Virus record (IMG/VR): IMGVR_UViG_3300010403_000001
Coordinates: 1-64,000 of that record
DNA from: a virus
Direction: 5' to 3' (one strand)
DNA: 64,000 nt
Below, one piece after another: positions 1 through 64,000 of this stretch (its first letter is position 1; the number at the start of each line of letters is the position of its first letter). The notes under the pieces were generated by a model. The model saw nothing but the letters and a program-made list of their open reading frames with translations, was not told the DNA's origin and did not search any database. The position numbers were made by a program, and so were the translations under genes.

Positions 1-1239
1 CCGGCCGTATTGCTCCTGTAGGTCTGTAAGGTCCTGAATGGCTGCAGCGTGTGCATCAATGTTTGCCTGTGCTTCTCTGTGGGTTTTGTTTAATTCCCTG
101 AGCTCACGAGCTGCATCCTTTGATATCCGACTGAATTTATAAATCCCTACTCCAGCAAATGTTAATGCGGCAGCAAGTGCCAGGAAGGGTCCAACTACAG
201 GGATTGCCGCCAAACCAAATATAGTGAGACCGGCACCTCCAGCCACAGCCACAGCCGCAAGCGTTTTGATCGCTCCACCAAGGAATCCTGTCTCTGCTGC
301 GAATTTGACGATCTTGCTTCCCGTGGACGCCAGTGTATTAAACCATGAAGCCAGGAATTTACCTGATTGTTCCAGGGCTGGCGTTAGCGCTACAATCGCC
401 GCAGTGTAGTTCTTAGTCTTCTCTGCCTCTGGTTGCACAAAACCTTTTCCAAAGGCCGCCTTGGCGCTTTCTACGGCCTTCTCGTGGGCAGTTGAGACCG
501 CTTCCAGATCCCTGGCGTATGATGACATTCCTCCGCGAGATTCCTCCAAGGCCTTAGTGAGATTAGTGGCCATGTCGATCGAGGACGATCCTGCCTGGGC
601 CAGTCGATCCAGATGTTGAGCCGTCAGGCTGCTCACCAGTCCCATTTGCCGGAGTTGTTCAACGGCTCTGTTTATCGGTTCACCATTATGCAGAGCGGTA
701 TAGAAATCCCCGACAGCTGCTGCTGATTCTGCGATCCCATTACCTGATGCAGCGGCCGCATCACCAATGGTTCTAAGTGCACCGGTGCCGGCGAATGCGC
801 CCCGGGTTAACCCACGAAGATTCTTGTCGGCTTCCGCTACACTTTCAAATTTAAACGGTGTGCTGTTTGCGAAATTCAGCAGCTCGGCAACATGCCGCCT
901 GGCTTCTCTGGCACCTCCAACCAATGGGGTGAATACCCTTTGGAATCTCTGGATCTCTGATAATCGTTTTATTGCAGCATCAAGAGATCCGGTATCTTTA
1001 ACCAATGACCGTACAGCAGCACCGACAGCGGTAAATGTTCCTACCAGGGCTACGCGAATCAGAAGGAAATCTTTGGCTGTCTTTATTAGCGCCTTGAAAG
1101 CACTGTCGCCTTCTTTCATGCGCTTATTGAAATCCCCGGCAGTAAATGCTGCACCGAGTCCACCCATCAGTAGTCCACCGCCATATGCAAACTTCGCATT
1201 GGCCTTCAGGAATTGAGCGATAGCGTTACCTGCTGGCAT
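1..1239 (-). CDS. Tape measure protein, N-terminal part (cut by window edge)
   Basis: Reading leftward from an ATG at 1239 gives 413 open codons that run off the window. The product would set tail length and later help DNA pass into the cell. The sequence is rich in Ala and Gly, with hydrophobic stretches near residues 19-30, 58-75 and 320-350. A segment with NSTPFKFE about 125 residues in resembles the 'TPF' region common near the N-terminus of siphovirus tape-measure proteins. The start overlaps the preceding stop as TAATG, so translation is probably coupled to the 188-residue gene, the usual place for a tail-assembly chaperone. The C-terminal part, including any lytic domain, is not visible. 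Confidence 0.85.
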   Translation of the reverse strand, partial: MPAGNAIAQFLKANAKFAYGGGLLMGGLGAAFTAGDFNKRMKEGDSAFKALIKTAKDFLLIRVALVGTFTAVGAAVRSLVKDTGSLDAAIKRLSEIQRFQRVFTPLVGGAREARRHVAELLNFANSTPFKFESVAEADKNLRGLTRGAFAGTGALRTIGDAAAASGNGIAESAAAVGDFYTALHNGEPINRAVEQLRQMGLVSSLTAQHLDRLAQAGSSSIDMATNLTKALEESRGGMSSYARDLEAVSTAHEKAVESAKAAFGKGFVQPEAEKTKNYTAAIVALTPALEQSGKFLASWFNTLASTGSKIVKFAAETGFLGGAIKTLAAVAVAGGAGLTIFGLAAIPVVGPFLALAAALTFAGVGIYKFSRISKDAARELRELNKTHREAQANIDAHAAAIQDLTDLQEQYGR

Positions 1240-1805
1240 TATTTAACCCCTGCGGCTTTCAATTCTTCCTGGAACTTGCGTCCCTCTTCATCCAGGAAAT
1301 CGAGTCGCTCTCCCTGTAATTCCAGAAACATGGCTTCTGCGATGTAAGTCTCCCCTATTGGCATATCCCATATCATGGTCACTGGAAGATTAGCCCCACG
1401 GGCTGCACGATGTGCAACTACCACCACGGGCGGCGCTGGAGTGGTAGGCATTCCAACGTAACGCGGTCCTTTGAAATCCACCTGCTGGATCGTATACTCC
1501 GGACGATTCAAGTAGTCCCCTACGTATATCATAAAACGAGCTACAGCCCTCTCTAGTCCCTTTAGTGTCAGAAGGAGTGGGAATACTGGTCGCTTGACTC
1601 GGCTTTGCCGATACCGAAGGCAACAAATTCCAACTGCTGTCTTCAGATCAAAGAGCGTTATCTCTCCATTAGTTACAAATGGGGAGTCGATAGTCTGAAG
1701 TAACAGTAAGTGCCAGAGAGAGAATGGCTTGAGGGTTCGACCGAAGATCCTGTGTCGAATCTCGTTGTCGATATACGCCGCAGCAAATACACGATCCAGT
1801 GCCAC
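1239..1805 (-). CDS. Putative tail assembly chaperone
   Basis: 188 residues, placed directly before the tape measure and after the tail-tube candidate, which is where siphoviruses keep the chaperone (lambda gpG/gpT). No family motif is obvious. The protein has a mixed N-terminal half and an acidic C-terminal helix ending near FLDEEGRKFQEELK. I saw no slippery heptamer producing a longer frameshifted form, but did not test this exhaustively. The function rests on position only. Confidence 0.5.
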   Translation of the reverse strand: MALDRVFAAAYIDNEIRHRIFGRTLKPFSLWHLLLLQTIDSPFVTNGEITLFDLKTAVGICCLRYRQSRVKRPVFPLLLTLKGLERAVARFMIYVGDYLNRPEYTIQQVDFKGPRYVGMPTTPAPPVVVVAHRAARGANLPVTMIWDMPIGETYIAEAMFLELQGERLDFLDEEGRKFQEELKAAGVK

Positions 1806-1833
1806 GGCTAATTCAGGGCTAATGTCAACCCTG

Positions 1834-2202
1834 TTAGCTTGTGATCAGTGCGTAACTTTCAGCTTCAAGAGTGACCTCGTTGAATTCACCCTTACGCTTC
1901 GGCTGACTGACATTCCTTACGATATAGAATCGTGTGAGGAATGTGAATGATGCTGAAATAGAAGCTGGGTCAAATCCGGTGATAATATATCCACCGAATG
2001 TGGCTGTGATTTTACGTTTATCAGGCTTGGTCGTAACCACCGACTCGGTTACGCCTTCACCATCCTGGGCTTGTGCAAAGGTTTCAGCTTCGTATCGAAG
2101 CTCAGCCGATCGAGCGACAAAACCAGTGATAGTCGGAGCATCCGAAGATGAGAATCCGAACAGATAACTTTGACCGAACTGATTGCTATTTACGAGTGGC
2201 AT
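1834..2202 (-). CDS. Putative tail tube protein
   Basis: 122 residues, beta-rich, with alternating hydrophobic positions and a segment TESVVTTKPDKRKITATFGG typical of tail-tube or baseplate-hub folds in which a long beta-hairpin follows an acidic loop. Its place just before the chaperone and tape measure fits a major tail protein. It is shorter than the usual 150-250 residues, so one of the neighbouring beta-proteins could be the tube instead. Confidence 0.45.
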   Translation of the reverse strand: MPLVNSNQFGQSYLFGFSSSDAPTITGFVARSAELRYEAETFAQAQDGEGVTESVVTTKPDKRKITATFGGYIITGFDPASISASFTFLTRFYIVRNVSQPKRKGEFNEVTLEAESYALITS

Positions 2203-2208
2203 AATCTT

Positions 2209-2565
2209 TTATCCAGCTACGACCCATGCCTGGCATGGAGCCGTATCTGCCTTGGCGTAGACGGTTCCAGTTTCCGGCAATAGAAGAACACCTGCTCCAG
2301 GTGTGAGCTTCTGTGGGAATTTATCCAGTGTACCGACTGAATCGACGGTCAAAAAGTTCGTAGTGTCCAGATTGATCACCAGGAGTATGGAGGGATTCGT
2401 GAGTCCACCGACGTATAGTGTAGCAGCAGTGGTACTCCCAACCGTAACTTCCTCCCCAATAAATGTCGTTGAAGAAAGACTTGTGGTGAAACTTTTAGAA
2501 CCCGTTACGCTCTGACCACCCGAAGAAATCGTGCAGCTTACAGAGGAGTTGATCTCGTTTGCCAT
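2209..2565 (-). CDS. Virion-type beta-domain protein, paralog A
   Basis: 118 residues, predicted all-beta, no enzyme motif. It is a clear paralog of the next gene upstream (same length; shared MANEI start, NLDTTN/NMDTTN, FPQK and CxxWVVA end) and of the last 90 residues of the 325-residue protein. The shared core reads D-x-F-P-Q-[KR]-x-x-P-x-x-G-V-[LFY]-L. Position between tail terminator and tail tube suggests a virion surface or tail decoration role. A TTGACA box lies 20 nt before the ATG. Confidence 0.6.
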   Translation of the reverse strand: MANEINSSVSCTISSGGQSVTGSKSFTTSLSSTTFIGEEVTVGSTTAATLYVGGLTNPSILLVINLDTTNFLTVDSVGTLDKFPQKLTPGAGVLLLPETGTVYAKADTAPCQAWVVAG

Positions 2566-2589
2566 GTCACATTTAGTCTTGTCAACCGA

Positions 2590-2946
2590 TTACGCAGCGA
2601 CCACCCAGACACGACAGGATGCGGTATTTGCCTTGGCATAAATAGGCACAGCTTGTGGGAATAAAAACACCCCCTTGCCTGGCAGTATTTTCTGAGGGAA
2701 GTTCGCCATGCCACTATCATTGTCTACCTCAACGTAATTGGTAGTGTCCATATTCCGCACGAATAGGAATACTGGAGTCGAACCAATATCCCCGAGAAAG
2801 ATTGTTTCGGCCGCTGTGCCGATGAGCTGCTCGTTTCCAATGAACGCATTGTTGGAGGCATCGGAGGTTCCTGATATGGTTCCGGATGCCACCTGGCTGT
2901 TTATGGAGACGGATACGGTTATATTCGTTGTGATTTCGTTCGCCAT
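2590..2946 (-). CDS. Virion-type beta-domain protein, paralog B
   Basis: 118 residues, tandem duplicate of the neighbouring gene with the same D-x-F-P-Q-K core (NFPQKILPGKGVFLFP). It starts at an ATG 21 nt after a TTGATA box. No catalytic residues are seen. Both copies end in a cysteine followed by x-W-V-V-A. The family is unknown to me; a small beta-sandwich on the virion is the likeliest reading. Confidence 0.6.
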   Translation of the reverse strand: MANEITTNITVSVSINSQVASGTISGTSDASNNAFIGNEQLIGTAAETIFLGDIGSTPVFLFVRNMDTTNYVEVDNDSGMANFPQKILPGKGVFLFPQAVPIYAKANTASCRVWVVAA

Positions 2947-2963
2947 TATCTACCAAATCAATA

Positions 2964-3941
2964 TCAACTCACAGAGGCTGATCCGCCGGCAATGATTTGA
3001 ACATCTGAGACACCCGTAGACCGAATGTAAAATGTTCCTGGCGTACTCGGTGTAAGATACACACCAGACTTGGGTGGTATCCTCTGCGGGAATTGATCAA
3101 AACTGGCAGATGAATCTACCTCTACGAATTCGACATCATCGAGATTGTTCACGAACACAATACTATTAGCTTCACTGACAGTGATTGTTATTGGGGTCGT
3201 GGACACCGATTCTTCGGTGGTGAAATAATTTCCTCTCCGTGCAAGGGTTATAACGCCACCACTGAGTTCCTGCAGGGCGGATTTTATCCTTACCCAGATC
3301 TCTGACCAAAACATCGACCATCCATTCAGTAATGTTCCATGAAAACTGAGAGTTGATGTCATGGTAACGAAGAAATTACCGAAGAGGTCGCTAACAAAAT
3401 CAGCAACAAATGATAATGCAGCCGTGACAGTTTTGTAGATCGCATTCGCTAGGTTTCCAGAAAACGATATTGCGGCCGTTAGAATCCTGTTAGCTGCGTA
3501 GGATGATAATAATGTCCCCACAGACGATAATGTCGCCAGCATTAATCGTGGCGATGATTTGGTGTTAGCGGCGTGGAAAGACAGGGTGCTGTAGAATTCA
3601 ATGATCCATGTCAGGATCAGTGCGAACAGGTATGCAAACGAAGTGGAGAACGATAATCTCGGGGCGGTACTATCCTCGAATGTTTTAATGTAAATGTTCC
3701 TGTAGACCGTTGCCCCAACATCCCAGACGATCGCCTGTATTGGCTGGAGTAATTTCGGATGTTCGAGACTCGATCCGCTATCTAGATTATCTTCCGCAGA
3801 ATTGGATTCGAAGAAATCATCGTACGGCTGTGGACCCGTGGCGGCATCGAAATTCGCGGCAGAAAACGGATCTTCTAAATTGTCATCTCCATAATCGGCA
3901 ATGACGTTGTAACCTGTAGACGCATCTATTAAAGCAGCCAT
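2964..3941 (-). CDS. Virion protein with C-terminal copy of the beta-domain
   Basis: 325 residues. Residues 1-60 are acidic and low-complexity. The middle (about 75-225) holds several hydrophobic, Ala/Ser/Thr-rich segments that could pack as helices or cross a membrane. The last 90 residues repeat the domain of the two 118-residue proteins (FDQFPQRIPPKSGVYLTP). The start abuts the stop of the 589-residue gene. A fusion of an anchoring region to a shared surface domain is inferred. Confidence 0.55.
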   Translation of the reverse strand: MAALIDASTGYNVIADYGDDNLEDPFSAANFDAATGPQPYDDFFESNSAEDNLDSGSSLEHPKLLQPIQAIVWDVGATVYRNIYIKTFEDSTAPRLSFSTSFAYLFALILTWIIEFYSTLSFHAANTKSSPRLMLATLSSVGTLLSSYAANRILTAAISFSGNLANAIYKTVTAALSFVADFVSDLFGNFFVTMTSTLSFHGTLLNGWSMFWSEIWVRIKSALQELSGGVITLARRGNYFTTEESVSTTPITITVSEANSIVFVNNLDDVEFVEVDSSASFDQFPQRIPPKSGVYLTPSTPGTFYIRSTGVSDVQIIAGGSASVS

Positions 3942-5711
3942 TTAGGTTGCTCTGGTGAATATGATCATGGATTCGGAACCAGTACTTCCGAAGAATTGCG
4001 TGGTTGCGCCTGGACTAACTGCCGTCCAGGTATTCCCGGCGATCGTCATTGTATCCCCAATTGATACCGTTCCCCCAACCACAATCGCCAGCAGATCATT
4101 CTTCCAAAGTCCTTTGGCGTATCCCCAGTTGTTAGCTCCTGAGTTTCCGGCAGCGCGACCCGGTGTATGGGCCACAAATACTCTGGCAGCATGAACTTTT
4201 CCGCTTGCCCAAAAATCCTGTTGTGCGGAAGCGTTAGTAGTGAAGCGTTCAAGGGTAGCTGTAGTCCATGGTCTGCATGTGCAAGAAAATGCTGTAGTTG
4301 AAATAGACACCGTAACTCCCATTGCTCTGGTCATGCTAGATCCGTTTGCAGCTGACGTTGTATTCTGTATACACGCGAGCGGAAAGTCGGTCAGATTGGT
4401 TACAAATGAATCCAGAAGCATAGCAGAGAAGCATTTCTCTGCTGCCCCAACTCTTGTTGCAATCCATACTAGATTGGGTGTTAACTTGATCCAGTAGCTA
4501 AATGAGGACGTGGTAAGACTTTGATGGGTTTGTTGAGCCCGATTATTGTTAGTGACTGCAGCTACACTTCCTATGGCTCCTCCATAAGGACCCAGTGTCG
4601 GACTCGCTGACCAGTCGATTTGATCTGGAGTCAATGTAGTCGTAGCTACTGCTCCCCTACGGAATAATTCATTACCATCGTAATCTTCGAAGGCGTTAAA
4701 AGAAGAATTTACCGCACCATCAGGAGAGGGGATTTCAATAACAAAATACCAGTCTTTGCCAAGATCGTTGGCATTTGTAATTGAGGTAGAAGCTGTTGTT
4801 CTTTGAAATTCAAATCCAATAGCGGCCCAAGATGTAATCGTTCCACTATTTGTAAATTGAGGCGTAAGATCAATATCGGCGTTATGTGTGTTTGGTCGCC
4901 ACTCTCCACGAGCATGAACTAATGGAGTTGTATAAGTATTATCTGCGGATAATGAAGTCCATCCATTTTTAAGAGTATAAGCAGCTCCGCCAGCCTCCGC
5001 CGCATAGGCAACCTGAATACTTTGAGCGCCAAGCATAGTAGCAAAAGTAGTTGAATGCGTGAGAGACGATGTGCCATTACCGCCATTAACAGCGATTCCA
5101 ATTTTAGTAGCACCTGTTCCATCAACTCCGTCTGCGCCAAGTGTAAGATCACAACCATCCCATTGATCAACAATAACCAAACATCCTGTTTGGGTAACGC
5201 CACTAAAATCTACCGTAAGGGTTGTTCCCGTTGGGGCTGAAGCACTTGATTTACCAATCCAAAGAGTAGTTTTAACATCTCCTGTTCCACCAATGGCTCC
5301 CGCTTGAGATTTAATTTTAGTGAAGGTGGGGGCATTTGAACCATTAAGCGTTACTGTAGCTGGATCGTCAGGAGTTCCTGTTGTCTTGGTATTCGCAACA
5401 AAAACAGTAATAAATCTACTAGCAGATGGAACAGTAATGGTAAAGGCATATGAAGTTGCATCGGAAGACGATTGCTGCGCGCTTGCTAAAGCTTCCTGTT
5501 TGGCTCGATTGTAAAGATTTGTTGCCCCTCTACAACGAAATACATCTAATGAATAAGAAGTTGAGCCAGACTGACCAGCACTGGTTCCAGCTGGAATATT
5601 CTTTACAAAGCCCCAATTAGCAACGCCTGAAGTCCCAACGAGGGCCTGTAGTTTGGCAGATAATGCTGCCCATGGTGTTGCGCTAGTAATCGTTCCTGTA
5701 TCCCATGCCAT
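3942..5711 (-). CDS. Large beta-rich virion protein, possible tail fibre or decoration
   Basis: 589 residues, very rich in Thr, Ser, Gly and Ala with few charges, as in fibre, adhesin or Ig-type virion proteins. The phrases VANWGFVKNIPAGTS near the N-terminus and NSGANNWGYAKGLWKND near the C-terminus look like the two ends of one repeated module, suggesting internal duplication. Bases about 4730-5540 are visibly more A/T-rich than the rest of the gene, so the central domain may have been acquired separately. It lies between the tail terminator and the beta-domain genes. Function unproven. Confidence 0.5.
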   Translation of the reverse strand: MAWDTGTITSATPWAALSAKLQALVGTSGVANWGFVKNIPAGTSAGQSGSTSYSLDVFRCRGATNLYNRAKQEALASAQQSSSDATSYAFTITVPSASRFITVFVANTKTTGTPDDPATVTLNGSNAPTFTKIKSQAGAIGGTGDVKTTLWIGKSSASAPTGTTLTVDFSGVTQTGCLVIVDQWDGCDLTLGADGVDGTGATKIGIAVNGGNGTSSLTHSTTFATMLGAQSIQVAYAAEAGGAAYTLKNGWTSLSADNTYTTPLVHARGEWRPNTHNADIDLTPQFTNSGTITSWAAIGFEFQRTTASTSITNANDLGKDWYFVIEIPSPDGAVNSSFNAFEDYDGNELFRRGAVATTTLTPDQIDWSASPTLGPYGGAIGSVAAVTNNNRAQQTHQSLTTSSFSYWIKLTPNLVWIATRVGAAEKCFSAMLLDSFVTNLTDFPLACIQNTTSAANGSSMTRAMGVTVSISTTAFSCTCRPWTTATLERFTTNASAQQDFWASGKVHAARVFVAHTPGRAAGNSGANNWGYAKGLWKNDLLAIVVGGTVSIGDTMTIAGNTWTAVSPGATTQFFGSTGSESMIIFTRAT

Positions 5712-5713
5712 AA

Positions 5714-6142
5714 TTAATCAAATTCTGTTACGCCCATGGTAAACGATATAGTGTCACCATGCGCTTGCCGGTCACTGTCACTGAATTCATCCATAGTGGA
5801 GATATCCAGTCCGTGAACAATAAGACTATGGATTGGATCAGCACCATTGGTGATGGTCAACATGGCATTATAGATCTGCTGAACCGTATCAGATTGATCT
5901 GCCACGTCATCCTTGGTCTCCCTGGATACCCAAACAACAGTCCCAGTGAGCATGTAAGTTCTTTCGTAGCCGATTGTTTTCTCGGCATTATCGATCCAGA
6001 TGGCACCGAATGGTGGACGGGGCAATGTTACCCCTCCGTCGTCGTCCCCGCCTTTGGATGGATAGAATGATAGATCCGGAAGAAGTTCTGCCAGTAATCC
6101 TACGAGGCAGAGCTCGGCTTTTCGTTTGACTTCAAAGGCCAT
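5714..6142 (-). CDS. Putative tail terminator / minor tail protein
   Basis: 142 residues after the head-tail connector gene, matching the lambda order FII-U. Small alpha/beta protein with PPFGAIWIDN early and an acidic C-terminus, features compatible with tail-terminator proteins that cap the tail tube. The call depends on length and position; no diagnostic motif is visible. Confidence 0.45.
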   Translation of the reverse strand: MAFEVKRKAELCLVGLLAELLPDLSFYPSKGGDDDGGVTLPRPPFGAIWIDNAEKTIGYERTYMLTGTVVWVSRETKDDVADQSDTVQQIYNAMLTITNGADPIHSLIVHGLDISTMDEFSDSDRQAHGDTISFTMGVTEFD

Positions 6143-6282
6143 AGTTTCTCCAGTGTCTTTTGCCAGTCAGCTTCAGCTTGGTCTTTACGTTTTTCCAGTT
6201 CACGATCATGTAACAGGTCAGAAACCTTATTGATCATTTCCACACATCGATCTGTGGGGAACTGCATATTAGAGTCCGACAA
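6100..6282 (-). CDS. Small unknown protein between connector genes
   Basis: 60 residues, charged, helical. The start is a TTG preceded by AGGAGG with 7 nt spacing, a strong ribosome site lying inside the upstream gene, so I prefer it to the internal ATG at 6237 (44 residues) that would give an ATGA overlap. It overlaps both neighbours. It could be a small connector or an assembly factor; nothing identifies it. Confidence 0.5.
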   Translation of the reverse strand: MSDSNMQFPTDRCVEMINKVSDLLHDRELEKRKDQAEADWQKTLEKLWPLKSNEKPSSAS

Positions 6283-6563
6283 TCGTCTCCCTCCTGTTCG
6301 ATAGTAAGCACCGTGAAATCCTGGCCACGGGCAGTGATGATATCATCCTGCGCAACCGCACTTAAATCAAACACTTCTTTCCTGACGTATATCGTGGTGT
6401 TTACATCCTGGTATACGCCACCCTTCATAACCCTCGTAGAATCCGACTCATGATCGATAGCGATCGCTGGATATGTAACCCCTTTAAATATCCAGTCTTC
6501 AGTAAACGCCGCTTCCATGGACGGTAATGCGCCATTGAAAGCGTCAAAAAACTCCGTAGCCAT
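6234..6563 (-). CDS. Putative head-tail connector (FII-like)
   Basis: 109 residues starting MATEFFDAFNGALPSMEAAF. Size and position (directly after the capsid gene in transcription order and before the tail terminator) match lambda gpFII-type head-tail joining proteins. The C-terminal half is beta-rich and ends in QIDVWK. I use the ATG at 6563; a TTG one codon earlier is possible. A TTGATA box starts 22 nt upstream. Confidence 0.5.
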   Translation of the reverse strand: MATEFFDAFNGALPSMEAAFTEDWIFKGVTYPAIAIDHESDSTRVMKGGVYQDVNTTIYVRKEVFDLSAVAQDDIITARGQDFTVLTIEQEGDDCRTLICSSPQIDVWK

Positions 6564-6587
6564 CAAACAACAAACCAGATATCAACC

Positions 6588-6779
6588 ATGAAGCAAACCA
6601 TCAATAAAGAAAGAGAGAAGCAAGGCATTGATGCCATTATGTTCCTGCAAAAGAAATTCTTCAAGAAAGGAGCATGGGACAGGCCATGGGCCCGGAAGGG
6701 ATGGCGTAGTATGTCGCAACATGAACAGGACTTCCTTATGAAGTTTTACAAAGCAGCAGCTAACGGGAAAATCAAATGA
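6588..6779 (+). CDS. Small basic protein, first of a rightward pair
   Basis: 63 residues, Lys/Arg/Trp-rich, probably helical. It lies in a rightward cassette between head-tail connector and capsid genes. The stop overlaps the next start as ATGA. No homology recognised; it may be a host-takeover factor expressed apart from the morphogenesis genes. Confidence 0.5.
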   Translation: MKQTINKEREKQGIDAIMFLQKKFFKKGAWDRPWARKGWRSMSQHEQDFLMKFYKAAANGKIK

Positions 6780-6973
6780 CATCAAAAGAACGAAAAAAGA
6801 TCAGGAAAAATATAACCAAAACAGGATTTTGGCGGGACTATAACTATGATCCTCCAACTTCAAATGATCCAGGGAATGGTATTTACACTGAGCAATGGGT
6901 ATCCAACTTAGACAATACAAGGATCACTATAGAATGGGATGAACGAACAGGTGAAGAAGAGGAAGATGAGTGA
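6776..6973 (+). CDS. Small acidic-tailed protein
   Basis: 65 residues with a basic N-terminus and a run of acidic residues at the end. It is coupled to the preceding gene by ATGA and followed at once by a strong hairpin. Function unknown. Confidence 0.5.
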   Translation: MTSKERKKIRKNITKTGFWRDYNYDPPTSNDPGNGIYTEQWVSNLDNTRITIEWDERTGEEEEDE

Positions 6974-6988
6974 GCTGTAAACACAAAA

Positions 6989-7015
6989 GGGCCGCATCAT
7001 TACGGATGCGGCCCC
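6989..7015. terminator. GC-rich hairpin between convergent genes
   Basis: GGGCCGCATC and GATGCGGCCC form a 10-bp stem with a short loop. Flanking AAACAC and GTGTTT can extend it. It separates the rightward pair from the capsid gene and may stop transcription in both directions, though no long U tract follows. Confidence 0.7.
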
Positions 7016-7043
7016 CTCGTGTTTGTTCTGTGCCTAATTAGTA

Positions 7044-8021
7044 TTACGCGTATTGAGTCGTGATCAGCTGGACGCAGTTGGGAGATACTGTTTTCAGTAC
7101 TCGGTTGCTGCGGATACGGAGCATATTGCCCCGACGCTTTTCATCGCGGTAGCTTTCTGAGGTGAACAAGCCGCCTGGCGAATCTGCATCCCACACGATC
7201 GTGCGGCCGACTCCACCATTCATGAAGTCTCCTTCAGCCCTGCGGACCAGTGCGATATAAGTGTTTGGCCACACTGGAACCACCGTGGTGGTGGGTGTAG
7301 CTTTTTTAAGTGAGGTGTCGTAGGATTTCTTAGCAATCAAGATTTCCTGCAACCCGAACACATTGGCGAACATCTGCTCAGTGATCTGGCTGCCACCCTG
7401 GTTTACGTTCAAGTAACCGTAAACGTAGGTTTGGAGTTTCTGTGACCGGCGAATTCTGTTCCACAGCGACAAGCTCATGACTGCAGTCGTTGGGACTTCT
7501 CCCAGGAAGGTCATGCGCTCGATTGCCGCATTCATATCCAGTGGAACATCAAACGTGGCGATGTTGGCTTCCGTGTAGGCTACGGTTGAGTTGGTAGCCG
7601 TGAAGGTTGAGGAATTGTAAAGGGTCGTTGCAATCTCAAGCTCGTAATCCAACATCAGTGAGTTCATCAACAGCTTGGAGGTGATAACCTCAGCGTCGAA
7701 GAAACTTTCCATCCGGCGAGCTACGACATCATCAACGCGCTCTTCCAAACCGAACTCTTCGGTCTGGTAGCTGTCCCACTCGAATTTACGAGTGAGTTCG
7801 TTGTAGGTGCCGGTCTCATTTCGTTTGGTGGAGCCGTAGCCAGTTCCCGCTTTCAGGAGCTCTGCAGCACCGATACGGAATTTAGGATAACGACCTACTT
7901 CACGTCCACTGGGATAGGTTGGGTAAATCAGTTGTCCGATGTAGAGTTTTTCCTGGGCAACTGCTTCCATCAACACTGTGCTGATGTCTGCCCTTGGTAC
8001 ACTGTCAGTTGTATTAAACAT
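7044..8021 (-). CDS. Major capsid protein (lambda gpE-like)
   Basis: 325 residues, length and composition of HK97-fold capsid proteins of the lambda E type. It follows the decoration gene in the standard order. The first 12 residues, MFNTTDSVPRAD, are shared with the 1415-residue protein at 17518-21765. Tandem E-E-R-V-D-D-V and VWDADSPGGLF regions are typical of the capsid spine and C-terminal beta area. The leader contains a C-rich box (CCCCCAGAGC) just before the ATG. Confidence 0.85.
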   Translation of the reverse strand: MFNTTDSVPRADISTVLMEAVAQEKLYIGQLIYPTYPSGREVGRYPKFRIGAAELLKAGTGYGSTKRNETGTYNELTRKFEWDSYQTEEFGLEERVDDVVARRMESFFDAEVITSKLLMNSLMLDYELEIATTLYNSSTFTATNSTVAYTEANIATFDVPLDMNAAIERMTFLGEVPTTAVMSLSLWNRIRRSQKLQTYVYGYLNVNQGGSQITEQMFANVFGLQEILIAKKSYDTSLKKATPTTTVVPVWPNTYIALVRRAEGDFMNGGVGRTIVWDADSPGGLFTSESYRDEKRRGNMLRIRSNRVLKTVSPNCVQLITTQYA

Positions 8022-8039
8022 AAGCTCTGGGGGTATTTA

Positions 8040-8423
8040 TTATACGAAGATCACTCGGACAATTGCTCCGCTTGCAGCCGTAAAAGCGTCTACTGAGACT
8101 GCGACCACATTAGATCCACTGGGGACCAACATGCCTGCGTTCGCTGCATCCAACGCCAGGGTTGCACCTGCGGCCACTGCGGCACTCGATGCACCGATCA
8201 TTGCATAATGGACTCCGGAATACCGGCGATGAACGGCAATGGCTTTACCGAGGTAAACGCCATCCTCCTGCTTGGGCATGGCCCGGATCATGGTTCCGAT
8301 CATGACCGCGCCGTCGGATGAAGTTGCGATATCAGCTCCGGTCGAGGTCAGTTTAATGACCTTGTACTCCTGACCTGTCAGGTCGCCAGCTGCTTTAAGA
8401 CTGATTACATTATTGGTATTCAT
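8040..8423 (-). CDS. Capsid decoration protein (DUF2190-like)
   Basis: 127 residues, small beta-barrel-like protein rich in Ala/Gly/Val, ending in AIVRVIFV. Similar proteins lie between protease and capsid genes in many siphoviruses and are annotated DUF2190 or head stabilisation proteins. The start is preceded by TTCCCCCCAGAACAA, a leader sequence found at three other gene starts here in similar form. Confidence 0.7.
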   Translation of the reverse strand: MNTNNVISLKAAGDLTGQEYKVIKLTSTGADIATSSDGAVMIGTMIRAMPKQEDGVYLGKAIAVHRRYSGVHYAMIGASSAAVAAGATLALDAANAGMLVPSGSNVVAVSVDAFTAASGAIVRVIFV

Positions 8424-8441
8424 TTGTTCTGGGGGGAATCA

Positions 8442-9761
8442 TTAGGCCGCCGTTGCCGGTTTGTTTTTCAGGGACTGAAGCCAGTCCGCGTGCATGGCGG
8501 GGTTTTCTTTCTGTGCAAGCAGGATAGCTTCACCCTCTGTTTTCCCGCTTGTTTTAAGCTGCTGGACCCGGACTTGAAATTCATGGAGCTGGCCATCGTC
8601 ATTAGCACTGAAGAGTCGCAGGCCGTTATCTACACCAGCCCTGACAGGGCGCGTGCCAGTCCTGTTAGCCAGGCGTAGAGCATCATTTTCTGCTTTGTAG
8701 CCCTCGGCCAGTTTAATGGCTTTGTCTCTCTGCTCTGCCAGGATCATAACTTTTTCCTCAATGGATTTAAGTTCGATCTCTTCTGCATCTCGTTTGGCCT
8801 GTAGCTCTTTGAGGGCTTGCTTATTTTTGAGTTGGATAACTTCCTTCTGTAGAGCGGCGAAGTTCGCAGCGCCACTGGTTCCACCTACGGCTTCACCTGC
8901 TACTCCTGCTACGACACCGGCAGGTTCACCTTGGACTTGAGCTTGTTCCTGGCCTTGGACTTGGGATTGCTCGCCTTCCATGCCGGCGAGAACTTCCTGG
9001 ACTGCGGCGTCGACTTCGGCGCGAGTAAGTCCAAGCTGGGCCAGATCTTCATCGCTTGCTTCCACGAGATCTTGCAATGAAGGCTCATTCTGCCCTCCAA
9101 AGTTCTCGTTCAAAACTTGTTCATGTTGCTCAATTCGTTCGTTGAGCTGATTAAGGGCGGCCATTACATCCTGTAGTGTTGGTTCAGGGTCTGCCACCTG
9201 TTCTTGTGCTTCCTGCTTTTCTTTGGCCATGCCAATTTGAGAACTGTCAACTTCAGGGACAGAGAAAAGACCGGCATTAGCAGCAGGACGGATTACACAA
9301 TCAACAGACATAAGTTTCTCACATCTCGCAGCAAACTTACCATTGCCCAATGGCTCACCATTCATATTCCCTTTGGGTGGCTTGAACGCTGTAGACATAC
9401 CGAAACAGGTAGGCATCACTTCAGCACGCTCAAGGAGCTTGGGAGTTTCGTCGTGGCTTTTCAGGAGATGCCAGTCAGCACGCAGTTTGTCTCCGTCTCT
9501 TCGGAAACCAGTCAGGTAACCATTGAGGTCTTTGACTCCGCTACCATGATCCAGGCATACGGCCACTTTCCCGCGTTCTTTTGCTGATGCCTGGATTTGG
9601 TTTAGGAGCGTATCATCAACTTCCAGGTTGTGACCTTCAGCGGTCAATCCACCAGTGATAACACTGACTCCACGGATTACGGCATTTTGACGATCGATCG
9701 TTCCGGTTGTTCCGGTAAAAAGATCCTCACTTTTAAAACAGATTTCACTTTCGTTCGGCAT
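8442..9761 (-). CDS. Prohead protease fused to scaffold
   Basis: 439 residues. Residues 1-170 look like a head-maturation protease: a conserved VCLDHGSGVKDLNGYLTG segment with a candidate catalytic His, and FGMSTAF further on with a candidate Ser. Residues about 180-400 are Gln/Glu-rich coiled coil with a Gly/Val linker, as in scaffold domains fused to prohead proteases. The C-terminus may bind capsid. Position upstream of decoration and capsid genes supports this. The exact protease family is not certain. A TTGACA box starts 20 nt before the ATG. Confidence 0.7.
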   Translation of the reverse strand: MPNESEICFKSEDLFTGTTGTIDRQNAVIRGVSVITGGLTAEGHNLEVDDTLLNQIQASAKERGKVAVCLDHGSGVKDLNGYLTGFRRDGDKLRADWHLLKSHDETPKLLERAEVMPTCFGMSTAFKPPKGNMNGEPLGNGKFAARCEKLMSVDCVIRPAANAGLFSVPEVDSSQIGMAKEKQEAQEQVADPEPTLQDVMAALNQLNERIEQHEQVLNENFGGQNEPSLQDLVEASDEDLAQLGLTRAEVDAAVQEVLAGMEGEQSQVQGQEQAQVQGEPAGVVAGVAGEAVGGTSGAANFAALQKEVIQLKNKQALKELQAKRDAEEIELKSIEEKVMILAEQRDKAIKLAEGYKAENDALRLANRTGTRPVRAGVDNGLRLFSANDDGQLHEFQVRVQQLKTSGKTEGEAILLAQKENPAMHADWLQSLKNKPATAA

Positions 9762-9775
9762 GCTGCATGCCAGAT

Positions 9776-9866
9776 TGTCAACGGGTGGGGGGAGCCTCCG
9801 TTAAATAAAAATGAGGTTAGGTTGTTTCAAACGGGAAGGGCTCCTCCCCACCTTACTGGATTGACA
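9776..9866. promoter_or_regulatory. Divergent control region with two TTGACA boxes
   Basis: A leftward TTGACA (9781-9776) lies 20 nt before the protease ATG, and a rightward TTGACA (9861-9866) lies 26 nt before the start at 9887. No good TATAAT follows either at 16-18 nt. They belong to the recurrent box described in the findings. Confidence 0.5.
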
Positions 9867-9886
9867 TAAGAATGTTCCTGTAGTGT

Positions 9887-10075
9887 ATGAAAAAGAAAAC
9901 GGGCCTAAAAACGCGTAAACTACCAACCACAAAAGTTATAGCCACAGAACCTGAATCTCCACCGGAGCAATCCGATGATAATCTTTCAGAAAAAGAATGG
10001 CAGAAAGAGGTTCAAAAGCATTGCCAGCCTGGAGAACCTATACCTGACTGGCTGGCTGCTAAAGCCCCTCGGTAA
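9887..10075 (+). CDS. Small unknown protein
   Basis: 62 residues: a basic N-terminus, then an acidic middle and QPGEPIPDWLAAKAP at the end. It is the only rightward gene in this stretch and ends next to the convergent 82-residue gene. Function unknown. Confidence 0.45.
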   Translation: MKKKTGLKTRKLPTTKVIATEPESPPEQSDDNLSEKEWQKEVQKHCQPGEPIPDWLAAKAPR

Positions 10076-10324
10076 TCAGTGGCAGGGCTCCCACCAGTCG
10101 GAGCAAAATCTATCTGCCGGCCATGGAAGTGTATCGCTTCCATTCCAGCGATTAAAGTAACGATTACTGCAGCATTTCTTATCTTCGCTCACGAACCGGC
10201 AATTTGCGCAGCATGATCCACCGACTGGAACACGTAATGCCGGAACATGATCTTTTGGATATCCGATCTCTCTATGGCGAAATTCAAGGACCTTATCCAG
10301 GGTTTCGGAGAGATCGGATTCCAT
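10076..10324 (-). CDS. Cysteine-rich protein with an N-terminal LDxxxxF motif
   Basis: 82 residues. Residues 8-15 (TLDKVLEF) match the motif that recurs in the neighbouring virion-type proteins. Residues 34-80 hold six Cys (CCANC, KCC, FC, PC) with WNGSDTLPWPADRFCSDWW, a pattern resembling small high-potential iron-sulfur-like proteins of phages; zinc binding is an alternative. The ATG sits immediately after a TAATATTACCCC palindrome. Confidence 0.6.
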   Translation of the reverse strand: MESDLSETLDKVLEFRHREIGYPKDHVPALRVPVGGSCCANCRFVSEDKKCCSNRYFNRWNGSDTLPWPADRFCSDWWEPCH

Positions 10325-10325
10325 G

Positions 10326-10348
10326 CCGGAAAAGGGGTAATATTGTCC
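10326..10348. repeat. Dispersed TAATATTA palindrome, copy 1 (imperfect)
   Basis: CCGGAAAAGGGGTAATATT is followed by GTCC instead of ACCCC, so the right arm has decayed. It lies 1 nt upstream of the start codon of the leftward 82-residue gene. Three other copies are at 23364, 49091 and 62927. Confidence 0.7.
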
Positions 10349-10408
10349 TGTTTATTTTAGGGTTTGCCTAGGTAAGTGGCTAAAATTTAGGTCCAAAATC
10401 GTTCCAAA

Positions 10409-10579
10409 TTAACGCCCCAAGTAATGCATAGATGCGAGACCACCGAAGAGATTGGCGGCTACCAGAAATGCTAATCCGGCCGCAATGAGTTTTCTCCAGA
10501 TCGGATCACCAATCTGGAAGCAGGCAATGACGAAACAGACGAAACTAAACGCTAATAGTACTAACCCTAAGTTTTGCAT
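10409..10579 (-). CDS. Small membrane protein
   Basis: 56 residues with two hydrophobic segments, about residues 3-20 (LGLVLLAFSFVCFVIACF) and 33-48. An AGGAGA ribosome site precedes the ATG. It lies between two motif-bearing leftward genes. It could be a holin-like or virion membrane peptide; nothing decides this. Confidence 0.6.
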   Translation of the reverse strand: MQNLGLVLLAFSFVCFVIACFQIGDPIWRKLIAAGLAFLVAANLFGGLASMHYLGR

Positions 10580-10589
10580 ATGTTCTCCT

Positions 10590-11207
10590 TTATTTCTTTC
10601 TGACCTTCTTTAAAGCTGATCCGATTTTATCCCACGCTGCTCCTCCGAGCTTTCCACCAATCGCGCCACCAGCACCCCCAAGCACAGTTAGTCCACCAGC
10701 TCCGAGGATTCCTGGTCCACTTTTATTTGGTGCCATTCCTGGTTGATTTGGTGCGATCCTATAGGTTTTGACCATGGCATTTGGGTCAGGTCCACCTTCT
10801 TCCTGTCCAGTAAACTCTCCGAGAGGATTACGCGGCCGTGGATCAGTTTGGAATTTAATCAGTTCGTCCAGCTTTCCGGACACAAACTTATAGTTCTCCA
10901 TTCTTTTCCCTGCGTCCTGGATACCGCGAATGATACTTTTGTATTCAGCCGCCTCGCTCTGGCGTTTTCGTACAGCCAGACCGAGCGGGGAACTACCAAT
11001 GGACTTTACGCCCTTACGTGGGAAGATCCTTACCCCCCCGCCTTTAATTGGAACCTTCCATGCGAATTCGATCAACTCATCCAGTTTGGATGACAGCTGA
11101 TTCGTATCGGTTTCCCCAACTGCCTTCTTGCGTGCTTTCACTTTAGCGAGCAGTTTCTGAATGGCTGTCGGGGCAGCATTGTAGGATGTTCCAGCATCAA
11201 GATCCAT
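10590..11207 (-). CDS. Motif-bearing virion-type protein with two KLDELIxF copies
   Basis: 205 residues. KLDELIEF at 41-48 and KLDELIKF at 112-119 are near-identical. The C-terminus has a Gly-rich hydrophobic segment (about 168-188) and a basic tail (KKVRKK), a plan also seen in the 282- and 197-residue proteins. Gly-zipper helices of this sort occur in phage ejection and internal virion proteins. The start overlaps the stop of the preceding gene. No enzyme domain. Confidence 0.55.
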   Translation of the reverse strand: MDLDAGTSYNAAPTAIQKLLAKVKARKKAVGETDTNQLSSKLDELIEFAWKVPIKGGGVRIFPRKGVKSIGSSPLGLAVRKRQSEAAEYKSIIRGIQDAGKRMENYKFVSGKLDELIKFQTDPRPRNPLGEFTGQEEGGPDPNAMVKTYRIAPNQPGMAPNKSGPGILGAGGLTVLGGAGGAIGGKLGGAAWDKIGSALKKVRKK

Positions 11208-12055
11208 TAGTTCTTCTTTTTGCGATTAAAGAAGCCGCCTACCTTTTTTCTGATTTTCCCGCCAATCTTTACACCACGCTTGGCTGCATCTTTTAGTTGC
11301 TTCTGTTCATCTTTGCTAAACTGCCTAAATTCAATAATGCCATCCAGCTCGGTCTTGAGCTCGACCAGTTTCTGGATCTTTGAAAATCCACTATATTGCT
11401 GCTGTAATTGCTGTGGCCGGTTCAGATACCGCATCAGTTTCGGGAATGGAAACTTCAACACGGCAGCCGGTGATAAATCTGCAGGGAATTCTTCCTGGAT
11501 AATTTTACTATGTGGAACTGCTCCATCAGAGAATGGATTCAGGATATGCTCGTCGAACTGGATGGTTTTCTCCTTGGAGTTTAGCTTTAGATTCGGCAGG
11601 ATAGTCTTTAGCTTGGCAAGCGCCATCCCCAATCCTTGACCAATCGATCGTCCTGGGCCCTTAGCGATTCCCTGTAGGCCCGTGCCACGCACACCACGAG
11701 AGAAGGCAGATCTTCCGGCAGCCCAATTCGCCCCATATCCACCGGACCCCTGTATGGCTTTATGGCCGAGATATCCACCAATACCTGCCCCAGGAAGGAC
11801 ACCAAGCGCCGCCGCACCAGCGAGGTGAGATGTCTTAGGCTCCTCGTAATCATATGCAAATTCAATGACTGAACCGAGATTATGGTTTAGTTCGCTCAGG
11901 CGGACAAGCTTGGATGTAGTATTCATTTTCTTTTCCCGGTCTGGTTTCCAGCCGGTTTTACGAAGGGTGCCGTATACGTAGGCATCTTTCTTTTCTCCCT
12001 TGAAGCCTTTTTTATTGGCTTCCTTTTTGAGGTTGAGTTCTAAAGCGACAGGCAT
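11207..12055 (-). CDS. Motif-bearing virion-type protein
   Basis: 282 residues. The first 40 residues (AYVYGTLRKTGWKP) resemble a short basic segment often found at the N-terminus of phage proteins. Motif copies are LGSVIEF (60-66), the weaker KEKTIQF (161-167) and LDGIIEF (237-243). A Gly/Ala hydrophobic stretch lies near 78-102 and the C-terminus is very basic. A TTGACA box starts 20 nt upstream. Role inferred: internal or ejected virion protein. Confidence 0.55.
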   Translation of the reverse strand: MPVALELNLKKEANKKGFKGEKKDAYVYGTLRKTGWKPDREKKMNTTSKLVRLSELNHNLGSVIEFAYDYEEPKTSHLAGAAALGVLPGAGIGGYLGHKAIQGSGGYGANWAAGRSAFSRGVRGTGLQGIAKGPGRSIGQGLGMALAKLKTILPNLKLNSKEKTIQFDEHILNPFSDGAVPHSKIIQEEFPADLSPAAVLKFPFPKLMRYLNRPQQLQQQYSGFSKIQKLVELKTELDGIIEFRQFSKDEQKQLKDAAKRGVKIGGKIRKKVGGFFNRKKKN

Positions 12056-12401
12056 ACCATTTCAACCGGTGTCAAGCCGGAGTAGTAAACCTTTAACAAT
12101 TTGCCTTCAATAGCGAAACAGAGATAAAACACACGATTATTTGAGTGAGTCTTGAAAACTCATACAAAAATGGTTTAGCGGGTTCGACTCCCGCACCGTC
12201 ACGCTATGACGATATAAACTAAAAGCTGAATGCTGAAATCTGATAAGCTGAATTTAATGAAAGCTGATCGATGAAAGTAGAAAGCTGGTTAAAATCCGTG
12301 GTAAAACCTGCCCGACACTGAGAAGTGCGGGAGACGCCGCGTGTGGCGTTTCACTGGGTTCACGGCTGCTGTCCGGAGGCAAAATCCCAACAACAAACAA
12401 C
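12056..12401. other. 345-bp intergenic control region at a divergent junction
   Basis: No gene seen. It holds a leftward TTGACA box (12075-12070), a tRNA-like T arm (12178-12194), three AAGCTGA copies plus one AAGCTGG (12223-12288), two hairpins (12311-12331 and 12334-12349), and an ACAA-rich leader before the start at 12402. Taken together it looks like a transcribed, structured 5' region; an origin or regulatory RNA cannot be excluded. Confidence 0.4.
12311..12349 (+). ncRNA. Two adjacent hairpins in the 5' leader
   Basis: CCCG(A)CACT and AGTGCGGG close on a GAGA loop, followed by ACGCC-GCGTGT-GGCGT. Compact hairpins with a GNRA-type loop suggest a structured leader. No riboswitch class recognised. 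Confidence 0.35.
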
Positions 12402-12602
12402 ATGAACGAAGATCCGAGATTATACGAAATAGCAAAACGAATCACCTTTGAGGCCGGGTTCCCGACCTGGACTGATCCTCGCACCGGTGAGACACATCGT
12501 AATCCGAAATTAACCAAGAAAGGAAAACCAAATGGACCAAGTAAAAGTAAAAAGACTAAAACTGCTAGCAACAATAAAGAAAAACCGAAAGGCGCATCGT
12601 GA
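12402..12602 (+). CDS. Small basic protein
   Basis: 66 residues; residues 1-35 look folded (LYEIAKRITFEAGFPTW), the rest is Lys/Ser/Asn-rich and disordered. It overlaps the start of the next gene by 71 nt, and the low-complexity tail may simply be the next gene's leader read in frame. Preceded by an AACAACAAACAAC leader. Confidence 0.45.
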   Translation: MNEDPRLYEIAKRITFEAGFPTWTDPRTGETHRNPKLTKKGKPNGPSKSKKTKTASNNKEKPKGAS

Positions 12603-12900
12603 TCTATTCCTGAAAGCCCAGGAGGGATACAGGAAGGACATGATCGAAGAGCTCGATCGGATGCTGAAGGATGCCAAGGATGGCAAGCAGATTCGTCGAG
12701 CAGTCATTATGCCGGAACCACAGGATCACACTCCTGATTATGATCGGGTCATTGCCATGCTCGAAATGAGCGTGGATACAGTGATCGAGCTGGATGCAGA
12801 TTCGTTCGACAATTACGTCATGGATAATTGGGCGTGGAGGGCGAATGCCTTGGCTACCAATACCATGTACGCCGCGAAGGCTGGATTGAGAAGGAAGTGA
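12532..12900 (+). CDS. Unknown protein, helical N-terminus
   Basis: 122 residues. An AAGAAAGGA site precedes the ATG. The first 55 residues are a charged helix; the rest (PDYDRVIAMLEMSVDTVIEL) may be a small helical domain. It heads a coupled rightward set of three. Function unknown. Confidence 0.6.
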   Translation: MDQVKVKRLKLLATIKKNRKAHRDLFLKAQEGYRKDMIEELDRMLKDAKDGKQIRRAVIMPEPQDHTPDYDRVIAMLEMSVDTVIELDADSFDNYVMDNWAWRANALATNTMYAAKAGLRRK

Positions 12901-13076
12901 AACGAAAAAAGAAGAGGACATTCCTCTGTAAAGAACCGGGAGGTGCAAATCTCCCTGATGAAGAATTCACGATAACCGCTAAAGACATGGAGGATGCCAG
13001 GGAACAGGCATCTGTCTGGAACGCAGTCGTGATACGAGAAATAAAACCAAAACAAGAAAGGAAAGCTAAAAGATGA
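12897..13076 (+). CDS. Small basic protein
   Basis: 59 residues from a GTG that overlaps the previous stop as GTGA; the longer frame from 12828 would overlap by 73 nt and is less likely. The core resembles FTITAKDMEDAREQASVWNA, a short alpha/beta unit common in phage proteins of this size. It overlaps the next start as ATGA. Confidence 0.5.
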   Translation: MKRKKKRTFLCKEPGGANLPDEEFTITAKDMEDAREQASVWNAVVIREIKPKQERKAKR

Positions 13077-13621
13077 AGTTCAACATTACAATCACTGAAG
13101 CACTGGCAGAAATTAAGACGATCGGTAAACGCGTATCAACCAAACAAACACAGCTCAATAGCTATCTCCTGCGGGATTCGAAAATGATCGATCCCATGGT
13201 GAAAGATGGCGGGAGCCCGGAATACATTAAACGTGAACGCCAGGCGATCCTCGATCTGCAAAAGCGGATTGTCGATCTCCGGTTCGCAATCCAACAAGCC
13301 AATATGACTACCAAACTCACGATGAATTCGTCTGAGAAAACGGTATTCGAATGGCTGATATGGCGTCGTGAAGTCGCACCCCATGTTCAGGTTCACCTGA
13401 GTCGTATGTGGGAGCTAATTCAGGGCGGTCGCTCAATGGCTCAAAAGCAGGGAATCAACGTAGTGGCGGCAGCCGCTGCAGTTCAGGGCAGTAATGATGC
13501 GAAGGAAATCGTTGTTAACGTCAACGAATTAGAGCTCGCAAAACAGCGCGAAGAAGTGGAACAACTCCTTGGCGATCTGGACGGCAAGCTGTCTCTACTT
13601 AACGCAACAACAACCATTTAA
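13073..13621 (+). CDS. Coiled-coil protein of unknown function
   Basis: 182 residues, mostly helical, with coiled-coil heptads around 12-75 and 145-175 and an Ala-rich linker (VVAAAAAVQ). Coupled to the gene before by ATGA. No known domain recognised. Confidence 0.6.
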   Translation: MKFNITITEALAEIKTIGKRVSTKQTQLNSYLLRDSKMIDPMVKDGGSPEYIKRERQAILDLQKRIVDLRFAIQQANMTTKLTMNSSEKTVFEWLIWRREVAPHVQVHLSRMWELIQGGRSMAQKQGINVVAAAAAVQGSNDAKEIVVNVNELELAKQREEVEQLLGDLDGKLSLLNATTTI

Positions 13622-13777
13622 TCGATGTGGAGTCCAGACACGGACAAGGCTTAGGCCACGTTCCGGCAACGGACTGTAAATCCGCCCATCAAATGGGGCC
13701 GGAGGCAGCAATCGTGGATGGGTAGCGCGTGGTGATCTGGGCTCCCTTCCTCCCCAGAACAAGAAAACAACAAACAA
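13622..13777 (+). other. Structured leader with tRNA-like hairpins and C-rich box
   Basis: Contains CGGACTGTAAATCCG (13670-13684), which mimics a tRNA-Tyr anticodon arm, then CCCATCAAATGGG (13685-13697), which mimics a variable arm. No T arm or acceptor stem follows, so it is not a tRNA. The C-rich leader TTCCTCCCCAGAACAA (13747-13762) and an ACAA-rich stretch lead into the start at 13778. Confidence 0.45.
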
Positions 13778-14311
13778 ATGAAAACAACACTACCAACAGC
13801 AAAAGAGCTGACTGATCTCGGCTTCCGGACGGCAGCTTATGAATTAGAGAAGCACAAAGAGCTCGGCAACAAAGGGCTTCGAGAGAAGCTCCGTGTGGCG
13901 TTCGAGCACTACCGGGTGGTAGAGCCCGAGCATATTGATCGGTTTAATGAGAAACTTAAGGCTGAAACCCTTAAGAAAACAACCAGGTTGAGACGAAATG
14001 ATTATAGAGACGAGATCAAAATAATCAGGACGACTAAGTATCAAAGACTCCAGTTCACGTCGATTCACAACTATACAGCAGCACCACCACGTGAGGTGCT
14101 GGTGGAGTTGAAAAAGGCGAAGGAACTCGGGTGCTTTGATTCATTTGAAATCGCCACGATCAACGAGGTTCATGATGAACACGTGCAAACCATCAGGATG
14201 GAAGATCCTATCCTGTTCGGTCGTATCGAGAACAGCGACAATCGTTATTTCATTGCCCAATGGGATGACGATGTGAAGATCGAAGATATCCTGCGAGAGG
14301 ATGAGGGATGA
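13778..14311 (+). CDS. Unknown protein, paralog of the gene at 61678
   Basis: 177 residues. Strong paralog of the 160-residue leftward gene at 61678-62160: shared AFEH[YF]RV near residue 45, CFDSFE[IV]ATI, and NRYFIAQWDDDVKIEDIL at the C-terminus. No enzymatic motif visible. The two copies lie 48 kb apart on opposite strands, and in both places the next gene begins with a [KP]KD[LI]LK-type segment. It may be a conserved phage regulator or structural adaptor. Confidence 0.65.
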   Translation: MKTTLPTAKELTDLGFRTAAYELEKHKELGNKGLREKLRVAFEHYRVVEPEHIDRFNEKLKAETLKKTTRLRRNDYRDEIKIIRTTKYQRLQFTSIHNYTAAPPREVLVELKKAKELGCFDSFEIATINEVHDEHVQTIRMEDPILFGRIENSDNRYFIAQWDDDVKIEDILREDEG

Positions 14312-14493
14312 AAACAAAAGATCTACTCAAATTCGCGGAAAAGAAGACCGATCCTGACGAAGCGGCACTGAAGGAATGCGCCAATATTGCGAAAATGATG
14401 CGCGGTCACGTCTGGGACGGCCCACCAAAATCGCAATTACAAAAGAAGGGATTCTTTGCGAATTCGCCAGTCGTGGCGCTTCTCGGTCGGTAG
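14308..14493 (+). CDS. Small protein with N-terminal KDLLKFA segment
   Basis: 61 residues, coupled by ATGA to the preceding gene. Its start MKTKDLLKFAEKK resembles the N-terminal LPKDLLKYA tag of the three tandem genes at 60816-61678, which also follow the other paralog of the preceding gene. So a two-gene unit appears duplicated. It ends 1 nt before the convergent ligase gene. Confidence 0.55.
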   Translation: MKTKDLLKFAEKKTDPDEAALKECANIAKMMRGHVWDGPPKSQLQKKGFFANSPVVALLGR

Positions 14494-14494
14494 T

Positions 14495-16456
14495 TTACTT
14501 ACCTTCATCAACAGCGATAAATGAAGGTGCTCGGAGTGCGCCGCTGGGGTATTTACCCTGGTGGCGCACTCGTGCCGTTCGTCCGACATATTTCTCCAGA
14601 TCCCTGCGGGTTTCATCTGTGAATCCGGTGCCTACTTTTCCGATAGTGCGTCCACTAGAATCAGCGTAAGTGAAACCACCAGGAGCTCCGTGAAATTTAC
14701 CAGTGCCAGGAAATGTGCCGGCGATCTTAACATTAGCCTCCTTCGTATGTTTAACCTTAATCATTTTACCATCAGATGGATGAATTATCACGCCCTCCTT
14801 CGTCAGGGGATGACGACCTGACCGCACTTTCTCATACAATCGAAGAGCTGCGGAAGGGGATTTGGCTTCTTCAGGAGCATGGAATGTGCTCCTTGGCAGA
14901 TGTGTCAAAGTTTCTTTTACTTTTGCAAGCCGCTCGGGATAAGGTCCTTTATCTCCGGCGACATCAAAAGGCATCACTTTCAACTTCACCCCGGAAGCCT
15001 TCTGCTTCCGAATAGATTCACCAATATGACTATTCAAAATACCAGACAGATCTTGTGGTGGAATACTCTTCCCCCGCACTTTACCATAGAGTTCACCTAT
15101 CAGCGTCCGCTGGTGCTCTCGTGGTATGTCTATTGTGGGCCTTCCCCGGAAGACCCTTTCAGTGTGAACGGGATGCGTTCCCGTTGTCTTGCTAACACGA
15201 TGGCTCAGGATCTCAGGACGACCTCCTGCAGTACTTACGTAGACCAACGCACCATCAACCTTGGGCTGAACCGATGAACCTGATTCTAACCTTGATAAGT
15301 ATCCCTTCGCTTCTGATGGCGATAGTGATTTCGCAGCTGGTTTATGTGCTCCTTCTGGCGGTTGCACTGGTTGCGCTTTTGTGTGTAGCCATCCGGCTTT
15401 GGTTTTTATAAATGCCAGGCGATGTGATCCCTTGCGATCCGATAGTGTCGCATGTAGCTCGCCTGGCGTACTCTTTGTGACCAGGGCTTTACCCAGGTCT
15501 TCACTCTTTACTGTCCCGGCACCATAGCCGGATGGTATCTCCCCTTCCCATCCGAGGTAGCTATGTCGGTGGGTGGGTTGTTGGTGGATGGCGATTTTCT
15601 GTCCATGAGCTGGTAGATCTTTCCTGGTTGCCCATGAGAGCAGTCCATGGTGGCGATTGCCAATTCGCACATCCCTATGTAGTCCTGCTCGTTTGGCGTG
15701 ATGTTGCTGGACATTGTAATCGAGAAGCTCACCTTCTTTGAATACTGGAAGTTCTTGTGGTGGTTCATCTACTGACGTTGGTTGATGTAATTTTTTTTTA
15801 TCCGAAAATTGGATCAGGTCATCCAGTATCACCGTAAATTCACCAATGGTCTTACCCTTCATACCACGGAACGGCCAAACCTTATTGCTGCGGAGTAACT
15901 TTACCTTCTGGGCTAAATTACTTGCGGCGAGGGTGCCATATGGTGGAACCAAGGCTTTGAATCGTTTACCTCTTTCAAGCGGCGATGTTAGACCGGGTGG
16001 AAGCGCAAGAAATCCTGCCCTGGAAATATCGTGGTATTTAGTCACAGGTGCATGGTGTAACCATTTCGCAGTCCTGAATGCGATCTTAGCACCTCGATTA
16101 GGATTGTTGGCGAACTCAATCAGGTCATCCAATATGGCGATCAATTCTTTCTCGAACACCCTGGCACGAACGGTCTTTTCACCTTTTTCTTTCTTAGCAA
16201 CGATCCGGTGGTTCCCGTCCTCCACGAAATATTTTCCACCAATTTTGTGAAGCATTGGTAAATCACGGCCGGGCTTCTTCTTATATTCCTCTACGATATG
16301 CCGCTTTACCGCATTCTGGTGTGAGACAATTTTACTAATGGGAATCTTCTGAACCTTGGACTTTACATCCTCTGGATATAGAGGGTTGTCCTCCCATTTG
16401 ACCGTCTTGAACTGGATTAGATTATCCAGCAGATTAGTAATCTGGGTGATCGCCAT
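14495..16456 (-). CDS. ParB-like / phosphoesterase / ATP-dependent DNA ligase fusion with motif linkers
   Basis: 653 residues. In order: LLDNLIQF (9-16); a ParB/sulfiredoxin-like domain (about 35-100, ISKIVSHQ, EDGNHRI); ILDDLIEF (108-115); a short unknown region; ILDDLIQF (210-217); a LigD-type 3'-phosphoesterase-like domain (245-360, HHAKRAGLHRDVRIG); then an ATP-dependent ligase adenylation domain with the nucleotidyl Lys in KVDGA (399-403), GELYG (454-458), EGVII (554-558) and KMIKVK (564-569), and a C-terminal OB-fold. It would seal or process DNA ends. The same short motif precedes each domain and the gene sits among virion-type genes, so I infer an enzyme packaged with the particle; that is untested. 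Confidence 0.75.
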   Translation of the reverse strand: MAITQITNLLDNLIQFKTVKWEDNPLYPEDVKSKVQKIPISKIVSHQNAVKRHIVEEYKKKPGRDLPMLHKIGGKYFVEDGNHRIVAKKEKGEKTVRARVFEKELIAILDDLIEFANNPNRGAKIAFRTAKWLHHAPVTKYHDISRAGFLALPPGLTSPLERGKRFKALVPPYGTLAASNLAQKVKLLRSNKVWPFRGMKGKTIGEFTVILDDLIQFSDKKKLHQPTSVDEPPQELPVFKEGELLDYNVQQHHAKRAGLHRDVRIGNRHHGLLSWATRKDLPAHGQKIAIHQQPTHRHSYLGWEGEIPSGYGAGTVKSEDLGKALVTKSTPGELHATLSDRKGSHRLAFIKTKAGWLHTKAQPVQPPEGAHKPAAKSLSPSEAKGYLSRLESGSSVQPKVDGALVYVSTAGGRPEILSHRVSKTTGTHPVHTERVFRGRPTIDIPREHQRTLIGELYGKVRGKSIPPQDLSGILNSHIGESIRKQKASGVKLKVMPFDVAGDKGPYPERLAKVKETLTHLPRSTFHAPEEAKSPSAALRLYEKVRSGRHPLTKEGVIIHPSDGKMIKVKHTKEANVKIAGTFPGTGKFHGAPGGFTYADSSGRTIGKVGTGFTDETRRDLEKYVGRTARVRHQGKYPSGALRAPSFIAVDEGK

Positions 16457-16457
16457 A

Positions 16458-17048
16458 TCATATCTTCTTGCCTACTTTTTTCACCCATTTCTGAAGCCTT
16501 TTCCCGGACCTCATCAGCAGCGATCGAGTAGCAAGGCTGCCGGTAGCAATGCCGGCTCCAGTCAGAGCTCCTCCACCAATCAATGCTGCGGCTTTAGGAA
16601 AACTAGATTTCCCACGGCCGGTTAATTCATCGTACTCTTCTGGAGTAAGACGAATCTCGAAATTAATAATAGCATCCAGCTTGGCAGATAGCTGAACCAG
16701 TTTGGCATCAGAGCTCAATGACTTTCCCGCCAATCCCTTACCTATTCCTTTCACATGTCTCCAGATACGAGGACCAATGGAACCGATATCCTTACCAGTT
16801 CTTATCGTTCCAGTACGAAGAGCACTAGCGATATCATATGATTTACGACCTTTGATTTGTCCCCATGCGGCTCCAGGAACTTGCTTCCATGGAACACCTC
16901 CTGCATGCACACCCCTGGCATACAGGTATCCCGGGACCCCAACAGCTGCTCCCCCAATCGCTAGATTCCGCTTCTCGCGTCCGCTCAATAAGGGTTCACG
17001 ATCCGGCTCGGGTTCGGGATATGCAATAGGATAAGAAGGTCTAGCCAT
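16458..17048 (-). CDS. Motif-bearing glycine-rich membrane-type virion protein
   Basis: 196 residues from the ATG at 17048 (a TTG lies one codon before). It has hydrophobic Gly/Ala segments near residues 30-45 and 153-175, the motif LSAKLDAIINF around 120-130, and a basic C-terminus (WVKKVGKKI). Same plan as the 205- and 282-residue genes. A TTGACA box starts 22 nt upstream. Probably a virion or ejection protein. Confidence 0.55.
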   Translation of the reverse strand: MARPSYPIAYPEPEPDREPLLSGREKRNLAIGGAAVGVPGYLYARGVHAGGVPWKQVPGAAWGQIKGRKSYDIASALRTGTIRTGKDIGSIGPRIWRHVKGIGKGLAGKSLSSDAKLVQLSAKLDAIINFEIRLTPEEYDELTGRGKSSFPKAAALIGGGALTGAGIATGSLATRSLLMRSGKRLQKWVKKVGKKI

Positions 17049-17063
17049 CAATTTTTGCCTAGA

Positions 17064-17555
17064 ATGTCAACGGACCAACCCATGTCGCCAATCAATAAAA
17101 AACTATTCCAGGATTCCTTGCGTCATGTGCGCAGGGAACTTAAAACAATGAAATTCGGAAAAAAGAAAATAATGGAGACCAAAGTCTCACGGACGCTCAT
17201 GCCGAGTATCATAAAGAAAGGTTACTTCACCGATGAGGGAGAGATCTTCGTCCCGATCCTTCAATCTAAAATGGGGGTGAGGGATATACTCCGGCATGAA
17301 TATGGCCATGCTCTCTTGTTTCAGTATCCGAGCATCAAACAGAAAGAGGGCTTTGATCTCTTTGGATATAGCACAAATACAGATGATTACGCATCAGATT
17401 ATGCCATGGTGAATCCGGAAGAAGATTTCTGTGAAACCTTTATGGTGTACATGAAGACAAAGGGAAAGTTCCCATGGAATGAAGGCTCTCCACGTCTGAA
17501 AAAGAAATGGCAGTTTATTACCGCACTGAAACGCGGTTTCGGTCCTTCCTTGTAG
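17064..17555 (+). CDS. Putative zinc metallopeptidase
   Basis: 163 residues from the ATG at 17064 (a TTG at 17055 or ATG at 17082 are alternatives). LRHEYGHALL carries the HExxH zinc/catalytic motif, and NPEEDFCETFMVYM about 55 residues later supplies a plausible third zinc ligand Glu, the layout of gluzincin-like peptidases. No signal peptide. It is a lone rightward gene that overlaps the end of the 1415-residue gene by 38 nt. The substrate is unknown; processing of phage or host proteins is possible. Confidence 0.65.
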   Translation: MSTDQPMSPINKKLFQDSLRHVRRELKTMKFGKKKIMETKVSRTLMPSIIKKGYFTDEGEIFVPILQSKMGVRDILRHEYGHALLFQYPSIKQKEGFDLFGYSTNTDDYASDYAMVNPEEDFCETFMVYMKTKGKFPWNEGSPRLKKKWQFITALKRGFGPSL

Positions 17556-20500
17556 TAGCAGCTACAGCCGCACCGGCAGTTGCTGGAACTGCAGCTAATC
17601 CAGTAGTTACCTTCTGATAGTTTTTGACCGGATTTCCTTTATATGCAATCAAGCGTCTGAAATAATTTGAATGCAGCGGTTCCTTGGTGGCCTCACGCAA
17701 TGCTTCTCTTTCATTATATCCCCTGAATCGTAAATCCTGGAGATGAGCACTGAGGACCTTTTGTCCCTTCTTGAGTTCTTTTACCACTTCAGGATTCTTT
17801 CTGCCGCGCCATTCACTAACAGCTTCCTTATGCCAGGAATCCAATGCCGAAGCGGGCGAATGCCTGAAAGCCGAATAATGCTCCAGGACGTGAGGATGTA
17901 TACCTGATTTAGGACTTCCAACATCCCAGATCTTTGGGGATTTACCAATAAGCCATTTGACGGGAGCGGATTCAGGATGACGCAATGCCGAACCGGTAAG
18001 CTTCCCAGTAATACCTTGGTTAAGAATATGTTGAGACGCTTCCAGATAATCAGCGACCTGCTTCCCATAGTTCGTTGGATTACCGGCTAATTTATCGATA
18101 CGCGATCGAAGTCCGATCCTGGCAAATTTACCAGCTCCTCTATACAAAGGAATCCCAGCTGCAGCTACTGCTAAACCCGCAGCCACATTGTGTTTTCTCT
18201 TAGGTTCCTGGAATCGAATCTCTTCCAATCTGGAACTTAATTCTTCCTTAGAGATTTTACCCTGAGCAACCTTTTTAAAGAAATCCTTTTCCTTCGCCTC
18301 GCCTACTTCCTTTTCTATCTGGGCCGGAGTCTTCATCTTACCAGTCACAGGATTGAATTTACTGTGTTCGTACTTAGGTGGAGTTGTCAGAGGCTTATCA
18401 CGCCACCTGGACAATTCTTCTCTGGCACCATGGAAGAACCCGCCAACTTTACCCAGCCCTGGAACATCCTTAGCATATGATCCACGCTTAAAACCTTCCA
18501 TGAGTTGCCCAATACGGCTTTGAGGATGTGCTTGCTTGGCCCAGTTAATAACTCCTCTACCACCCTTGATTGTGGCTATCAGTCCAGCAGTAGTGAGGGC
18601 TCCGGCCACCCATGGCTTTTCCCATTCGTTCTTTCGTGGACGACCGCGTGGATCAATGTTGGGTAGACCCTGACGCTTGAGATTAACATCCCTGAGCAAT
18701 CGATGTGTTCGGCCGGCATACTTTTTGACTTTCTGGGCCTGTCCGATAGTGCTGTAAGTTCTTCCGTACAGTTTCTTATGCGCCCATTCCTGCAGCCAAT
18801 CTGGACCCAGGTCGTCTGGGTCATCTGGCCTGACATCGAATTTCACCAGTTTAATCCGTGAGAGAAATGCATGTTTGGCTAGCTTCTTAAGTCCGTATCC
18901 AGCTAGAATAGTACCGCCAATAACTTCCGGAGCGAGCTCAACTCGTTTACCTCGCCAACTTCGTTCACCGAATTGATCTCTTGTAGTTTTGCCATACAGC
19001 CGAGCAGCCTTCTGGGTTGCTAAACCGATACCAGCACCAGCCAAAGTAGATTTAATTAATTTGGATGGTTTTCTTGCTGCCAGGGCACCGATACCAGCTC
19101 CGATTAATGTCGTGTGCCCATACAATCGGTCGGCTCGATCGATATCTCGTTCATGAATCTGCTTCATGTATCGATCACGAGCCACTATTTGGCGCTGACT
19201 CTGGAATTGAGTTAATTGCGATTCAGGAAGTAAGCCCTTCTGTTCAGCTTCCATTTCTTCTCGCTTTCTACGTTTGTTCTTTCTATGAGTGTATATCTTC
19301 TCGTATATCAATGGCAATGCAGCAACTCCACCGGCAACCGCCAGATCAGACTTAAGCCCAAACTGGATCAGTCTTTGCCTGGATGACATTTGTTGTTTCC
19401 TTCTTTTTTTCAGTTGTGCCAGAGTGAGTCCGACCAGGCCAGTCGCCGCACCTCCAACAAGACCGCCCACGGCGATTTTACGACCTATGCCGCTACCCTT
19501 AGGGGCAAACTTCTTAAAAAGAAGCTCACTGGCTGGATATGCTAATCCTCCTTCAATCGCTCCAATAGCAATGTCATGCGCTGTGTGATCCTGTGTTGTG
19601 CCAGCCAACTGAGCACGGACTTTATCCAGGGCACTGAACTGCACGTTTTGCCGACGGCCGTTATGCGGAGTAATGCCAATAGTTATGGTAGCGCGTTGCT
19701 CTCTGGGTTCTCTTGGTTTGGGTTGTCGAGGTTTATAGAGATTGAGGATCTCCCTGGCTTCATGCCGTTGATGCGCCCGTTTGTCGTAACGACCCAATGC
19801 ATATCCACCAACTGCACCACCAGCTAAAGTTCCGGCAGCGATCAATTTGAGTCTGCCGGCACGCCTGGCGCTCTCCTGCCCCAATCTTTCAGTCAGCTCA
19901 CCAGTCTGCCTTTCGTAGGTTGATTTTGCAGCAGTAACCCCTTCTTCACGTCCGAGTGTGTGACCCTTTTTGAATGCTTCCCCATGCTTAGCTGCATGTT
20001 CTGCACCAAGCTTTTCGGCCTGAGCTTTTAATGCTTCTTCTCCAAGATGTTCCCTGGTTTTTGCTTGCTCCCGTAGAGTTTTTATCACTCCAAGGTTCTT
20101 TGTATGGGTTTCTTGTAACGCTCGAAGCGCCCTCATGTCCATCGGCTTAATATCCTGGACTTTGCTACCACCAGCAGCCCTGATAAATTTCGTCCATTTC
20201 TGTCGAGCTATTTGAAATGTGGAAAATGGTTTAGCCTTTTTCCCAGCGAGTTTTTCGCTCTCAAGCCAGGTTCCAGGAATAGCTGTGGTGGATTTCGACA
20301 CACCTGTTTTCCCAGCCTGTCTGAAAACTTCCAAAGCTTCTTGCGCTTCACGCGGAATTGGAAACTTGGCAAACTGGATCTCTTTTAAGCGTGATTTCAT
20401 CTGCTGTGTTCGGCTGCGTTTGCGAGCTGCATGAATAGCCAAAGCGCCGCCGGCCAGTACTCCAGCGGCCCCGATACCAATCCCGAGTTTCCCAAGATGA

Positions 20501-21765
20501 GGGAAACCGGTTGCAGCTTCTGCTATCGGAGTTGTGAAAATCTTTCGTTCTTTCAAAATCTTCTGCTTAACCCCACTAAGTCCTGCAAACTTGCTGCGCT
20601 CGTACGTTGTATCCATGTGCCGCTTCAATTTCCGGATACGTCCAGGCGTAATTGGTTTGGTGGTTCTGCTGCCTTTTTGTAAAATATCCTGAATGCTGCT
20701 GACGCTAACCTCAGATAGCGGTGTGCCGCCATATTCATATGGTTTATCAGTGATTAATCCCATAGCTCCACGAGCCTGGGTTTTAATGTCTTCCGGACTT
20801 TTCCGAATCAGGAAATGCTGATGGATTTGTTTTTGGACTTCATGCTCTTCCTCTGGAGAGGCAGCAGATTTGAGTTGCTTATGTAATTTAGAAAGTTTGG
20901 ATTGCCAATCTCCCTGGTGTTCTTCAGCTATTTGGGTCATTCCTCTTGTGGCGATCCGGCTTAAACGTTCACCGGCATGAGTCCTGGCGGCCGTGGATGC
21001 CTCTTGTCGTTGTTTGGCGAGGCCCGATAGCCGCTTCTTGTATTCAACCATCCGTTCAGGATGAGCTCTGGCAGATTCAAGGCTGGCATTTTTGGCTCTG
21101 ATTATAGCCAGGCTTTCCCTTGCTTCCCCTGCCATGTAATCACGATGTAGCTTCATCTGACCCTGAATATGCTGCACTGTCTTTGAGCGTAATTCTCTGG
21201 GTCCAACCCTTTCTCCAGCATATTGCTCCTGAACTTCTTGCCTATGTCTCCCCCACACTTCACTTGTGGGAATTTTCTCTATCTCCGATTGGGCTCGAAC
21301 GTACTTCTTCCAATTCATCCGCTGCCGCTCGTAGACAGGAACGTCTTTAAATGTCTCGCCGGGCTTTATATCGGCTTCTTTAACCGTAGCCCACTGTTTA
21401 CCCTTGGGGGCGGAATATGGTTGAGCTTGCCCAGCAGCGAGAGGCCTTAACGCCTTAAGACGGGTCGCAGGTTTACCGAGTGGTTCTCCAGCTACCGGTT
21501 CCTTGAACCCACCTTCTACCTTCTGCCATCGGACAGGACGCCCAATGGTGTAGACCTGTTCAGGGTCCATCTTTTGGGATACTGCTTCTTTAATCTTTCG
21601 ACCGCTTACTGAAATGTTGTATTTGCTTTCCGGGGCATAAGCTGTGTGGCGTTCGCCGGCAGCGAATTTGATTTCGACGTTCAGCTTCCTGGCCAATCGC
21701 TTCAAAGCTGCAAGCGGGCGCACTTTACCTTCTGCGCGAGGCACTGATTCTGTGGTGTTGAACAC
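17518..21765 (-). CDS. Giant motif-bearing virion-type protein sharing the capsid N-terminal 12-mer
   Basis: 1415 residues from a GTG with AGGTGA ahead. It begins MFNTTESVPRAE, nearly the same as the capsid start. The rest is basic, helix-rich, with repeated units: a Gly-rich hydrophobic segment (near 428-444, 640-660, 765-785, 885-915, 1055-1065, 1195-1205), a basic stretch, then a motif: RLKEIQF (459-465), RRQNVQF (704-710), RQRLIQF (796-802), RIKLVKF (970-976), RLEEIRF (1179-1185), plus a weaker LNVEIKF (28-34). This suggests a polyprotein-like chain of membrane modules. Ejection or internal head protein is my inference. No lytic or peptidase motif seen. Confidence 0.6.
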   Translation of the reverse strand: MFNTTESVPRAEGKVRPLAALKRLARKLNVEIKFAAGERHTAYAPESKYNISVSGRKIKEAVSQKMDPEQVYTIGRPVRWQKVEGGFKEPVAGEPLGKPATRLKALRPLAAGQAQPYSAPKGKQWATVKEADIKPGETFKDVPVYERQRMNWKKYVRAQSEIEKIPTSEVWGRHRQEVQEQYAGERVGPRELRSKTVQHIQGQMKLHRDYMAGEARESLAIIRAKNASLESARAHPERMVEYKKRLSGLAKQRQEASTAARTHAGERLSRIATRGMTQIAEEHQGDWQSKLSKLHKQLKSAASPEEEHEVQKQIHQHFLIRKSPEDIKTQARGAMGLITDKPYEYGGTPLSEVSVSSIQDILQKGSRTTKPITPGRIRKLKRHMDTTYERSKFAGLSGVKQKILKERKIFTTPIAEAATGFPHLGKLGIGIGAAGVLAGGALAIHAARKRSRTQQMKSRLKEIQFAKFPIPREAQEALEVFRQAGKTGVSKSTTAIPGTWLESEKLAGKKAKPFSTFQIARQKWTKFIRAAGGSKVQDIKPMDMRALRALQETHTKNLGVIKTLREQAKTREHLGEEALKAQAEKLGAEHAAKHGEAFKKGHTLGREEGVTAAKSTYERQTGELTERLGQESARRAGRLKLIAAGTLAGGAVGGYALGRYDKRAHQRHEAREILNLYKPRQPKPREPREQRATITIGITPHNGRRQNVQFSALDKVRAQLAGTTQDHTAHDIAIGAIEGGLAYPASELLFKKFAPKGSGIGRKIAVGGLVGGAATGLVGLTLAQLKKRRKQQMSSRQRLIQFGLKSDLAVAGGVAALPLIYEKIYTHRKNKRRKREEMEAEQKGLLPESQLTQFQSQRQIVARDRYMKQIHERDIDRADRLYGHTTLIGAGIGALAARKPSKLIKSTLAGAGIGLATQKAARLYGKTTRDQFGERSWRGKRVELAPEVIGGTILAGYGLKKLAKHAFLSRIKLVKFDVRPDDPDDLGPDWLQEWAHKKLYGRTYSTIGQAQKVKKYAGRTHRLLRDVNLKRQGLPNIDPRGRPRKNEWEKPWVAGALTTAGLIATIKGGRGVINWAKQAHPQSRIGQLMEGFKRGSYAKDVPGLGKVGGFFHGAREELSRWRDKPLTTPPKYEHSKFNPVTGKMKTPAQIEKEVGEAKEKDFFKKVAQGKISKEELSSRLEEIRFQEPKRKHNVAAGLAVAAAGIPLYRGAGKFARIGLRSRIDKLAGNPTNYGKQVADYLEASQHILNQGITGKLTGSALRHPESAPVKWLIGKSPKIWDVGSPKSGIHPHVLEHYSAFRHSPASALDSWHKEAVSEWRGRKNPEVVKELKKGQKVLSAHLQDLRFRGYNEREALREATKEPLHSNYFRRLIAYKGNPVKNYQKVTTGLAAVPATAGAAVAATTRKDRNRVSVR

Positions 21766-21957
21766 GCCTCACCTAGGCATGTCAATCTGCCACCAAAAAT
21801 GAAAAATAACGGGATGTTCCCAAAACGAGGCTAAAAGAAAAAAATAGTATAAGAAAATCCTCGATTCAGAATGTCTGGCGATACTGTGTATTTTTAATGG
21901 AGTACACCAATCGCTGGTCAGCAAACCAACGAGAGTCGCAGACTCCATTCTGCAAAC
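21766..21957. promoter_or_regulatory. Divergent intergenic region with TTGACA box
   Basis: 192 bp between the giant gene and the rightward cassette. A leftward TTGACA (21785-21780) sits 20 nt before the GTG. GAGTCGCAGACTC can form a small hairpin near 21931. No further gene seen. Confidence 0.45.
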
Positions 21958-22230
21958 ATGAAAGATAAAATGAGAAAGATGAAAGGTAATAACAATAAAG
22001 AAAAGGGCGAAGGCCACAAAGCACGATTTGCTGTTGTGGGGACATTCACAACCGTGATAGATGGAGAGAAATCCGAATTCAATCTGAATTGGGATGTTAC
22101 CCTTTCCATGGAAAACCTCGATTACGCCGTACGCGATATCGCGGGCAGCATTGCGCAAGTTGCCGGCAAGATCGCCAAGGATGGGATCAAGGGTGACGAC
22201 GGCGTCAGGCAAAAGGTAGCGGTTAGCTAA
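21958..22230 (+). CDS. Unknown small protein
   Basis: 90 residues. The N-terminus is Lys/Asn-rich. Residues 23-90 look like a beta-strand pair followed by an amphipathic helix (YAVRDIAGSIAQVAGKIAKD). First gene of a rightward run. No family recognised. Confidence 0.55.
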   Translation: MKDKMRKMKGNNNKEKGEGHKARFAVVGTFTTVIDGEKSEFNLNWDVTLSMENLDYAVRDIAGSIAQVAGKIAKDGIKGDDGVRQKVAVS

Positions 22231-22244
22231 ACAACAAACCCCGC

Positions 22245-22268
22245 TGGCAGACCGGGTAATGTCTGCCA
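22245..22268 (+). terminator. Hairpin in an intergenic leader
   Basis: TGGCAGAC and GTCTGCCA pair perfectly over an 8-nt loop. It is followed by ACCTGAAAACTGAAAGG rather than a U tract, so attenuation or mRNA protection is as likely as termination. Confidence 0.45.
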
Positions 22269-22300
22269 AACTTAAACCTGAAAACTGAAAGGAAAAAACC

Positions 22301-22510
22301 ATGACTGAAACAGCAAGGAAAAACAGAAGACTAAAACGAATCAAAACAACACCGTACCCAACGGAACATTTCGCAATTCGAGACTCGGCAGATCCCGATC
22401 CAACTCCAGCTCAGCAAATGATGGATCGAGACGACGATTATCAATATCGAAATGGCGCTTGGATCAACGATGTAAGTGACCGTTACGGAAGAACGTGTGA
22501 CGAATTCTAA
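22301..22510 (+). CDS. Small unknown protein
   Basis: 69 residues, basic start and acidic middle (MMDRDDDYQYRNGAWIND). A GAAAGGA site precedes the ATG. Function unknown. Confidence 0.5.
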   Translation: MTETARKNRRLKRIKTTPYPTEHFAIRDSADPDPTPAQQMMDRDDDYQYRNGAWINDVSDRYGRTCDEF

Positions 22511-22524
22511 CCTGAAAGAAAAAC

Positions 22525-22788
22525 ATGGAAACTGAAACAAATAAGTATCACAAACAATTGAGCGATAAGAAATTACCGCTCACTGCAGAGGAGCTTCTTC
22601 ATATCATGCGTCCAGAGGTAGAAGAGATTCTACAAAGGCATGGATGGACAGAACCTCCCAGCCAATCACATCGGGCAGTCAAAGCTATAACCGAATGGGA
22701 GAATCCGCTCGGGAAGGATATGGCAGTGCTCCTGGATTTCCTGAAAGTGCATCGCACAGTTTGGATACTGGAAGGGAAACCAATATGA
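22525..22788 (+). CDS. Small unknown protein
   Basis: 87 residues with two predicted helices (LTAEELLHIMRPEVEEILQR and a C-terminal one). Its stop overlaps the next start as ATGA. No known domain. Confidence 0.55.
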   Translation: METETNKYHKQLSDKKLPLTAEELLHIMRPEVEEILQRHGWTEPPSQSHRAVKAITEWENPLGKDMAVLLDFLKVHRTVWILEGKPI

Positions 22789-23069
22789 ACATACAGAACA
22801 TAGAGGACATAATAAAACAAGCATTCAAGATTGAACAGGATAAGAAGTTGAGGTACCCGGCCGGTACAATTATCGCTCATCAAAGCGATCGTATGGCTTA
22901 CGAGCTACTTCGTTATGAAGGTGATGAAGCGGTGGTGAGTCACAATAATATTGAGAAACGGTTCCCGGCACAAGAGATCGTAAACATAAACACCGTGAAG
23001 GATATCGTTTGCGAGATCTATACCTGCGGAAGTTATGCCCCTGATAGGCACATCATGGTCAAACTATAG
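22785..23069 (+). CDS. Small unknown protein
   Basis: 94 residues from the ATG that overlaps the previous stop. The longer open frame upstream lacks coupling and is antisense-like in composition. The core has a helix and a beta-rich half (YPAGTIIAHQSDRMAYELL). Function unknown. Confidence 0.55.
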   Translation: MNIQNIEDIIKQAFKIEQDKKLRYPAGTIIAHQSDRMAYELLRYEGDEAVVSHNNIEKRFPAQEIVNINTVKDIVCEIYTCGSYAPDRHIMVKL

Positions 23070-23074
23070 GTTAT

Positions 23075-23338
23075 ATGCCATCACTGGAAATGCACTGCCA
23101 GGACTGCGTAGAAAAGCTTGGCGAACCGTTCACATACGTCCATCAGTGGCTGGATCAGCTCTGGCCAGTCCTTGGACCGCAACATCGTGCCGTTCGGCAC
23201 AATGATACAGGCGTAGATTACATCCGGCTAAAATGGGGCGACAGGGCAGCCCAGGCGGCCGTGTTACACATCAAACTAGACGAGGATTTCGTCTACCAAA
23301 ACGGTATTTGGGTTAGGGCCAAAATGGACGCATTTTGA
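23075..23338 (+). CDS. DUF6915-like protein
   Basis: 87 residues. HCQDCVEKLGEPFTYVHQWL and GPQHRAVRHN match the pattern of the DUF6915 family (CxxC, a Trp-Leu-Asp helix, then GPxHRxxRH), which is common in phages and of unknown role. It ends just before the large 23352 palindrome. Confidence 0.6.
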   Translation: MPSLEMHCQDCVEKLGEPFTYVHQWLDQLWPVLGPQHRAVRHNDTGVDYIRLKWGDRAAQAAVLHIKLDEDFVYQNGIWVRAKMDAF

Positions 23339-23351
23339 TCATACCCTTACC

Positions 23352-23405
23352 TAGCGTAGAGGGTCCGGAAAAGGGTTAATATTACCCCTTTTCCGGACTA
23401 CGCTA
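23352..23405. repeat. Dispersed TAATATTA palindrome, copy 2, extended
   Basis: Core TCCGGAAAAGGG-TTAATATTA-CCCCTTTTCCGGA (23364-23397), framed by TAGCGTAG and CTACGCTA, giving an almost perfect 54-bp inverted repeat. It lies between two rightward transcription units, 27 nt before the ATG at 23432. It could act as a two-way terminator; the A-tract, G4, C4, T-tract layout fits. Confidence 0.8.
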
Positions 23406-23431
23406 AACCAATAAAAACAACCACAAACAAT

Positions 23432-23695
23432 ATGGAAACAATCACAGAAGGATTCAAAAAATTCATGAAGGAGGTCTGGCCAGCAATAAGTGCAGAATCT
23501 CGACAATATAAGGTGTGCAGAAACGTGTTTTTTGCCAGTGTGCTATGGACATTGGGGACATTAAGCGAGTCGATTAAATCCGGTGAGAAACAACCAGTAG
23601 ATGTATTACGGAAACAGCTCGAAGACTTTCTAAAACAATTAGACGCAGAGAAAGCGATCCGTGAAGACATACTCAAAGCATGGATGGGGGAATAA
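23432..23695 (+). CDS. Small helical protein
   Basis: 87 residues, helical throughout, with an acidic C-terminal coiled coil (EDFLKQLDAEKAIREDILKA). It begins a rightward unit after the palindrome. Stop and next start overlap as TAATG. Function unknown. Confidence 0.55.
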   Translation: METITEGFKKFMKEVWPAISAESRQYKVCRNVFFASVLWTLGTLSESIKSGEKQPVDVLRKQLEDFLKQLDAEKAIREDILKAWMGE

Positions 23696-23916
23696 TGGTA
23701 GAAATCAAAATCACCATTACCGAGGAGTCAGACGGCTGTATTCAAACTCACGTGAGTGCACATAGTATCGGCACACTCAGGGAAAGCATGATGGGGCAGG
23801 CAATGGCTAGAACCTGTGCTCATGTCGCTGAATGGATTGCGAAAAGAGTAGGTCAACCGGAGGGAGTTATCGTGGAGGACAAAATAGAAATCATTCCACT
23901 GGAGGACAAGAAATAA
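23695..23916 (+). CDS. Small unknown protein
   Basis: 73 residues from the overlapping ATG at 23695; a GATG five codons earlier is less likely. N-terminal beta-strands (VEIKITITEE), then a helix containing a Cys-His pair. Function unknown. Confidence 0.5.
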   Translation: MVEIKITITEESDGCIQTHVSAHSIGTLRESMMGQAMARTCAHVAEWIAKRVGQPEGVIVEDKIEIIPLEDKK

Positions 23917-24240
23917 ATGCCACTAATAATAGCAAAACCTAATCGTGGCCGCAGGGATATAATGATTATCCTTGGGCCAGAAAATGTAGAGCGTATGCAG
24001 CAAAAAGATCCGTTCGAACTAATAGTTCCGCAATTGCCATTCGATGAACCAATTGGGACTATTAGAGTCAGTATTGCTACCGAGGATGAACTTAAAGAAT
24101 TCGAACAGCTCGGTAAACAAGGCAAGACCGACGAGGCCATAGAGAAGGCTACTGCTGGATGGAAATTCCGGCCAGAATTAGGGGACCACGATCGTGGACC
24201 TGAAATTTTATTCAGGAAAGACAAAAACCAACAACAATGA
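23917..24240 (+). CDS. Unknown protein
   Basis: 107 residues, alpha/beta, starting directly after the previous stop and overlapping the next start (CAATGAAAA). No motif recognised. Confidence 0.55.
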   Translation: MPLIIAKPNRGRRDIMIILGPENVERMQQKDPFELIVPQLPFDEPIGTIRVSIATEDELKEFEQLGKQGKTDEAIEKATAGWKFRPELGDHDRGPEILFRKDKNQQQ

Positions 24241-24536
24241 AAACAAAACTACCAAAAAGAATAAAAGTGAAGTTCACAGAAGAAGACCGGATCAGTGCGG
24301 GAAGATACACTGATTCAGCAAACTGTCTGATGGCCACCGCTCTAAAGCGCATGGGATATAATACTAACCGAAAGATTGGTGTATATCCAGGCATCGTCCA
24401 TATCGGACCAGGCAGGTACAGGGGCGAGGTCTATGCCCACACAGTGAAACGAAACGATATGGACTCAAAGCCGTACTACGAGGAATCCGTAGTCGGCACA
24501 ACCATCACACTGACTCGTGAACACGCCAGACGATAA
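24237..24536 (+). CDS. Small paralog family member with NCLMATALKRMGYN
   Basis: 99 residues. It shares [NG]CL[MI]ATALKRMGYN and the beta-rich tail with the 106-residue gene at 37325, and a looser Cys-x2-Ala/Arg-Ala pattern with 37642 and 37993. A conserved central Cys followed by a helix suggests a small alpha/beta fold. Function unknown. Confidence 0.6.
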   Translation: MKTKLPKRIKVKFTEEDRISAGRYTDSANCLMATALKRMGYNTNRKIGVYPGIVHIGPGRYRGEVYAHTVKRNDMDSKPYYEESVVGTTITLTREHARR

Positions 24537-24699
24537 GCTCAAGGATCGTATCGGTAAATGCCGGTGCGGTCATTCCGGGGATGCCTCGCCTAGTGATCAT
24601 GTGGATCTGACCACTCTGGGGTTCGTCCAGCGAGGTCATGGGCATTGCACCAAATGCACATGTAAACAATTCACGTGGGTGGGACTTATGGAGAAGTAA
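24517..24699 (+). CDS. Small zinc-finger protein
   Basis: 60 residues from GTG, overlapping the previous gene by 20 nt. CRCGH, then CTKCTCKQF, gives five Cys and His in the CxCGH...CxxCxCxxF pattern also seen in the 54-residue gene at 43271. Likely structural zinc binding. Confidence 0.55.
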   Translation: MNTPDDKLKDRIGKCRCGHSGDASPSDHVDLTTLGFVQRGHGHCTKCTCKQFTWVGLMEK

Positions 24700-24713
24700 G
24701 GAGGTGATACCAC

Positions 24714-24749
24714 ATGTTCGGAATACCCATCAATCCGACACATAGGTAA
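24714..24749 (+). CDS. 11-codon mini-ORF behind a perfect Shine-Dalgarno
   Basis: AAGGAGGTGAT, a full complement to the 16S 3' end, stands 5 nt before ATG of an 11-residue frame (MFGIPINPTHR) that ends in TAA at the base of a hairpin. It is too short for homology. It may be a micro-protein or a leader/attenuator. Confidence 0.4.
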   Translation: MFGIPINPTHR

Positions 24750-24783
24750 TGCCGAGCTTAAGTTCAATCCTGAAAGCTCGGCA
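24750..24783. terminator. Hairpin between convergent genes
   Basis: TGCCGAGCTT and AAGCTCGGCA pair over a 14-nt loop, closing the rightward unit next to the end of the leftward 71-residue gene. Confidence 0.6.
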
Positions 24784-24979
24784 CTTCATAAACCCGCTTG
24801 CTTCCATCAGGATATGTAATCAATCCCTCACCATTGCTGCGGGTAAGGGTGGTCCAGGTCATTTGGACCAATGGATGCCAGTGGCGCTGTTCCCAGAAGA
24901 ACTTCTGCCTGTCAGGCGAGAGGGTTTCGAGTTTGCTGAGGTTTTTAAGGTATTGCTCGGTGAACGAGACGATACTCAT
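24764..24979 (-). CDS. Small protein downstream of the portal gene
   Basis: 71 residues, with Trp-rich FFWEQRHWHPLVQMTW. ATGA overlap with the portal stop shows coupling. It may help capsid assembly, but no function is known. Confidence 0.6.
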   Translation of the reverse strand: MSIVSFTEQYLKNLSKLETLSPDRQKFFWEQRHWHPLVQMTWTTLTRSNGEGLITYPDGSKRVYEVPSFQD

Positions 24980-26811
24980 TTACGTGCTGGTTTCTTCTTA
25001 GATACGGATTTCGATTTTGCTCCGGACGGCCGGCTGCCGTTTCCTGGTGCTGCTGGTTTGGGATGTAGGGCTTTGATGATTCCGAGATCTGGTTCTGGGA
25101 CCATTTGTTCGGCCATGGCTTCAGGGATTCCGAACACTTTCTTTAATGTATTCTTAGCGCTGTCTGGGTCAAGTTTACCATCACCGACAGCCTTCAAGAT
25201 ATCGACAAGTTGCTTCACGCCCTTGTCACCGATTGCTTCAATTGTCCCGGGTTTCGGTGGTGGCACTGGTCCTGTGACCATTGCAGCCTTCTGTGTGGTG
25301 ATGTCCGGATACAGCATTCTGGCGAATACCTCCACCGGTACGTCGGTCTCCGCTCCGATCTGAATTGCTTCATTGGCAGTGGTTGCATTGGAAAGGAACA
25401 CCTCACGTGGGCTCTTGCCGTATTTCCCGGTTATGTCACTGACTGGAATAAGCCCGGCGCTTACGGCTGCGATATCGGCATCCATCTCATAACCCACATC
25501 GGTTTGGATGGATAGACCGAAATGCCATTCGCATTTTCTCCAAAGAGGATGCGGAGGAAGGACACCCAGAGCAATGCCTTGAGCGATTACCTTTTGGCGG
25601 ATACGGTTTAACACCTTATGCTCAAGTAGCTGCTGCCAGTATTCGATCCTCCGCAAAGCTTGCTGAACTTCAATACGGGCAGTCACTCCACCCAGGGTTG
25701 CTAGATCCCATAGGAACCCAAATGGTAAATCCAATGACACTGCCATTTTACGAATCAGGATTTGGACAAACTCCATGAATGCACCACTGGGACGAGCAGG
25801 CGGAGCAAGCATGTTGAAGACTTCGCCTTCTGCCATCCTCATGATCTTTCCCCATTCGGCCGGTTGGGTTGGTGTTCCATCTGCAGTCTTGTCCTTCCAA
25901 GCAGTAGCACCTTGGTTAGCAAATGGATCTTTGATCCCAATCAGTGCGGCCCATTGACTCTGGGTTTTGCCGGCAATCTTTTCCGATTCAATCCATTCCC
26001 TGATGTCCCTTGCGTCATTTAGTAAGCGGAGTAGTTTGGTTCGTCCGCGATATTCATCAGGGCGTTCAGGATCATGAAGGTGGATAAATGAACCAAACTC
26101 AATCTCTTGAGGCTTCAAGTACTGATTCGTTCGAGTTCTTTGAAAAATTCTATAGAACTGAATTCGACCGGTTTCTGGATCGAGCCCTACGCCTCCCACG
26201 TAATTCTCCTGAACGAGCTGCTCTAACGGTGATCCTATGCGATCTGCTTCAACAGCTTGTACACAAAACTCGCCAGTTGGAGAAAGCTCAGGAGCAATTT
26301 CAATCCAGCCATGATCCCCATCAATCAGGAAGCCCATAAATCCCATCTGGACCATCTTGAGCCATCGGCTGCGACCACTGAGATCGCAACGAACTGAACC
26401 ATCGTCATTGGGTTCATCTCCGCACCATCCGTGATAGAATGAATCGTATGCGTCGTCTATTTGCTCATCTCCAGTAAGAGATCGTGAATGGATCTTACCG
26501 CATACATACAGGGCGATCCTGGCCATCATTCCGCCAATGAATTCGAACTTTACCAGATCCCTGGCATCCCACATCGCTTTGAGACGGTCGCGGTTACTGC
26601 GCCAGGTTTCAGCAGATGCCTGAGCGAATAAACCGCCACTACCGCTTCGGCGTTCAGGGTTATCGTTGTATCCGTATGAGAATTGATGCTCGATCGTTCG
26701 AGCTTTCATCCGGACCAGTTTCTGGACTGGATCAAAGAATCCAATGACCTTGTCCCAGGCAGTAAGGCGTTGATCTGGCCTTTTGCCGTCCTCTAATTTC
26801 TTCAGATCCAT
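24976..26811 (-). CDS. Portal protein (lambda gpB type)
   Basis: 611 residues, the length of lambda-family portals. Typical features are the N-terminal acidic and Arg-rich domain, the conserved YRIFQRTRTNQY-type wing region, PFGFLWDLATLGGVTARIE in the stem, and RRIEYWQQLLEHKVLNRIR in the helical C-terminal part. The last 40 residues are Lys/Ser/Pro-rich. It forms the dodecameric DNA gate at the unique capsid vertex. Coupled to gpW by TAATG. Confidence 0.9.
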   Translation of the reverse strand: MDLKKLEDGKRPDQRLTAWDKVIGFFDPVQKLVRMKARTIEHQFSYGYNDNPERRSGSGGLFAQASAETWRSNRDRLKAMWDARDLVKFEFIGGMMARIALYVCGKIHSRSLTGDEQIDDAYDSFYHGWCGDEPNDDGSVRCDLSGRSRWLKMVQMGFMGFLIDGDHGWIEIAPELSPTGEFCVQAVEADRIGSPLEQLVQENYVGGVGLDPETGRIQFYRIFQRTRTNQYLKPQEIEFGSFIHLHDPERPDEYRGRTKLLRLLNDARDIREWIESEKIAGKTQSQWAALIGIKDPFANQGATAWKDKTADGTPTQPAEWGKIMRMAEGEVFNMLAPPARPSGAFMEFVQILIRKMAVSLDLPFGFLWDLATLGGVTARIEVQQALRRIEYWQQLLEHKVLNRIRQKVIAQGIALGVLPPHPLWRKCEWHFGLSIQTDVGYEMDADIAAVSAGLIPVSDITGKYGKSPREVFLSNATTANEAIQIGAETDVPVEVFARMLYPDITTQKAAMVTGPVPPPKPGTIEAIGDKGVKQLVDILKAVGDGKLDPDSAKNTLKKVFGIPEAMAEQMVPEPDLGIIKALHPKPAAPGNGSRPSGAKSKSVSKKKPARK

Positions 26812-27107
26812 TAGTAGGTCAGCTGGTCAGTAGTTCCTGCAGGTTGCCCTTGCTGAATACCTGCACCCTGACTAAAGTCAGTCAAAATTGTTCCCTCGTA
26901 TGGAGTAGTGCGTTCATTGAGAACAAATACTACAGCGCTTAATTGCGAGGAAAGCTCCCGCAGATCGCGGGTGTATGATTTTCCGCCAACCGTCTGGCTG
27001 GTGAATGTTCCGAGCGCAAGAATAGATGCCTTGAGCTTATCACGCAAAGCTTGCAATTCTTCCGTCGTGTAGCTACGAAAGACAAGAAGCCAATTACCAT
27101 CCGCCAT
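26811..27107 (-). CDS. Head completion protein (gpW-like)
   Basis: 98 residues. YTTEELQALRDKL, then SILALG, GGKSYTRDLREL and a last helix match the gpW fold of lambda head-completion proteins (two helices around a beta-hairpin). It lies just before the portal, as in lambda (W-B). It closes the filled head beneath the portal. A TTGACA box starts 21 nt before the ATG. Confidence 0.75.
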   Translation of the reverse strand: MADGNWLLVFRSYTTEELQALRDKLKASILALGTFTSQTVGGKSYTRDLRELSSQLSAVVFVLNERTTPYEGTILTDFSQGAGIQQGQPAGTTDQLTY

Positions 27108-27122
27108 TTAAATTTACCAAAA

Positions 27123-27128
27123 TGTCAA
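27123..27128 (-). promoter_or_regulatory. TTGACA box before gpW-portal
   Basis: TTGACATTTTGG read leftward, 21 nt from the start codon. It represents the box repeated at most divergent junctions; no -10 follows at 17 nt. Confidence 0.5.
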
Positions 27129-27150
27129 CGAAACAGAAAGGATACCAACC

Positions 27151-27288
27151 ATGAAGATAAAGCAGTTCTGGGCGAAGATTCGGTCAGTGCTGCGCAGAAA
27201 GCAGAAGAAGGAGCGAATCGGTATGAGATTTCCTCTCGATCGATTCCTCAAACTGAAAACAGACAGAGAAACCAGACAGAGAAAGTGA
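27151..27288 (+). CDS. Small basic protein
   Basis: 45 residues, strongly basic, helical (MKIKQFWAKIRSVLRRKQKK). AGAAAGGA stands 9 nt before the ATG. A longer frame on the same strand over this region (27051-27305) has no ribosome site and is rejected. Function unknown, possibly nucleic-acid binding. Confidence 0.5.
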   Translation: MKIKQFWAKIRSVLRRKQKKERIGMRFPLDRFLKLKTDRETRQRK

Positions 27289-27318
27289 ATAAACAAACCA
27301 ACTGAAAGGAAATACACA

Positions 27319-28125
27319 ATGTTAAAATGCGCATATTGCATCGTAACAGCAAAAAATGAGGCCGGATTGTCCGCTCACGTAAGGAGAGTTCATCCTGGCC
27401 GATGGAGAAAAACCCTGAAGGATTCATTACCTCCGGGGTTCAACATGGGAACCCCAGAACGTATAGTCCCGGCAGTAGCCAAAAGGGGACACAAGAAACA
27501 ACCAATCAAGTCGGATTGTCCGTGGTGTAAATTCACCTCGACTCATCCGCCGGCATTAGCCAGGCATATTAAGGGCGAACATTTCCAAAGATGGAAAGGT
27601 ACGCTCCGTGCAAGTCTGGGGCATAAAGTCACAGAGGATGATAAAGCTGCAGAGATCAAACGTGCCAAACAAAGGGTGTATAACGCCAATATGAGAGCAC
27701 GGTATGTCGCGCAGGGGTTAACTGCAACCGGTAAACCACGAAAGCGTGCTCGCAAAAAGGCGTATGTCCCCAAACAACCCGATGTCTCTGAGAGAATTCC
27801 CGTAAGGGAACTTCCATTGAAATGCCCTATATGCAAACAGTCTTACTCGACCAGGTCGATCCTTGGACAACATACCAGGGGCATACATCACATGTCATTA
27901 TTCGACCTGCCACCGTATAAACCACTTCCCGGTAAGGTTAGTGCCGAGCAGGTCGAGTCGCAATTCGATCGTGGTGAAGAAGTTCTTCATCACTTCGACG
28001 TAGAGAAAGCCGAAGTAGAGTGGCCAGATGATAAAGTGGTTATTACCATCCAGAATGGCACGACCACACTGGCCGGCAAAAACATGGCAGCCATAAGGGA
28101 GGCCATGGAAAAACTGGAGAAATAA
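27319..28125 (+). CDS. Protein with three C2H2 zinc fingers
   Basis: 268 residues. Three C-x2-C-x12-H-x3-5-H units are seen: CAYC...HVRRVH (4-25), CPWC...HIKGEH (about 67-88), CPIC...HTRGIH (about 169-190). The linkers are Lys/Arg-rich and the C-terminus is an acidic domain (VVITIQNGTTTLAGKNMAAI). C2H2 arrays are the rule in eukaryotic transcription factors but rare in phages. DNA or RNA binding is likely. It leads the cluster with the AAA+ ATPase. Confidence 0.8.
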   Translation: MLKCAYCIVTAKNEAGLSAHVRRVHPGRWRKTLKDSLPPGFNMGTPERIVPAVAKRGHKKQPIKSDCPWCKFTSTHPPALARHIKGEHFQRWKGTLRASLGHKVTEDDKAAEIKRAKQRVYNANMRARYVAQGLTATGKPRKRARKKAYVPKQPDVSERIPVRELPLKCPICKQSYSTRSILGQHTRGIHHMSLFDLPPYKPLPGKVSAEQVESQFDRGEEVLHHFDVEKAEVEWPDDKVVITIQNGTTTLAGKNMAAIREAMEKLEK

Positions 28126-28126
28126 A

Positions 28127-28621
28127 ATGGCAAAAAGAAAAAAGTACAAAAGAAAAGCAGGAGGTAGCGCACTCAATGGTCTTCAGGAAGTCTTCCCGAA
28201 GGTAATGGAAATCGTCGATGCTGACGAACCATTACTTACGGAAGTGACTAACGGGGACGTACGACGGGGAGAGCAAAAAGATCATCGCATCTGCCCGTTG
28301 GCCGTTTCGTGTAAGAGGACCACCCATGCAGATGGCATATGGATTGGCCTATCACGGGCCTACGTCATTAATGGTTCCACTGCTACGAGATACAGGATTA
28401 CACAAGGGACAAGGGGTGAAATCGTATCCTTCGATAAGGGAGCCAGGTTTGAGGTGGGATTCTATATGCTGAGTGTGCCAAATAAGGCGTCCGGTCGTGG
28501 TGGTAGGATACCTGAAACCCGTACCGGTCCCAAGAAGAAAGCCCACAGGCAGTTCAGACACTGGACAACAGGAGTACGAACCGTCTTAGGAAAATACATC
28601 CCGCCTCAAGTATTCAAATGA
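28127..28621 (+). CDS. Unknown protein
   Basis: 164 residues, basic at both ends with a beta-rich middle (YRITQGTRGEIVSFD). It overlaps the next start by ATGA. No domain recognised. Confidence 0.55.
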   Translation: MAKRKKYKRKAGGSALNGLQEVFPKVMEIVDADEPLLTEVTNGDVRRGEQKDHRICPLAVSCKRTTHADGIWIGLSRAYVINGSTATRYRITQGTRGEIVSFDKGARFEVGFYMLSVPNKASGRGGRIPETRTGPKKKAHRQFRHWTTGVRTVLGKYIPPQVFK

Positions 28622-28959
28622 CGTTCGCGGTTCAACTCACCATGTTCCAGCATGGTGTAGTCCGCTTGGTCACAGTCCCAGACTATGAACTGAACGGCGT
28701 ATTGAGCCATGACCTGGAAAAAATCTTCTACTACGGTCAAAATATTGTGCAGCCTAATGATAAACGGGTTTCGGTTAGCATGGGCGACATTATTTGGAAA
28801 GACGGTAGGAGATTTCTGATCATGGCTGAAGGATTCGAGGAGATGGGTCCCAAGGACAAGTTACCTGGGACCTTCCCATCTCTTTTACGAAAAGTATTAA
28901 CAATTAAACCATCTTACAATGAGAAAAACCAAACGCAGGAAACAACCCATAGTAGCTAA
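28618..28959 (+). CDS. Unknown protein
   Basis: 113 residues, mostly beta. ATGA coupling to the gene before; the ATPase follows after 19 nt. It could be a partner of the ATPase. Function unknown. Confidence 0.55.
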   Translation: MTFAVQLTMFQHGVVRLVTVPDYELNGVLSHDLEKIFYYGQNIVQPNDKRVSVSMGDIIWKDGRRFLIMAEGFEEMGPKDKLPGTFPSLLRKVLTIKPSYNEKNQTQETTHSS

Positions 28960-28978
28960 AATAAAAAGGAAACCAAAA

Positions 28979-30487
28979 ATGAGTGAAGAAACAGAGACAA
29001 AAGACAAGAAGCTCAAAGAGCCCGAATTCGTCGTCATGCGCGACGGCAAACTATTACTGAAAGCCTCTGGCTGGAAGAAAACCCACGAAGGCTTAACCAA
29101 CGCAGAGCAGCAGGAAGAAACCATAGTGGGTCTTCAGTATGATTTCACTGGCTATCCACTGGATGCGTATGTGGCTATCAACAGAGCCCTGGATGAAATC
29201 TTCGGTTACACCGAGGCGCTCAGAGAGGGATTCTGGGGAGAGAGACCACCGACTCGGATCAGTGTTAAGACTGGTCTCAAGACCGAGATGCAGGTGTATG
29301 CCGGGAAACTGGCACCGCCGGCATGGGAAGGGGGATACATCCAGATGATCGTTAAATCCGATAACCCGATGTCTCTTCTGTTGTATGGACAACTCAAGCG
29401 TAAGTTTGAGCCGTCCATCAATAAGGTAGTGGATCGAGCCAAAGAGCTTATACAGACAGAGAGCATCTATCGCGGAAGGGCGGTAGAACTTGATTTGTCT
29501 TATACTCTTCTGATGAGAGCGGGGGTGGTCCAATTCGATCCTGTAAAACATGCTCCCAAGTTCATCGATGTGAGCAAGCCACCATTACTTATCTTGCCCA
29601 GAGATGTACAGAACCGGATCGATATGCATATCTGGGCTCCGATCCGGAATCCGGATGACTTCCGTGTAAATAGGATCGCAGTGAAAGGGGGATCAGTGCT
29701 TAGCGGCCCGCCAGGGACAGGTAAAACCCTCACGGCGTTGCATACTGGCACTATAGCAGTGCAATCAGGCTGGAGTTACTTCAAACTGTTAACTCCAGAT
29801 TTCTTCGTGCAGGCTTACGAGCTGGCTCAGTTCTATGCTCCGTCGGTTCTGGTTGTGGAAGACGTGGAGAAAATCTTCGGTGGCCCTAGGACTCCGGAGA
29901 TGGACATGATCCTGGATAGATTGGATGGCATCGCCAGCAAGGGTTCCGAGGTGTTCACAATGTGCACAACTAACTATCCGGAGCAGATCAATCAGGCGGT
30001 TCGCAGGTCAGGCCGAATCGGGCACCACATCCAGTTCAGAGCGATGGATGGAGAAGCTGCCGGTCGATTCATTAACACCATCGCCGGGGACTTCCTGCAT
30101 CCGGATGTGGATCTGGAGCAGGTTGGCCCATCATTCGACGGTTTAGTGGCATCAGATGTCACTGAAGGTGTCAGCCATGCCAAGAAAATAGCGATCGCTG
30201 CATGCGGAAGGGAGATCAAGAAGAAGGTCACCGCCCAAATGCTGATCGATGGCGGAGAGATAGTGCGACGAGATAAAGGGCTGTACGCTGGCCCGAAAAT
30301 CACCCAGTCAGAGCTCAACCTTCGTATTGTCCAGGCTGCATTCCATGTCCAGATGGGTCGTGAAATCCCAGTGGAACTCTGGCAGGCCGCTGCAGAATAC
30401 GCTCGCACAGGAGAGAATCAGCCCGGGAAAGAGAAGCCGGCAAAAGGTCAGGAGGTTGAGGCTCTCACCGAGGGCAGCGAGGAGTAA
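28979..30487 (+). CDS. AAA+ ATPase (FtsH/Cdc48-like core)
   Basis: 502 residues from the ATG at 28979, which has AAGGA 9 nt upstream; an ATG at 28919 would overlap the previous gene by 41 nt. Residues 1-200 are a non-ATPase N-terminal domain. Walker A GPPGTGKT, Walker B LVVEDVEKI, sensor 1 near TMCTTNY and Arg finger region RRSGRIGHH give a complete AAA+ core. The C-terminal lid is helical and ends in a Lys/Glu-rich tail. Probably a remodelling ATPase; substrate unknown. Confidence 0.8.
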   Translation: MSEETETKDKKLKEPEFVVMRDGKLLLKASGWKKTHEGLTNAEQQEETIVGLQYDFTGYPLDAYVAINRALDEIFGYTEALREGFWGERPPTRISVKTGLKTEMQVYAGKLAPPAWEGGYIQMIVKSDNPMSLLLYGQLKRKFEPSINKVVDRAKELIQTESIYRGRAVELDLSYTLLMRAGVVQFDPVKHAPKFIDVSKPPLLILPRDVQNRIDMHIWAPIRNPDDFRVNRIAVKGGSVLSGPPGTGKTLTALHTGTIAVQSGWSYFKLLTPDFFVQAYELAQFYAPSVLVVEDVEKIFGGPRTPEMDMILDRLDGIASKGSEVFTMCTTNYPEQINQAVRRSGRIGHHIQFRAMDGEAAGRFINTIAGDFLHPDVDLEQVGPSFDGLVASDVTEGVSHAKKIAIAACGREIKKKVTAQMLIDGGEIVRRDKGLYAGPKITQSELNLRIVQAAFHVQMGREIPVELWQAAAEYARTGENQPGKEKPAKGQEVEALTEGSEE

Positions 30488-30504
30488 GGCTGGTTGATAT
30501 CATG

Positions 30505-30525
30505 GGCAATCAAGGGCAGATTGCC
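30505..30525 (+). terminator. Short hairpin after the ATPase gene
   Basis: GGCAATC-AAGGGCA-GATTGCC, 7 bp, no U tract. Probably an attenuator or mRNA-end structure. Confidence 0.4.
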
Positions 30526-30544
30526 TACACTGAAAGGGTAAACT

Positions 30545-31048
30545 ATGAAGCATGAAGTAAAGCTAAATGTCAGCGGTGACAGAGCGATCGCTTTCATGGG
30601 AGAGGATATTATCAATGACACCACAAAAGACACCAATAAAGCCACCGGCACACGTTGGCATAGACTTCAGGTCTATATAACAGATGTTATTGATCCGGTT
30701 ACCAGAAAGGTCATCACACCAGATGGTCTTTACATGATTGGGGTTGGATTCATCACCTGCTGGAAGAAAACAGAACGAGACAAGTATTGGGTAGAAGAAG
30801 TTTCCAGGGGAACGGTAGCAGCTGATAATGCACGTGAAGTAGTACAGGCATTCCAGAAACATATTCCACCGGGACCTGAACCATCTGATACACCAGAAGA
30901 AGCAAAAGCGAAACAGGAAGTTATAGACGCGTACCTTGATCTGGTTACTTGGATAGGAAACGAACTTCAAACAGACGCAAGGGAAAAGCAAAATGAACCT
31001 CCGGGTGAATGGTCACCTGGAAACAAGACCAGTCTGCGCCCTGCCTAA
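30545..31048 (+). CDS. Unknown protein
   Basis: 167 residues. The N-terminal 100 residues are beta-rich (RLQVYITDVIDPVTRKVI), then a Pro/Glu linker and a C-terminal helix. No family recognised. A strong hairpin follows. Confidence 0.55.
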   Translation: MKHEVKLNVSGDRAIAFMGEDIINDTTKDTNKATGTRWHRLQVYITDVIDPVTRKVITPDGLYMIGVGFITCWKKTERDKYWVEEVSRGTVAADNAREVVQAFQKHIPPGPEPSDTPEEAKAKQEVIDAYLDLVTWIGNELQTDAREKQNEPPGEWSPGNKTSLRPA

Positions 31049-31066
31049 TACTGGGTTTCTTAACTT

Positions 31067-31106
31067 ACGCTCCATGCAGTGATCTTAGTATTGCTGCATG
31101 GAGCGT
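31067..31106 (+). terminator. Intrinsic terminator
   Basis: ACGCTCCATGCAG and CTGCATGGAGCGT make a perfect 13-bp stem over a 14-nt loop, followed by ATTCATCTTT. Confidence 0.75.
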
Positions 31107-31130
31107 ATTCATCTTTGGAGGACATTTATT

Positions 31131-31367
31131 ATGGAAAACGAGGACGCCGGGGCCAAACCCGGTAAACACATCCCACCGAAAAAACCAGGTGGTCAGATTG
31201 TAAGGATAAAACGCATGGTAAAGAAACAACCCAAACGAAAGGAAAATAATGGCAATGGTGAAGTAATCATACAGCTACTTTCCGCCATTGCCCCGTTAGT
31301 CTTCAACTTGGTTCACAAGTTCATACAAATGAGACAGAAAAAACAACATAAGCGGAAGGGAAAATAA
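31131..31367 (+). CDS. Basic single-span membrane protein
   Basis: 78 residues from the ATG with GGAGG 9 nt upstream (the frame opens at 31098 inside the terminator). Lys/Pro-rich N-terminus, hydrophobic VIIQLLSAIAPLVFNLVHKF, then a basic tail. Function unknown. Confidence 0.55.
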   Translation: MENEDAGAKPGKHIPPKKPGGQIVRIKRMVKKQPKRKENNGNGEVIIQLLSAIAPLVFNLVHKFIQMRQKKQHKRKGK

Positions 31368-31370
31368 AAA

Positions 31371-31943
31371 ATGAATACAATGCAATTAGTCGAAAAGATA
31401 CCGATCGATCAGACGGCTCGTGCAACTCCGCAGGTTAAAAAATACCTACTGGATAGGGTGCGCGAGATCCGTAACAACCGAAACACGATTGAACAGGAAG
31501 CCAGACGACAGAAAAAGGACGAGATCCTCGACGCTTACAAAAAGAGCGTGGGGTATGACAAAATCGAATCCAGGCTGAAGAAGATACGGGCCGAGGAAGA
31601 GGAATTGAAAATTAAATCCCTGGAGCTTGGGATGAACCCATCTACTGGATGTCTCCTTGATATCTATGAGTCCAATGACAGGGTCTATGTCGACGGCAAA
31701 TGGATCAAGGTCACTACCGAAATGAGAGAAAAGATCACACGGGTAGTTGAACTATTGAAGGCAGTAGAGAAATCGGTGGGCACATTCTCTCCAATGGACA
31801 TCCTGGAAACACGGATGATGCTGGCATCAACAGTCGGTGAGGCGATGGCCATAGTCAATGCCGTCGCGGATAAAGACGTGTTCAAGATCGACCTTGGGCA
31901 ATTACAGCTGGAAGACAAACAAGGCGATAAAAATAAGAAATGA
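31371..31943 (+). CDS. Coiled-coil protein
   Basis: 190 residues, long charged helices with heptads near 25-85 (RLKKIRAEEEELKIK), then a helical C-terminus. It overlaps the convergent glycosyltransferase gene by 42 nt. Function unknown. Confidence 0.55.
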   Translation: MNTMQLVEKIPIDQTARATPQVKKYLLDRVREIRNNRNTIEQEARRQKKDEILDAYKKSVGYDKIESRLKKIRAEEEELKIKSLELGMNPSTGCLLDIYESNDRVYVDGKWIKVTTEMREKITRVVELLKAVEKSVGTFSPMDILETRMMLASTVGEAMAIVNAVADKDVFKIDLGQLQLEDKQGDKNKK

Positions 31944-33020
31944 CATTACGCGGTTAACAATATCATCCACCGGTATGGAATCCAGTGCTACGCATTTTAG
32001 TGCCTTGGCGCATGGCATCCCTGCCGGAAAATGATTTGGATGATCAGCATGAAAGAAACATGGCGCACAAGCAGCAACGCCGTCAAAAGCGTAAGCCAGA
32101 GAAGTGGTCAGTCGTAGTCGAGAAGGAAAAGGCCCATATAAGCCGATACAGGGAACATTCAAAGCAGAACACAGGTGAACCAAAGCGGAATCCGGCGAAA
32201 CGCAAACATCGCACGTTGAAACTAGTGCGGCGGATTGACGGAAACTTAATTTATGACCCATCAAGTTTATGAGATTTGGGACCTCTTGTGTTAGTTCGAT
32301 TTGACCAGGTTGGCCAATCAGGAACACCTGCGCTTTCTTGGCTAATGCCAACATTACCGCATCTGTCTTTGGATACGATCGGTATAATCCTGAAGCCAGG
32401 AACTGGATACCAACCCTTGGTAGATCCGTCAGTGGATATGTATCCCAAGCCCATTCCTTCTCTTCTGGCGTGACCCGATAATCGGGTTTTAAGTCTGTGA
32501 GGGTGATCCCGGCCCGGTGAGCAAACAACTGAGGCATACTCAGTTCTCGTGCTCTGGGATCACCCTCGACAGTGTCCTCAAATGCAATCAGGCTGTCGAT
32601 CCTGGTCTGTTTATCATAAGGGATCGGCATCTTCTCAACAATTACCCCCAGACCATCAAACACATCATCATACTGCTCTCCGCAAGAGACATGAATCCAG
32701 ATCTCGGGCCAGCGTTTCTTGAGCTCGCGGATGAGCGGTGTGAGCATGAGTAAATCACCAAACCCACCACCTCGCATCAGCCAGACATCCTTATTGTTCC
32801 AATCTTCAGATGGATCGAATTCATCAAACTCTATCGAATAGCTTTTAAGAAGCATCCGTAAAGCCCAGGTCTTGCCATCTATCTGAACTGGACAACGAGA
32901 GAGCAGCATCTGGCCAGTGAAAGCGTTGGTAGTGATGTATTCCTTTCCTGGCTCCAGTGATCGGCCGTTTAGTACAGGAACGGGAGCATCCAGGCCTTCA
33001 GGAATTTGTAGAATCTGCAC
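31902..33020 (-). CDS. Glycosyltransferase family 9-like protein
   Basis: 372 residues from a GTG. The Rossmann-type halves fit GT-B: MRGGGFGDLLMLTPLIREL early (donor-side Gly loop of heptosyltransferases), VGIQFLASG and SPDSALVHLCSALNVP (nucleotide-sugar site) later. It resembles ADP-heptose:LPS heptosyltransferase family GT9. It may decorate virion proteins or change the host surface. A methyltransferase and a phosphatase-like gene lie upstream in the same unit. A hydrophobic C-terminal tail is present. Confidence 0.75.
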   Translation of the reverse strand: MQILQIPEGLDAPVPVLNGRSLEPGKEYITTNAFTGQMLLSRCPVQIDGKTWALRMLLKSYSIEFDEFDPSEDWNNKDVWLMRGGGFGDLLMLTPLIRELKKRWPEIWIHVSCGEQYDDVFDGLGVIVEKMPIPYDKQTRIDSLIAFEDTVEGDPRARELSMPQLFAHRAGITLTDLKPDYRVTPEEKEWAWDTYPLTDLPRVGIQFLASGLYRSYPKTDAVMLALAKKAQVFLIGQPGQIELTQEVPNLINLMGHKLSFRQSAALVSTCDVCVSPDSALVHLCSALNVPCIGLYGPFPSRLRLTTSLAYAFDGVAACAPCFFHADHPNHFPAGMPCAKALKCVALDSIPVDDIVNRVMSFLIFIALFVFQL

Positions 33021-33573
33021 GTGAGTAAAGATGCGTCTCGGTAGTCGGTCCTGTTGAAAACCTCAGCTTGTAATTGTGATCTTTAAGCCAGTTGAGGATT
33101 TCATCTTTGTATGGGTTGCCTTCCCAGATCTCGATGGTCAATAATTCCGGAACACTACGCATCTTGGAAAGAACGGCCCATTCCATACCTTCGCAATCCA
33201 GCGCCAGGACATCGATTTCCCCATCGTCGACTTCATCAAAGGTAACCACTGGAACTGTATACCTGGCCATTGGAATTCTGTCCCTGGTTGGAGCCCAGGT
33301 TCCCTCAAGATACGATGAGCCATTGTTATCCAGTAGGACCTGGCTTCCTTTTGTGAAGTCTATCGCATAAGGAAGGATAGGGACATTAAACTGAGAATTG
33401 GCAGTAGCAGCCAGTTTAGGATGCGGCTCTATCAGAAGCATATGCCGGCATTTACCAATAAAGCCCCCAGCTACACTAATTTCCAATGGACCTACCGCGC
33501 ATTCACAGAATGTCCTGCACGGGAGTAATCCCATTCGGTCAGCAATCCATGATAAATCGATTTTCCAAATCAT
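32998..33573 (-). CDS. FkbM-type methyltransferase
   Basis: 191 residues. LIEPHPKLAATANSQF (SAM-binding region) and VLALDCEGMEWAVLSKM are hallmarks of FkbM methyltransferases, which often act on sugars. It overlaps the glycosyltransferase by 23 nt and its start overlaps the stop of the phosphatase-like gene. A joint glycan-modification function is inferred. Length is typical of single-domain FkbM. Confidence 0.7.
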   Translation of the reverse strand: MIWKIDLSWIADRMGLLPCRTFCECAVGPLEISVAGGFIGKCRHMLLIEPHPKLAATANSQFNVPILPYAIDFTKGSQVLLDNNGSSYLEGTWAPTRDRIPMARYTVPVVTFDEVDDGEIDVLALDCEGMEWAVLSKMRSVPELLTIEIWEGNPYKDEILNWLKDHNYKLRFSTGPTTETHLYSRADSTNS

Positions 33574-33887
33574 GTGAATTTTCCATGCTTTTGAATCATA
33601 TTGTCCAGCATTGATTGCAATTCGGGATGGAACGCATACCCGAATCTGTCCGGACCCACGTCATAACAGGACAACTTTCCATTTCGATGCTCTGCTGGTA
33701 CGAATTGGATGAATTCTTTCTGCAATATTACGATTGCGTCGGCCCATCCACATAGCATGCTAATCGTGTCCGGGGTATTAGATTGAACGCCGCAGGCCAA
33801 TGCCTCGTGATTATATTTGTAGGTCAGTATGTATTTCAATCCAACTGATCTCACCTGCCCTCCCTGGCAGATTGTTAATACCTTCAT
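33570..33887 (-). CDS. Small phosphatase-like protein with CX5R loop
   Basis: 105 residues. ICQGGQVRSVGL near the N-terminus has the C-x5-R-S signature of low-molecular-weight or dual-specificity phosphatases, and the protein has a compact alpha/beta pattern. The general acid Asp is not certain. Coupled by ATGA both ways. It may modify the same substrate as the neighbouring GT9 and FkbM genes. Confidence 0.5.
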   Translation of the reverse strand: MKVLTICQGGQVRSVGLKYILTYKYNHEALACGVQSNTPDTISMLCGWADAIVILQKEFIQFVPAEHRNGKLSCYDVGPDRFGYAFHPELQSMLDNMIQKHGKFT

Positions 33888-34246
33888 AGATAGGTAATTT
33901 CTACCAGTGTTTTCTCTTCGTTGAAGTGATCGACGTGCCGTTGCCTTACTTCAAACTCAATGGAGTAAGGGTCGTCATCAGGAATCAGACGCAAATGCTT
34001 TATTGCGTCGAGGAGGGCTTTTGAACCACCTCCAAGGTTGTCCGCGTCACGGGGTCTAACCGTGAAGGCTGTAAAGCACACATGAGCGCGTTCGTAGCCT
34101 TTCGCTTTTCCTTGTAGTGCCTTATCCAGTGGCGTCCCACGAACTCGTTCAGACTCGGGATTTTGTAATCCAGTGTAAGGGTTACTTTCAAGGAAGCTTT
34201 TGCTGGCACGGGGGAATAGCTTCTTTAATTCCTGTGGATCAGCCAT
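33884..34246 (-). CDS. RusA-like Holliday-junction resolvase
   Basis: 120 residues. RPRDADNLGGGSKALLDAIK then LIPDDDP fits the RusA pattern of paired Asp metal ligands (D-x-D-N, K, then DD), and a final VEI strand. RusA enzymes cut four-way junctions during phage DNA processing. Length is typical. Confidence 0.7.
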   Translation of the reverse strand: MADPQELKKLFPRASKSFLESNPYTGLQNPESERVRGTPLDKALQGKAKGYERAHVCFTAFTVRPRDADNLGGGSKALLDAIKHLRLIPDDDPYSIEFEVRQRHVDHFNEEKTLVEITYL

Positions 34247-34476
34247 GCTGCAGATGCCCTTGCTTGCTTAGCAAACTCGGTAGGATGATTGCACAACAAG
34301 AATAACCCATGATCCAGATCATCATCTGAATATTCATCGTTCATGTGATTTTTCATTCCGATTTCGCTTAATGTTTGTTTTGATTGTTCCCCATACTGGG
34401 CTACCGCCTGCCTCTTGCTGGGTATTACACCATCCCTTGCGGCAGATAACATACTAAGTGCTTCCCACATCTTCAT
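34225..34476 (-). CDS. Unknown small protein
   Basis: 83 residues, helical and acidic in the second half (NDEYSDDDLDHGLFLL). It overlaps RusA by 22 nt and the SWIM gene by 23 nt. Function unknown. Confidence 0.55.
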   Translation of the reverse strand: MKMWEALSMLSAARDGVIPSKRQAVAQYGEQSKQTLSEIGMKNHMNDEYSDDDLDHGLFLLCNHPTEFAKQARASAAWLIHRN

Positions 34477-34825
34477 TGGTTTGATAGTATCCTATGATTT
34501 GGTCGAGTACATGGTTTCTGACTGCTCTGATATGTCGGCATCGAAAGTGATCGTAATTTGCCTTAACTTTTTTCCAGTCCGGGTAACGTCGGAAGGTAAA
34601 ATCCTCACAGTTGCAATTTCCAAGCCCTTTATTTGCAACGAGGTCAATTGAGTAATGAATGGCCGGGCGGCTCCTGGACTGGCACATATAATGACCTCTC
34701 CCGACTCTTGTAATCTTATGGCCACAAAGTGTTCTTTCTTTTACGTCAGGCGTAGTTTGCCTCCAGTTTGATGTTTGCTCCCTGTGACATGCCGGCGGCA
34801 CGCACCAGGGTTTCGAATGCTTCAA
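34454..34825 (-). CDS. SWIM zinc-finger protein
   Basis: Up to 123 residues. NCNCEDF...HFRCRHIRAV is the C-x-C...C-x-H pattern of SWIM domains, which bind DNA or proteins. The start is unclear: TTG at 34825 or GTG at 34801 lie within the upstream KH gene, and no ATG precedes the conserved part. It is found beside RusA and KH genes, so a nucleic-acid role fits. Confidence 0.65.
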   Translation of the reverse strand: MKHSKPWCVPPACHREQTSNWRQTTPDVKERTLCGHKITRVGRGHYMCQSRSRPAIHYSIDLVANKGLGNCNCEDFTFRRYPDWKKVKANYDHFRCRHIRAVRNHVLDQIIGYYQTNEDVGST

Positions 34826-35306
34826 TGAAATTTGGGTCGGAGATGTGGAATTCCAGATATTTCTCGATCGTCAGACTGATCGTCATACTGGTTTCTCCGG
34901 TTTCACGTAATGAATACGAACCGTACGAACGTAATGTAGAGCCCAGCATCTCTGCAACAAAATTCTCAATCTTTTTTCGGTCCCAGGACTTCTCAAACTT
35001 CACCGGCACTGGCCGGCGGTTCCGGATCGGTTGATCCGGCTCCAGAAGGCGGACGGAATACGAGTATCCGCACAGGGTTAATCCCGCATACCAGAAAATA
35101 GTCTGGATTGCCCAGATTGTCCTCCCTAACTTTCCAATGAAACGCCCCTGATCGTGTGGGTCTACTGCCAGGAGAAATAAAGCAGAGTTTGGCAGGTGAT
35201 TTATCTCGGGATTGGGCGTCTTCTTAGCAATAACCGAAACGATGTGCTCCAGCAATGAGCGTAACTGCAAATATTGCGCAGGTTCGCGCTCTTGTACTGC
35301 GATCAT
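34746..35306 (-). CDS. KH-domain protein (KhpA-like)
   Basis: 186 residues. DPHDQGRFIGKLGRTIWAI is a KH-type GxxG loop as in bacterial KhpA/YlqC RNA-binding proteins. The C-terminal 90 residues are an extra alpha/beta domain (FEKSWDRKKIENFVAEML). It likely binds RNA or ssDNA. A TTGACA box lies 35 nt before the ATG. Confidence 0.65.
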   Translation of the reverse strand: MIAVQEREPAQYLQLRSLLEHIVSVIAKKTPNPEINHLPNSALFLLAVDPHDQGRFIGKLGRTIWAIQTIFWYAGLTLCGYSYSVRLLEPDQPIRNRRPVPVKFEKSWDRKKIENFVAEMLGSTLRSYGSYSLRETGETSMTISLTIEKYLEFHISDPNFIEAFETLVRAAGMSQGANIKLEANYA

Positions 35307-35351
35307 TTCGGTTCGGGTCGGTAACCAAACCTGAATGTCAATAACACTACA

Positions 35352-36149
35352 ATGAAGAACTACATACCTATATGGCGAAAATTACCACGATCGATCAAGA
35401 AGGAATATGAGAAAGGTTCCACCATTTTTGATCTATCCGTGAAGTATAAAACGGACACGGCTTCGATGCGTACAGCCTTACACGCTTTCGGTACCAAAAT
35501 GCGGCCGCCGGGAGGCAGGAGACCAGGTAAGGCCGGCAAACAGAGTAAAATAACAGACGACGATCTTCTCCTGATTTTGCGATGGGATAATGAGAATGTA
35601 AGCCACAGTGAAATAGCACGCAGGATCAGTGACAGAATCCACGGCAGTTTCTCGCGGGAAAGAGTTCGGCAAATCTGTGTCCAGGAGGGGCATGCTACGA
35701 GACGAGATCGGATTATTCCGAAGATAGAGCAGCTCAGGGCTCAGCGTCTTGTACGCCAACAAGCCAGGGATGATCGAATCCGGTCGATCTCTGATGCTTG
35801 GAAATCTGGTGCATCAATAGAAGAATTATCGGTGGCGATATTCGGTGAAAAAGTGAATGAGAATCGGTCCATCAGTAAGATTTCTATGTTTAGGAAGACT
35901 TATGGCGTGGAGTTATTTCCATACAGAAGACCGATCCATTGGTCCAGGGGAAATATGCGCCAACGGGTTAGGCGTATCCGTGAAATGAGCAGGGTGTGGA
36001 ACGAGACCGGGGATTATCATGTCATACAAAGGCAGTTCCATTACAAAACCTACGGTTCAGCCGTTGCTGGAGTAAAAAGATATAGAGACATGTTTCCTCG
36101 CATGTTTCCTCACAAAGACGACATATTAAGACGAAAATTATCACAATGA
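35352..36149 (+). CDS. Multi-HTH DNA-binding protein
   Basis: 265 residues, basic. Several helix-turn-helix-like units: residues 13-45 (GSTIFDLSVKYKTDTASMRT), 80-112 (VSHSEIARRIS... SRERVRQIC, similar to sigma region 4), 150-180 (ASIEELSVAIF) and a final one. It has no sigma region 2. A phage transcription regulator at the start of a rightward unit is the best reading. Confidence 0.6.
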   Translation: MKNYIPIWRKLPRSIKKEYEKGSTIFDLSVKYKTDTASMRTALHAFGTKMRPPGGRRPGKAGKQSKITDDDLLLILRWDNENVSHSEIARRISDRIHGSFSRERVRQICVQEGHATRRDRIIPKIEQLRAQRLVRQQARDDRIRSISDAWKSGASIEELSVAIFGEKVNENRSISKISMFRKTYGVELFPYRRPIHWSRGNMRQRVRRIREMSRVWNETGDYHVIQRQFHYKTYGSAVAGVKRYRDMFPRMFPHKDDILRRKLSQ

Positions 36150-36376
36150 AGAAGACGAAGAAGAAGAAACCACCATTACCAATGCACATAAGTTTCCGTA
36201 ACCATAAAGGAGACACAATCCATATTCCGGCTAGTTCCACAATCGAGGATTTGCTCGGTATGGGTATCAAGGAAATCAGGCTGGAGAGAAAGGGATCTTT
36301 CCTGCCTGATGGCTGGTATAAGAACAATTTCCCCTCAGAACATAAAACAAACAAAACACATAGAAAGGCAAAATGA
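36146..36376 (+). CDS. Small unknown protein
   Basis: 76 residues with a Lys-rich start. Coupled by ATGA on both sides. Function unknown. Confidence 0.5.
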   Translation: MKKTKKKKPPLPMHISFRNHKGDTIHIPASSTIEDLLGMGIKEIRLERKGSFLPDGWYKNNFPSEHKTNKTHRKAK

Positions 36377-37272
36377 AGACAGATAACATAGTTGAATCAT
36401 TGAAGAAATACGGACTCAGGGTCGAACCCTACAAGCGTCCACCGATCGGGGACGATGTGTTCGCCATGACGATCGTACCACGCCATCGAGAAGGTGTGGT
36501 TCTCATGAATCATGGCAATGCCAGGATTCGGGTCCACGGCAGCAAGAAACTCAGGCAAGCAACAATAAGTGTCCACGAAGGTGGAAGGAAAGTTACCAGG
36601 CAGTGTAAAGCCTTCTTTAGCACTTCCATACCTTTAACAAAGCCAAGTCCTGATACCATGGGGCGGCTCCTCAAGAGGGAATTCCGAGTCGTTATGCCCG
36701 CGAACTCGGAATGGAGTGTTACGGACGTGAAAGACGAACTGGTAATTGATAATCCAGGGTATAAGAAATGGCGTATCACAGGAAACGTGACCGCAGAGGT
36801 TAAGGAACCCACCACGAATCACTTCCTGATCGGTATGGATGAAACTCGCCACTTCATCTCTCCGATTTCCAGACATGCCAAATCGGTTCGTGGCGCACAT
36901 CGGCTCCTGCGGACGAAAGGGGTACCATTTGGTGCACTCAGGCAAGGAGAATGGTTCTTCGTACCGTGTGATCCTGAAACCAGTAGGAGACTGGATACGA
37001 TCGCTACTAAACAATCTGGTCGTATTCAAATCCGTCAGCTTGACTGGACAACACATGTGGCCAAATCCGCCATCGAGGCTTATGCGGACGACGCTGGATT
37101 GGAAGCTGGCTGGATCTACGTCCGTGGATATGTCACGGACAGACGCACCGGCCATCACAGGTCGCTCTTCCTGGAGAAATGGCACAAAGTGGTGAAGAAC
37201 AAGGAAGCTGAAATCAAGGTCGCTTCCTTCCAAGAGGAAATAGCCCGTCGTCGGCAGCGGACATGGGACTAA
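36373..37272 (+). CDS. Unknown basic protein
   Basis: 299 residues. The N-terminal half is beta-rich with Arg/Lys; the middle has FLIGMDETRHFISPI and a helix rich in His/Arg; the C-terminus is helical. I recognise no family. The DETRHFI segment might be a catalytic or binding centre. Followed by a C-rich leader. Confidence 0.5.
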   Translation: MKTDNIVESLKKYGLRVEPYKRPPIGDDVFAMTIVPRHREGVVLMNHGNARIRVHGSKKLRQATISVHEGGRKVTRQCKAFFSTSIPLTKPSPDTMGRLLKREFRVVMPANSEWSVTDVKDELVIDNPGYKKWRITGNVTAEVKEPTTNHFLIGMDETRHFISPISRHAKSVRGAHRLLRTKGVPFGALRQGEWFFVPCDPETSRRLDTIATKQSGRIQIRQLDWTTHVAKSAIEAYADDAGLEAGWIYVRGYVTDRRTGHHRSLFLEKWHKVVKNKEAEIKVASFQEEIARRRQRTWD

Positions 37273-37278
37273 TCCTGT

Positions 37279-37293
37279 TCCTCCCAGAACAAC
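37279..37293 (+). promoter_or_regulatory. C-rich leader box TTCCTCCCAGAACAA
   Basis: Nearly identical to boxes at 13747 and 8438-8424, each followed within 1-30 nt by a start codon. An ACAA-rich run leads to the ATG at 37325. Confidence 0.5.
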
Positions 37294-37324
37294 TAAACAA
37301 CGAACAACGAACAACAAACAACCA

Positions 37325-37645
37325 ATGAAGAAATTGCCAAATACAATAACAGTGACAATACAGGAAATAGACCGGCAGTGCGCTGGGCACTTCCAGTACG
37401 GATCAGGTTGCCTTATCGCAACAGCACTGAAGAGAATGGGGTATAATCACGATACTCCTATTTCAGTCTGCCTGGACTACGTCGAGATCGGCGGGATACG
37501 ATATAATCCCAACAAATCAATCGGGATACGTGCCCTGCATGCAATAAATGGTCGTGATCAGTCTAACATGCTAGCGGATGGAATCCACTACCGAGAGGGA
37601 GTGGTAGGAAAAGTCATTAAACTACAAAAGGAGGTGAAAGTATGA
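37325..37645 (+). CDS. Small paralog family member
   Basis: 106 residues, closest relative of the gene at 24237: GCLIATALKRMGYN and a C-terminal YREGVVGKVIKL. It heads three tandem relatives. Coupled to the next gene by ATGA. Function unknown. Confidence 0.6.
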   Translation: MKKLPNTITVTIQEIDRQCAGHFQYGSGCLIATALKRMGYNHDTPISVCLDYVEIGGIRYNPNKSIGIRALHAINGRDQSNMLADGIHYREGVVGKVIKLQKEVKV

Positions 37646-37989
37646 AGGTAACAATACCAGTAAAAAGAAAACACATCGATGGATGTCAAATGAGATCCGT
37701 TAATGATTGCGTTATGGCGCGTGCCATGACCGATGCATTACCGTTGGCAGCCGAGGTTACTGTTGGAGTATCAGCGGCCCATCTATGGGAGATGAATGGT
37801 CGGCTGGAAACTATCCGCCTTCCAGAGGAAGTAAGTGCGTTTATCCACAGGATGGTCTTAACCGTTCCTGAAGGCAGGTACGCGATCGAGGAGCGTAGCT
37901 TCGAAGTCGAGATTCCTGATCAGTTCTGCGCCAAAGAACCAGTCAGGATAGTCCAACCCAAACAGGAGGAAGAGCCAGTACCGGCTTAA
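37642..37989 (+). CDS. Small paralog family member
   Basis: 115 residues. DCVMARAMTDALPLAAEVTV matches CCIVQRAIRDAIPLALEVGV of the next gene, and both end in FCAKEPVRI/FVAKEPVRP, so the two are tandem duplicates. Function unknown. Confidence 0.6.
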   Translation: MKVTIPVKRKHIDGCQMRSVNDCVMARAMTDALPLAAEVTVGVSAAHLWEMNGRLETIRLPEEVSAFIHRMVLTVPEGRYAIEERSFEVEIPDQFCAKEPVRIVQPKQEEEPVPA

Positions 37990-37992
37990 AAC

Positions 37993-38349
37993 ATGAAAGT
38001 AACAATAAACGTGAGTAAGAAACATATCAGGGAAGGTGATCCACGATACAGTTCTTGCTGTATCGTTCAGAGGGCAATTAGGGATGCCATACCGTTGGCA
38101 TTAGAAGTTGGTGTTTCAATAGACCACTACGCACTGAGATCTTTCGATGGCGTTTGGACCCGGCTCTATCTTCCAAGAGAGGTAGAGAAATTCATCTGGA
38201 GAACACTTGATTGCCATCTTCCATCAAGATTGAGATGGCTTGTATTAAGTCCATTCTCGTTTGAACTGGATGTGCCTGATGAGTTCGTAGCCAAAGAACC
38301 AGTCAGGCCCGCCAAACAGGAGGAGGTGCTTCAATGTGTTACATCGTAG
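37993..38349 (+). CDS. Small paralog family member
   Basis: 118 residues, tandem duplicate of the previous gene, 3 nt after it. Central Cys pair in SSCCIVQRAIRDAIPLA. Its tail overlaps the next start. Function unknown. Confidence 0.6.
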   Translation: MKVTINVSKKHIREGDPRYSSCCIVQRAIRDAIPLALEVGVSIDHYALRSFDGVWTRLYLPREVEKFIWRTLDCHLPSRLRWLVLSPFSFELDVPDEFVAKEPVRPAKQEEVLQCVTS

Positions 38350-38633
38350 CATCAGGACCTGGTGGAGCTGGGTATGACTTCCCGGTAGGGAAAATCCCTT
38401 ACAAGTTCGCAAAGGGTAACTGGATGCAAGTAAACAAAGGAACTTACAAGCTTAAATGCTTACATCCAGATGGGAGATCGGATACCTATCTAGTGGGACC
38501 AGGTCAGAGAATAGTGGCTGACGAGGAGGCCACATTTGAGATCCTGGAGCGATATCCAGATGAGGTGCCTATGCCGCAACCTCAATCTTCTCCTCCGGAA
38601 CCGAAATCAGTCCCAGCTGAATTGCCCGTATAA
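38334..38633 (+). CDS. Unknown small protein
   Basis: 99 residues after a strong AGGAGGTG site. Beta-rich core and a Pro-rich tail that overlaps the convergent terminase gene by 65 nt. Function unknown. Confidence 0.55.
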   Translation: MCYIVASGPGGAGYDFPVGKIPYKFAKGNWMQVNKGTYKLKCLHPDGRSDTYLVGPGQRIVADEEATFEILERYPDEVPMPQPQSSPPEPKSVPAELPV

Positions 38634-40410
38634 CCTGGAATTCCTCGCAATCGAGCAAGTGGTCGTCCTGATGCAGTTCTTTCCAGATCTGCTCCCAGCG
38701 ACCAGTACGCTTGCTCTGAACGGCCACCTTCATCCGGCTAGTCATATGTCTCTGGTATTTATCAGAGACATCGATCGAGATATGCCAGATTGGTGGTTGA
38801 TGGAACCTGAGGGAAGAAATTAGGTCCATGGCACCGTTGACCGAAAACTTAATGTACCGGACCCGGTCAAGTGTCCTGGACTCCCAAGCCGTTCCCAAAT
38901 GTGGATCTCGGAGTTGCACTGTCGAGAAAATCCTCTCGATCCGAGTCCCATTTGGGAAACGGTGCCAGAAACTTTTTGTATCACTGCCCCAGATTCCACG
39001 CCAGCCGTGCTCCAGGATAAGCCGGCCGGTCTGGTTCGGTCTGTGAGCAAGGTCGACCAGGACATTCTCTCCGTCGATCTTGTTCTCCTTTTGCAGTTGT
39101 TCCAGATGTTCGACAGATTCGACCTTATCTGCGAATAGCAACCAGCTTTCGCCATTAGGTCGCTCTTTGGAAGGGGCCATCCAACGCCGTACTACGGCCC
39201 AGAAATGGTTTTCTTGAACGTCTATGGTCAAGATAGCCACGGAAGCCTCCGGCACGTCCTGGAGGCGATATGGCTCTGGCCTGATGTCCTCCTGATCGAA
39301 CATCCTTTCTGAATCCCATGTCTCAGCGAGCCATGAATTGATGAAATTCTGGCGTCCAGACAGGATTCCCTTGGCCTTGATCCATTGAGCGGCAATTGCA
39401 CCCAGTGAGGTCTTCCGCCCAAGGATCGAATAGAGGCTTGAGAGGTGATATCCATAATCACCAGCCTCTGCCAGAGTGTTGGTGGCATTCCAGACTCCAG
39501 CGTTTATTATGGATGGACGCTCGAAATCCTGGATCTCGCCGCCACACTCCTGGCAGCGGTAATATGCTTGCTGGGATACCTTATTTAAATCCCACTCCCC
39601 GTCAGTTTTAGCCTCGACGTCACTTTCCCTCCACCACCGTAGTCCACATAATCCGTGGGCTTCGGTTTTAACCCTAAACTTGAGCGTAATGCTCTTAGAA
39701 CACCTCGGACATGGAACCCAAAAATAACGTTGATCAGACTTCAGAAACGCAGGCCAAATCATCCGCTCCGCAGTCGTCGGAGTGGATGCTTTTACAACAA
39801 GCGGGAACGGAAACGTTTTTGTGCGTTCCTCGGCTAGATCCAAAGCAGCCGCTTCGTACTTTGACTGATCTCCGTATTTATCGCATTCGTCCATCACCAA
39901 GATTCCGCATGGAAATGAGGCTAAGTTTGCTGGACTGTTTGAACCGACGAATTTCAAAAACATCGTCAGAAAATGCTGCTCCATGAATGCGAACAGATGG
40001 CGATCGATCTCGTTCTTTGTAGTGCGGGGCAGTAGGCTCCGTGCATATTCACAGGCCTGAACAAATTTCATCCATCGGGCTTTACTGAAGGAATTAGCTA
40101 ATTCCCGGTTTGGGAAAACCCACATCGTATCCTGGGCGTCCCGAACCAATCGGTAAAGCATACCAATGATGGTGAGAGTGGTTTTCGCGGACTGTGACGC
40201 GAAACAGAGGGTCAGACTCTTCGTCCGACGATCCCCGAAGCGTTCGAGGATCTCCCGACCATATGGAGTCATCTTTAGGTTTAGCCGGCCTCGTATGGCT
40301 CCGGTCGGGACCTCTACATTCTTTTCAGCCCAGCTGCATACGGATTCCTTAGTCGGCGGCTTTAAGATCCGGAACAGGAAACTCCGGAATAGCGCTTGTG
40401 TGTCAGGCAT
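38569..40410 (-). CDS. Terminase large subunit (GpA-like)
   Basis: 613 residues, length of GpA-family large terminases. FASQSAKTT stands at the Walker A position, ILVMDECDKYG is Walker B with the catalytic Glu, and later acidic residues in ILTIDVQENHFW and LVDLAHRPNQ belong to the RNase H-like nuclease. It packages DNA into the prohead and cuts it. Coupled to the small subunit (TGATG). Confidence 0.9.
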   Translation of the reverse strand: MPDTQALFRSFLFRILKPPTKESVCSWAEKNVEVPTGAIRGRLNLKMTPYGREILERFGDRRTKSLTLCFASQSAKTTLTIIGMLYRLVRDAQDTMWVFPNRELANSFSKARWMKFVQACEYARSLLPRTTKNEIDRHLFAFMEQHFLTMFLKFVGSNSPANLASFPCGILVMDECDKYGDQSKYEAAALDLAEERTKTFPFPLVVKASTPTTAERMIWPAFLKSDQRYFWVPCPRCSKSITLKFRVKTEAHGLCGLRWWRESDVEAKTDGEWDLNKVSQQAYYRCQECGGEIQDFERPSIINAGVWNATNTLAEAGDYGYHLSSLYSILGRKTSLGAIAAQWIKAKGILSGRQNFINSWLAETWDSERMFDQEDIRPEPYRLQDVPEASVAILTIDVQENHFWAVVRRWMAPSKERPNGESWLLFADKVESVEHLEQLQKENKIDGENVLVDLAHRPNQTGRLILEHGWRGIWGSDTKSFWHRFPNGTRIERIFSTVQLRDPHLGTAWESRTLDRVRYIKFSVNGAMDLISSLRFHQPPIWHISIDVSDKYQRHMTSRMKVAVQSKRTGRWEQIWKELHQDDHLLDCEEFQVIRAIQLGLISVPEEKIEVAA

Positions 40411-41003
40411 CAGGCAAATGCCTTCTGGGCATCCTCAATGATGGCTGCACATTCTTGCTCCAGGATATCCAGTGCCCAGGCTGGATCTGTAGGGTTGAGT
40501 TTAGCGCTTATGTTCTGAGGAAGAGCGTTAAGTCGTTGAAGGATAATCTCGTATCCCTTCCTGGCTTCAGCCTGGGCTTCGGTTAATGGGATCAGTACCT
40601 TCTGCCTCTCTTGTTCCTCACGGATCATGGATTCGGCTTTCACATTGGCTTCGACCGATCGTGTGTAAAGCGAAAGCCATGCACCGATCTTTTGTGCTTT
40701 CCCCTCAACCAATGCTTCTCGTAAAAGTCTCCAGGCTTGCCGAACAGCTTCTTTGGAACCGAGTAGCATATCATCCCCGATGTCCTCAAGGATATGACCA
40801 TTTGGTCCTGTTTTGGCAGGTCGTGAATCATCACTGTAATCCCGGGAACCGGGTGGACCTGAATGACTCGAACGCTGTCGACGGGCTTCGCGCCACATCC
40901 TGGCGTGCTCCAGGGAATCTGTTGGGCAGCCCTTCTTTACCTGGGTGTGGACGTACTGAGGCGTGCAGCCCCAGTCACGAGCGATATCGGACTTCTTGAC
41001 CAT
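40410..41003 (-). CDS. Terminase small subunit (Nu1-like)
   Basis: 197 residues from the ATG at 41003; a TTG at 41024 is an alternative. KKSDIARDWGCTPQYVHTQV is an N-terminal winged-HTH like that of Nu1/phage terminase DNA-binding subunits, followed by a linker and a long helical oligomerisation domain. It recognises the packaging site. Adjacent to the large subunit. Confidence 0.7.
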   Translation of the reverse strand: MVKKSDIARDWGCTPQYVHTQVKKGCPTDSLEHARMWREARRQRSSHSGPPGSRDYSDDSRPAKTGPNGHILEDIGDDMLLGSKEAVRQAWRLLREALVEGKAQKIGAWLSLYTRSVEANVKAESMIREEQERQKVLIPLTEAQAEARKGYEIILQRLNALPQNISAKLNPTDPAWALDILEQECAAIIEDAQKAFA

Positions 41004-41034
41004 TCGGGTAGGTTCGGATACCAAGATAGTAAAT

Positions 41035-41040
41035 TGTCAA
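41035..41040 (-). promoter_or_regulatory. TTGACA box before the terminase genes
   Basis: Leftward TTGACA, 16 nt before the TTG and 37 nt before the ATG of the small terminase. Same class as the other junction boxes. Confidence 0.45.
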
Positions 41041-41062
41041 TACAACAACAAGAAAGGAAACT

Positions 41063-41371
41063 ATGAAACCTGAAGCTCAACGAATAGCAATAGCCGAAGC
41101 GTGCGGATGGAAGCGCAGTATTGATGCTGATCTTCCAACCGGACAAATGTTGGCTGATTTCCTAGATGCTACATTTCCCGATTACCTGAACGACCTCAAC
41201 GCCATGCATGAAGCAGAGAAGGTGCTAACCGAGGAACAAATAGAAACTTACTGCGTGCTACTGTTCGATGTAACTGGTGGTCCGGCCTGGAAAGTAATAC
41301 TCTCCACATCCGCCCAACGGGCAGAAGCCTTCCTGCGAACCTTGGGTCTCTGGGTAGAAGAGACTACATAG
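41063..41371 (+). CDS. Phage ABA-sandwich-like protein
   Basis: 102 residues. IAEACGW at the start and PDYLNDLNAMHEAEK in the middle match a widespread phage family (ABA sandwich domain) of unknown role. AAGAAAGGA site before the ATG. It begins the long rightward array. Confidence 0.6.
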   Translation: MKPEAQRIAIAEACGWKRSIDADLPTGQMLADFLDATFPDYLNDLNAMHEAEKVLTEEQIETYCVLLFDVTGGPAWKVILSTSAQRAEAFLRTLGLWVEETT

Positions 41372-41558
41372 GCGAAACAACGAGCTTCCCTGCTACTGCA
41401 CCCAGGCGCAGGTCGCGTCCACATTTGTAATACAATAGTAAACTGCCGTTGTTTGGACCCGGACGCAATACATGTCGTCCGAGGCAATGTGGGCATGAAA
41501 TCACATGTCCTACTTCAACAACGGGCTCCAGCTGTGGAAGTTCAAGAATGGTTTCCAT
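41364..41558 (-). CDS. Small zinc-ribbon protein, antisense to a leader
   Basis: 64 residues from the ATG at 41558. VISCPHCLGRHVL followed by YYKCGRDLRLGAVAGKL fits a small phage zinc-ribbon type (CxxCxxxH...C). It is leftward inside a rightward array and overlaps the end of the previous gene by 8 nt. No clear ribosome site. Confidence 0.5.
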   Translation of the reverse strand: METILELPQLEPVVEVGHVISCPHCLGRHVLRPGPNNGSLLLYYKCGRDLRLGAVAGKLVVSPM

Positions 41559-41599
41559 GGCGGAACATTTACACAACAAACAAGAAAGGTAAAAATGAA

Positions 41600-41884
41600 A
41601 TGAATAGAGAAAATCCGCCGGCATTTCCACGGCCGGCAAGTACATATGAAGTAAACAGGCTCATTGCCTGCCCACCACAGGACGGGATAACCATGCATGA
41701 TCTCTGTGCTATTGCAGCACTACAGGGTATGTGCGCTAATCCAGAACATGATGCCAATTGGCCCGGCACGGCCTATATGGCTTTTAATGCAGCTGACGCC
41801 ATGATGGATGAGAGAAACAAGAGAATTCACGAAAAACAAACCAGAAAGGAAAAACAAAATGAAAGTACTAGTACCAGGACATAA
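41600..41884 (+). CDS. Small conserved phage-type protein
   Basis: 94 residues from the ATG after AAGAAAGG; the longer frame from 41453 is antisense to the zinc-ribbon gene and rejected. ITMHDLCAIAALQGMCANP and a C-terminal ADAMMDER resemble a common phage protein family of unknown role. Confidence 0.55.
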   Translation: MNRENPPAFPRPASTYEVNRLIACPPQDGITMHDLCAIAALQGMCANPEHDANWPGTAYMAFNAADAMMDERNKRIHEKQTRKEKQNESTSTRT

Positions 41885-42155
41885 ATATCAGTTGGACATG
41901 ATGGAGGGCGGATATCTCATCGTCCAGTTCATCCAGAAAGAAGAGAAGGATGGGAAATTCGTAACCGTGCACAACGGCACGACCAATGAGGAAGTGCTGG
42001 AGATGCTGATCGATCGGATAATGTTTCTCGATCAGAAGTTGCCCAGTGAGAATAATATGAGGGCGCTGGAACGATTAATCACAGCTCTTCATTATTTACG
42101 GCAAAGAACGCAAGAGCGAAAAGAACGTGGGGTAGAAGGGACGCCAAAACCATGA
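41859..42155 (+). CDS. Acb2/Tad1-family-like protein (candidate anti-defence sponge)
   Basis: 98 residues from the ATG after AGAAAGGA. NGTTNEEVLEMLIDRIMFLD, then ENNMRALERLITALHYLRQR and RGVEGT at the end agree with the helical hairpin pattern I associate with Acb2/Tad1 proteins, which bind cyclic nucleotide signals made by CBASS or Thoeris defence. Those families act as oligomers in the host cytosol. Function here is inferred; related domains may do something else. It overlaps neighbours on both sides. Confidence 0.6.
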   Translation: MKVLVPGHKYQLDMMEGGYLIVQFIQKEEKDGKFVTVHNGTTNEEVLEMLIDRIMFLDQKLPSENNMRALERLITALHYLRQRTQERKERGVEGTPKP

Positions 42156-42352
42156 AGTATCGACTCGTAAGGGAGGAGCACATCAACGGCAATGTTTACT
42201 GGCACACAGAGAGACAGATTCTCTGGATGTGGTGGATCGTTAGCTGGAGCTTGTCTGCTAGATACGAGACAGCTTATAAGACATTCAACGACCTGGTAGC
42301 CGGTAGGCTACCATCAAGAAAGATATTGGAGGTAAAAACAAGAAAGGATTAA
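42152..42352 (+). CDS. Small Trp-rich protein
   Basis: 66 residues, basic with ILWMWWIVSWSL in the middle (possibly membrane-associated). ATGA coupling to the gene before. Function unknown. Confidence 0.5.
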   Translation: MKYRLVREEHINGNVYWHTERQILWMWWIVSWSLSARYETAYKTFNDLVAGRLPSRKILEVKTRKD

Positions 42353-42353
42353 T

Positions 42354-43274
42354 ATGGAAAACAAAACACCACAATGCACTTGTGACACTCATAAGACCTG
42401 CCAAATCCACAATCCGTTGACTGATAACATGCCATCGCAGACGACAGCTACGGAGGACGAAAAGTATCGCTCAAGCTGTGGATGCCTTGTAACCGATACA
42501 AAAGTGGAACTGTGCGGTCAACATTCCGGCAAGCCGCCAGCTACGGAGCAGGAGTGGACTGACGTTGATAACAAAATCGAAGCACTTTGCGAGAAAACCG
42601 ACAAGGCGATGCCTCAATGGTTTCGTAAGAAACTAAAGGACATTTTCAACGCCGCACTCGTCGCCCAAAAGAAATACTATGAGACAGTGCGCTATCGGTC
42701 GCTCATTGAGCACGAAGCCAAGCTGGCAGATGAACTCGCAACCTTGCGTCAAGAACTCTACGAAACGAGAAAGGAAATCGCGTTTTGGGCAGGGGAAGGT
42801 CAATCGGATCGGCCTGAGATTATCGAGTGGAGAAAGTTAGCAGAAATCAAACGTCCAACCAAGGCTCAAATTAAACGAATGGGAGAGATTGCGAGACAAA
42901 TTGAGGCTGAAGATATGGACTTGCCGGAGTTGCAAGCCGCGCTCTCCGCCGAGCGGGAAAAGGTTACGATTCTACTAGATCGTGCAGCTATAGTTGAACA
43001 GCAACTCGCCGCCGAGCGAGAGAATAGCACCGAAGCAAGAGCGCAACGCGATTGGTTGATAAAAGAGTGCGCTCGTATTGGCGTGACAGTCAACGTTGCA
43101 ATCGGGGCTCCAAACACAGAAGCATACCGACTGGTCAACGAAGCGCGAAAGCCGCTGGTGGACTTGCTCGCAAGAGTGAAGCCGTTTATCCGAGCGCAAT
43201 CACTCGATAAGATAGACCAAGCGAAGGCGATCATGCGAGAAGTCAACGACGCGCTGGCGAAGGTGAAGCCATGA
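42354..43274 (+). CDS. Coiled-coil protein with Cys-rich N-terminus
   Basis: 306 residues. Residues 8-55 contain eight Cys and several His (CTCDTHKTCQIH, SCGCL), perhaps two small zinc sites. From about 115 to 225 it is a coiled coil with repeated AALSAEREK/QLAAEREN. Ends in ATGA overlap. Function unknown. Confidence 0.6.
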   Translation: MENKTPQCTCDTHKTCQIHNPLTDNMPSQTTATEDEKYRSSCGCLVTDTKVELCGQHSGKPPATEQEWTDVDNKIEALCEKTDKAMPQWFRKKLKDIFNAALVAQKKYYETVRYRSLIEHEAKLADELATLRQELYETRKEIAFWAGEGQSDRPEIIEWRKLAEIKRPTKAQIKRMGEIARQIEAEDMDLPELQAALSAEREKVTILLDRAAIVEQQLAAERENSTEARAQRDWLIKECARIGVTVNVAIGAPNTEAYRLVNEARKPLVDLLARVKPFIRAQSLDKIDQAKAIMREVNDALAKVKP

Positions 43275-43435
43275 AAAACGAACCACAGCGAAAGATATGC
43301 AGATGTGGACATCACCAACTGGCGCACACGTCCGGAACTCAATGTTGCCATGTCAGAAAGTGCTTTTGCACTAAGTTTCGACCCAAAAGTGGCGCGAAGT
43401 CTAATCTCGATGCGAAACTAAAGGAAAACAAATGA
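43271..43435 (+). CDS. Small zinc-finger protein
   Basis: 54 residues with CRCGHHQLAHTSGTQCCH and CFCTKF. It shares the CxCGH...CxCxxF plan with the 60-residue gene at 24517. ATGA overlaps at both ends show it is a real part of the operon. Likely zinc binding. Confidence 0.6.
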   Translation: MKNEPQRKICRCGHHQLAHTSGTQCCHVRKCFCTKFRPKSGAKSNLDAKLKENK

Positions 43436-44157
43436 AAACAGAAACAAAAACCAAAAAAGAAGAAAAACCAAATAAACTAGAGAAACTGGTGCTCGATATC
43501 ACGGCACCATTCAAAATGAATCAGGAGATCGAATTACAGCAATTAGCTGTATTCGTTGGCGCTAATAGCTCAGGCAAATCGTTCATGCTCAAAGTGGCTT
43601 ATGCCCTGGGGGCTGTTGGCGTGATGCGGACTGCGCCTCCGAGTCCAAATAGTGCGGCTCAATTCGTATTCGATAACACGTTTACTGAGCAAAACTTCAA
43701 TGGTGTGTTCAGATCTGTCTACACCAAGGGATACGTAATGGTAGAACTTAAGGACGGGAAGGTGATCAGTAGTGGAGTGGCCGGAGAAATCACACCTGTA
43801 ACCTACATGTCGGCTGATATGCGTCTTTTCGACAATATGGTCACCTATCTGCGGTTACGCAAAAAAGCCAGCAAAGAACCATTGGAATTTATGAAGACGA
43901 TGTTGGAAGCGTATCGGCTTTATAATTTCTCCTTCATGGAGTCGTTCCTGGTTCGATTGCCGTTAATCATCCCGGATTCAGCTAAAAGCTATCTGGACGG
44001 GTTTGACTTTCCGGACCAGATCGCTTCGATCGAGGTCGATAAAGACAAATGCGAATTCACGGCCGTGCTAAAGGATGGGAAAAAGAAGAATATCTCTACC
44101 TACGGCGCTGGGCACCAGGCGGTGCTCAGTATGCTTATTGGAGGATTGGGGGCATGA
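43432..44157 (+). CDS. ABC-type ATPase fragment without Walker B
   Basis: 241 residues. VFVGANSSGKSF is a P-loop of the SMC/AAA_21 kind. STYGAGHQAVLSMLI stands where the ABC signature would be, but the frame ends 6 residues later, before any Walker B or H-loop. So it is truncated, or the missing half is supplied elsewhere; the 75-residue gene downstream does not contain it. Might be a degenerate defence or repair ATPase. Confidence 0.55.
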   Translation: MKTETKTKKEEKPNKLEKLVLDITAPFKMNQEIELQQLAVFVGANSSGKSFMLKVAYALGAVGVMRTAPPSPNSAAQFVFDNTFTEQNFNGVFRSVYTKGYVMVELKDGKVISSGVAGEITPVTYMSADMRLFDNMVTYLRLRKKASKEPLEFMKTMLEAYRLYNFSFMESFLVRLPLIIPDSAKSYLDGFDFPDQIASIEVDKDKCEFTAVLKDGKKKNISTYGAGHQAVLSMLIGGLGA

Positions 44158-44381
44158 CCCCTAGGGTTTACGGAGAGCCGGATTGGAGCGACAGGAATCC
44201 AGGCTGTCACACCCACGCCAGTGGATTTGGTTATGTACCTTGGCCTAATCCTGCAGACAAAGAAATCGATAAGATGTGGGCTGAGGAATTGGATCAAGCA
44301 AGAATTGCACTGCTCTCAGTATTAAAACAGAAAAAGGAGGAAACATGTTCACAGTCGAAATTAGAATCAATGGATCGCTGA
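44154..44381 (+). CDS. Small unknown protein
   Basis: 75 residues from the ATG overlapping the previous stop. Contains WSDRNPGCHTHASGFGYVPW, then a helix. It overlaps the next gene by 37 nt. Function unknown. Confidence 0.45.
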   Translation: MTPRVYGEPDWSDRNPGCHTHASGFGYVPWPNPADKEIDKMWAEELDQARIALLSVLKQKKEETCSQSKLESMDR

Positions 44382-44572
44382 TAATCCATATCTACGGCCG
44401 TAATTACGGTAAATCGCCAAAAGGCGGATCTGAGTACGAATACGGGTATGAGTATTATTCCCCGGAACTTCATAAGGTCGTGAAGGGCATAATCCTGCAT
44501 GACCGTGAAGCTGGCATTAATCCACTAATCGGCAAGATATTGGAGGATGCGAAGAAGAAGGAGGCAAAATGA
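44345..44572 (+). CDS. Small conserved phage-type protein
   Basis: 75 residues following AAAAAGGAGG. Starts MFTVEIRINGSLIIHIYG, the pattern of a frequent phage hypothetical. ATGA overlap with the next gene. Confidence 0.55.
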   Translation: MFTVEIRINGSLIIHIYGRNYGKSPKGGSEYEYGYEYYSPELHKVVKGIILHDREAGINPLIGKILEDAKKKEAK

Positions 44573-44784
44573 GCGAACAATCTATTACCTGCCCGAAATG
44601 CGGGATGACGAGTCATCACCCACAAGATGTCCTGGAGAAATACTGTGGCAATTGCCATCAGTTCCACTCTGATATGCTGGATGAGGTTGATCCCGTGGTG
44701 ATGATCCGCACGCAGTTCACTCAGTCAGGAAAAGTAGAGAAACATGAAATCAGGGCATCAGATATCAGAAAGGAGGCAAAATGA
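44569..44784 (+). CDS. Small zinc-ribbon protein
   Basis: 71 residues. TCPKCGMTSHHPQDVLEKYC then GNCHQFH gives two CxxC/H pairs. Small zinc ribbons of this kind are common in phage arrays. Coupled to both neighbours. Confidence 0.55.
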   Translation: MSEQSITCPKCGMTSHHPQDVLEKYCGNCHQFHSDMLDEVDPVVMIRTQFTQSGKVEKHEIRASDIRKEAK

Positions 44785-45119
44785 GCGAAATCATCTATTA
44801 CAAGCCCGGTCCCAAGTTTGAACATATCTGCGTTGCGGATGCCGTCATTAATGGCCAGCTGGTAGCCATTCCCGCCCTAAAGATACCGGAAGTGGAGGGA
44901 TTAACCCTGATCAAGGATCTGAATCAGAAAATCAAGATTGCACGGGAGGCATTGGAGTTTTACGCCGATCCTGAGAATTATCACGCAATCCTCATTCTGC
45001 CTGATAGGCCGAGTGGGGCGTTCGCTGATGATTTCTCAGATCACGGACACCCTGATTACGATAGGCAGATGCCCGGGAAGACAGCCCGTGAGGCATTGGA
45101 GAAATTAGCAAAACTTTAA
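44781..45119 (+). CDS. Small conserved phage-type protein
   Basis: 112 residues. The C-terminus REALEFYADPENYHAILIL...AREALEKLAKL resembles a common phage family of unknown role. Last gene before a terminator. Confidence 0.55.
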   Translation: MSEIIYYKPGPKFEHICVADAVINGQLVAIPALKIPEVEGLTLIKDLNQKIKIAREALEFYADPENYHAILILPDRPSGAFADDFSDHGHPDYDRQMPGKTAREALEKLAKL

Positions 45120-45190
45120 ACCTAACATTCTGAGGCATCTACGGACGCTTCAGCTACCCTACGGGAGGGAACCTCAACGCGCTGTGACGC

Positions 45191-45231
45191 AAAGAGATTC
45201 CTTCTCCACCACCAGGAAAAGGAGTCTCTTT
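45191..45231 (+). terminator. Intrinsic terminator-like hairpin
   Basis: AAAGAGA-T-TCCTT pairs with AAGGA-G-TCTCTTT over a 15-nt loop. The T run at the end and flanking A run suit a two-way terminator. Confidence 0.65.
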
Positions 45232-45237
45232 ATTAAT

Positions 45238-45351
45238 ATGAAGAACATAATCAAATGGTGCATAGCGCTATGCATTGGTTGGCCATTGGCCATGCTAATG
45301 CTGTGGTGTGAGAGGCGTGCATTACGTAAACAACAACGGGATATCAACTAG
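45238..45351 (+). CDS. Membrane micro-protein
   Basis: 37 residues with one hydrophobic segment (ALCIGWPLAMLMLW) and a basic tail (CERRALRKQQ), so N-out orientation is plausible. Followed by the repeat GGATATCAACTAGATATGA. Confidence 0.5.
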   Translation: MKNIIKWCIALCIGWPLAMLMLWCERRALRKQQRDIN

Positions 45352-45540
45352 ATATGAAGATTCAATACCAATACGAGTGCGGTGATAGAGTGCAATACCA
45401 GGTGCTTAGTGATCATTGGCATGTGGGCACTGTGACCTATGTGGCAGGCTACTATGTGGTCATTGATGATCATATAGTGAGGAATAGTGATGAGATTAAG
45501 CCAGTGGAGTAATAAAGAACAGGATATCAACTAGATATGA
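45339..45540 (+). repeat. Direct repeat of a 19-nt start region
   Basis: GGATATCAACTAGATATGA occurs at 45339-45357 and 45522-45540. Each contains the start codon of the next gene and, in the first, the stop of the previous one. Confidence 0.75.
45354..45512 (+). CDS. Small SH3-like protein
   Basis: 52 residues, all-beta: CGDRVQYQVLSDHWHVGTVT then a VVIDD strand, like a small SH3/KOW barrel. Function unknown. Confidence 0.5.
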   Translation: MKIQYQYECGDRVQYQVLSDHWHVGTVTYVAGYYVVIDDHIVRNSDEIKPVE

Positions 45541-45725
45541 CAACAATCGAATGCATCAAATTTGCATTAACCATATGGGGATGGGTGCACTATATCATGG
45601 CGGCGTGCTATATCTTCATGTGTCAGCCGTATGAGGGCATAGTGCTCATCTGTGTGGGCTTCATATGGATAATGCTTGGGGCACCATACTGTAAGCTCAT
45701 TGATTGGGTATTTAGACGCATATGA
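45537..45725 (+). CDS. Two-span membrane protein
   Basis: 62 residues with hydrophobic segments at 8-28 and 34-52. ATGA overlap with the next gene. Function unknown. Confidence 0.55.
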   Translation: MTTIECIKFALTIWGWVHYIMAACYIFMCQPYEGIVLICVGFIWIMLGAPYCKLIDWVFRRI

Positions 45726-45970
45726 ATGCACCAATGCATAGCGAGCAAGGCGCAAGGGATTGGGCCTCGATAGTGTACGGCTGGACATTGCATGAGTGTA
45801 GTGGCGTTTGTCTCTCATCGCTTCCCCCATTGAGATCTGATCACATTGCTCTCAAGCTATGCAAATTCAGGATGAAGCCATATGCCCTATGCTATGGAGG
45901 GTGTGGAGGCCATGGCATTGGGTATGAGTGGCTTGGGATAAGACTAGAAATCGGTATTAATCAACAATGA
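45722..45970 (+). CDS. Small Cys/Gly-rich protein
   Basis: 82 residues with HECSGVC and CYGGCGGHGIGY. A metal site is possible. Coupled on both sides. Confidence 0.5.
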   Translation: MNAPMHSEQGARDWASIVYGWTLHECSGVCLSSLPPLRSDHIALKLCKFRMKPYALCYGGCGGHGIGYEWLGIRLEIGINQQ

Positions 45971-46149
45971 ACATCAAAATAGATGAGCGTGAGCTTGGAA
46001 CCATACTGGCAGGACTTAGATTGTGGCAAGAATACCTGCAATCCAAAGAGTTCAGTCCTGACCATATGGATATCGCTACCAATATTGGAATGTTTGAGCC
46101 ATTGAGTCCAGATGAGATCGATGAGCTCTGTGAAAGAATTAACCAATGA
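45967..46149 (+). CDS. Small conserved phage-type protein
   Basis: 60 residues. IDERELGTILAGLRLWQEY and EPLSPDEIDELCERIN match a common phage hypothetical family. Coupled on both sides. Confidence 0.6.
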   Translation: MNIKIDERELGTILAGLRLWQEYLQSKEFSPDHMDIATNIGMFEPLSPDEIDELCERINQ

Positions 46150-46481
46150 AACACGAAAACTACATCAAATTAGATCAATGCAAAAAGGGCTACCTGTATA
46201 GGATCGATAGTCGTAATCTCAGTATCGGTGCCTATGATGGTAAGGAGGGCTTTGTTGGGATCAGAGAGAAATTCGGTAATCGCTATTTGTTTACTGAATA
46301 TCACTACGATCAAGGAGCGCCATTTGGCACAGTCTTTCCATTAGAGGAAATAGGCCCATTACCAGATAACCTTGTGATCTGTGATTGGCTTACTAATCCA
46401 GACACAGAAGATAAGCTATTAAAGAATACACCACTCTTTGATTATCTGGATGCATGGATGAAACAACACATCAAACAATGA
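46146..46481 (+). CDS. Small conserved phage-type protein
   Basis: 111 residues. KKGYLYRIDSRNLSIGAYDG and FGNRYLFTEYHYDQGAPFGT are typical of a recurrent phage family without known role. Coupled on both sides. Confidence 0.6.
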   Translation: MKHENYIKLDQCKKGYLYRIDSRNLSIGAYDGKEGFVGIREKFGNRYLFTEYHYDQGAPFGTVFPLEEIGPLPDNLVICDWLTNPDTEDKLLKNTPLFDYLDAWMKQHIKQ

Positions 46482-46639
46482 AAGAACCAATATACGGCAT
46501 GATGCATGATGGCGTGGTCTGTACATGCACAGAGTGTGCAGAGCGAAGTACTTTTTGGCATGCAAGGATAAGGCTATTAGTCGCGCTGCGCCATCTTATG
46601 AGGCGCATAGATCAAATGGAAAGCGGAGCATACATATGA
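46478..46639 (+). CDS. Small Cys-containing protein
   Basis: 53 residues from the overlapping ATG. DGVVCTCTECAE suggests a CxCxxC zinc site; the C-terminus is a basic helix. Confidence 0.5.
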   Translation: MKEPIYGMMHDGVVCTCTECAERSTFWHARIRLLVALRHLMRRIDQMESGAYI

Positions 46640-46827
46640 AACAACAACGTGAATTCGTCCCAGTCTTATATTGTGATGCCATGCGATATTTCGACTGGGA
46701 TAAGGAGCGTATCAAAAAGGAATATACGGGCAATGAACAACTGTTCATCACAGATGCACCAAATGGACGGCTGGATCTACTGTATCAAAAAACACCAACA
46801 ACACTTGGATATTTAACCACAAAATGA
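46636..46827 (+). CDS. Small unknown protein
   Basis: 63 residues from the overlapping ATG. It contains YFDWDKERIKKEYTG. Coupled to the next membrane peptide. Confidence 0.5.
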   Translation: MKQQREFVPVLYCDAMRYFDWDKERIKKEYTGNEQLFITDAPNGRLDLLYQKTPTTLGYLTTK

Positions 46828-46940
46828 AAGAACTAATAATAGCATCGCTATTTGAAACCCACCCAATACTAGCAGCGCTACTCTTGGGCGCATATGGAGC
46901 ATTCTGCTTCATTATGGGTACGATAGCCAAGCGCAAATAA
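46824..46940 (+). CDS. Membrane micro-protein
   Basis: 38 residues with one membrane span (ILAALLLGAYGAFCFIMGTI) and a basic end. ATGA coupling supports it. Confidence 0.5.
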   Translation: MKELIIASLFETHPILAALLLGAYGAFCFIMGTIAKRK

Positions 46941-46945
46941 AAACT

Positions 46946-47170
46946 ATGAAACCAAAACTAGACATATGGACAGTCTACGAGCGGCCTACAGATTACCCTG
47001 AAGGATTTGTAGTCAGGCTGTATGTAGTTTGTGATGGGCAATCAAACCCCACTGATACAGTGTTCTTTGGGCCAACCATTGAGAGCGTTCGTGAGCATAT
47101 ACCAAAGGGGCTTTACCGAATGGATCGATGTCCACTCGATGAGCCACAAATTGTGGAGGTATGGCTATGA
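46946..47170 (+). CDS. Small conserved phage-type protein
   Basis: 74 residues. IWTVYERPTDYPEGFVVRLY and the ending EPQIVEVWL are the features of a very common phage family of unknown role. Coupled to the next gene. Confidence 0.6.
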   Translation: MKPKLDIWTVYERPTDYPEGFVVRLYVVCDGQSNPTDTVFFGPTIESVREHIPKGLYRMDRCPLDEPQIVEVWL

Positions 47171-47487
47171 AACAAGATCCAAATAAACAACAACATCACA
47201 CATTTGGTAGTAGCGCTGCCGCTAAAAGGCTTAAGCAAGAAATAGATAATGGAGCAAACTACAGATCGGCAGTTCGAATCCTAAATAAAGGGCAGGCATA
47301 TATCAATGTGCTGCTTAGCGCGTTTGTGGATAAGGAAGATGGACGATACTTTCTGCAACTACTGCACAAGGACATCTTAGCTAAGATAGACCAGACAGGG
47401 TCTGATGCCATTGTGAAAAGTTTATGCAGGAACGTATTTACTGCTAAGTACCGGTTGATGCTGAAACTCAATACGTTTAAACCATGA
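47167..47487 (+). CDS. Small unknown protein
   Basis: 106 residues from the ATG overlapping the previous stop (an ATG two codons earlier is possible). Helical, basic. Coupled to the DUF2493 gene. Confidence 0.5.
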   Translation: MKQDPNKQQHHTFGSSAAAKRLKQEIDNGANYRSAVRILNKGQAYINVLLSAFVDKEDGRYFLQLLHKDILAKIDQTGSDAIVKSLCRNVFTAKYRLMLKLNTFKP

Positions 47488-47846
47488 AAACAATAATAGC
47501 AGGCAGTAGAGACATCACTGATTACGATAAAGTGGGCACATTGCTCGATATCATCCATTTAACATGGAGGGAACGTGGCATGGAAATTAGTGAGGTGGTT
47601 AGTGGATGTGCACGTGGTGTCGATACACTGGGCGAGCGATGGGCTAATGAGCTCAAGATACCAATCAAGCAATTCCCTGCTGATTGGAAGAAATACGGGA
47701 GAGCGGCCGGACCTATACGCAATAAGCAAATGGCTGAGTATGCTGAGGCGCTTATTGCGATTAAGCACAAGGTCAGTGCCGGCACAGATGATATGATCAA
47801 ACAGGCCAAGGCAAAGGGCTTAATGATCATTGTGCACATTATATGA
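47484..47846 (+). CDS. DUF2493 / YspA-like SLOG protein
   Basis: 120 residues. IIAGSRDITDY at the N-terminus, EVVSGCARGVDTLGERWA and KKYGRAAGPIRNKQMAEYA are the conserved parts of this Rossmann-like family, thought to bind nucleotides. Roles in NAD or nucleotide-signal metabolism have been proposed for SLOG proteins. It sits 5 kb from the Acb2/Tad1-like gene, so a part in signalling conflict is possible but unproved. Confidence 0.75.
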   Translation: MKTIIAGSRDITDYDKVGTLLDIIHLTWRERGMEISEVVSGCARGVDTLGERWANELKIPIKQFPADWKKYGRAAGPIRNKQMAEYAEALIAIKHKVSAGTDDMIKQAKAKGLMIIVHII

Positions 47847-48106
47847 AAGATGGCCTTTATCAGGTCACTACACCCTATCTATGTGCAGGGTTTGTGATTG
47901 AGAATGGCCGGGTAACGCAATGTGCACCGATACTGCGCAGGAGAATAGCGTATTGGATGACCATTGCTAAACCAGTAAATCAAACAACAACAGGAAAACA
48001 AACCAATGATAATCACAACTATGGCGGTATTGGTCCCCACGGCGATATTCGCCTTGGTGATCACAGTAGTAAACTATTACAACACATAAAAGAACAACAT
48101 GAATAA
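47843..48106 (+). CDS. Small conserved phage-type protein with read-through tail
   Basis: 87 residues. GLYQVTTPYLCAGFVIENGR and IAYWMTIAKP match a widespread phage family that usually ends near there. The last 40 residues come from an ACAA-rich leader and the frame of the next small peptide, so a lost stop codon is likely. Confidence 0.55.
   Translation: MKDGLYQVTTPYLCAGFVIENGRVTQCAPILRRRIAYWMTIAKPVNQTTTGKQTNDNHNYGGIGPHGDIRLGDHSSKLLQHIKEQHE
48006..48089 (+). CDS. Membrane micro-protein overlapping the previous tail
   Basis: 27 residues with one hydrophobic span (MAVLVPTAIFALVITVVNYY) behind an AAAACAAACC leader. It lies out of frame inside the read-through tail of the previous gene. Confidence 0.4.
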   Translation: MIITTMAVLVPTAIFALVITVVNYYNT

Positions 48107-48407
48107 TGAAAAGACATTTGAAGAGAATGTTGCTGAATTACTAACCAAGGGAATTCAGCAATACAGGGAGTACCTAAAAACTGACGAGCATCCAATCAAG
48201 ATCACACTGGAATTGCACCCATGGGAGGATGGCCTGCAGTGGACTATCCGTGGCCATATTCCGGACGGCTGTAAAACTAATCCATCGATGATCCTATTCA
48301 CTCAATTCATCAAAGAACGAATCGTTGAAGCCTGTAAGCCACCACCGGGTCTTTTCCCAGAGCAAGTAGAAATAACACCAACAACAAGAAAGGAAACAGA
48401 AACATGA
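48099..48407 (+). CDS. Unknown protein
   Basis: 102 residues; central beta part (ITLELHPWEDGLQWTIRG) and helices around it. Ends 1 nt before the next start. Function unknown. Confidence 0.5.
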   Translation: MNNEKTFEENVAELLTKGIQQYREYLKTDEHPIKITLELHPWEDGLQWTIRGHIPDGCKTNPSMILFTQFIKERIVEACKPPPGLFPEQVEITPTTRKETET

Positions 48408-48408
48408 A

Positions 48409-49089
48409 ATGAAGATAGGAGATAGAGTACAATTAATCAATGAAGACGCACTTAAGAAAATGGGTATTCACCCGTCCAAGTGCGGTCAGTATGGTAAAGT
48501 CATTGGTCAATCAATACCATACACATCCTGGTGTGTAAGATTAGATAACCTGGAGCAATGGTATGTGACAGAAGACTGTATCAGACTCATTGAAATGAAA
48601 TCGGGAGATAAAATCATCCTCATTAACCAGGAACGGTTAAATGAAGTGAATTTGGGTAGATGGGAAGGAATGAGAGGAATGCTGGACATTCCCATGACTT
48701 CAGCCCAAATCGTTGCCTACTCACAAATGAGGGGTGAGAATGGATGGTGGGTGCAGATGGATGGTTGTCGCGGTTATGTCCCGATAAGCTGTATAAAGCT
48801 TGTAGAGCCAACGACCTGTTCGAATGAGCAGGATTTGCAATCAACAACAACAGTAACAACAATAAAACAGAAAGAACAAAACACAATGTTATACATAGTA
48901 AGAGTACTACGCAAGCCTTCAGTGAAGGCGCAAGAAGCAGGTGAAGTCGAGAGCATCCTAGTACCAGCCACGGAGATTGTGGCCAATGATGGATACGCTG
49001 CGGCATTCGCCGTCGGTGCGGCAAATACCGCCGCTATCAATGGTGTTAAATCACCGGAGCTTAAGGTCATCGTTAAGGAGATCGGCTAA
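48409..49089 (+). CDS. Fused protein: two SH3-like repeats plus a small C-terminal unit
   Basis: 226 residues. Two repeats begin with MK[IS]GD[RK][VI] (1-62 and 63-135), each ending in CI[RK]L[IV]E. Residues 146-159 are Thr/Gln-rich and coded by a typical ACAA leader. Then MLYIVRVLRKPSVKAQEAGE starts what looks like a separate gene (48886-49089). So the frame may be a fusion of adjacent genes, or two genes with a chance open leader. Confidence 0.5.
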   Translation: MKIGDRVQLINEDALKKMGIHPSKCGQYGKVIGQSIPYTSWCVRLDNLEQWYVTEDCIRLIEMKSGDKIILINQERLNEVNLGRWEGMRGMLDIPMTSAQIVAYSQMRGENGWWVQMDGCRGYVPISCIKLVEPTTCSNEQDLQSTTTVTTIKQKEQNTMLYIVRVLRKPSVKAQEAGEVESILVPATEIVANDGYAAAFAVGAANTAAINGVKSPELKVIVKEIG

Positions 49090-49090
49090 G

Positions 49091-49119
49091 CCGGAAAAGG
49101 GGTAATATTAACCCTTTAA
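49091..49119. repeat. Dispersed TAATATTA palindrome, copy 3
   Basis: CCGGAAAAGGGGTAATATTA followed by ACCCTTTAA, 1 nt after the stop of the 226-residue gene. Next come TTGACA and a hairpin, so this region ends one unit and starts another. Confidence 0.7.
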
Positions 49120-49120
49120 T

Positions 49121-49161
49121 TTGACACAATATTTGGCAATACAGTCCAATCCTGTATTGCC
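49121..49161 (+). promoter_or_regulatory. TTGACA box and operator-like hairpin
   Basis: TTGACA at 49121, then a perfect inverted repeat GGCAATACAG-7 nt-CTGTATTGCC (49135-49161). It stands 40 nt before the ATPase start. It could be a repressor site or a transcript structure. Confidence 0.55.
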
Positions 49162-49200
49162 AAACTAATTAAACCTGAACCATTTACAACCATTTTCAAC

Positions 49201-50274
49201 ATGAAGAACACACATTATCTAAAACCAAGATTTGGACAAGAAATCGCCAATAGGCAGAGCTCTAATCACAATGCCTATTGGACGGTATTTAAACGATGGC
49301 CCAATGAGATTAACTGGAAAATCGAAAACCCTAAATATCCGGAATACTTGGATGTCTGTTTAGAGGCTGAGGGTTTCACCGTGGAAGTACGAACGGTGAC
49401 AAATCCAGGGGAAAAGATGGACAATCGGTATGAGGATCGTCATACCGATACCTTTATTAACAGGAAAAGGAAAGCATTCATCTCGCAAGCCAGTACCAAC
49501 GATCTCATGAAACTCAATATGCTTTTCCCTGTAGATTCAATGGACTATGCCCTGAGGATGCATAGACGCATTAACGATGCGGTTGGAACCACTGGGCCTG
49601 TATCCGGACGCGTTAATCTACTATCAATGGAATGCGGTGATTTCCTATTGGTTGGCGTAGATATCCCCAAACCCGAGGTGGATCTCGCCCTCAATTACGG
49701 ACACGCATTTATTGAAATAGATAAAGACATTAAGGATTTCATTAAGGGTAGGGAATCCGGTCTAGTACTATTGCATGGCATCAGTGGGTCTGGGAAGTCC
49801 ACGTACATCTATCACCTGATTCACGACTGTCGGCACAAGATGATCTTTATCCCAAACAACATGATCGCATCAATGTCCAATCCTGACTTTATAGCGTTCA
49901 TGTTGGAAAACGCCAAGGATTCAGTTCTCATTGTGGAGGATGCTGAAAAGGTTCTATTGAAGCGTGGAGGACCAGGGGATGCTGGCGTATCCACACTGCT
50001 TAATATTACCGATGGCATCCTTGGTAAGATTATCAGGTGCAAGGTCATTTGCACATTCAATATCGGGCGATCAGAGCTCGATGATGCATTGTTGCGCAAG
50101 GGCCGGCTACGCACGGAGCATGTGTTCGATAAACTTTCACCATGGGAGGCCAATAGATTATTGGAGCATCTTGGCAAGGAAAAGAGAACACACGAGCCCA
50201 TGATACTGGCTGATATTTACAATGAAACAGGCGGTACCGAAATCACCACATCAACAGTAGGATTTAAACCATGA
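49201..50274 (+). CDS. AAA+ ATPase (BCS1/clamp-loader-like)
   Basis: 357 residues. A non-ATPase N-terminal domain (1-190), then Walker A LHGISGSGKST, Walker B VLIVEDAEKVLL, sensor 1 ICTFNIGRSELDDALL and an Arg-rich RKGRLR finger. The lid domain is short. It is a different AAA+ clade from the 28979 gene. Role unknown; remodelling of a phage complex is likely. Confidence 0.75.
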   Translation: MKNTHYLKPRFGQEIANRQSSNHNAYWTVFKRWPNEINWKIENPKYPEYLDVCLEAEGFTVEVRTVTNPGEKMDNRYEDRHTDTFINRKRKAFISQASTNDLMKLNMLFPVDSMDYALRMHRRINDAVGTTGPVSGRVNLLSMECGDFLLVGVDIPKPEVDLALNYGHAFIEIDKDIKDFIKGRESGLVLLHGISGSGKSTYIYHLIHDCRHKMIFIPNNMIASMSNPDFIAFMLENAKDSVLIVEDAEKVLLKRGGPGDAGVSTLLNITDGILGKIIRCKVICTFNIGRSELDDALLRKGRLRTEHVFDKLSPWEANRLLEHLGKEKRTHEPMILADIYNETGGTEITTSTVGFKP

Positions 50275-50289
50275 ATAGGAGGAAAAAAG

Positions 50290-50511
50290 ATGAAAAGTAA
50301 GAAATACATAAAACATCGCAGAAGTAAGTATGCCTTCCCGACTAAAATTATCAAAGCATCCAGAGGCTCTGGTGGTCAAAGAAAGGGTGGCGTCATTAAG
50401 GGGGCTGATAAAGCGCTTAAGGATATTGAACACACACTTGGACGTGAACTGGAAGTGCATCACACTGAGCACCGTATAGGTGAGTGGGTATTCGCGGAAT
50501 TAAAGTCATGA
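50290..50511 (+). CDS. Small basic protein
   Basis: 73 residues, Lys/Arg/Gly-rich at first. Follows AGGAGG. Perhaps binds nucleic acid. Function unknown. Confidence 0.5.
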   Translation: MKSKKYIKHRRSKYAFPTKIIKASRGSGGQRKGGVIKGADKALKDIEHTLGRELEVHHTEHRIGEWVFAELKS

Positions 50512-50512
50512 C

Positions 50513-50860
50513 ATGAGGATGGGTCATTGGATTCTTGATGAAAACAGAATCCCAAGGCAGGTAGATCTTTATACCTGGGCTAAATGGATGGGGAAACTGG
50601 ATCGCATTGTCCGCCAGGAATGGGTGGGCAATATCTGGATCTCAACTGTATTCCTGGGTCTGGATTACAACTTCAGTAATACTGGTCCACCCATTCTATG
50701 GGAGACCATGATGTTCAGTAACCGTAAGAATGTAGATCAAAACTATCAGACTAGATGTGCTGGCTCATGGGAGCAGGCTGAAGCCATGCACGAAACCGCA
50801 GTAAGGGAAGCCTGCAAAATCGAACAAATTAACTATCAACCATTAGAACAAAGACAATGA
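50513..50860 (+). CDS. Conserved phage-type protein
   Basis: 115 residues. WVGNIWISTVFLGLDYNF and GPPILWETMMF match a frequent phage family of unknown role. Coupled to the next gene by ATGA. Confidence 0.6.
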   Translation: MRMGHWILDENRIPRQVDLYTWAKWMGKLDRIVRQEWVGNIWISTVFLGLDYNFSNTGPPILWETMMFSNRKNVDQNYQTRCAGSWEQAEAMHETAVREACKIEQINYQPLEQRQ

Positions 50861-51213
50861 AAGGAATAATAATACCAAAATTACCACGAAACGAAATGCC
50901 TGAAGGATTTAATTGGCTCACTGTCCTCAAAGACTTAGCCGACGGAGCACCAATAGACCAACAGTCATATACTAATCTTTGCACGATGTCTGGAAACTGG
51001 CCTACGTGCGCATGTGGACAAGCATGCTCCGCTTTATTAAAACCGGATGGAGATTGTGAGCCACGTGATGGTGAACTCTTCTCTCTTGGATTGAAGTTCC
51101 ATGGAAATATTGAATGCCGTCATTGGTCACAGGCTTTGAAGACATTCCATCAAATTGAGGAGCGATCATTCATACTGCTCAAAGATTTAGGTGCCATCGA
51201 TATAGAAGAATAA
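50857..51213 (+). CDS. Small protein, tandem paralog 1
   Basis: 118 residues. GFNWLTVLKDLADGAPID and WPTCACGQAC are shared with the next gene at about one residue in two. The Cys triplet may bind metal. Common in phages, role unknown. Confidence 0.6.
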   Translation: MKGIIIPKLPRNEMPEGFNWLTVLKDLADGAPIDQQSYTNLCTMSGNWPTCACGQACSALLKPDGDCEPRDGELFSLGLKFHGNIECRHWSQALKTFHQIEERSFILLKDLGAIDIEE

Positions 51214-51242
51214 TAAACCACTAACCAATAGGAGAAAAGATA

Positions 51243-51602
51243 ATGAAAACATTAGTAATACCACCGCTTAAGGTGATGGAGGATGGGTATAATAAGTTGC
51301 CGAATGGATTCAATTGGCTAGCAGTACTCAAAGATCTCGCGGCCGGTGCCGTAATAGACGGGAATTCGTTCGATACCCTGGTAGAGATGGCCAATATGTG
51401 GCCTACGTGCGCATGTGGGCAGTTGTGCTCAGTTCTTCCACGAAAGGAGCCATATAATGAGCCCGTTGATCGAACGCTGTATTCTTTAGGGCTTGATTTC
51501 TGTTATGCAATTGAAGAGACCCGATGGACAGAAGCGATGGATTTATTCCATCAGATTGAGGCCCGGGCAACGGAACTTATTATAGAGATGGATCACAAAT
51601 GA
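51243..51602 (+). CDS. Small protein, tandem paralog 2
   Basis: 119 residues, duplicate of the previous gene (GFNWLAVLKDLAAGAVID, WPTCACGQLC). AGGAGA precedes the ATG. Coupled by ATGA to the membrane gene. Confidence 0.6.
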   Translation: MKTLVIPPLKVMEDGYNKLPNGFNWLAVLKDLAAGAVIDGNSFDTLVEMANMWPTCACGQLCSVLPRKEPYNEPVDRTLYSLGLDFCYAIEETRWTEAMDLFHQIEARATELIIEMDHK

Positions 51603-51868
51603 AATTCATAGCATGGTCCATCGTGATCTTTGGATGGATCATTTATGGGCTGATAATTATCGCACCATTCTTCGATCCGCATCCACATGATCCAATGCAA
51701 GACTTCTACATCTTATTTCATCCCAAGCCAGGTGATTGGATAGCAATACCGTTCATCATTCTAGCCCTAATCGGCTGGTATGCGGCGTGGGACTACCTTA
51801 AAGAGGAACGAAATAAAAAGAAACATGAAATACAAACTATACAGAGAGGGAACGCAGACAAAACTTGA
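51599..51868 (+). CDS. Two-span membrane protein
   Basis: 89 residues; membrane spans 4-26 and 49-65, His/Asp/Pro loop between (FDPHPHDP). The last 15 residues overlap the next gene. Function unknown. Confidence 0.55.
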   Translation: MKFIAWSIVIFGWIIYGLIIIAPFFDPHPHDPMQDFYILFHPKPGDWIAIPFIILALIGWYAAWDYLKEERNKKKHEIQTIQRGNADKT

Positions 51869-52151
51869 GTTCATTGATAATGCCAGAGGCATAGGACGAG
51901 AGATTACACCTGAGCGATCGCAGAAGGTTCATAATCATTCACCTGATGGGTTCGAATGGGGATACGGCGGAAGCGGGCCATCACAGACCGCGTTAGCCAT
52001 CCTATTGGATGCCATCAATAATGACGAAACAGCTTTCTCTCTACATCAAGCCTTCAAAATGGAATTCATTGCTGGGTTACCAGATGAAGGTGGAGAGATA
52101 TACCTTGGCGTTATCCTTGATTGGATAATCCAGCAAACACATGAATACTAA
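51825..52151 (+). CDS. DUF6166-like protein
   Basis: 108 residues from the ATG at 51825. FEWGYGGSGPSQTALAILLD and the following helix agree with the DUF6166 family frequent in phages and mobile elements. Role unknown. Confidence 0.6.
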   Translation: MKYKLYREGTQTKLEFIDNARGIGREITPERSQKVHNHSPDGFEWGYGGSGPSQTALAILLDAINNDETAFSLHQAFKMEFIAGLPDEGGEIYLGVILDWIIQQTHEY

Positions 52152-52168
52152 AACCGAAAAACAAAACA

Positions 52169-52825
52169 ATGACACCAGAAGAATTAGACCAAAGCAGGAT
52201 CAGAATCGCGGGTCCCCCAGTAGGATACGACCCGCATCAGGGTGAGAGATCCAATTTCGATTGGATGGCTTACCAACTCAAAGAGTTAGAAAAAATCCTC
52301 GGCAAGGAAGCCACAGCGGATTGGCTTAACCGTCCGCATAGTCAGCTAATAGATAGTAGTCCTGTAGTCGTGACTGTGGATTATGATGATGATGAGGGAT
52401 GCCGCATTGTGGCACAACTCATTGTTGATCTTATCACTGACGCACCGTGCCGGCTAAATAGATGCAAACTGCCGGCACATGTCAGGACTTTTATTAAAAA
52501 GATGGAACCAGAAGCATTGAAATCACGGGTGACCACATCGAAACTCTTAACATTGATGTTCGATAGTGAATTCAGGAAATCAGATGGGCCTTCTGAGGGT
52601 TTGGATATTCTAATGGAATGCATAGCATCAATGTGCAATATCATTCATGATCAGAAATGGGATCTCATGAAAATGGTTATTCATGAGTTAAGGCAGAAAC
52701 TGCCTGACAGCAAATCACTTTTGTCTGTATCTGTGGTATTTGATGCTTTAGATTTCCAGAGGAAGACGTTGAGAGAAATGGCATCTTTGCAAGTCGGTGA
52801 AACCAAATTCATCCCAGTCATGTGA
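52169..52825 (+). CDS. Unknown protein
   Basis: 218 residues, N-terminal half mixed, acidic patch YDDDEG, C-terminal helical. The first 25 residues (RIRIAGPPVGYDPHQG) look disordered. No family recognised. Confidence 0.55.
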   Translation: MTPEELDQSRIRIAGPPVGYDPHQGERSNFDWMAYQLKELEKILGKEATADWLNRPHSQLIDSSPVVVTVDYDDDEGCRIVAQLIVDLITDAPCRLNRCKLPAHVRTFIKKMEPEALKSRVTTSKLLTLMFDSEFRKSDGPSEGLDILMECIASMCNIIHDQKWDLMKMVIHELRQKLPDSKSLLSVSVVFDALDFQRKTLREMASLQVGETKFIPVM

Positions 52826-52847
52826 GCAAATGGCAGCGAAACAAACC

Positions 52848-52878
52848 GGGTCGGCACGGCCAATTTCCGTGCTGACCC
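52848..52878 (+). terminator. Stable hairpin before the membrane/SPFH genes
   Basis: GGGTCGGCACGG and CCGTGCTGACCC pair with one G-T wobble over a 7-nt loop. It has no U tract, so it may control rather than stop transcription. Confidence 0.5.
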
Positions 52879-52899
52879 AACAACCAGAAAGGAGGAAAT

Positions 52900-53127
52900 A
52901 TGGCATTATTTACTAATGTATTTTTCGATGCTGTAATGATAATTACGATCATTCTGATTCTATCAGAGATCGTGGTTCCGTTATGGCATGAAAAGCCATT
53001 TTTCCCATCAATCAGAAAACTGAAACAAATAATAAAGGAGACAAAAAACAATGTTAGGAAAAACAATAGCAGTAGGAATAGTACTGATTCTTCTCGCGGT
53101 CCTGGTAAACCTCGGGAAGATCTTTGA
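52900..53127 (+). CDS. Single-span membrane protein
   Basis: 75 residues after AAAGGAGG; span at about 8-28 (VFFDAVMIITIILILSEIVV). It overlaps the SPFH gene by 77 nt, so the last 25 residues may matter less. Perhaps a partner of the SPFH protein. Confidence 0.55.
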   Translation: MALFTNVFFDAVMIITIILILSEIVVPLWHEKPFFPSIRKLKQIIKETKNNVRKNNSSRNSTDSSRGPGKPREDL

Positions 53128-54307
53128 GTACAACAAAATCGATTCCATCCTGGTCGTCCAACGGCTGGGAGGTAAGGTACATGTGTATACTGATGCTGGG
53201 TATAAACCCCAGAATTGGGGCACTGTTACCCATTACAAGAAATCAGCTCTACTGGATTTTAATCCAGCAGACAAGGCACCACCCATAAAGGTGAGATTCG
53301 CAGATGGCGGGCATGGAGATGTCGAAGGCAGTTGTCGTTTCGATCTACCATTAGAGGAAGCTAAAATGATTGATATCCATCAAACATTTGGCTCCCAGGA
53401 GGCAGTCGAGAAGCAGCTAGTCAGAACAACGGCGGAACGATCCATGTATATGACTGGGCCATTGATGACTTCTACAGAGTCATTCAGTGTCCGCCGTCAG
53501 GATCTGATCAATCTGTTTGAAGACCAGGCTGTTCATGGCGTATTTAAAACAATTCAGGTTCCGAAAGAGATAGAAGATCCGACAGTGCCCGGCGGGAAGA
53601 AATGGATCACGTCTCTGGATCTTAAGCGTGACAAAGACGGCAATATTGAGAGACAGGAAGTATCGCCGTTTGTCCGTTTCGGAGTCAACATGTACAACGT
53701 GGCGATTGTAGGAATCGCATACGAAGATATTGTTGAGAAACAGATAGGTCAACAGCAATCAGCCACTATTGCTGTGCAGATCGCCATCGCTAATACCAAA
53801 AAGGCAGAACAGGATGTCAAAACTACGGAAGCAATCGGTAGAGCAGACGCTACTAAATCCAAATGGGCTCAGGAAGTCATAAAAGCTACAGCTGTGACTT
53901 TGGCTCAACAAAATAAAGAGGTAGCCGAGACTGATGCCAATAGGGAGAAAGTCGTAGCAGAAACAGCAGCAAGGAGAGATCTGAACGTAGCGGAATTGAA
54001 TAAACAAGCGGCCGAACAGACCAAGCAGAAGTTGATCATGGAAGGTGAAGGTGAATCGACTAAGCGTAAGCTGATCATGGCGGCAGATGGCGCGTTAGCG
54101 ATCAAGCTGAATGCGTGGTTGGAAGCAAACCATGCGTATGCCAACGCATGGAGGGAGTACAAAGGCAATATCGTGCCAGGCGTAGTGTTCGGACAAGGGG
54201 CACAAGGTGGCAATAGTGCTGTCGGTCTGGTTGAACTCTTAACCACGAAACTTGCCAAAGACTTGTCACTTGATATGTCCTTCCAGGGACAACAACCACA
54301 ACGTTAA
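53051..54307 (+). CDS. SPFH / band-7 (stomatin-prohibitin) protein
   Basis: 418 residues. A membrane anchor at 5-25, then a beta-rich SPFH domain (about 35-230) and a long Ala/Glu/Lys coiled coil (250-350), ending in a variable tail. This is the flotillin/prohibitin plan: ring-forming scaffolds of the membrane inner side. Phage SPFH proteins exist but are unusual. AAAGGAG precedes the ATG. Confidence 0.75.
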   Translation: MLGKTIAVGIVLILLAVLVNLGKIFEYNKIDSILVVQRLGGKVHVYTDAGYKPQNWGTVTHYKKSALLDFNPADKAPPIKVRFADGGHGDVEGSCRFDLPLEEAKMIDIHQTFGSQEAVEKQLVRTTAERSMYMTGPLMTSTESFSVRRQDLINLFEDQAVHGVFKTIQVPKEIEDPTVPGGKKWITSLDLKRDKDGNIERQEVSPFVRFGVNMYNVAIVGIAYEDIVEKQIGQQQSATIAVQIAIANTKKAEQDVKTTEAIGRADATKSKWAQEVIKATAVTLAQQNKEVAETDANREKVVAETAARRDLNVAELNKQAAEQTKQKLIMEGEGESTKRKLIMAADGALAIKLNAWLEANHAYANAWREYKGNIVPGVVFGQGAQGGNSAVGLVELLTTKLAKDLSLDMSFQGQQPQR

Positions 54308-54385
54308 ATGGTAGACACAATCGTGATTATTGTAATGAGGTTTGCCGCGATTGTGTTCATTTGGTCATTATGTCGAAAGGATTAA
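54308..54385 (+). CDS. Membrane micro-protein
   Basis: 25 residues with one hydrophobic span (IVIIVMRFAAIVFIW) directly after the SPFH stop. Very short; kept because of position and span. Confidence 0.35.
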   Translation: MVDTIVIIVMRFAAIVFIWSLCRKD

Positions 54386-54412
54386 CAACACACAAAGAAG
54401 GAGGTGAGAAAA

Positions 54413-54691
54413 ATGCGTAACATCATAGGAGTAGTCTTACTAGTCGTGGCAGTCGCACTCGGCACAGGAATTCGGCAAAATCAGGGACCGAAACCAGATG
54501 CCCCGTGTAAATCATGCGTGGTTCAAGGGCCGAAAACAGAAGTGCCATGCAGGGCATGCGTTGTTCAGGGTCCGAAGCCCAATGGGCCATGCAGAGCGTG
54601 TGTCGCTATCAATGCGCGTAACCAGGCAATCATAGATGCCGACTTGCGTCGCGGTCACGTCGCCCATGTCGGTGGAGTGCCGGTGAATTGA
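54413..54691 (+). CDS. Exported protein with three CxxC repeats
   Basis: 92 residues from the ATG at 54413, 8 nt after GGAGG. A signal peptide or anchor (IIGVVLLVVAVALGTGI) is followed by three 14-residue repeats QGPK-x3-PC-[KR]-[SA]-CV with CKSC, CRAC, CRAC. The C-terminus is charged. The CxxC pairs may form disulfides or bind metal or heme. Function unknown. Confidence 0.6.
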   Translation: MRNIIGVVLLVVAVALGTGIRQNQGPKPDAPCKSCVVQGPKTEVPCRACVVQGPKPNGPCRACVAINARNQAIIDADLRRGHVAHVGGVPVN

Positions 54692-54698
54692 GGTTTAT

Positions 54699-54735
54699 AA
54701 GTCCCATGTGGGAGTGCAGTCTCCCACTGGGGCTT
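54699..54735. terminator. Bidirectional hairpin between convergent genes
   Basis: AAGTCCCATGTGGGAG pairs with CTCCCACTGGGGCTT over a 6-nt loop, separating rightward and leftward units. Confidence 0.7.
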
Positions 54736-55195
54736 AATTCTCTTTCAAGAACTGTATCAGATTCAGAATAATATCTGGTCGTCTGTCTTGAGTTAAAAGC
54801 TCACCAAGGACGTACTGTGATTTATTAACAACACTGGGATCTGCTCCATTACCTGAAGTAGAGAATGTGCACTTGTGAAACTTATCCTTATTGACCCAGT
54901 ACTGGCCTTCCTCGGTCTCAATTATCAAGGCTAGTAATTGGTCTTTATTGGATGAGCACAGTGTAAATACCCTACTCCAGATGGGGCGGAACTTAATGTG
55001 CAGTTCATTCTGAACCATATTGCCATCCCTGAGCAATATGGCCGAGATGATCTTTCTGTCATGGTTGGTCACTGGCCGGATGGCCACAGGCTCCTGCCTG
55101 TTGGCCATCACGGCTAGGTCCAACAATCTGTCCTTTGCGCCACCCTGGATGGAGAAACCATTCTCCAGTTCAGGGAGCGTGAGGGTTAGTTTCAT
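54734..55195 (-). CDS. Unknown protein
   Basis: 153 residues, mixed alpha/beta, single Cys residues. ATGA overlap with the gene upstream. No family recognised. Confidence 0.55.
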   Translation of the reverse strand: MKLTLTLPELENGFSIQGGAKDRLLDLAVMANRQEPVAIRPVTNHDRKIISAILLRDGNMVQNELHIKFRPIWSRVFTLCSSNKDQLLALIIETEEGQYWVNKDKFHKCTFSTSGNGADPSVVNKSQYVLGELLTQDRRPDIILNLIQFLKEN

Positions 55196-55902
55196 GCAGC
55201 CGGCGCAGTTTCTACACCAGCTGCAACTGCAGCTTCCTCCATGTTGACGATATGGTTATTAAGCGCGAATCCAAATTCACAGATTGCACTCAGTTCTTCC
55301 ATAATCTCTACCTGGTGATCCATGTCCATTGCTTTAACGCCTTCAAGTCCACCTACTCTGCGTGACCAGATATCAAATTCCTGGCGAATCCCTTGGACAG
55401 TGATTACACCAGTTTTCTGTTGCCTCGCAGCAGCTCTATCTACCACCTCACCTTCAGAGATAGAGAGCCGCAATTGGGTTGGTGTTAGACGTTGCTCTGA
55501 GGCTATACGCGCCCATTTAACTGTCTGTGGTTTACTGAGTTTAGCCTTCGATAGTTCAACATAGTGATCACCATCCAGGTTCTCGAACCTGACATTCCTT
55601 GGCACTGAATTGACGGCTATTGCAGCCTTCACGAATGTTGCTTCGAATTCTAATTGCTCCAGGGCTTCATCAACCTTGGCTGCACCCCATTTAGGTACAC
55701 CGAAAGCAATACAATCAGCTACTGTGATTGCAGCTTTGCGTTTGATGGTTTTGGCCAGCCGAAGGACCTCGCGCCATTGCTCAAAGGATACATCCGGACT
55801 GAATTCTATTCCGCCGGTTTGCGTATTGAGTTTGAATAGGCCTGAGGTTTCTCCGTTGACTACTTGTAGTTCGATTTCTGATCCATTGGTTTGTTCATTC
55901 AT
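55192..55902 (-). CDS. Unknown protein, possible HTH regulator
   Basis: 236 residues. The middle (ITVADCIAFGVPKWGAAKVD) may be an HTH-like unit and RLTPTQLRLSISEGEVVD resembles the recognition part of ParB-type proteins. Its C-terminus is acidic. Coupled on both sides. Function uncertain. Confidence 0.5.
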   Translation of the reverse strand: MNEQTNGSEIELQVVNGETSGLFKLNTQTGGIEFSPDVSFEQWREVLRLAKTIKRKAAITVADCIAFGVPKWGAAKVDEALEQLEFEATFVKAAIAVNSVPRNVRFENLDGDHYVELSKAKLSKPQTVKWARIASEQRLTPTQLRLSISEGEVVDRAAARQQKTGVITVQGIRQEFDIWSRRVGGLEGVKAMDMDHQVEIMEELSAICEFGFALNNHIVNMEEAAVAAGVETAPAA

Positions 55903-56597
55903 ATGTGTTCTCCATTAGTTTTTGATTTGAAAGTTTGATTACGCCAATGATTGTCCAGTGCGTTTGCTCGGTATTTTAATTTCGCTTCCTCACTTTTAGT
56001 TCCGTTTGCTGGTCGCTCAAGTTCGAGTAGATCACACCAGCTGTCCCGTTTTCTTCGTAACCATTCCGGAGAAACACCACATACTTTTGCTGAAGCTCGC
56101 ATAGAAGGAAAGCCATTTTCCGCTGCCAGACGCGGAATGGAATGAAGTAAAGCATGAACGCGAGCGCGTAAGTTGCCTTTTTCATCCTGAACCAAATAGC
56201 ATGATACACGACCCAGGAGATTAGCCCTGCTACGGATGAGCTCGTCCTCCATTGGTTTCCTAAGCCACGCAGTGGTTTCACGAATGATTTGAGCATACGC
56301 ATTCCGTTGTTCCGTGCTCCAGTTATATTTTTTGCCGAGTTCTTCTATAATGTAATCCACGTAATCGTCAATGGCGACCGCCATGTCTGGGGTGTGTGCA
56401 CTGGTGGAGAAATTATCATTGTAATCCAATGCCATCCCATTCTGATCAGGGACATCACAATGCAGTCCAAGCAGTGCAGCTTGTTCTTTGAATTCCGAGG
56501 GAGCACTCTCCCATGCGGCAGCATATTCTCGATCGTGGCGTACCTGGCGATCATTATAGCTGCCGTTGATACCCGTTCCGGGGGTTGAGTCCAACAT
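55899..56597 (-). CDS. HTH-containing regulator-like protein
   Basis: 232 residues. FPSMRASAKVCGVSPEWLRR is a helix-turn-helix, set in a Lys/Arg-rich C-terminal half. N-terminal half is acidic. It is the first gene of a three-gene leftward unit. Likely a DNA-binding regulator. Confidence 0.55.
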   Translation of the reverse strand: MLDSTPGTGINGSYNDRQVRHDREYAAAWESAPSEFKEQAALLGLHCDVPDQNGMALDYNDNFSTSAHTPDMAVAIDDYVDYIIEELGKKYNWSTEQRNAYAQIIRETTAWLRKPMEDELIRSRANLLGRVSCYLVQDEKGNLRARVHALLHSIPRLAAENGFPSMRASAKVCGVSPEWLRRKRDSWCDLLELERPANGTKSEEAKLKYRANALDNHWRNQTFKSKTNGEHI

Positions 56598-56793
56598 GCG
56601 TGCTGGGATTCAGATCTATCATGATTCCAGGGCTACGCAAACTATTTTTAAAAAAGTTGAAAAAAAATCTGGACATGGTGAACCCGTATTTGGTAAAATT
56701 CTTTCCGAAGGAAAGAGGGAAGACTTGAGAGCGAGCGAAGGGATTCACGACGGTCTTCCCTGTTTCCTGAGGAAAGAAGGGTAGCAAATCATT
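56598..56793 (+). other. Structured region at a divergent junction
   Basis: An open frame of 62 codons (56596-56784) crosses it, but the sequence holds hairpins CTTTCC-GAA-GGAAAG (56701-56715), GGGAAGAC...GTCTTCCC (56717-56760) and TTTCC-TGA-GGAAA, more like an RNA than a gene. It is the only divergent junction without a TTGACA box. Confidence 0.4.
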
Positions 56794-57185
56794 ATGTATA
56801 GCCCAATGAAAATATATCGCGTAACATTAGATAGAAAAAACGGTGATGGTAGCGGAGGTTTCCAGTACTGTCGCACAAAGCGTGAAGCCAAATCTTTCTC
56901 AGACTCGGTTTCTAAGGATAACGAATGCAGAATCGACGTAATCGAGGTGAAAGTAAACGCTGTTGGTATCCTGAGCGCACTAAATAGTTACGGAGGGCAC
57001 CCCGACAATGGATAACCCGTATCACGCTGTTTTACTAAAACATAGGATTTGGTGTGAAGCTGGGTCTCAACATTCAACCTGCTACGAATATGCAGCAAAG
57101 GTTTTGAATATCAATGGCAGGGAAACTTGTTTGTGCGAGGAACACGCTGACAGAATCGCTTTTGTTAGCAAATCATTATGTATAG
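56782..57185 (+). repeat. Direct repeat of a 20-nt start region
   Basis: TAGCAAATCATTATGTATAG occurs at 56782-56801 and 57166-57185, each containing the ATG of the gene that follows. Confidence 0.75.
56794..57015 (+). CDS. Small unknown protein
   Basis: 73 residues, starting within the 20-nt repeat; contains a Gly-rich loop and a beta pattern. Slightly overlaps the next gene. Confidence 0.5.
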   Translation: MYSPMKIYRVTLDRKNGDGSGGFQYCRTKREAKSFSDSVSKDNECRIDVIEVKVNAVGILSALNSYGGHPDNG

Positions 57186-57253
57186 ACAACCAATATGGCT
57201 ACCACTCAGAGCAGAAGGTCGCATCGTGTATGAGTCAAAGGGGGACGAAATAG
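57008..57253 (+). CDS. Small Cys/His-rich protein
   Basis: 81 residues with TCYEYAAKVLNINGRETCLC and EEHADR, perhaps a zinc site. Its end overlaps the next gene by 76 nt, so the natural stop may have been lost. Confidence 0.5.
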   Translation: MDNPYHAVLLKHRIWCEAGSQHSTCYEYAAKVLNINGRETCLCEEHADRIAFVSKSLCIDNQYGYHSEQKVASCMSQRGTK

Positions 57254-57357
57254 TTCTATTGAAAGATCCAGCTGATGCTCCGGGGTTCATTGAGAGATTC
57301 ACCACAGCGTGGTGTAACAGACTATTGTGTGACGCCGTTGATAATCGAGAAGAGTAA
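57178..57357 (+). CDS. Small unknown protein
   Basis: 59 residues starting in the second 20-nt repeat. Beta-rich then helical. Ends inside the convergent primase gene (36-nt overlap). Confidence 0.5.
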   Translation: MYRQPIWLPLRAEGRIVYESKGDEIVLLKDPADAPGFIERFTTAWCNRLLCDAVDNREE

Positions 57358-58113
57358 TTCTCTGGTTCCACCATCAGCAACAAACTCACGTAGATCTTTT
57401 GCTGGTGGTATGAATTTCCTGACCTGACATTTCAGTGTGCTGGCCAACTTCTGAGCTCCACGAAGTCCAGGGGTATCGTTATCACAACAGATATAGACTG
57501 TCTTTATTTTGAGGATACCAATCACCTGGCCAACCATATCTTCCTGACCCTGGCAGGCATGCCGGCCGATGGCGTAGAGGCCGAGGCTTAATGCTGCAGC
57601 GGTATCTGTGGGTCCCTCACAGATGAACAGATCGCCGTTGGGTAAACCAACGTGACCGAATGGAATGAATAATCCTGCGTGGCTACCTTTTACCGCCCAC
57701 TTTTCGCCAGCATCATTTCGCAGACGGATACCAACCACTCTACCAGTTGGCAGATACATTGGGAACGCATAAGCCTGATAAGGTTTGGCGTAGACTGTCC
57801 CGAGCTCATTGAGTGCACGTACCCCGAGTTTAAGGTGTTCAGCCAGTGTATGAATGCGGTCAATTGAATTGCTACGCCAACTCTCAAGTAGAGCAACGAA
57901 ATCCGGTGATGGTTCATATTGTTTCTTTTGTCGTTTTACAAAAAGTGGTGGGGGGCCAGCGTGGTCGAACGGATGCCACCAGCCGCCGTTGTGCATCTGA
58001 CGCTGGCTCTCCACCCGCATACAACACGAGCCACGTTCATTGAAGGTACACCAATCAGCATGATCGCATATCCTGCAATGTTCGTGTCGTGATACTCGTG
58101 TCCATTCCTCTAG
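57322..58113 (-). CDS. Toprim primase with zinc finger, no canonical start in frame
   Basis: From the ATG at 58020 (232 residues) it has ICEGPTDTAAALSLG, CDNDTPGLRGAQKLA and a PPAKDLREFV end, a Toprim DnaG-type core. The frame stays open upstream to 58113 and encodes CRICDHADWC plus another CC pair, the zinc finger of such primases, but without ATG, GTG or TTG. The 60-residue gene upstream ends one frame off at a run of five C (58122-58126). A one-base frameshift (programmed or an indel) there would join them. Confidence 0.75.
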   Translation of the reverse strand, partial: LEEWTRVSRHEHCRICDHADWCTFNERGSCCMRVESQRQMHNGGWWHPFDHAGPPPLFVKRQKKQYEPSPDFVALLESWRSNSIDRIHTLAEHLKLGVRALNELGTVYAKPYQAYAFPMYLPTGRVVGIRLRNDAGEKWAVKGSHAGLFIPFGHVGLPNGDLFICEGPTDTAAALSLGLYAIGRHACQGQEDMVGQVIGILKIKTVYICCDNDTPGLRGAQKLASTLKCQVRKFIPPAKDLREFVADGGTRELLFSIINGVTQ

Positions 58114-58295
58114 CGTAGTATCCCCCTTACCCGCTTCACCTCATCACGAAATAGTCTGGACAACGCATTACCACTGATCAGTTCGTAATTGCTCTCCAGT
58201 TTATCAGCCAGCTGATCTAATGTTTCAGCGAACAGTGGATGTCGCTTACCTTTTGATCCACGGGTGTATTTTGATTTTGTTTTAGTTGTTTTCAT
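58110..58295 (-). CDS. Small basic protein, possible N-terminal part of the primase
   Basis: 60 residues, Lys-rich, then FAETLDQLADKLESNYELIS. ATGA overlap with the helicase stop. It may be a separate gene or the start of the frameshifted primase. Confidence 0.5.
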   Translation of the reverse strand: MKTTKTKSKYTRGSKGKRHPLFAETLDQLADKLESNYELISGNALSRLFRDEVKRVRGILR

Positions 58296-59944
58296 ACTGC
58301 TACTGGTCTCCTCCAGTGGTTCTTTGCCAACCCATCAAGTAATTGGCTGGCCTCCGCTCTGGTTAAATTCTTCGTGTCATATCCAAATCTACTAAGTGTG
58401 GCGCATTGCTTGTATGAGGCCAGCTTATTCTCCCATCGATAAAACAAACTGTTAATAACCTGCCGCCCTTGGGTGTAGGAGAGCGTGTCTGGGTCTATCC
58501 CCTGCTTAAGTAACAACGCTCGTTGTTTTTCACTTAAGCTTTTGCCCAAATCCCAGCCACGCTCCCTACTAGGCACCATACCAAACGCAGTAAAAGGATC
58601 AATCGATCGCGTAGAGTATTTTACCTTGGCCATTAATCTAGCCCTACGCGCCATGATGCGTTGTTCCTCCAGCTTCTTTTGTGTCCGAATCTCTTCTACC
58701 GCTTCTTCCAGTGCCTCGTCCATCCGCACACGTCCTTCTCGCGCTTTACGGATGGCCAGCTCCACAACCTCGTCACCGACATTCCCCCCAAGGATATCAG
58801 CAGAGGTTACCAACCGGTGCTTACCGGAATTACCAACGAAATCGATTATAAGGGCGCTGGGCTTCGCGCTGCCTTCAATGGCTGTCCGTCTACCATCCTT
58901 GTCCGAAATGTTATCTACGAGCCCAGGTAGAGGCCGCAAGACCCGTCCTGCCATTTGTGCATAAAGACTGCGGCTCTTTGTTGGCCTGGCCATGACTACA
59001 ATACTGGCAGCCGGAACATCAACCCCCTCAGTGATCACTCCGACATTACAGATTACCTGCAGATCACCTTTACGAAATCTTTTCATCAACTCACGCCGAT
59101 CATGTTTCGGTGTTTTAGCACTAACCCAATCAGCCATTCCATCCTTATGACGATTAAAGATATTGCACGCCAGTTCGGCATGCTTGACGCTTGCCGTAAA
59201 GACTATCGTTTGCTTATCGCCCTCGATAATCTCTATGGTAGCACCGACAACACCTTGGAGGTTTTTTTCCGCCTCCATTATGACCGCAAGATCGGAGTTG
59301 TTAAGATCCCCAGCCGTGGTACGAATATTACTATAGTCCAGGCCTTCGATCTCGACCATCTGCTGATCGATGGGAACAAGCCACCCATCGTGGATGGCAT
59401 CTAATATTCCGTAGTCATCTGCTACGGTGTCGAAGATTTGTCCCAACGCTTCCTCATCTGCTCTGTCAGGAGTTGCTGTAACACCCAATATACGAATATC
59501 AGGGTTACGTTTAAAGTAATCAATAATACTGCGATAACTAGCAGCAGTTGAGTGATGACATTCATCGATAATCAAACGTCCAAATTCATGTGGGGAGAAA
59601 CGATGCATTCGTCGTTTGTCGCCCTGTCCAGATATGAGGGTCTGCACAGTGGCGACAACGACGGGTGCACCAGCATACTCAGTGGATGCTGAATCCATTT
59701 CAGCCATTTCGATATCACAGAACAGCCCTGCCTGTTCCTGAACACGTTCCTGGATTTGGAATATCAGCTCTTCCCTGTGAGCCAATACCAGACTACGAAG
59801 TGGCTGACTCCTACTGATGACAGCGGTAAGGGTTGTTGTCTTACCTGTGCCAGTAGGATGGGAGATCAATGTCGATCGGTTGTCTTTCCATTCATTGAAA
59901 ATGGAATCAACCGCCCGAGATTGATAATCCCGTAGAGCAATCAT
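58292..59944 (-). CDS. SF2 DNA/RNA helicase
   Basis: 550 residues. Motif I HPTGTGKT, Ia VLAHREEL, II IIDECHH, III GVTATP, IV-VI VGVITEGVDVPAAS and QMAGRVLRP make a complete SF2 helicase of the RecG/UvsW/type-III helicase kind (DECH box). The C-terminal 170 residues are a helical extension. Probably remodels replication forks or recombination intermediates. Coupled to the ParB-like gene by ATGA. Confidence 0.85.
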   Translation of the reverse strand: MIALRDYQSRAVDSIFNEWKDNRSTLISHPTGTGKTTTLTAVISRSQPLRSLVLAHREELIFQIQERVQEQAGLFCDIEMAEMDSASTEYAGAPVVVATVQTLISGQGDKRRMHRFSPHEFGRLIIDECHHSTAASYRSIIDYFKRNPDIRILGVTATPDRADEEALGQIFDTVADDYGILDAIHDGWLVPIDQQMVEIEGLDYSNIRTTAGDLNNSDLAVIMEAEKNLQGVVGATIEIIEGDKQTIVFTASVKHAELACNIFNRHKDGMADWVSAKTPKHDRRELMKRFRKGDLQVICNVGVITEGVDVPAASIVVMARPTKSRSLYAQMAGRVLRPLPGLVDNISDKDGRRTAIEGSAKPSALIIDFVGNSGKHRLVTSADILGGNVGDEVVELAIRKAREGRVRMDEALEEAVEEIRTQKKLEEQRIMARRARLMAKVKYSTRSIDPFTAFGMVPSRERGWDLGKSLSEKQRALLLKQGIDPDTLSYTQGRQVINSLFYRWENKLASYKQCATLSRFGYDTKNLTRAEASQLLDGLAKNHWRRPVAV

Positions 59945-60816
59945 TTGTCCAGCTTTTTAACTGCCATTGAACGCATCACTCTGGCTTCCTCAGGAAGTGC
60001 ATGTTCCCATCGAAACTCACTAATAACACCACGCCCCTTACAGAGAGTGCAGCTCTCGGGTATCCTACCCTGACATGTTGTGCACACCACGTATGGTATC
60101 GCACACTTAAAGGCCTGATAGAGATTCCCTAATTCTACCCTGGCCCAATTGAGATTCACCTCACAGTACATAGGATCTTTACGAACCTGCAATTCTTCGG
60201 CCAGGGTTTTCAGTTTGGAGAGCTGTTTCAGTATGTCTTTTACTTCATCGGCCCGATTCCAATATGGCAATGCGGGTTCCGGAATGGGATATCCGAGGGC
60301 GTCACGAAAACCGTTAGGTTTCTCCCGAGCAATTTCTTTCTCTGCCTGCGATATGGTTTTCTTGCCTTCCTCTACTTCTCTGGCTTTCTTTGCAGATCGA
60401 GCTAACAGACGTTTGGCATTCTTAGCTGTAGACTTACTTACCCCTGCAGCCTTCGCTACCTCGGATACGGAGACCGAATTATTACCACCAGATGGACGAC
60501 CCGGTGGTTTCCAGCCCATTATGTCTGAGGTTAATTTTGCAACAACCATGGCCCTTTGTGATTGTGTCAGATGCCTGCGACTTACATTCATGCTGACCAC
60601 AAACAAGAGCGGGTTTTGATCGCTGTCTAATTCCTTGAATCTCGGTTTAATCTTAAACCGTTTACAAGCCAGGTATCGATTACGACCATCGAGGACCTTC
60701 CCCTCGTATGTCGTGATCGCAATCCTGAGTCCGTTTTCTTTAATGTCCTTCCCTAGCTCATCGAGCTCGTGTCCAGGTAGGATTGGTAGAATCTCTGATA
60801 ATGGATGGAATTTCAT
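59941..60816 (-). CDS. ParB-like protein with zinc motif
   Basis: 291 residues. The N-terminal ParB/sulfiredoxin domain has LGKDIKENGLRIAI and VLDGRNRYLACK; an HTH follows (SVSEVAKAAGVSKSTAKNAK); the C-terminus has CTTCQGRIPESCTLCKGRG (two CxxC pairs). It may bind a replication or partition site; segregation is not implied. Overlaps the next gene by TAATG. Confidence 0.75.
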   Translation of the reverse strand: MKFHPLSEILPILPGHELDELGKDIKENGLRIAITTYEGKVLDGRNRYLACKRFKIKPRFKELDSDQNPLLFVVSMNVSRRHLTQSQRAMVVAKLTSDIMGWKPPGRPSGGNNSVSVSEVAKAAGVSKSTAKNAKRLLARSAKKAREVEEGKKTISQAEKEIAREKPNGFRDALGYPIPEPALPYWNRADEVKDILKQLSKLKTLAEELQVRKDPMYCEVNLNWARVELGNLYQAFKCAIPYVVCTTCQGRIPESCTLCKGRGVISEFRWEHALPEEARVMRSMAVKKLDK

Positions 60817-61067
60817 TATATGTTGGTTGTTGAATACCAGGTCGTATTTGCTGACCCTAGGTAGGTTACGGTTGTTGTTGGGAATTGGCCATAGCCAGTG
60901 CTTGTCGATACCGACTGAAGGGTATTCATTTGCTGCAGTTGTCTCCGCATATAGATCTCTTCATCCGTGGATGATTTGGGTTTTCCTTTCACGGCATCGA
61001 TGATGGCCTGCTTAATTTCCTGCGGTGATAGTTTCTTTGCGTATTTGAGTAGGTCTTTGGGTAACAT
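60816..61067 (-). CDS. LPKDLLKYA family, tandem copy 1
   Basis: 83 residues. N-terminal MLPKDLLKYAKKLSPQEIKQ, then a Ser/Thr-rich tail. One of three tandem genes with this start. Function unknown. Confidence 0.55.
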   Translation of the reverse strand: MLPKDLLKYAKKLSPQEIKQAIIDAVKGKPKSSTDEEIYMRRQLQQMNTLQSVSTSTGYGQFPTTTVTYLGSANTTWYSTTNI

Positions 61068-61073
61068 AATTAT

Positions 61074-61397
61074 TTAAATGCGTTTGGTGTAAACACTTCC
61101 ACTCCCTGTGGCATGGAATATGACCTTTTCGGGAGATGGTATCTTATCGATTTTCTTGAATCCAATCTTGTCTTTGACGTAAAGACCACCAGTATCATCT
61201 ACCCAATTCCAGGTGAATTCGATGGTATCGCCGTTAACAACATTGATTGGATTACTTAAACCGAATCGGCCAATCGGATCTGAATAATCTACTCTGCTGG
61301 CAGATACATATTCCTTAGTGGCCTCAAGGATACTACGTTCGGCTTCTAACCCATTTATCTGGACGGCGTATTTTAGAATGTCCTTTGGTAGTATCAT
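61074..61397 (-). CDS. LPKDILKYA family, tandem copy 2
   Basis: 107 residues from the ATG that overlaps the previous stop (ATGATAC); N-terminal MILPKDILKYA then a helix with EAERSILEATK, and a beta-rich C-terminus. Function unknown. Confidence 0.55.
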   Translation of the reverse strand: MILPKDILKYAVQINGLEAERSILEATKEYVSASRVDYSDPIGRFGLSNPINVVNGDTIEFTWNWVDDTGGLYVKDKIGFKKIDKIPSPEKVIFHATGSGSVYTKRI

Positions 61398-61678
61398 TGC
61401 CATACAGTGGTCATGGCGTATGTTGAGAAAGAGGTCATTGGCCATGACGTTGCTGACCATGCCGTTGATGTTGAACCTATCATGGTGTTATGCTGCATCC
61501 ATTGAGATGTATTATTTGAGTGGGAGTAAAGGGAATGTTTCTTTACTGCATCCATGACCTGTTTCTCAGCTTCCTCCCCAGAGAACATCCTGGCATGCAC
61601 CAGAATATCCTTGGGGAGGAGCTGCCTCTGAGGCTCTTCCTTGGCAAGTCCAACCTTCATAAGCCAAGGATTAGCCAT
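61394..61678 (-). CDS. LPKDILVHA family, tandem copy 3
   Basis: 94 residues. An 18-residue extension precedes QLLPKDILVHARMFSGEEAE; the tail is Ser/Thr/Trp-rich. TAATG coupling to the paralog gene upstream. Confidence 0.55.
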   Translation of the reverse strand: MANPWLMKVGLAKEEPQRQLLPKDILVHARMFSGEEAEKQVMDAVKKHSLYSHSNNTSQWMQHNTMIGSTSTAWSATSWPMTSFSTYAMTTVWQ

Positions 61679-62160
61679 TAACCCTCGTTTTCCTTGAGGA
61701 TATCTTCAATCTTAACATCATCGTCCCACTGAGCGATGAAGTACCGGTTTTCGCATCCAGTAATGCGACCCAACAGGATTGGGTCAGGCACAACTGTCAC
61801 TGACTTTATCGTGGCCACTTCGAAAGAATCAAAGCAATCCAATGCTTTGGCTTCCCTTAGTTTGCCCAAAGCTTCGGCAGGTGGCACTTCCTGATATTGT
61901 TCGATCGGGGTAAATGCCAGGGTCTGGTAGGTATAAATGGAACCCCATTTGTTCTTACCATCCTGCGTTGTGCTCTTAGCTTTTAGCTCTTCGTTAAACC
62001 GAGTGATATGATCTGGTGTTATCACCCTGAAATGCTCAAACGCGATTCGCATCTTGCGAGCGAGCTCACGCTTGGCTTTCACGTTGCTGGCTGCTGCTTT
62101 AAATCCGAGCTCTTCCAGCTCACAAGCTCGGACTGTTGGTGTTTCTACTGTTTCCGTCAT
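61678..62160 (-). CDS. Unknown protein, paralog of the gene at 13778
   Basis: 160 residues. Shares FEHFRV, CFDSFEVATI and NRYFIAQWDDDVKIEDIL with the 177-residue gene on the other strand. Lies between the annealase and the LPKD genes. ATGA coupling with Bet. Confidence 0.65.
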   Translation of the reverse strand: MTETVETPTVRACELEELGFKAAASNVKAKRELARKMRIAFEHFRVITPDHITRFNEELKAKSTTQDGKNKWGSIYTYQTLAFTPIEQYQEVPPAEALGKLREAKALDCFDSFEVATIKSVTVVPDPILLGRITGCENRYFIAQWDDDVKIEDILKENEG

Positions 62161-62906
62161 TTGTTTTTTCCTTTCATTGCTAATTCCAGATTGATCTGGT
62201 CTATGTCTGATTCTACGGGGACGACACCTGGCGGGGTTGGTACTCCACCATGTTCGGCTAAATCTTGACCATGCAATGCCTCTTTAACTTCCACGGCAGC
62301 TGCTTCTCGGGATGCTTGTCTGTCCATAATGGATTGCTCGTTGGCTTGCTCCATTTCCTCTGAGGTATACAATCCACTCAGTTCCTGCGGGAAAGCTTTG
62401 CGTAGAGCTAGAGCCTCAGCAACTTTGGCGATCATTACTTCCGGCATCTTACTCCAGAATTCGTTTAGCTTCCCTTCCTTGGTTAGGACAGCATAGCTCT
62501 TAAACTTGGCTACGCCATATGTTGGCTCTTTGAAATTAATACGCCACACACCGACCCTGGCAGCTATTGGAGGTGCTTCCGGAACCCACACATCTTTCCA
62601 TATCCCATCAGATGCGCACCATTCCGGTGTAGTTTGGCCACCATAGTTACCTGTTCGCTCAGCTACCAACCGGAATCCATCGATCGATACCTGGATGGTT
62701 ATTGTATACTTTTTCTGAGCAGTGCTCCAGCGCCTGACTGCATAGATCTGCCGGGTCAATGGGTCGAGGCCAGTGCGCTGGCATTGATAGAGGAACAGCC
62801 GCACTTCATCATTGGTTACATCCCTCGGGAGTGCCGTTCGGATTAAATCTTTATACTCTTGCGTGAACTCACTTGGGCTTGCTTTTACTGCTTGTTTTTT
62901 GGGCAT
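62157..62906 (-). CDS. bet: Single-strand annealing protein (Bet/RecT-like)
   Basis: 249 residues. CQRTGLDPLTRQIYAVRRW and the VSIDGFRLVAERTGNYGG segment are diagnostic of Redbeta/RecT-type annealases; KAFPQELSGLYTSEEM near the C-terminus also fits. It anneals complementary strands during phage recombination. No exonuclease partner is visible here. The ATG lies 20 nt after palindrome copy 4. Confidence 0.85.
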   Translation of the reverse strand: MPKKQAVKASPSEFTQEYKDLIRTALPRDVTNDEVRLFLYQCQRTGLDPLTRQIYAVRRWSTAQKKYTITIQVSIDGFRLVAERTGNYGGQTTPEWCASDGIWKDVWVPEAPPIAARVGVWRINFKEPTYGVAKFKSYAVLTKEGKLNEFWSKMPEVMIAKVAEALALRKAFPQELSGLYTSEEMEQANEQSIMDRQASREAAAVEVKEALHGQDLAEHGGVPTPPGVVPVESDIDQINLELAMKGKNK

Positions 62907-63102
62907 TGTTACGGGTTTTTGGTTTTGGGAAAAGGGGTAATATTACCCCTTTTTCTGAGTGGCTCTCCCTAGCTACGAAGGCTTCCAGGGAGTCAAAAAT
63001 GGTGCACTTTTTGGCGTCGACTGCTGGGAGGAAACTGCCTGTGTATTCTGGCACTTGTATCCAGCCGTTGGATACTCGCCAGAACTGGATTTTGTCAGGC
63101 AC
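62869..63102 (-). CDS. Small protein reading through palindrome copy 4
   Basis: 77 residues from a GTG that overlaps the HNH stop. QFWRVSNGWIQVPEY resembles a small phage family ('RxVSNGY'), and it continues through the palindrome, so its C-terminal 25 residues may be non-native. Overlaps Bet by 38 nt. Confidence 0.45.
   Translation of the reverse strand: MPDKIQFWRVSNGWIQVPEYTGSFLPAVDAKKCTIFDSLEAFVARESHSEKGVILPLFPKPKTRNNAQKTSSKSKPK
62927..62955. repeat. Dispersed TAATATTA palindrome, copy 4
   Basis: GGGAAAAGGGGTAATATTACCCCTTTTTC, almost perfect, in front of the Bet gene and inside the open frame of the small gene upstream. A CCTAGCTACG sequence nearby resembles the arms of copy 2. Confidence 0.8.
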
Positions 63103-63454
63103 AGCTAGATAATTGGGCCAGAGAAAAACTCAAGTCAATACTTTTTTTCAGGTTTTTTTTCCGCTGCGAAATCATTGCCATGACTTCCGTCTCCATCAGG
63201 TCGGCCGGCAGGCTTTCCAGAATATCATGGCAAGGATTGCAACAGAGCACGACGATTCCGAGCTCATGTGGCTTCAGGAATCGTCGCTTCTTCGCATGGG
63301 CAAATCCCAATGCGTTATCTCCCCAGCAAGTGCCGGGATACCTTAGTTCGCATGAGGTAATTCCCCAGGATAGGAATTTAACCTTTAGCTTTGCTCGTTC
63401 TTTCTCCCACTGCAGGGTGCGCTTCCCACGTTTTGGCAGTGGGCTACGTTGCAT
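63095..63454 (-). CDS. HNH-type nuclease
   Basis: 119 residues. CELRYPGTC, FAHAKKRRF (His of the HNH), then LCCNPCHDILE fits phage HNH zinc nucleases. It may act in recombination or DNA processing. Confidence 0.65.
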   Translation of the reverse strand: MQRSPLPKRGKRTLQWEKERAKLKVKFLSWGITSCELRYPGTCWGDNALGFAHAKKRRFLKPHELGIVVLCCNPCHDILESLPADLMETEVMAMISQRKKNLKKSIDLSFSLAQLSSCA

Positions 63455-63456
63455 CG

Positions 63457-63645
63457 TTAGCCACCGAATCTATCAGGTGGATATTGGTATCCCGGCGCAT
63501 GCTGCCGTTCTTCTTCCTGATTGTCCGCGACCCGCTCCTTCCGGCGCATTTCTCTCGTCCTAGTACCAAATAGACGTAAGATAGATTCGCAGATGTTATC
63601 ACCCTGTCTGCCACCAAGCAGATCACGGAAGGTAAACCCAGGCAT
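63457..63645 (-). CDS. Small Arg-rich protein
   Basis: 62 residues ending 3 nt before the HNH start. FRDLLGGRQGDNICESILRL then an Arg/Glu-rich region. A second open frame over the same bases is rejected. Function unknown. Confidence 0.45.
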   Translation of the reverse strand: MPGFTFRDLLGGRQGDNICESILRLFGTRTREMRRKERVADNQEEERQHAPGYQYPPDRFGG

Positions 63646-63652
63646 AAACTAC

Positions 63653-63958
63653 TTAGGGCTGCGGATTGGGAACGATGTCCGCCAATTGCTGCGCTTGTGG
63701 TTGAACGGAAGTCACTTTGTCGTTCAATGCAGTCACAATGGCTTCTTGCTCAGGTGTGAGCGTTGTGTTCTGCAACTGTCCGATGAGATTAATAATCTCG
63801 GTGAACGCTTCGGTGAGTTTCGTTCCGATGTCGTCGAGTTTTGTATTTGCGTCGGTGAGAATCTGGACTGCTTCTTGTAATGTCATAAGGATTTTACTAA
63901 TTTGAATTAATACTGCGGTGAATGCTACAAGTTGTAGCAGTAAAAGAAAGTTTGTCAT
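63653..63958 (-). CDS. Membrane-anchored coiled-coil protein
   Basis: 101 residues. Span at 4-24, then a long coiled coil (TKLDDIGTKLTEAFTEIINL). An ATG at 63886 would drop the span. Function unknown. Confidence 0.5.
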   Translation of the reverse strand: MTNFLLLLQLVAFTAVLIQISKILMTLQEAVQILTDANTKLDDIGTKLTEAFTEIINLIGQLQNTTLTPEQEAIVTALNDKVTSVQPQAQQLADIVPNPQP

Positions 63959-64000
63959 CTAAAGAAAAATTAAGCAAATGGATGCCAACAATGTTAGCAC

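Follow-up and report, generated by a model that had tools for sequence, protein, structure and literature searches.

A short peptide of about 12 residues, [EQ]-[LM]-[SN]-[AS]-[KR]-x-L-D-x-[LI]-I-[EQR]-F-[A/G], recurs 17 times in six leftward genes located between the portal gene and the putative capsid protease gene of an uncultured phage, and is probably a label by which this cargo is loaded into the phage head. The window analyzed here comprises 64,000 nucleotides (positions 1 to 64,000) of the 79.7-kb IMG/VR virus record IMGVR_UViG_3300010403_000001. Judged from sequence, we give a probability of about 0.55 to the reading that the motif is a multi-copy head-loading tag on internal proteins of the 'polyvalent' type, resembling the capsid targeting sequence (CTS) of T4. 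Few phages have known head-targeting signals, which are hard to recognise, and the tag offers a compact, testable candidate for loading proteins into phage heads. Its presence at every module border would provide a sequence rule for listing the injected proteins of uncultured phages and would explain domain gain and loss in such proteins. No description of this tag was found in the open-access literature.

The first-pass annotation had counted at least 14 copies of the motif, and all 14 strings were found in the leftward open reading frames that it named. To these were added KLNSKEKTIQF in the 282-aa protein as well as KLNVEIKF and LSAHLQDLRF close to the N-terminus and the C-terminus, respectively, of the 1415-aa protein. 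The pattern LD.[LIV][IV].F has seven matches in the six frames of the 64 kb, all of them within the tagged genes, while shuffled versions of the tagged proteins gave a mean of 0.006 and a maximum of 1 match in 1000 shuffles. In leftward order, the head module runs from the portal through the 1415-aa, the 197-aa, the 653-aa (ligase fusion), the 282-aa, the 205-aa and the 82-aa proteins, and continues with a probable protease-scaffold protein, a probable small decoration protein and the major capsid protein (Table 1; gene calls are greedy open reading frames). Except for the ligase fusion, the six tagged proteins had no Pfam or PHROG family match. The leftward module is interrupted by rightward genes and one tRNA-Ser (TGA; 12117-12202, +), which adjoins these genes.

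Table 1. Features of the head module and positions of the tag copies in the window.
Feature	Position	Strand	Basis or content
Major capsid protein	7044..8021	−	phrog_1005, E 1.1e-27
Probable small decoration protein	8040-8423	leftward module	position; weak PHROG match
Probable prohead protease and scaffold, 439 aa	8442..9761	−	position; H44, H72 and S123 invariant in 12 homologs
82-aa protein	10076..10324	−	tag DLSETLDKVLEF (10280-10315) near N-terminus; 11.9 bits in held-out scan
205-aa protein	10590..11207	−	tags QLSSKLDELIEF (11064-11099), FVSGKLDELIKF (10851-10886)
282-aa protein	11207..12055	−	tags ELNHNLGSVIEF (11858-11893), KLNSKEKTIQF (within 11555-11590), ELKTELDGIIEF (11327-11362)
653-aa ligase fusion	14495..16456	−	tags QITNLLDNLIQF (16409-16444), ELIAILDDLIEF (16112-16147), EFTVILDDLIQF (15806-15841)
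ATP-dependent DNA ligase catalytic and OB domains	14510..15301	−	PF14743, E 1.1e-9
LigD-type 3'-phosphoesterase domain	15374..15718	−	PDB 3p4h, E 4.3e-13
Module between tags 2 and 3 of ligase fusion	15842..16111	−	absent, with one tag, from L005 ortholog (alignment)
ParB-like module between tags 1 and 2 of ligase fusion	16148..16408	−	D-G-N-H-R core
197-aa protein	16458..17051	−	tag QLSAKLDAIINF (16659-16694) between Gly-rich segments; 23.2 bits
1415-aa protein	17518..21765	−	repeated Gly-rich hydrophobic modules
Tags of 1415-aa protein	21664-21693, 20371-20406, 19636-19665, 19360-19392, 18838-18867, 18211-18243, 17725-17754	−	
N-terminal VFNTTESVPRAE peptide of 1415-aa protein	21730..21765	−	mimics N-terminus of major capsid protein
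Portal protein	24976..26811	−	PF05136, E 4.6e-26; other border of tagged region

To avoid circularity, relatives were gathered using the major capsid protein as the query, and the window was left out of the motif search. An unsupervised search was performed on the portal-to-protease proteins of these relatives after Gly/Ala-rich hydrophobic stretches had been masked; without masking, a first search had returned such segments instead. Two runs converged on one motif family, each in its own register; their log-likelihoods were 413 and 425, as compared to 123-138 for shuffled sequences. In one register the motif reads [QER]-[LQE]-[LMSNR]-[SA]-[AKS]-[RLK]-[DEL]-x-[LI]-[IDL]-[EQ]-[FLI], and the other corresponds to the same putative helix shifted. 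Applied to the held-out window, the model derived from the relatives alone found 9 matches of at least 10 bits in the 2834 aa of the tagged proteins, where 0.18 were expected by shuffling, and none in the 18091 aa of the other predicted window genes. When each genome was left out in turn, six of seven phages displayed 5-7 matches per 2600-3400 aa of the region versus 0-3 per 15900-22700 aa elsewhere, repeating the window result in five of six related phages, and the distant G008 gave a single match. Pooled over the six phages, these are 37 matches in 18,281 aa between portal and protease and 7 in about 110,000 aa elsewhere. Conservation in homologs, which the first-pass annotation had set as a test of its proposal, is borne out: the relatives retain the motif, and in them it is restricted to the portal-to-protease region. 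Two of the claimed copies, RRQNVQF and RIKLVKF, fall below the model threshold and are supported mainly by their position and by an ortholog (KRRNVEFAA in L005).

To describe the tag, 77 non-identical copies were aligned on the final Phe, a residue partly fixed by the search pattern. The alignment carries information from about position −11 to +1, beyond the typical length of a cleavage site. Leu/Met and Ser/Ala are found at −10 to −7, Leu and Asp at −6 and −5, and an aliphatic residue at −3, followed by Ile at −2 (66 of the 77 copies), Glu/Gln/Arg at −1 and Phe at 0. Position +1, which was not a selection criterion, is Ala or Gly in 54% of the copies versus a background of 23%, and an excess of basic residues is seen further upstream, at −18 to −14. 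Lys and Asn are also tolerated at −1, as is Leu in place of the Phe. Between phages the tag drifts to LSAKLDDVIEF in L005, to MSARESLDEIRF in L012, L013, L009 and L022, to MSSRxRLIQF in the largest proteins and, further, to LSAKLRLREL/F in L016, SLRPGMIEF in L011 and LDKALTKFA in the bacterial genome region L070. The L014/L016 branch has a weak form of the tag (one match in G008), and in L025 and L070 its pattern is blurred. A structure model of the ligase fusion (four sequences, pLDDT 34.5) draws the tags as helices at a confidence too low to be usable.

The placement of copies at N-termini and between domains agrees with what had been described initially, and C-terminal copies were found as well. 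Of 30 proteins, 10 have a first tag whose end falls no more than 25 residues from the N-terminus. Internal copies make up the majority, with some at the C-terminus, and the distance from one tag to the next is mostly 60-220 residues. Several C-terminal tags lack the Phe and keep the remainder (NNQLDNLLT, LSSLLDDVL, LNARLDALINL, LSARLDTILNS). A Met lies at most 6 residues upstream of the tag or within its first two residues in 24 of 64 copies, compared to 16% expected, as if many internal tags may once have been the N-termini of separate genes.

The domains between the tags are mutually unrelated and include ParB-like DGNHR, LigD-type 3'-phosphoesterase and ligase, HExxH, LRAT-like, HNH, DUF6321 and DUF5872 domains as well as glycine-zipper segments; the DUF6321 match in the cargo of the relatives has an E value of 1.1e-21, while that of the HExxH peptidase modules (3.9e-5) lies below the cut-off. 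By sequence match, the 653-aa protein is a LigD-type 3'-phosphoesterase joined to an ATP-dependent ligase. The ligase domains, whose PF14743 match exceeds the cut-off, also match phrog_114 (E 1.3e-23) and PDB 4d05 (E 1.2e-6), and the phosphoesterase of the L005 ortholog matches PF13298 (E 5.9e-07). The core of the ParB-like module is invariant in five modules from the same or four other genomes, and the L005 homolog matches Pfam ParBc_2 weakly (E 0.07); searching PDB with the alignment gave no ParB match, the sole hit being implausible. The finding of this fusion suggests that LigD-type phosphoesterase-ligases join the proteins that are likely injected, and that some phages may supply an end-repair enzyme of their own. 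On the opposite strand within the cargo region, a small HExxH protein (RHEYGHALLF; 17055-17555, +) has weak Peptidase_Mx matches, and in relatives similar peptidases occur as tagged cargo modules.

Modules are shuffled at the tags. L010 is 99% identical to the window in its capsid fragment and 98% identical in its ortholog of the 82-aa protein; its ortholog of the 205-aa protein has one extra 134-aa unit of domain and tag, and the single first tag of the window protein stands where L010 has two, which have an identical 18-nt stretch in common. Likewise, the ligase fusion of the window carries one more such unit than its L005 ortholog, with the insertion point precisely at a tag. The 1415-aa protein consists of five blocks, arranged as A-D-C-B-E in the window and as A-B-C-D-E in G001, and block order also differs between L012 and L013. 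Tagged DUF6321 forms a stand-alone gene in L009 and is part of a 962-aa polyprotein in L013, and in L004 the genes that correspond to the locus of the 282-aa protein, which carries a Gly-rich hydrophobic segment, form a single fusion encoding 704 aa. A DPRPRN module, directly preceded by FVSGKLDELIKF in the 205-aa protein and by a tag in the relatives, forms the protein start in phages of the L014/L016 type. Over all pairs, a tag is found no more than 8 aa from 22% of alignment ends, as compared to 8% of random positions (p = 3e-6, with end points that are not fully independent).

Genes that lie between portal and protease and encode unrelated, exchangeable domains with one short signal in common match the pattern of head-targeting signals, and it is on this basis that we read the motif as a docking tag. 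The tag would be a short, probably helical peptide, copies of which may dock inside the prohead as it grows; the scaffold or the inner face of the capsid protein would be the most likely site. In this way, a mixture of enzymes together with glycine-zipper membrane proteins could be drawn into the head for ejection with the DNA. Since each module has its own tag, units of tag and domain could be inserted, lost, reordered or split without losing the means of being loaded. The prohead protease may in addition cut the internal copies at their I-x-F-[A/G] end. The first-pass annotation had proposed targeting, scaffold binding or a protease site; a conserved signal on unrelated, exchangeable domains was indeed found, but no partner site in the scaffold or the capsid protein.

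Whether the motif serves docking or cleavage has to be weighed on its form. Its conserved length, its helix-like pattern and the C-terminal copies without Phe favor docking, while the internal copies, with their strict I-[EQR]-F-[A/G] core, would fit a cleavage site equally well. At P3, T4-type and herpes-type head proteases favor an aliphatic residue, and at P1' a small one. We therefore considered that the motif is primarily a prohead-protease site, I-[EQR]-F|[A/G], which splits polyproteins whose loading depends on something else. The residues at −2 to +1 and the location of the copies between domains are consistent with this, and the propeptides of phage SPN3US provide a case of one protein being cleaved at repeated motifs (PMC10052503). 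However, conservation reaches −11 in a helix-like pattern, position −1 admits several residues and Leu can replace the Phe, cutting at the C-terminal copies would release nothing, and the protease assignment itself is weak; we regard a motif that is primarily a cleavage site as unlikely. By analogy with T4, docking and cleavage would be compatible. Somewhat less doubtful, but still only tentatively proposed, is a combination of both, in which the cargo consists of polyproteins resembling beads on a string, each bead having a docking tag that ends in a protease site, which are pulled in by many weak contacts and cut after I-x-F. If so, a free enzyme mixture would be ready for ejection, the LigD-type end-repair ligase could seal the incoming genome, and the swapping of tagged domains would be a route by which phages change their injected arsenal.

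Binding of the internal proteins to one another, in an internal core or ejection channel, rather than to capsid or scaffold could account for the many copies per protein, which suit a multivalent assembly, and for the tags adjoining hydrophobic Gly-zipper segments, a typical feature of ejection proteins that insert into membranes. The soluble ligase, HExxH peptidase, HNH and DUF6321 modules bear the same tag, however, and we consider this explanation improbable. A role after ejection into the host, for instance as a membrane-binding amphipathic helix or an intracellular address, is suggested by the amphipathic pattern and the flanking basic residues; it appears very unlikely, as neither the 82-aa protein nor the ligase needs a membrane and the tag tracks the head-gene neighborhood. 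That DNA repeats or recombination scars with no function in the protein account for the copies, as breakpoints coinciding with tags and the 18-nt identity in L010 might imply, is scarcely credible, since diverse codon use and a mean DNA identity of about 50% among copies point to selection at the protein level and the residue pattern persists between genomes with capsid protein identities of only about 65-75%.

The product of the gene adjoining the tagged region is a probable prohead protease-scaffold and a candidate partner or processor of the tag. In the relatives, this protein has weak family matches (phrog_4150, 2.4e-4; phrog_976, head maturation protease, 0.016), and a structure model of it draws a long C-terminal helix, at a confidence too poor for the helix to be reliable (pLDDT 51.6). 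Comparison with P2 gpO or with the Mu-type protease beside the related capsid protein of phage Bise by hhalign gave probabilities below 2%. No tag-like stretches were found in the capsid protein, and only weak ones in the scaffold. Residues 384-396 of the scaffold and its relatives contain a conserved RLFSAN.dGELHEFQ, and a conserved AIELAE or AIEFAE in the coiled coil resembles the end of the tag; these stretches are possible self-cleavage or docking sites. When the C-terminal FSAN..GELHEF and the coiled-coil xLAxQRDQAIELA were evaluated as tags against shuffled coils, p values of 0.002 to 0.3 were obtained, which is unconvincing and statistically not significant.

A separate similarity to the capsid protein lies in the largest tagged protein. 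The N-terminus of the capsid protein, MFNTTDSVPRAD (7986-8021, −), is copied as VFNTTESVPRAE at the start of the 1415-aa protein with a BLOSUM62 score of 47, compared to a shuffled maximum of 29. A capsid-like peptide was also detected in G004 (score 38), where it directly follows a tag at residue 104 of a 1460-aa protein, while that of G001 scored 28, below the maximum. As only 23 of 45 nucleotides are identical between VFNTTESVPRAE and the capsid N-terminus, the peptide appears to be kept at the protein level. Its presence in the largest protein of the window and of G004 suggests that these proteins contact the assembly machinery used by the capsid protein, and it is possibly a second assembly signal.

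In T4, a conserved targeting sequence is found on diverse internal proteins, including Alt (PMC3012670), and the targeting peptide is removed by the protease (a study cited in PMC10052503). The tag described here is likewise a short conserved peptide common to otherwise unrelated proteins, which are here presumed to be located in the head. In contrast to the T4 CTS, it has another sequence, occurs many times within one protein, including interdomain and C-terminal positions, and belongs to uncultured phages whose portal is of the lambda type and whose capsid protein falls into phrog_1005. As the T4 CTS is cut at (I/L)-x-E and the core here is I-x-F-[A/G], the tag may work like the CTS but is not a member of it. 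An N-terminal signal on the large packaged protein DarB of phage P1 is sufficient to bring a reporter into the capsid (PMC9024508); this signal is a single region with some evidence that folding is needed, whereas the tag is a repeated 12-mer, and these known targeting sequences of T4 and P1 are single N-terminal elements without interdomain repeats. Polyvalent proteins are described in the portion of PMC5512222 used here as large, multidomain, encoded among virion genes, equipped with ParB-like and HExxH domains and thought to be packaged and injected. The proteins of the window resemble them in having several distinct domains per polypeptide and in being flanked by portal and capsid genes. 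That portion contains no description of a repeated interdomain tag, and its 'ligase' refers to RNA ligases only, in contrast to the LigD-type phosphoesterase-ligase module found here. Encapsulation peptides of bacterial microcompartments, too, are short, helical and linker-fused to cargo, which they sort into a protein shell (PMC11157265, PMC12339742), but they are unrelated to the tag, which would act in a virus head and is present in many copies per chain.

Relatives were found in contigs assigned by binning to Akkermansiaceae and Planctomycetia. Neither the capsid protein nor the 1415-aa protein had a match among 50,697 phage records, and in the distant capsid relatives Bise and HXX_Dennis the portal-to-protease interval contains no such genes. 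As the tag itself was judged too unspecific, the pattern of the DPRPRN module was used for the collection-wide search; L081, found only in this way, has tags of up to 23.9 bits in its region proteins. A prophage search in the phyla of both metagenome-assembled genomes (MAGs) yielded one strong new case, L070, and otherwise distant capsids; three inspected genomes with such capsids had no tag. L070 is a copy of the region in a bacterial genome, one of 388 sampled from the phylum of the Akkermansiaceae MAG. Between its portal and protease genes lie genes for a LigD-like DNA ligase and an SRAP protein (9018-9947 and 10017-10736), both without an obvious tag, the ligase being of a second type, and next to them the gene for an 891-aa protein bearing an LRAT domain. 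Like this protein, the product of L008 1-3312 has an LRAT-like domain in a Gly-zipper-rich, probably internal virion protein, and the domain is possibly a lipid- or membrane-acting cargo enzyme.

The N-terminal LPKDLLKYA of the genes at 60816-61678, initially suspected to be a distant form of the motif, gave no 10-bit match and was rejected as a tag. These genes form a separate paralogous family, explained by two paralogous cassettes on opposite strands, 13778-14493 (+) and 61394-62160 (−). Each cassette encodes a protein of 160-177 aa ending in RYFIAQWDDDVKIEDIL beside a small protein with a KDLLKFA or LPKDILVHA motif at its N-terminus.
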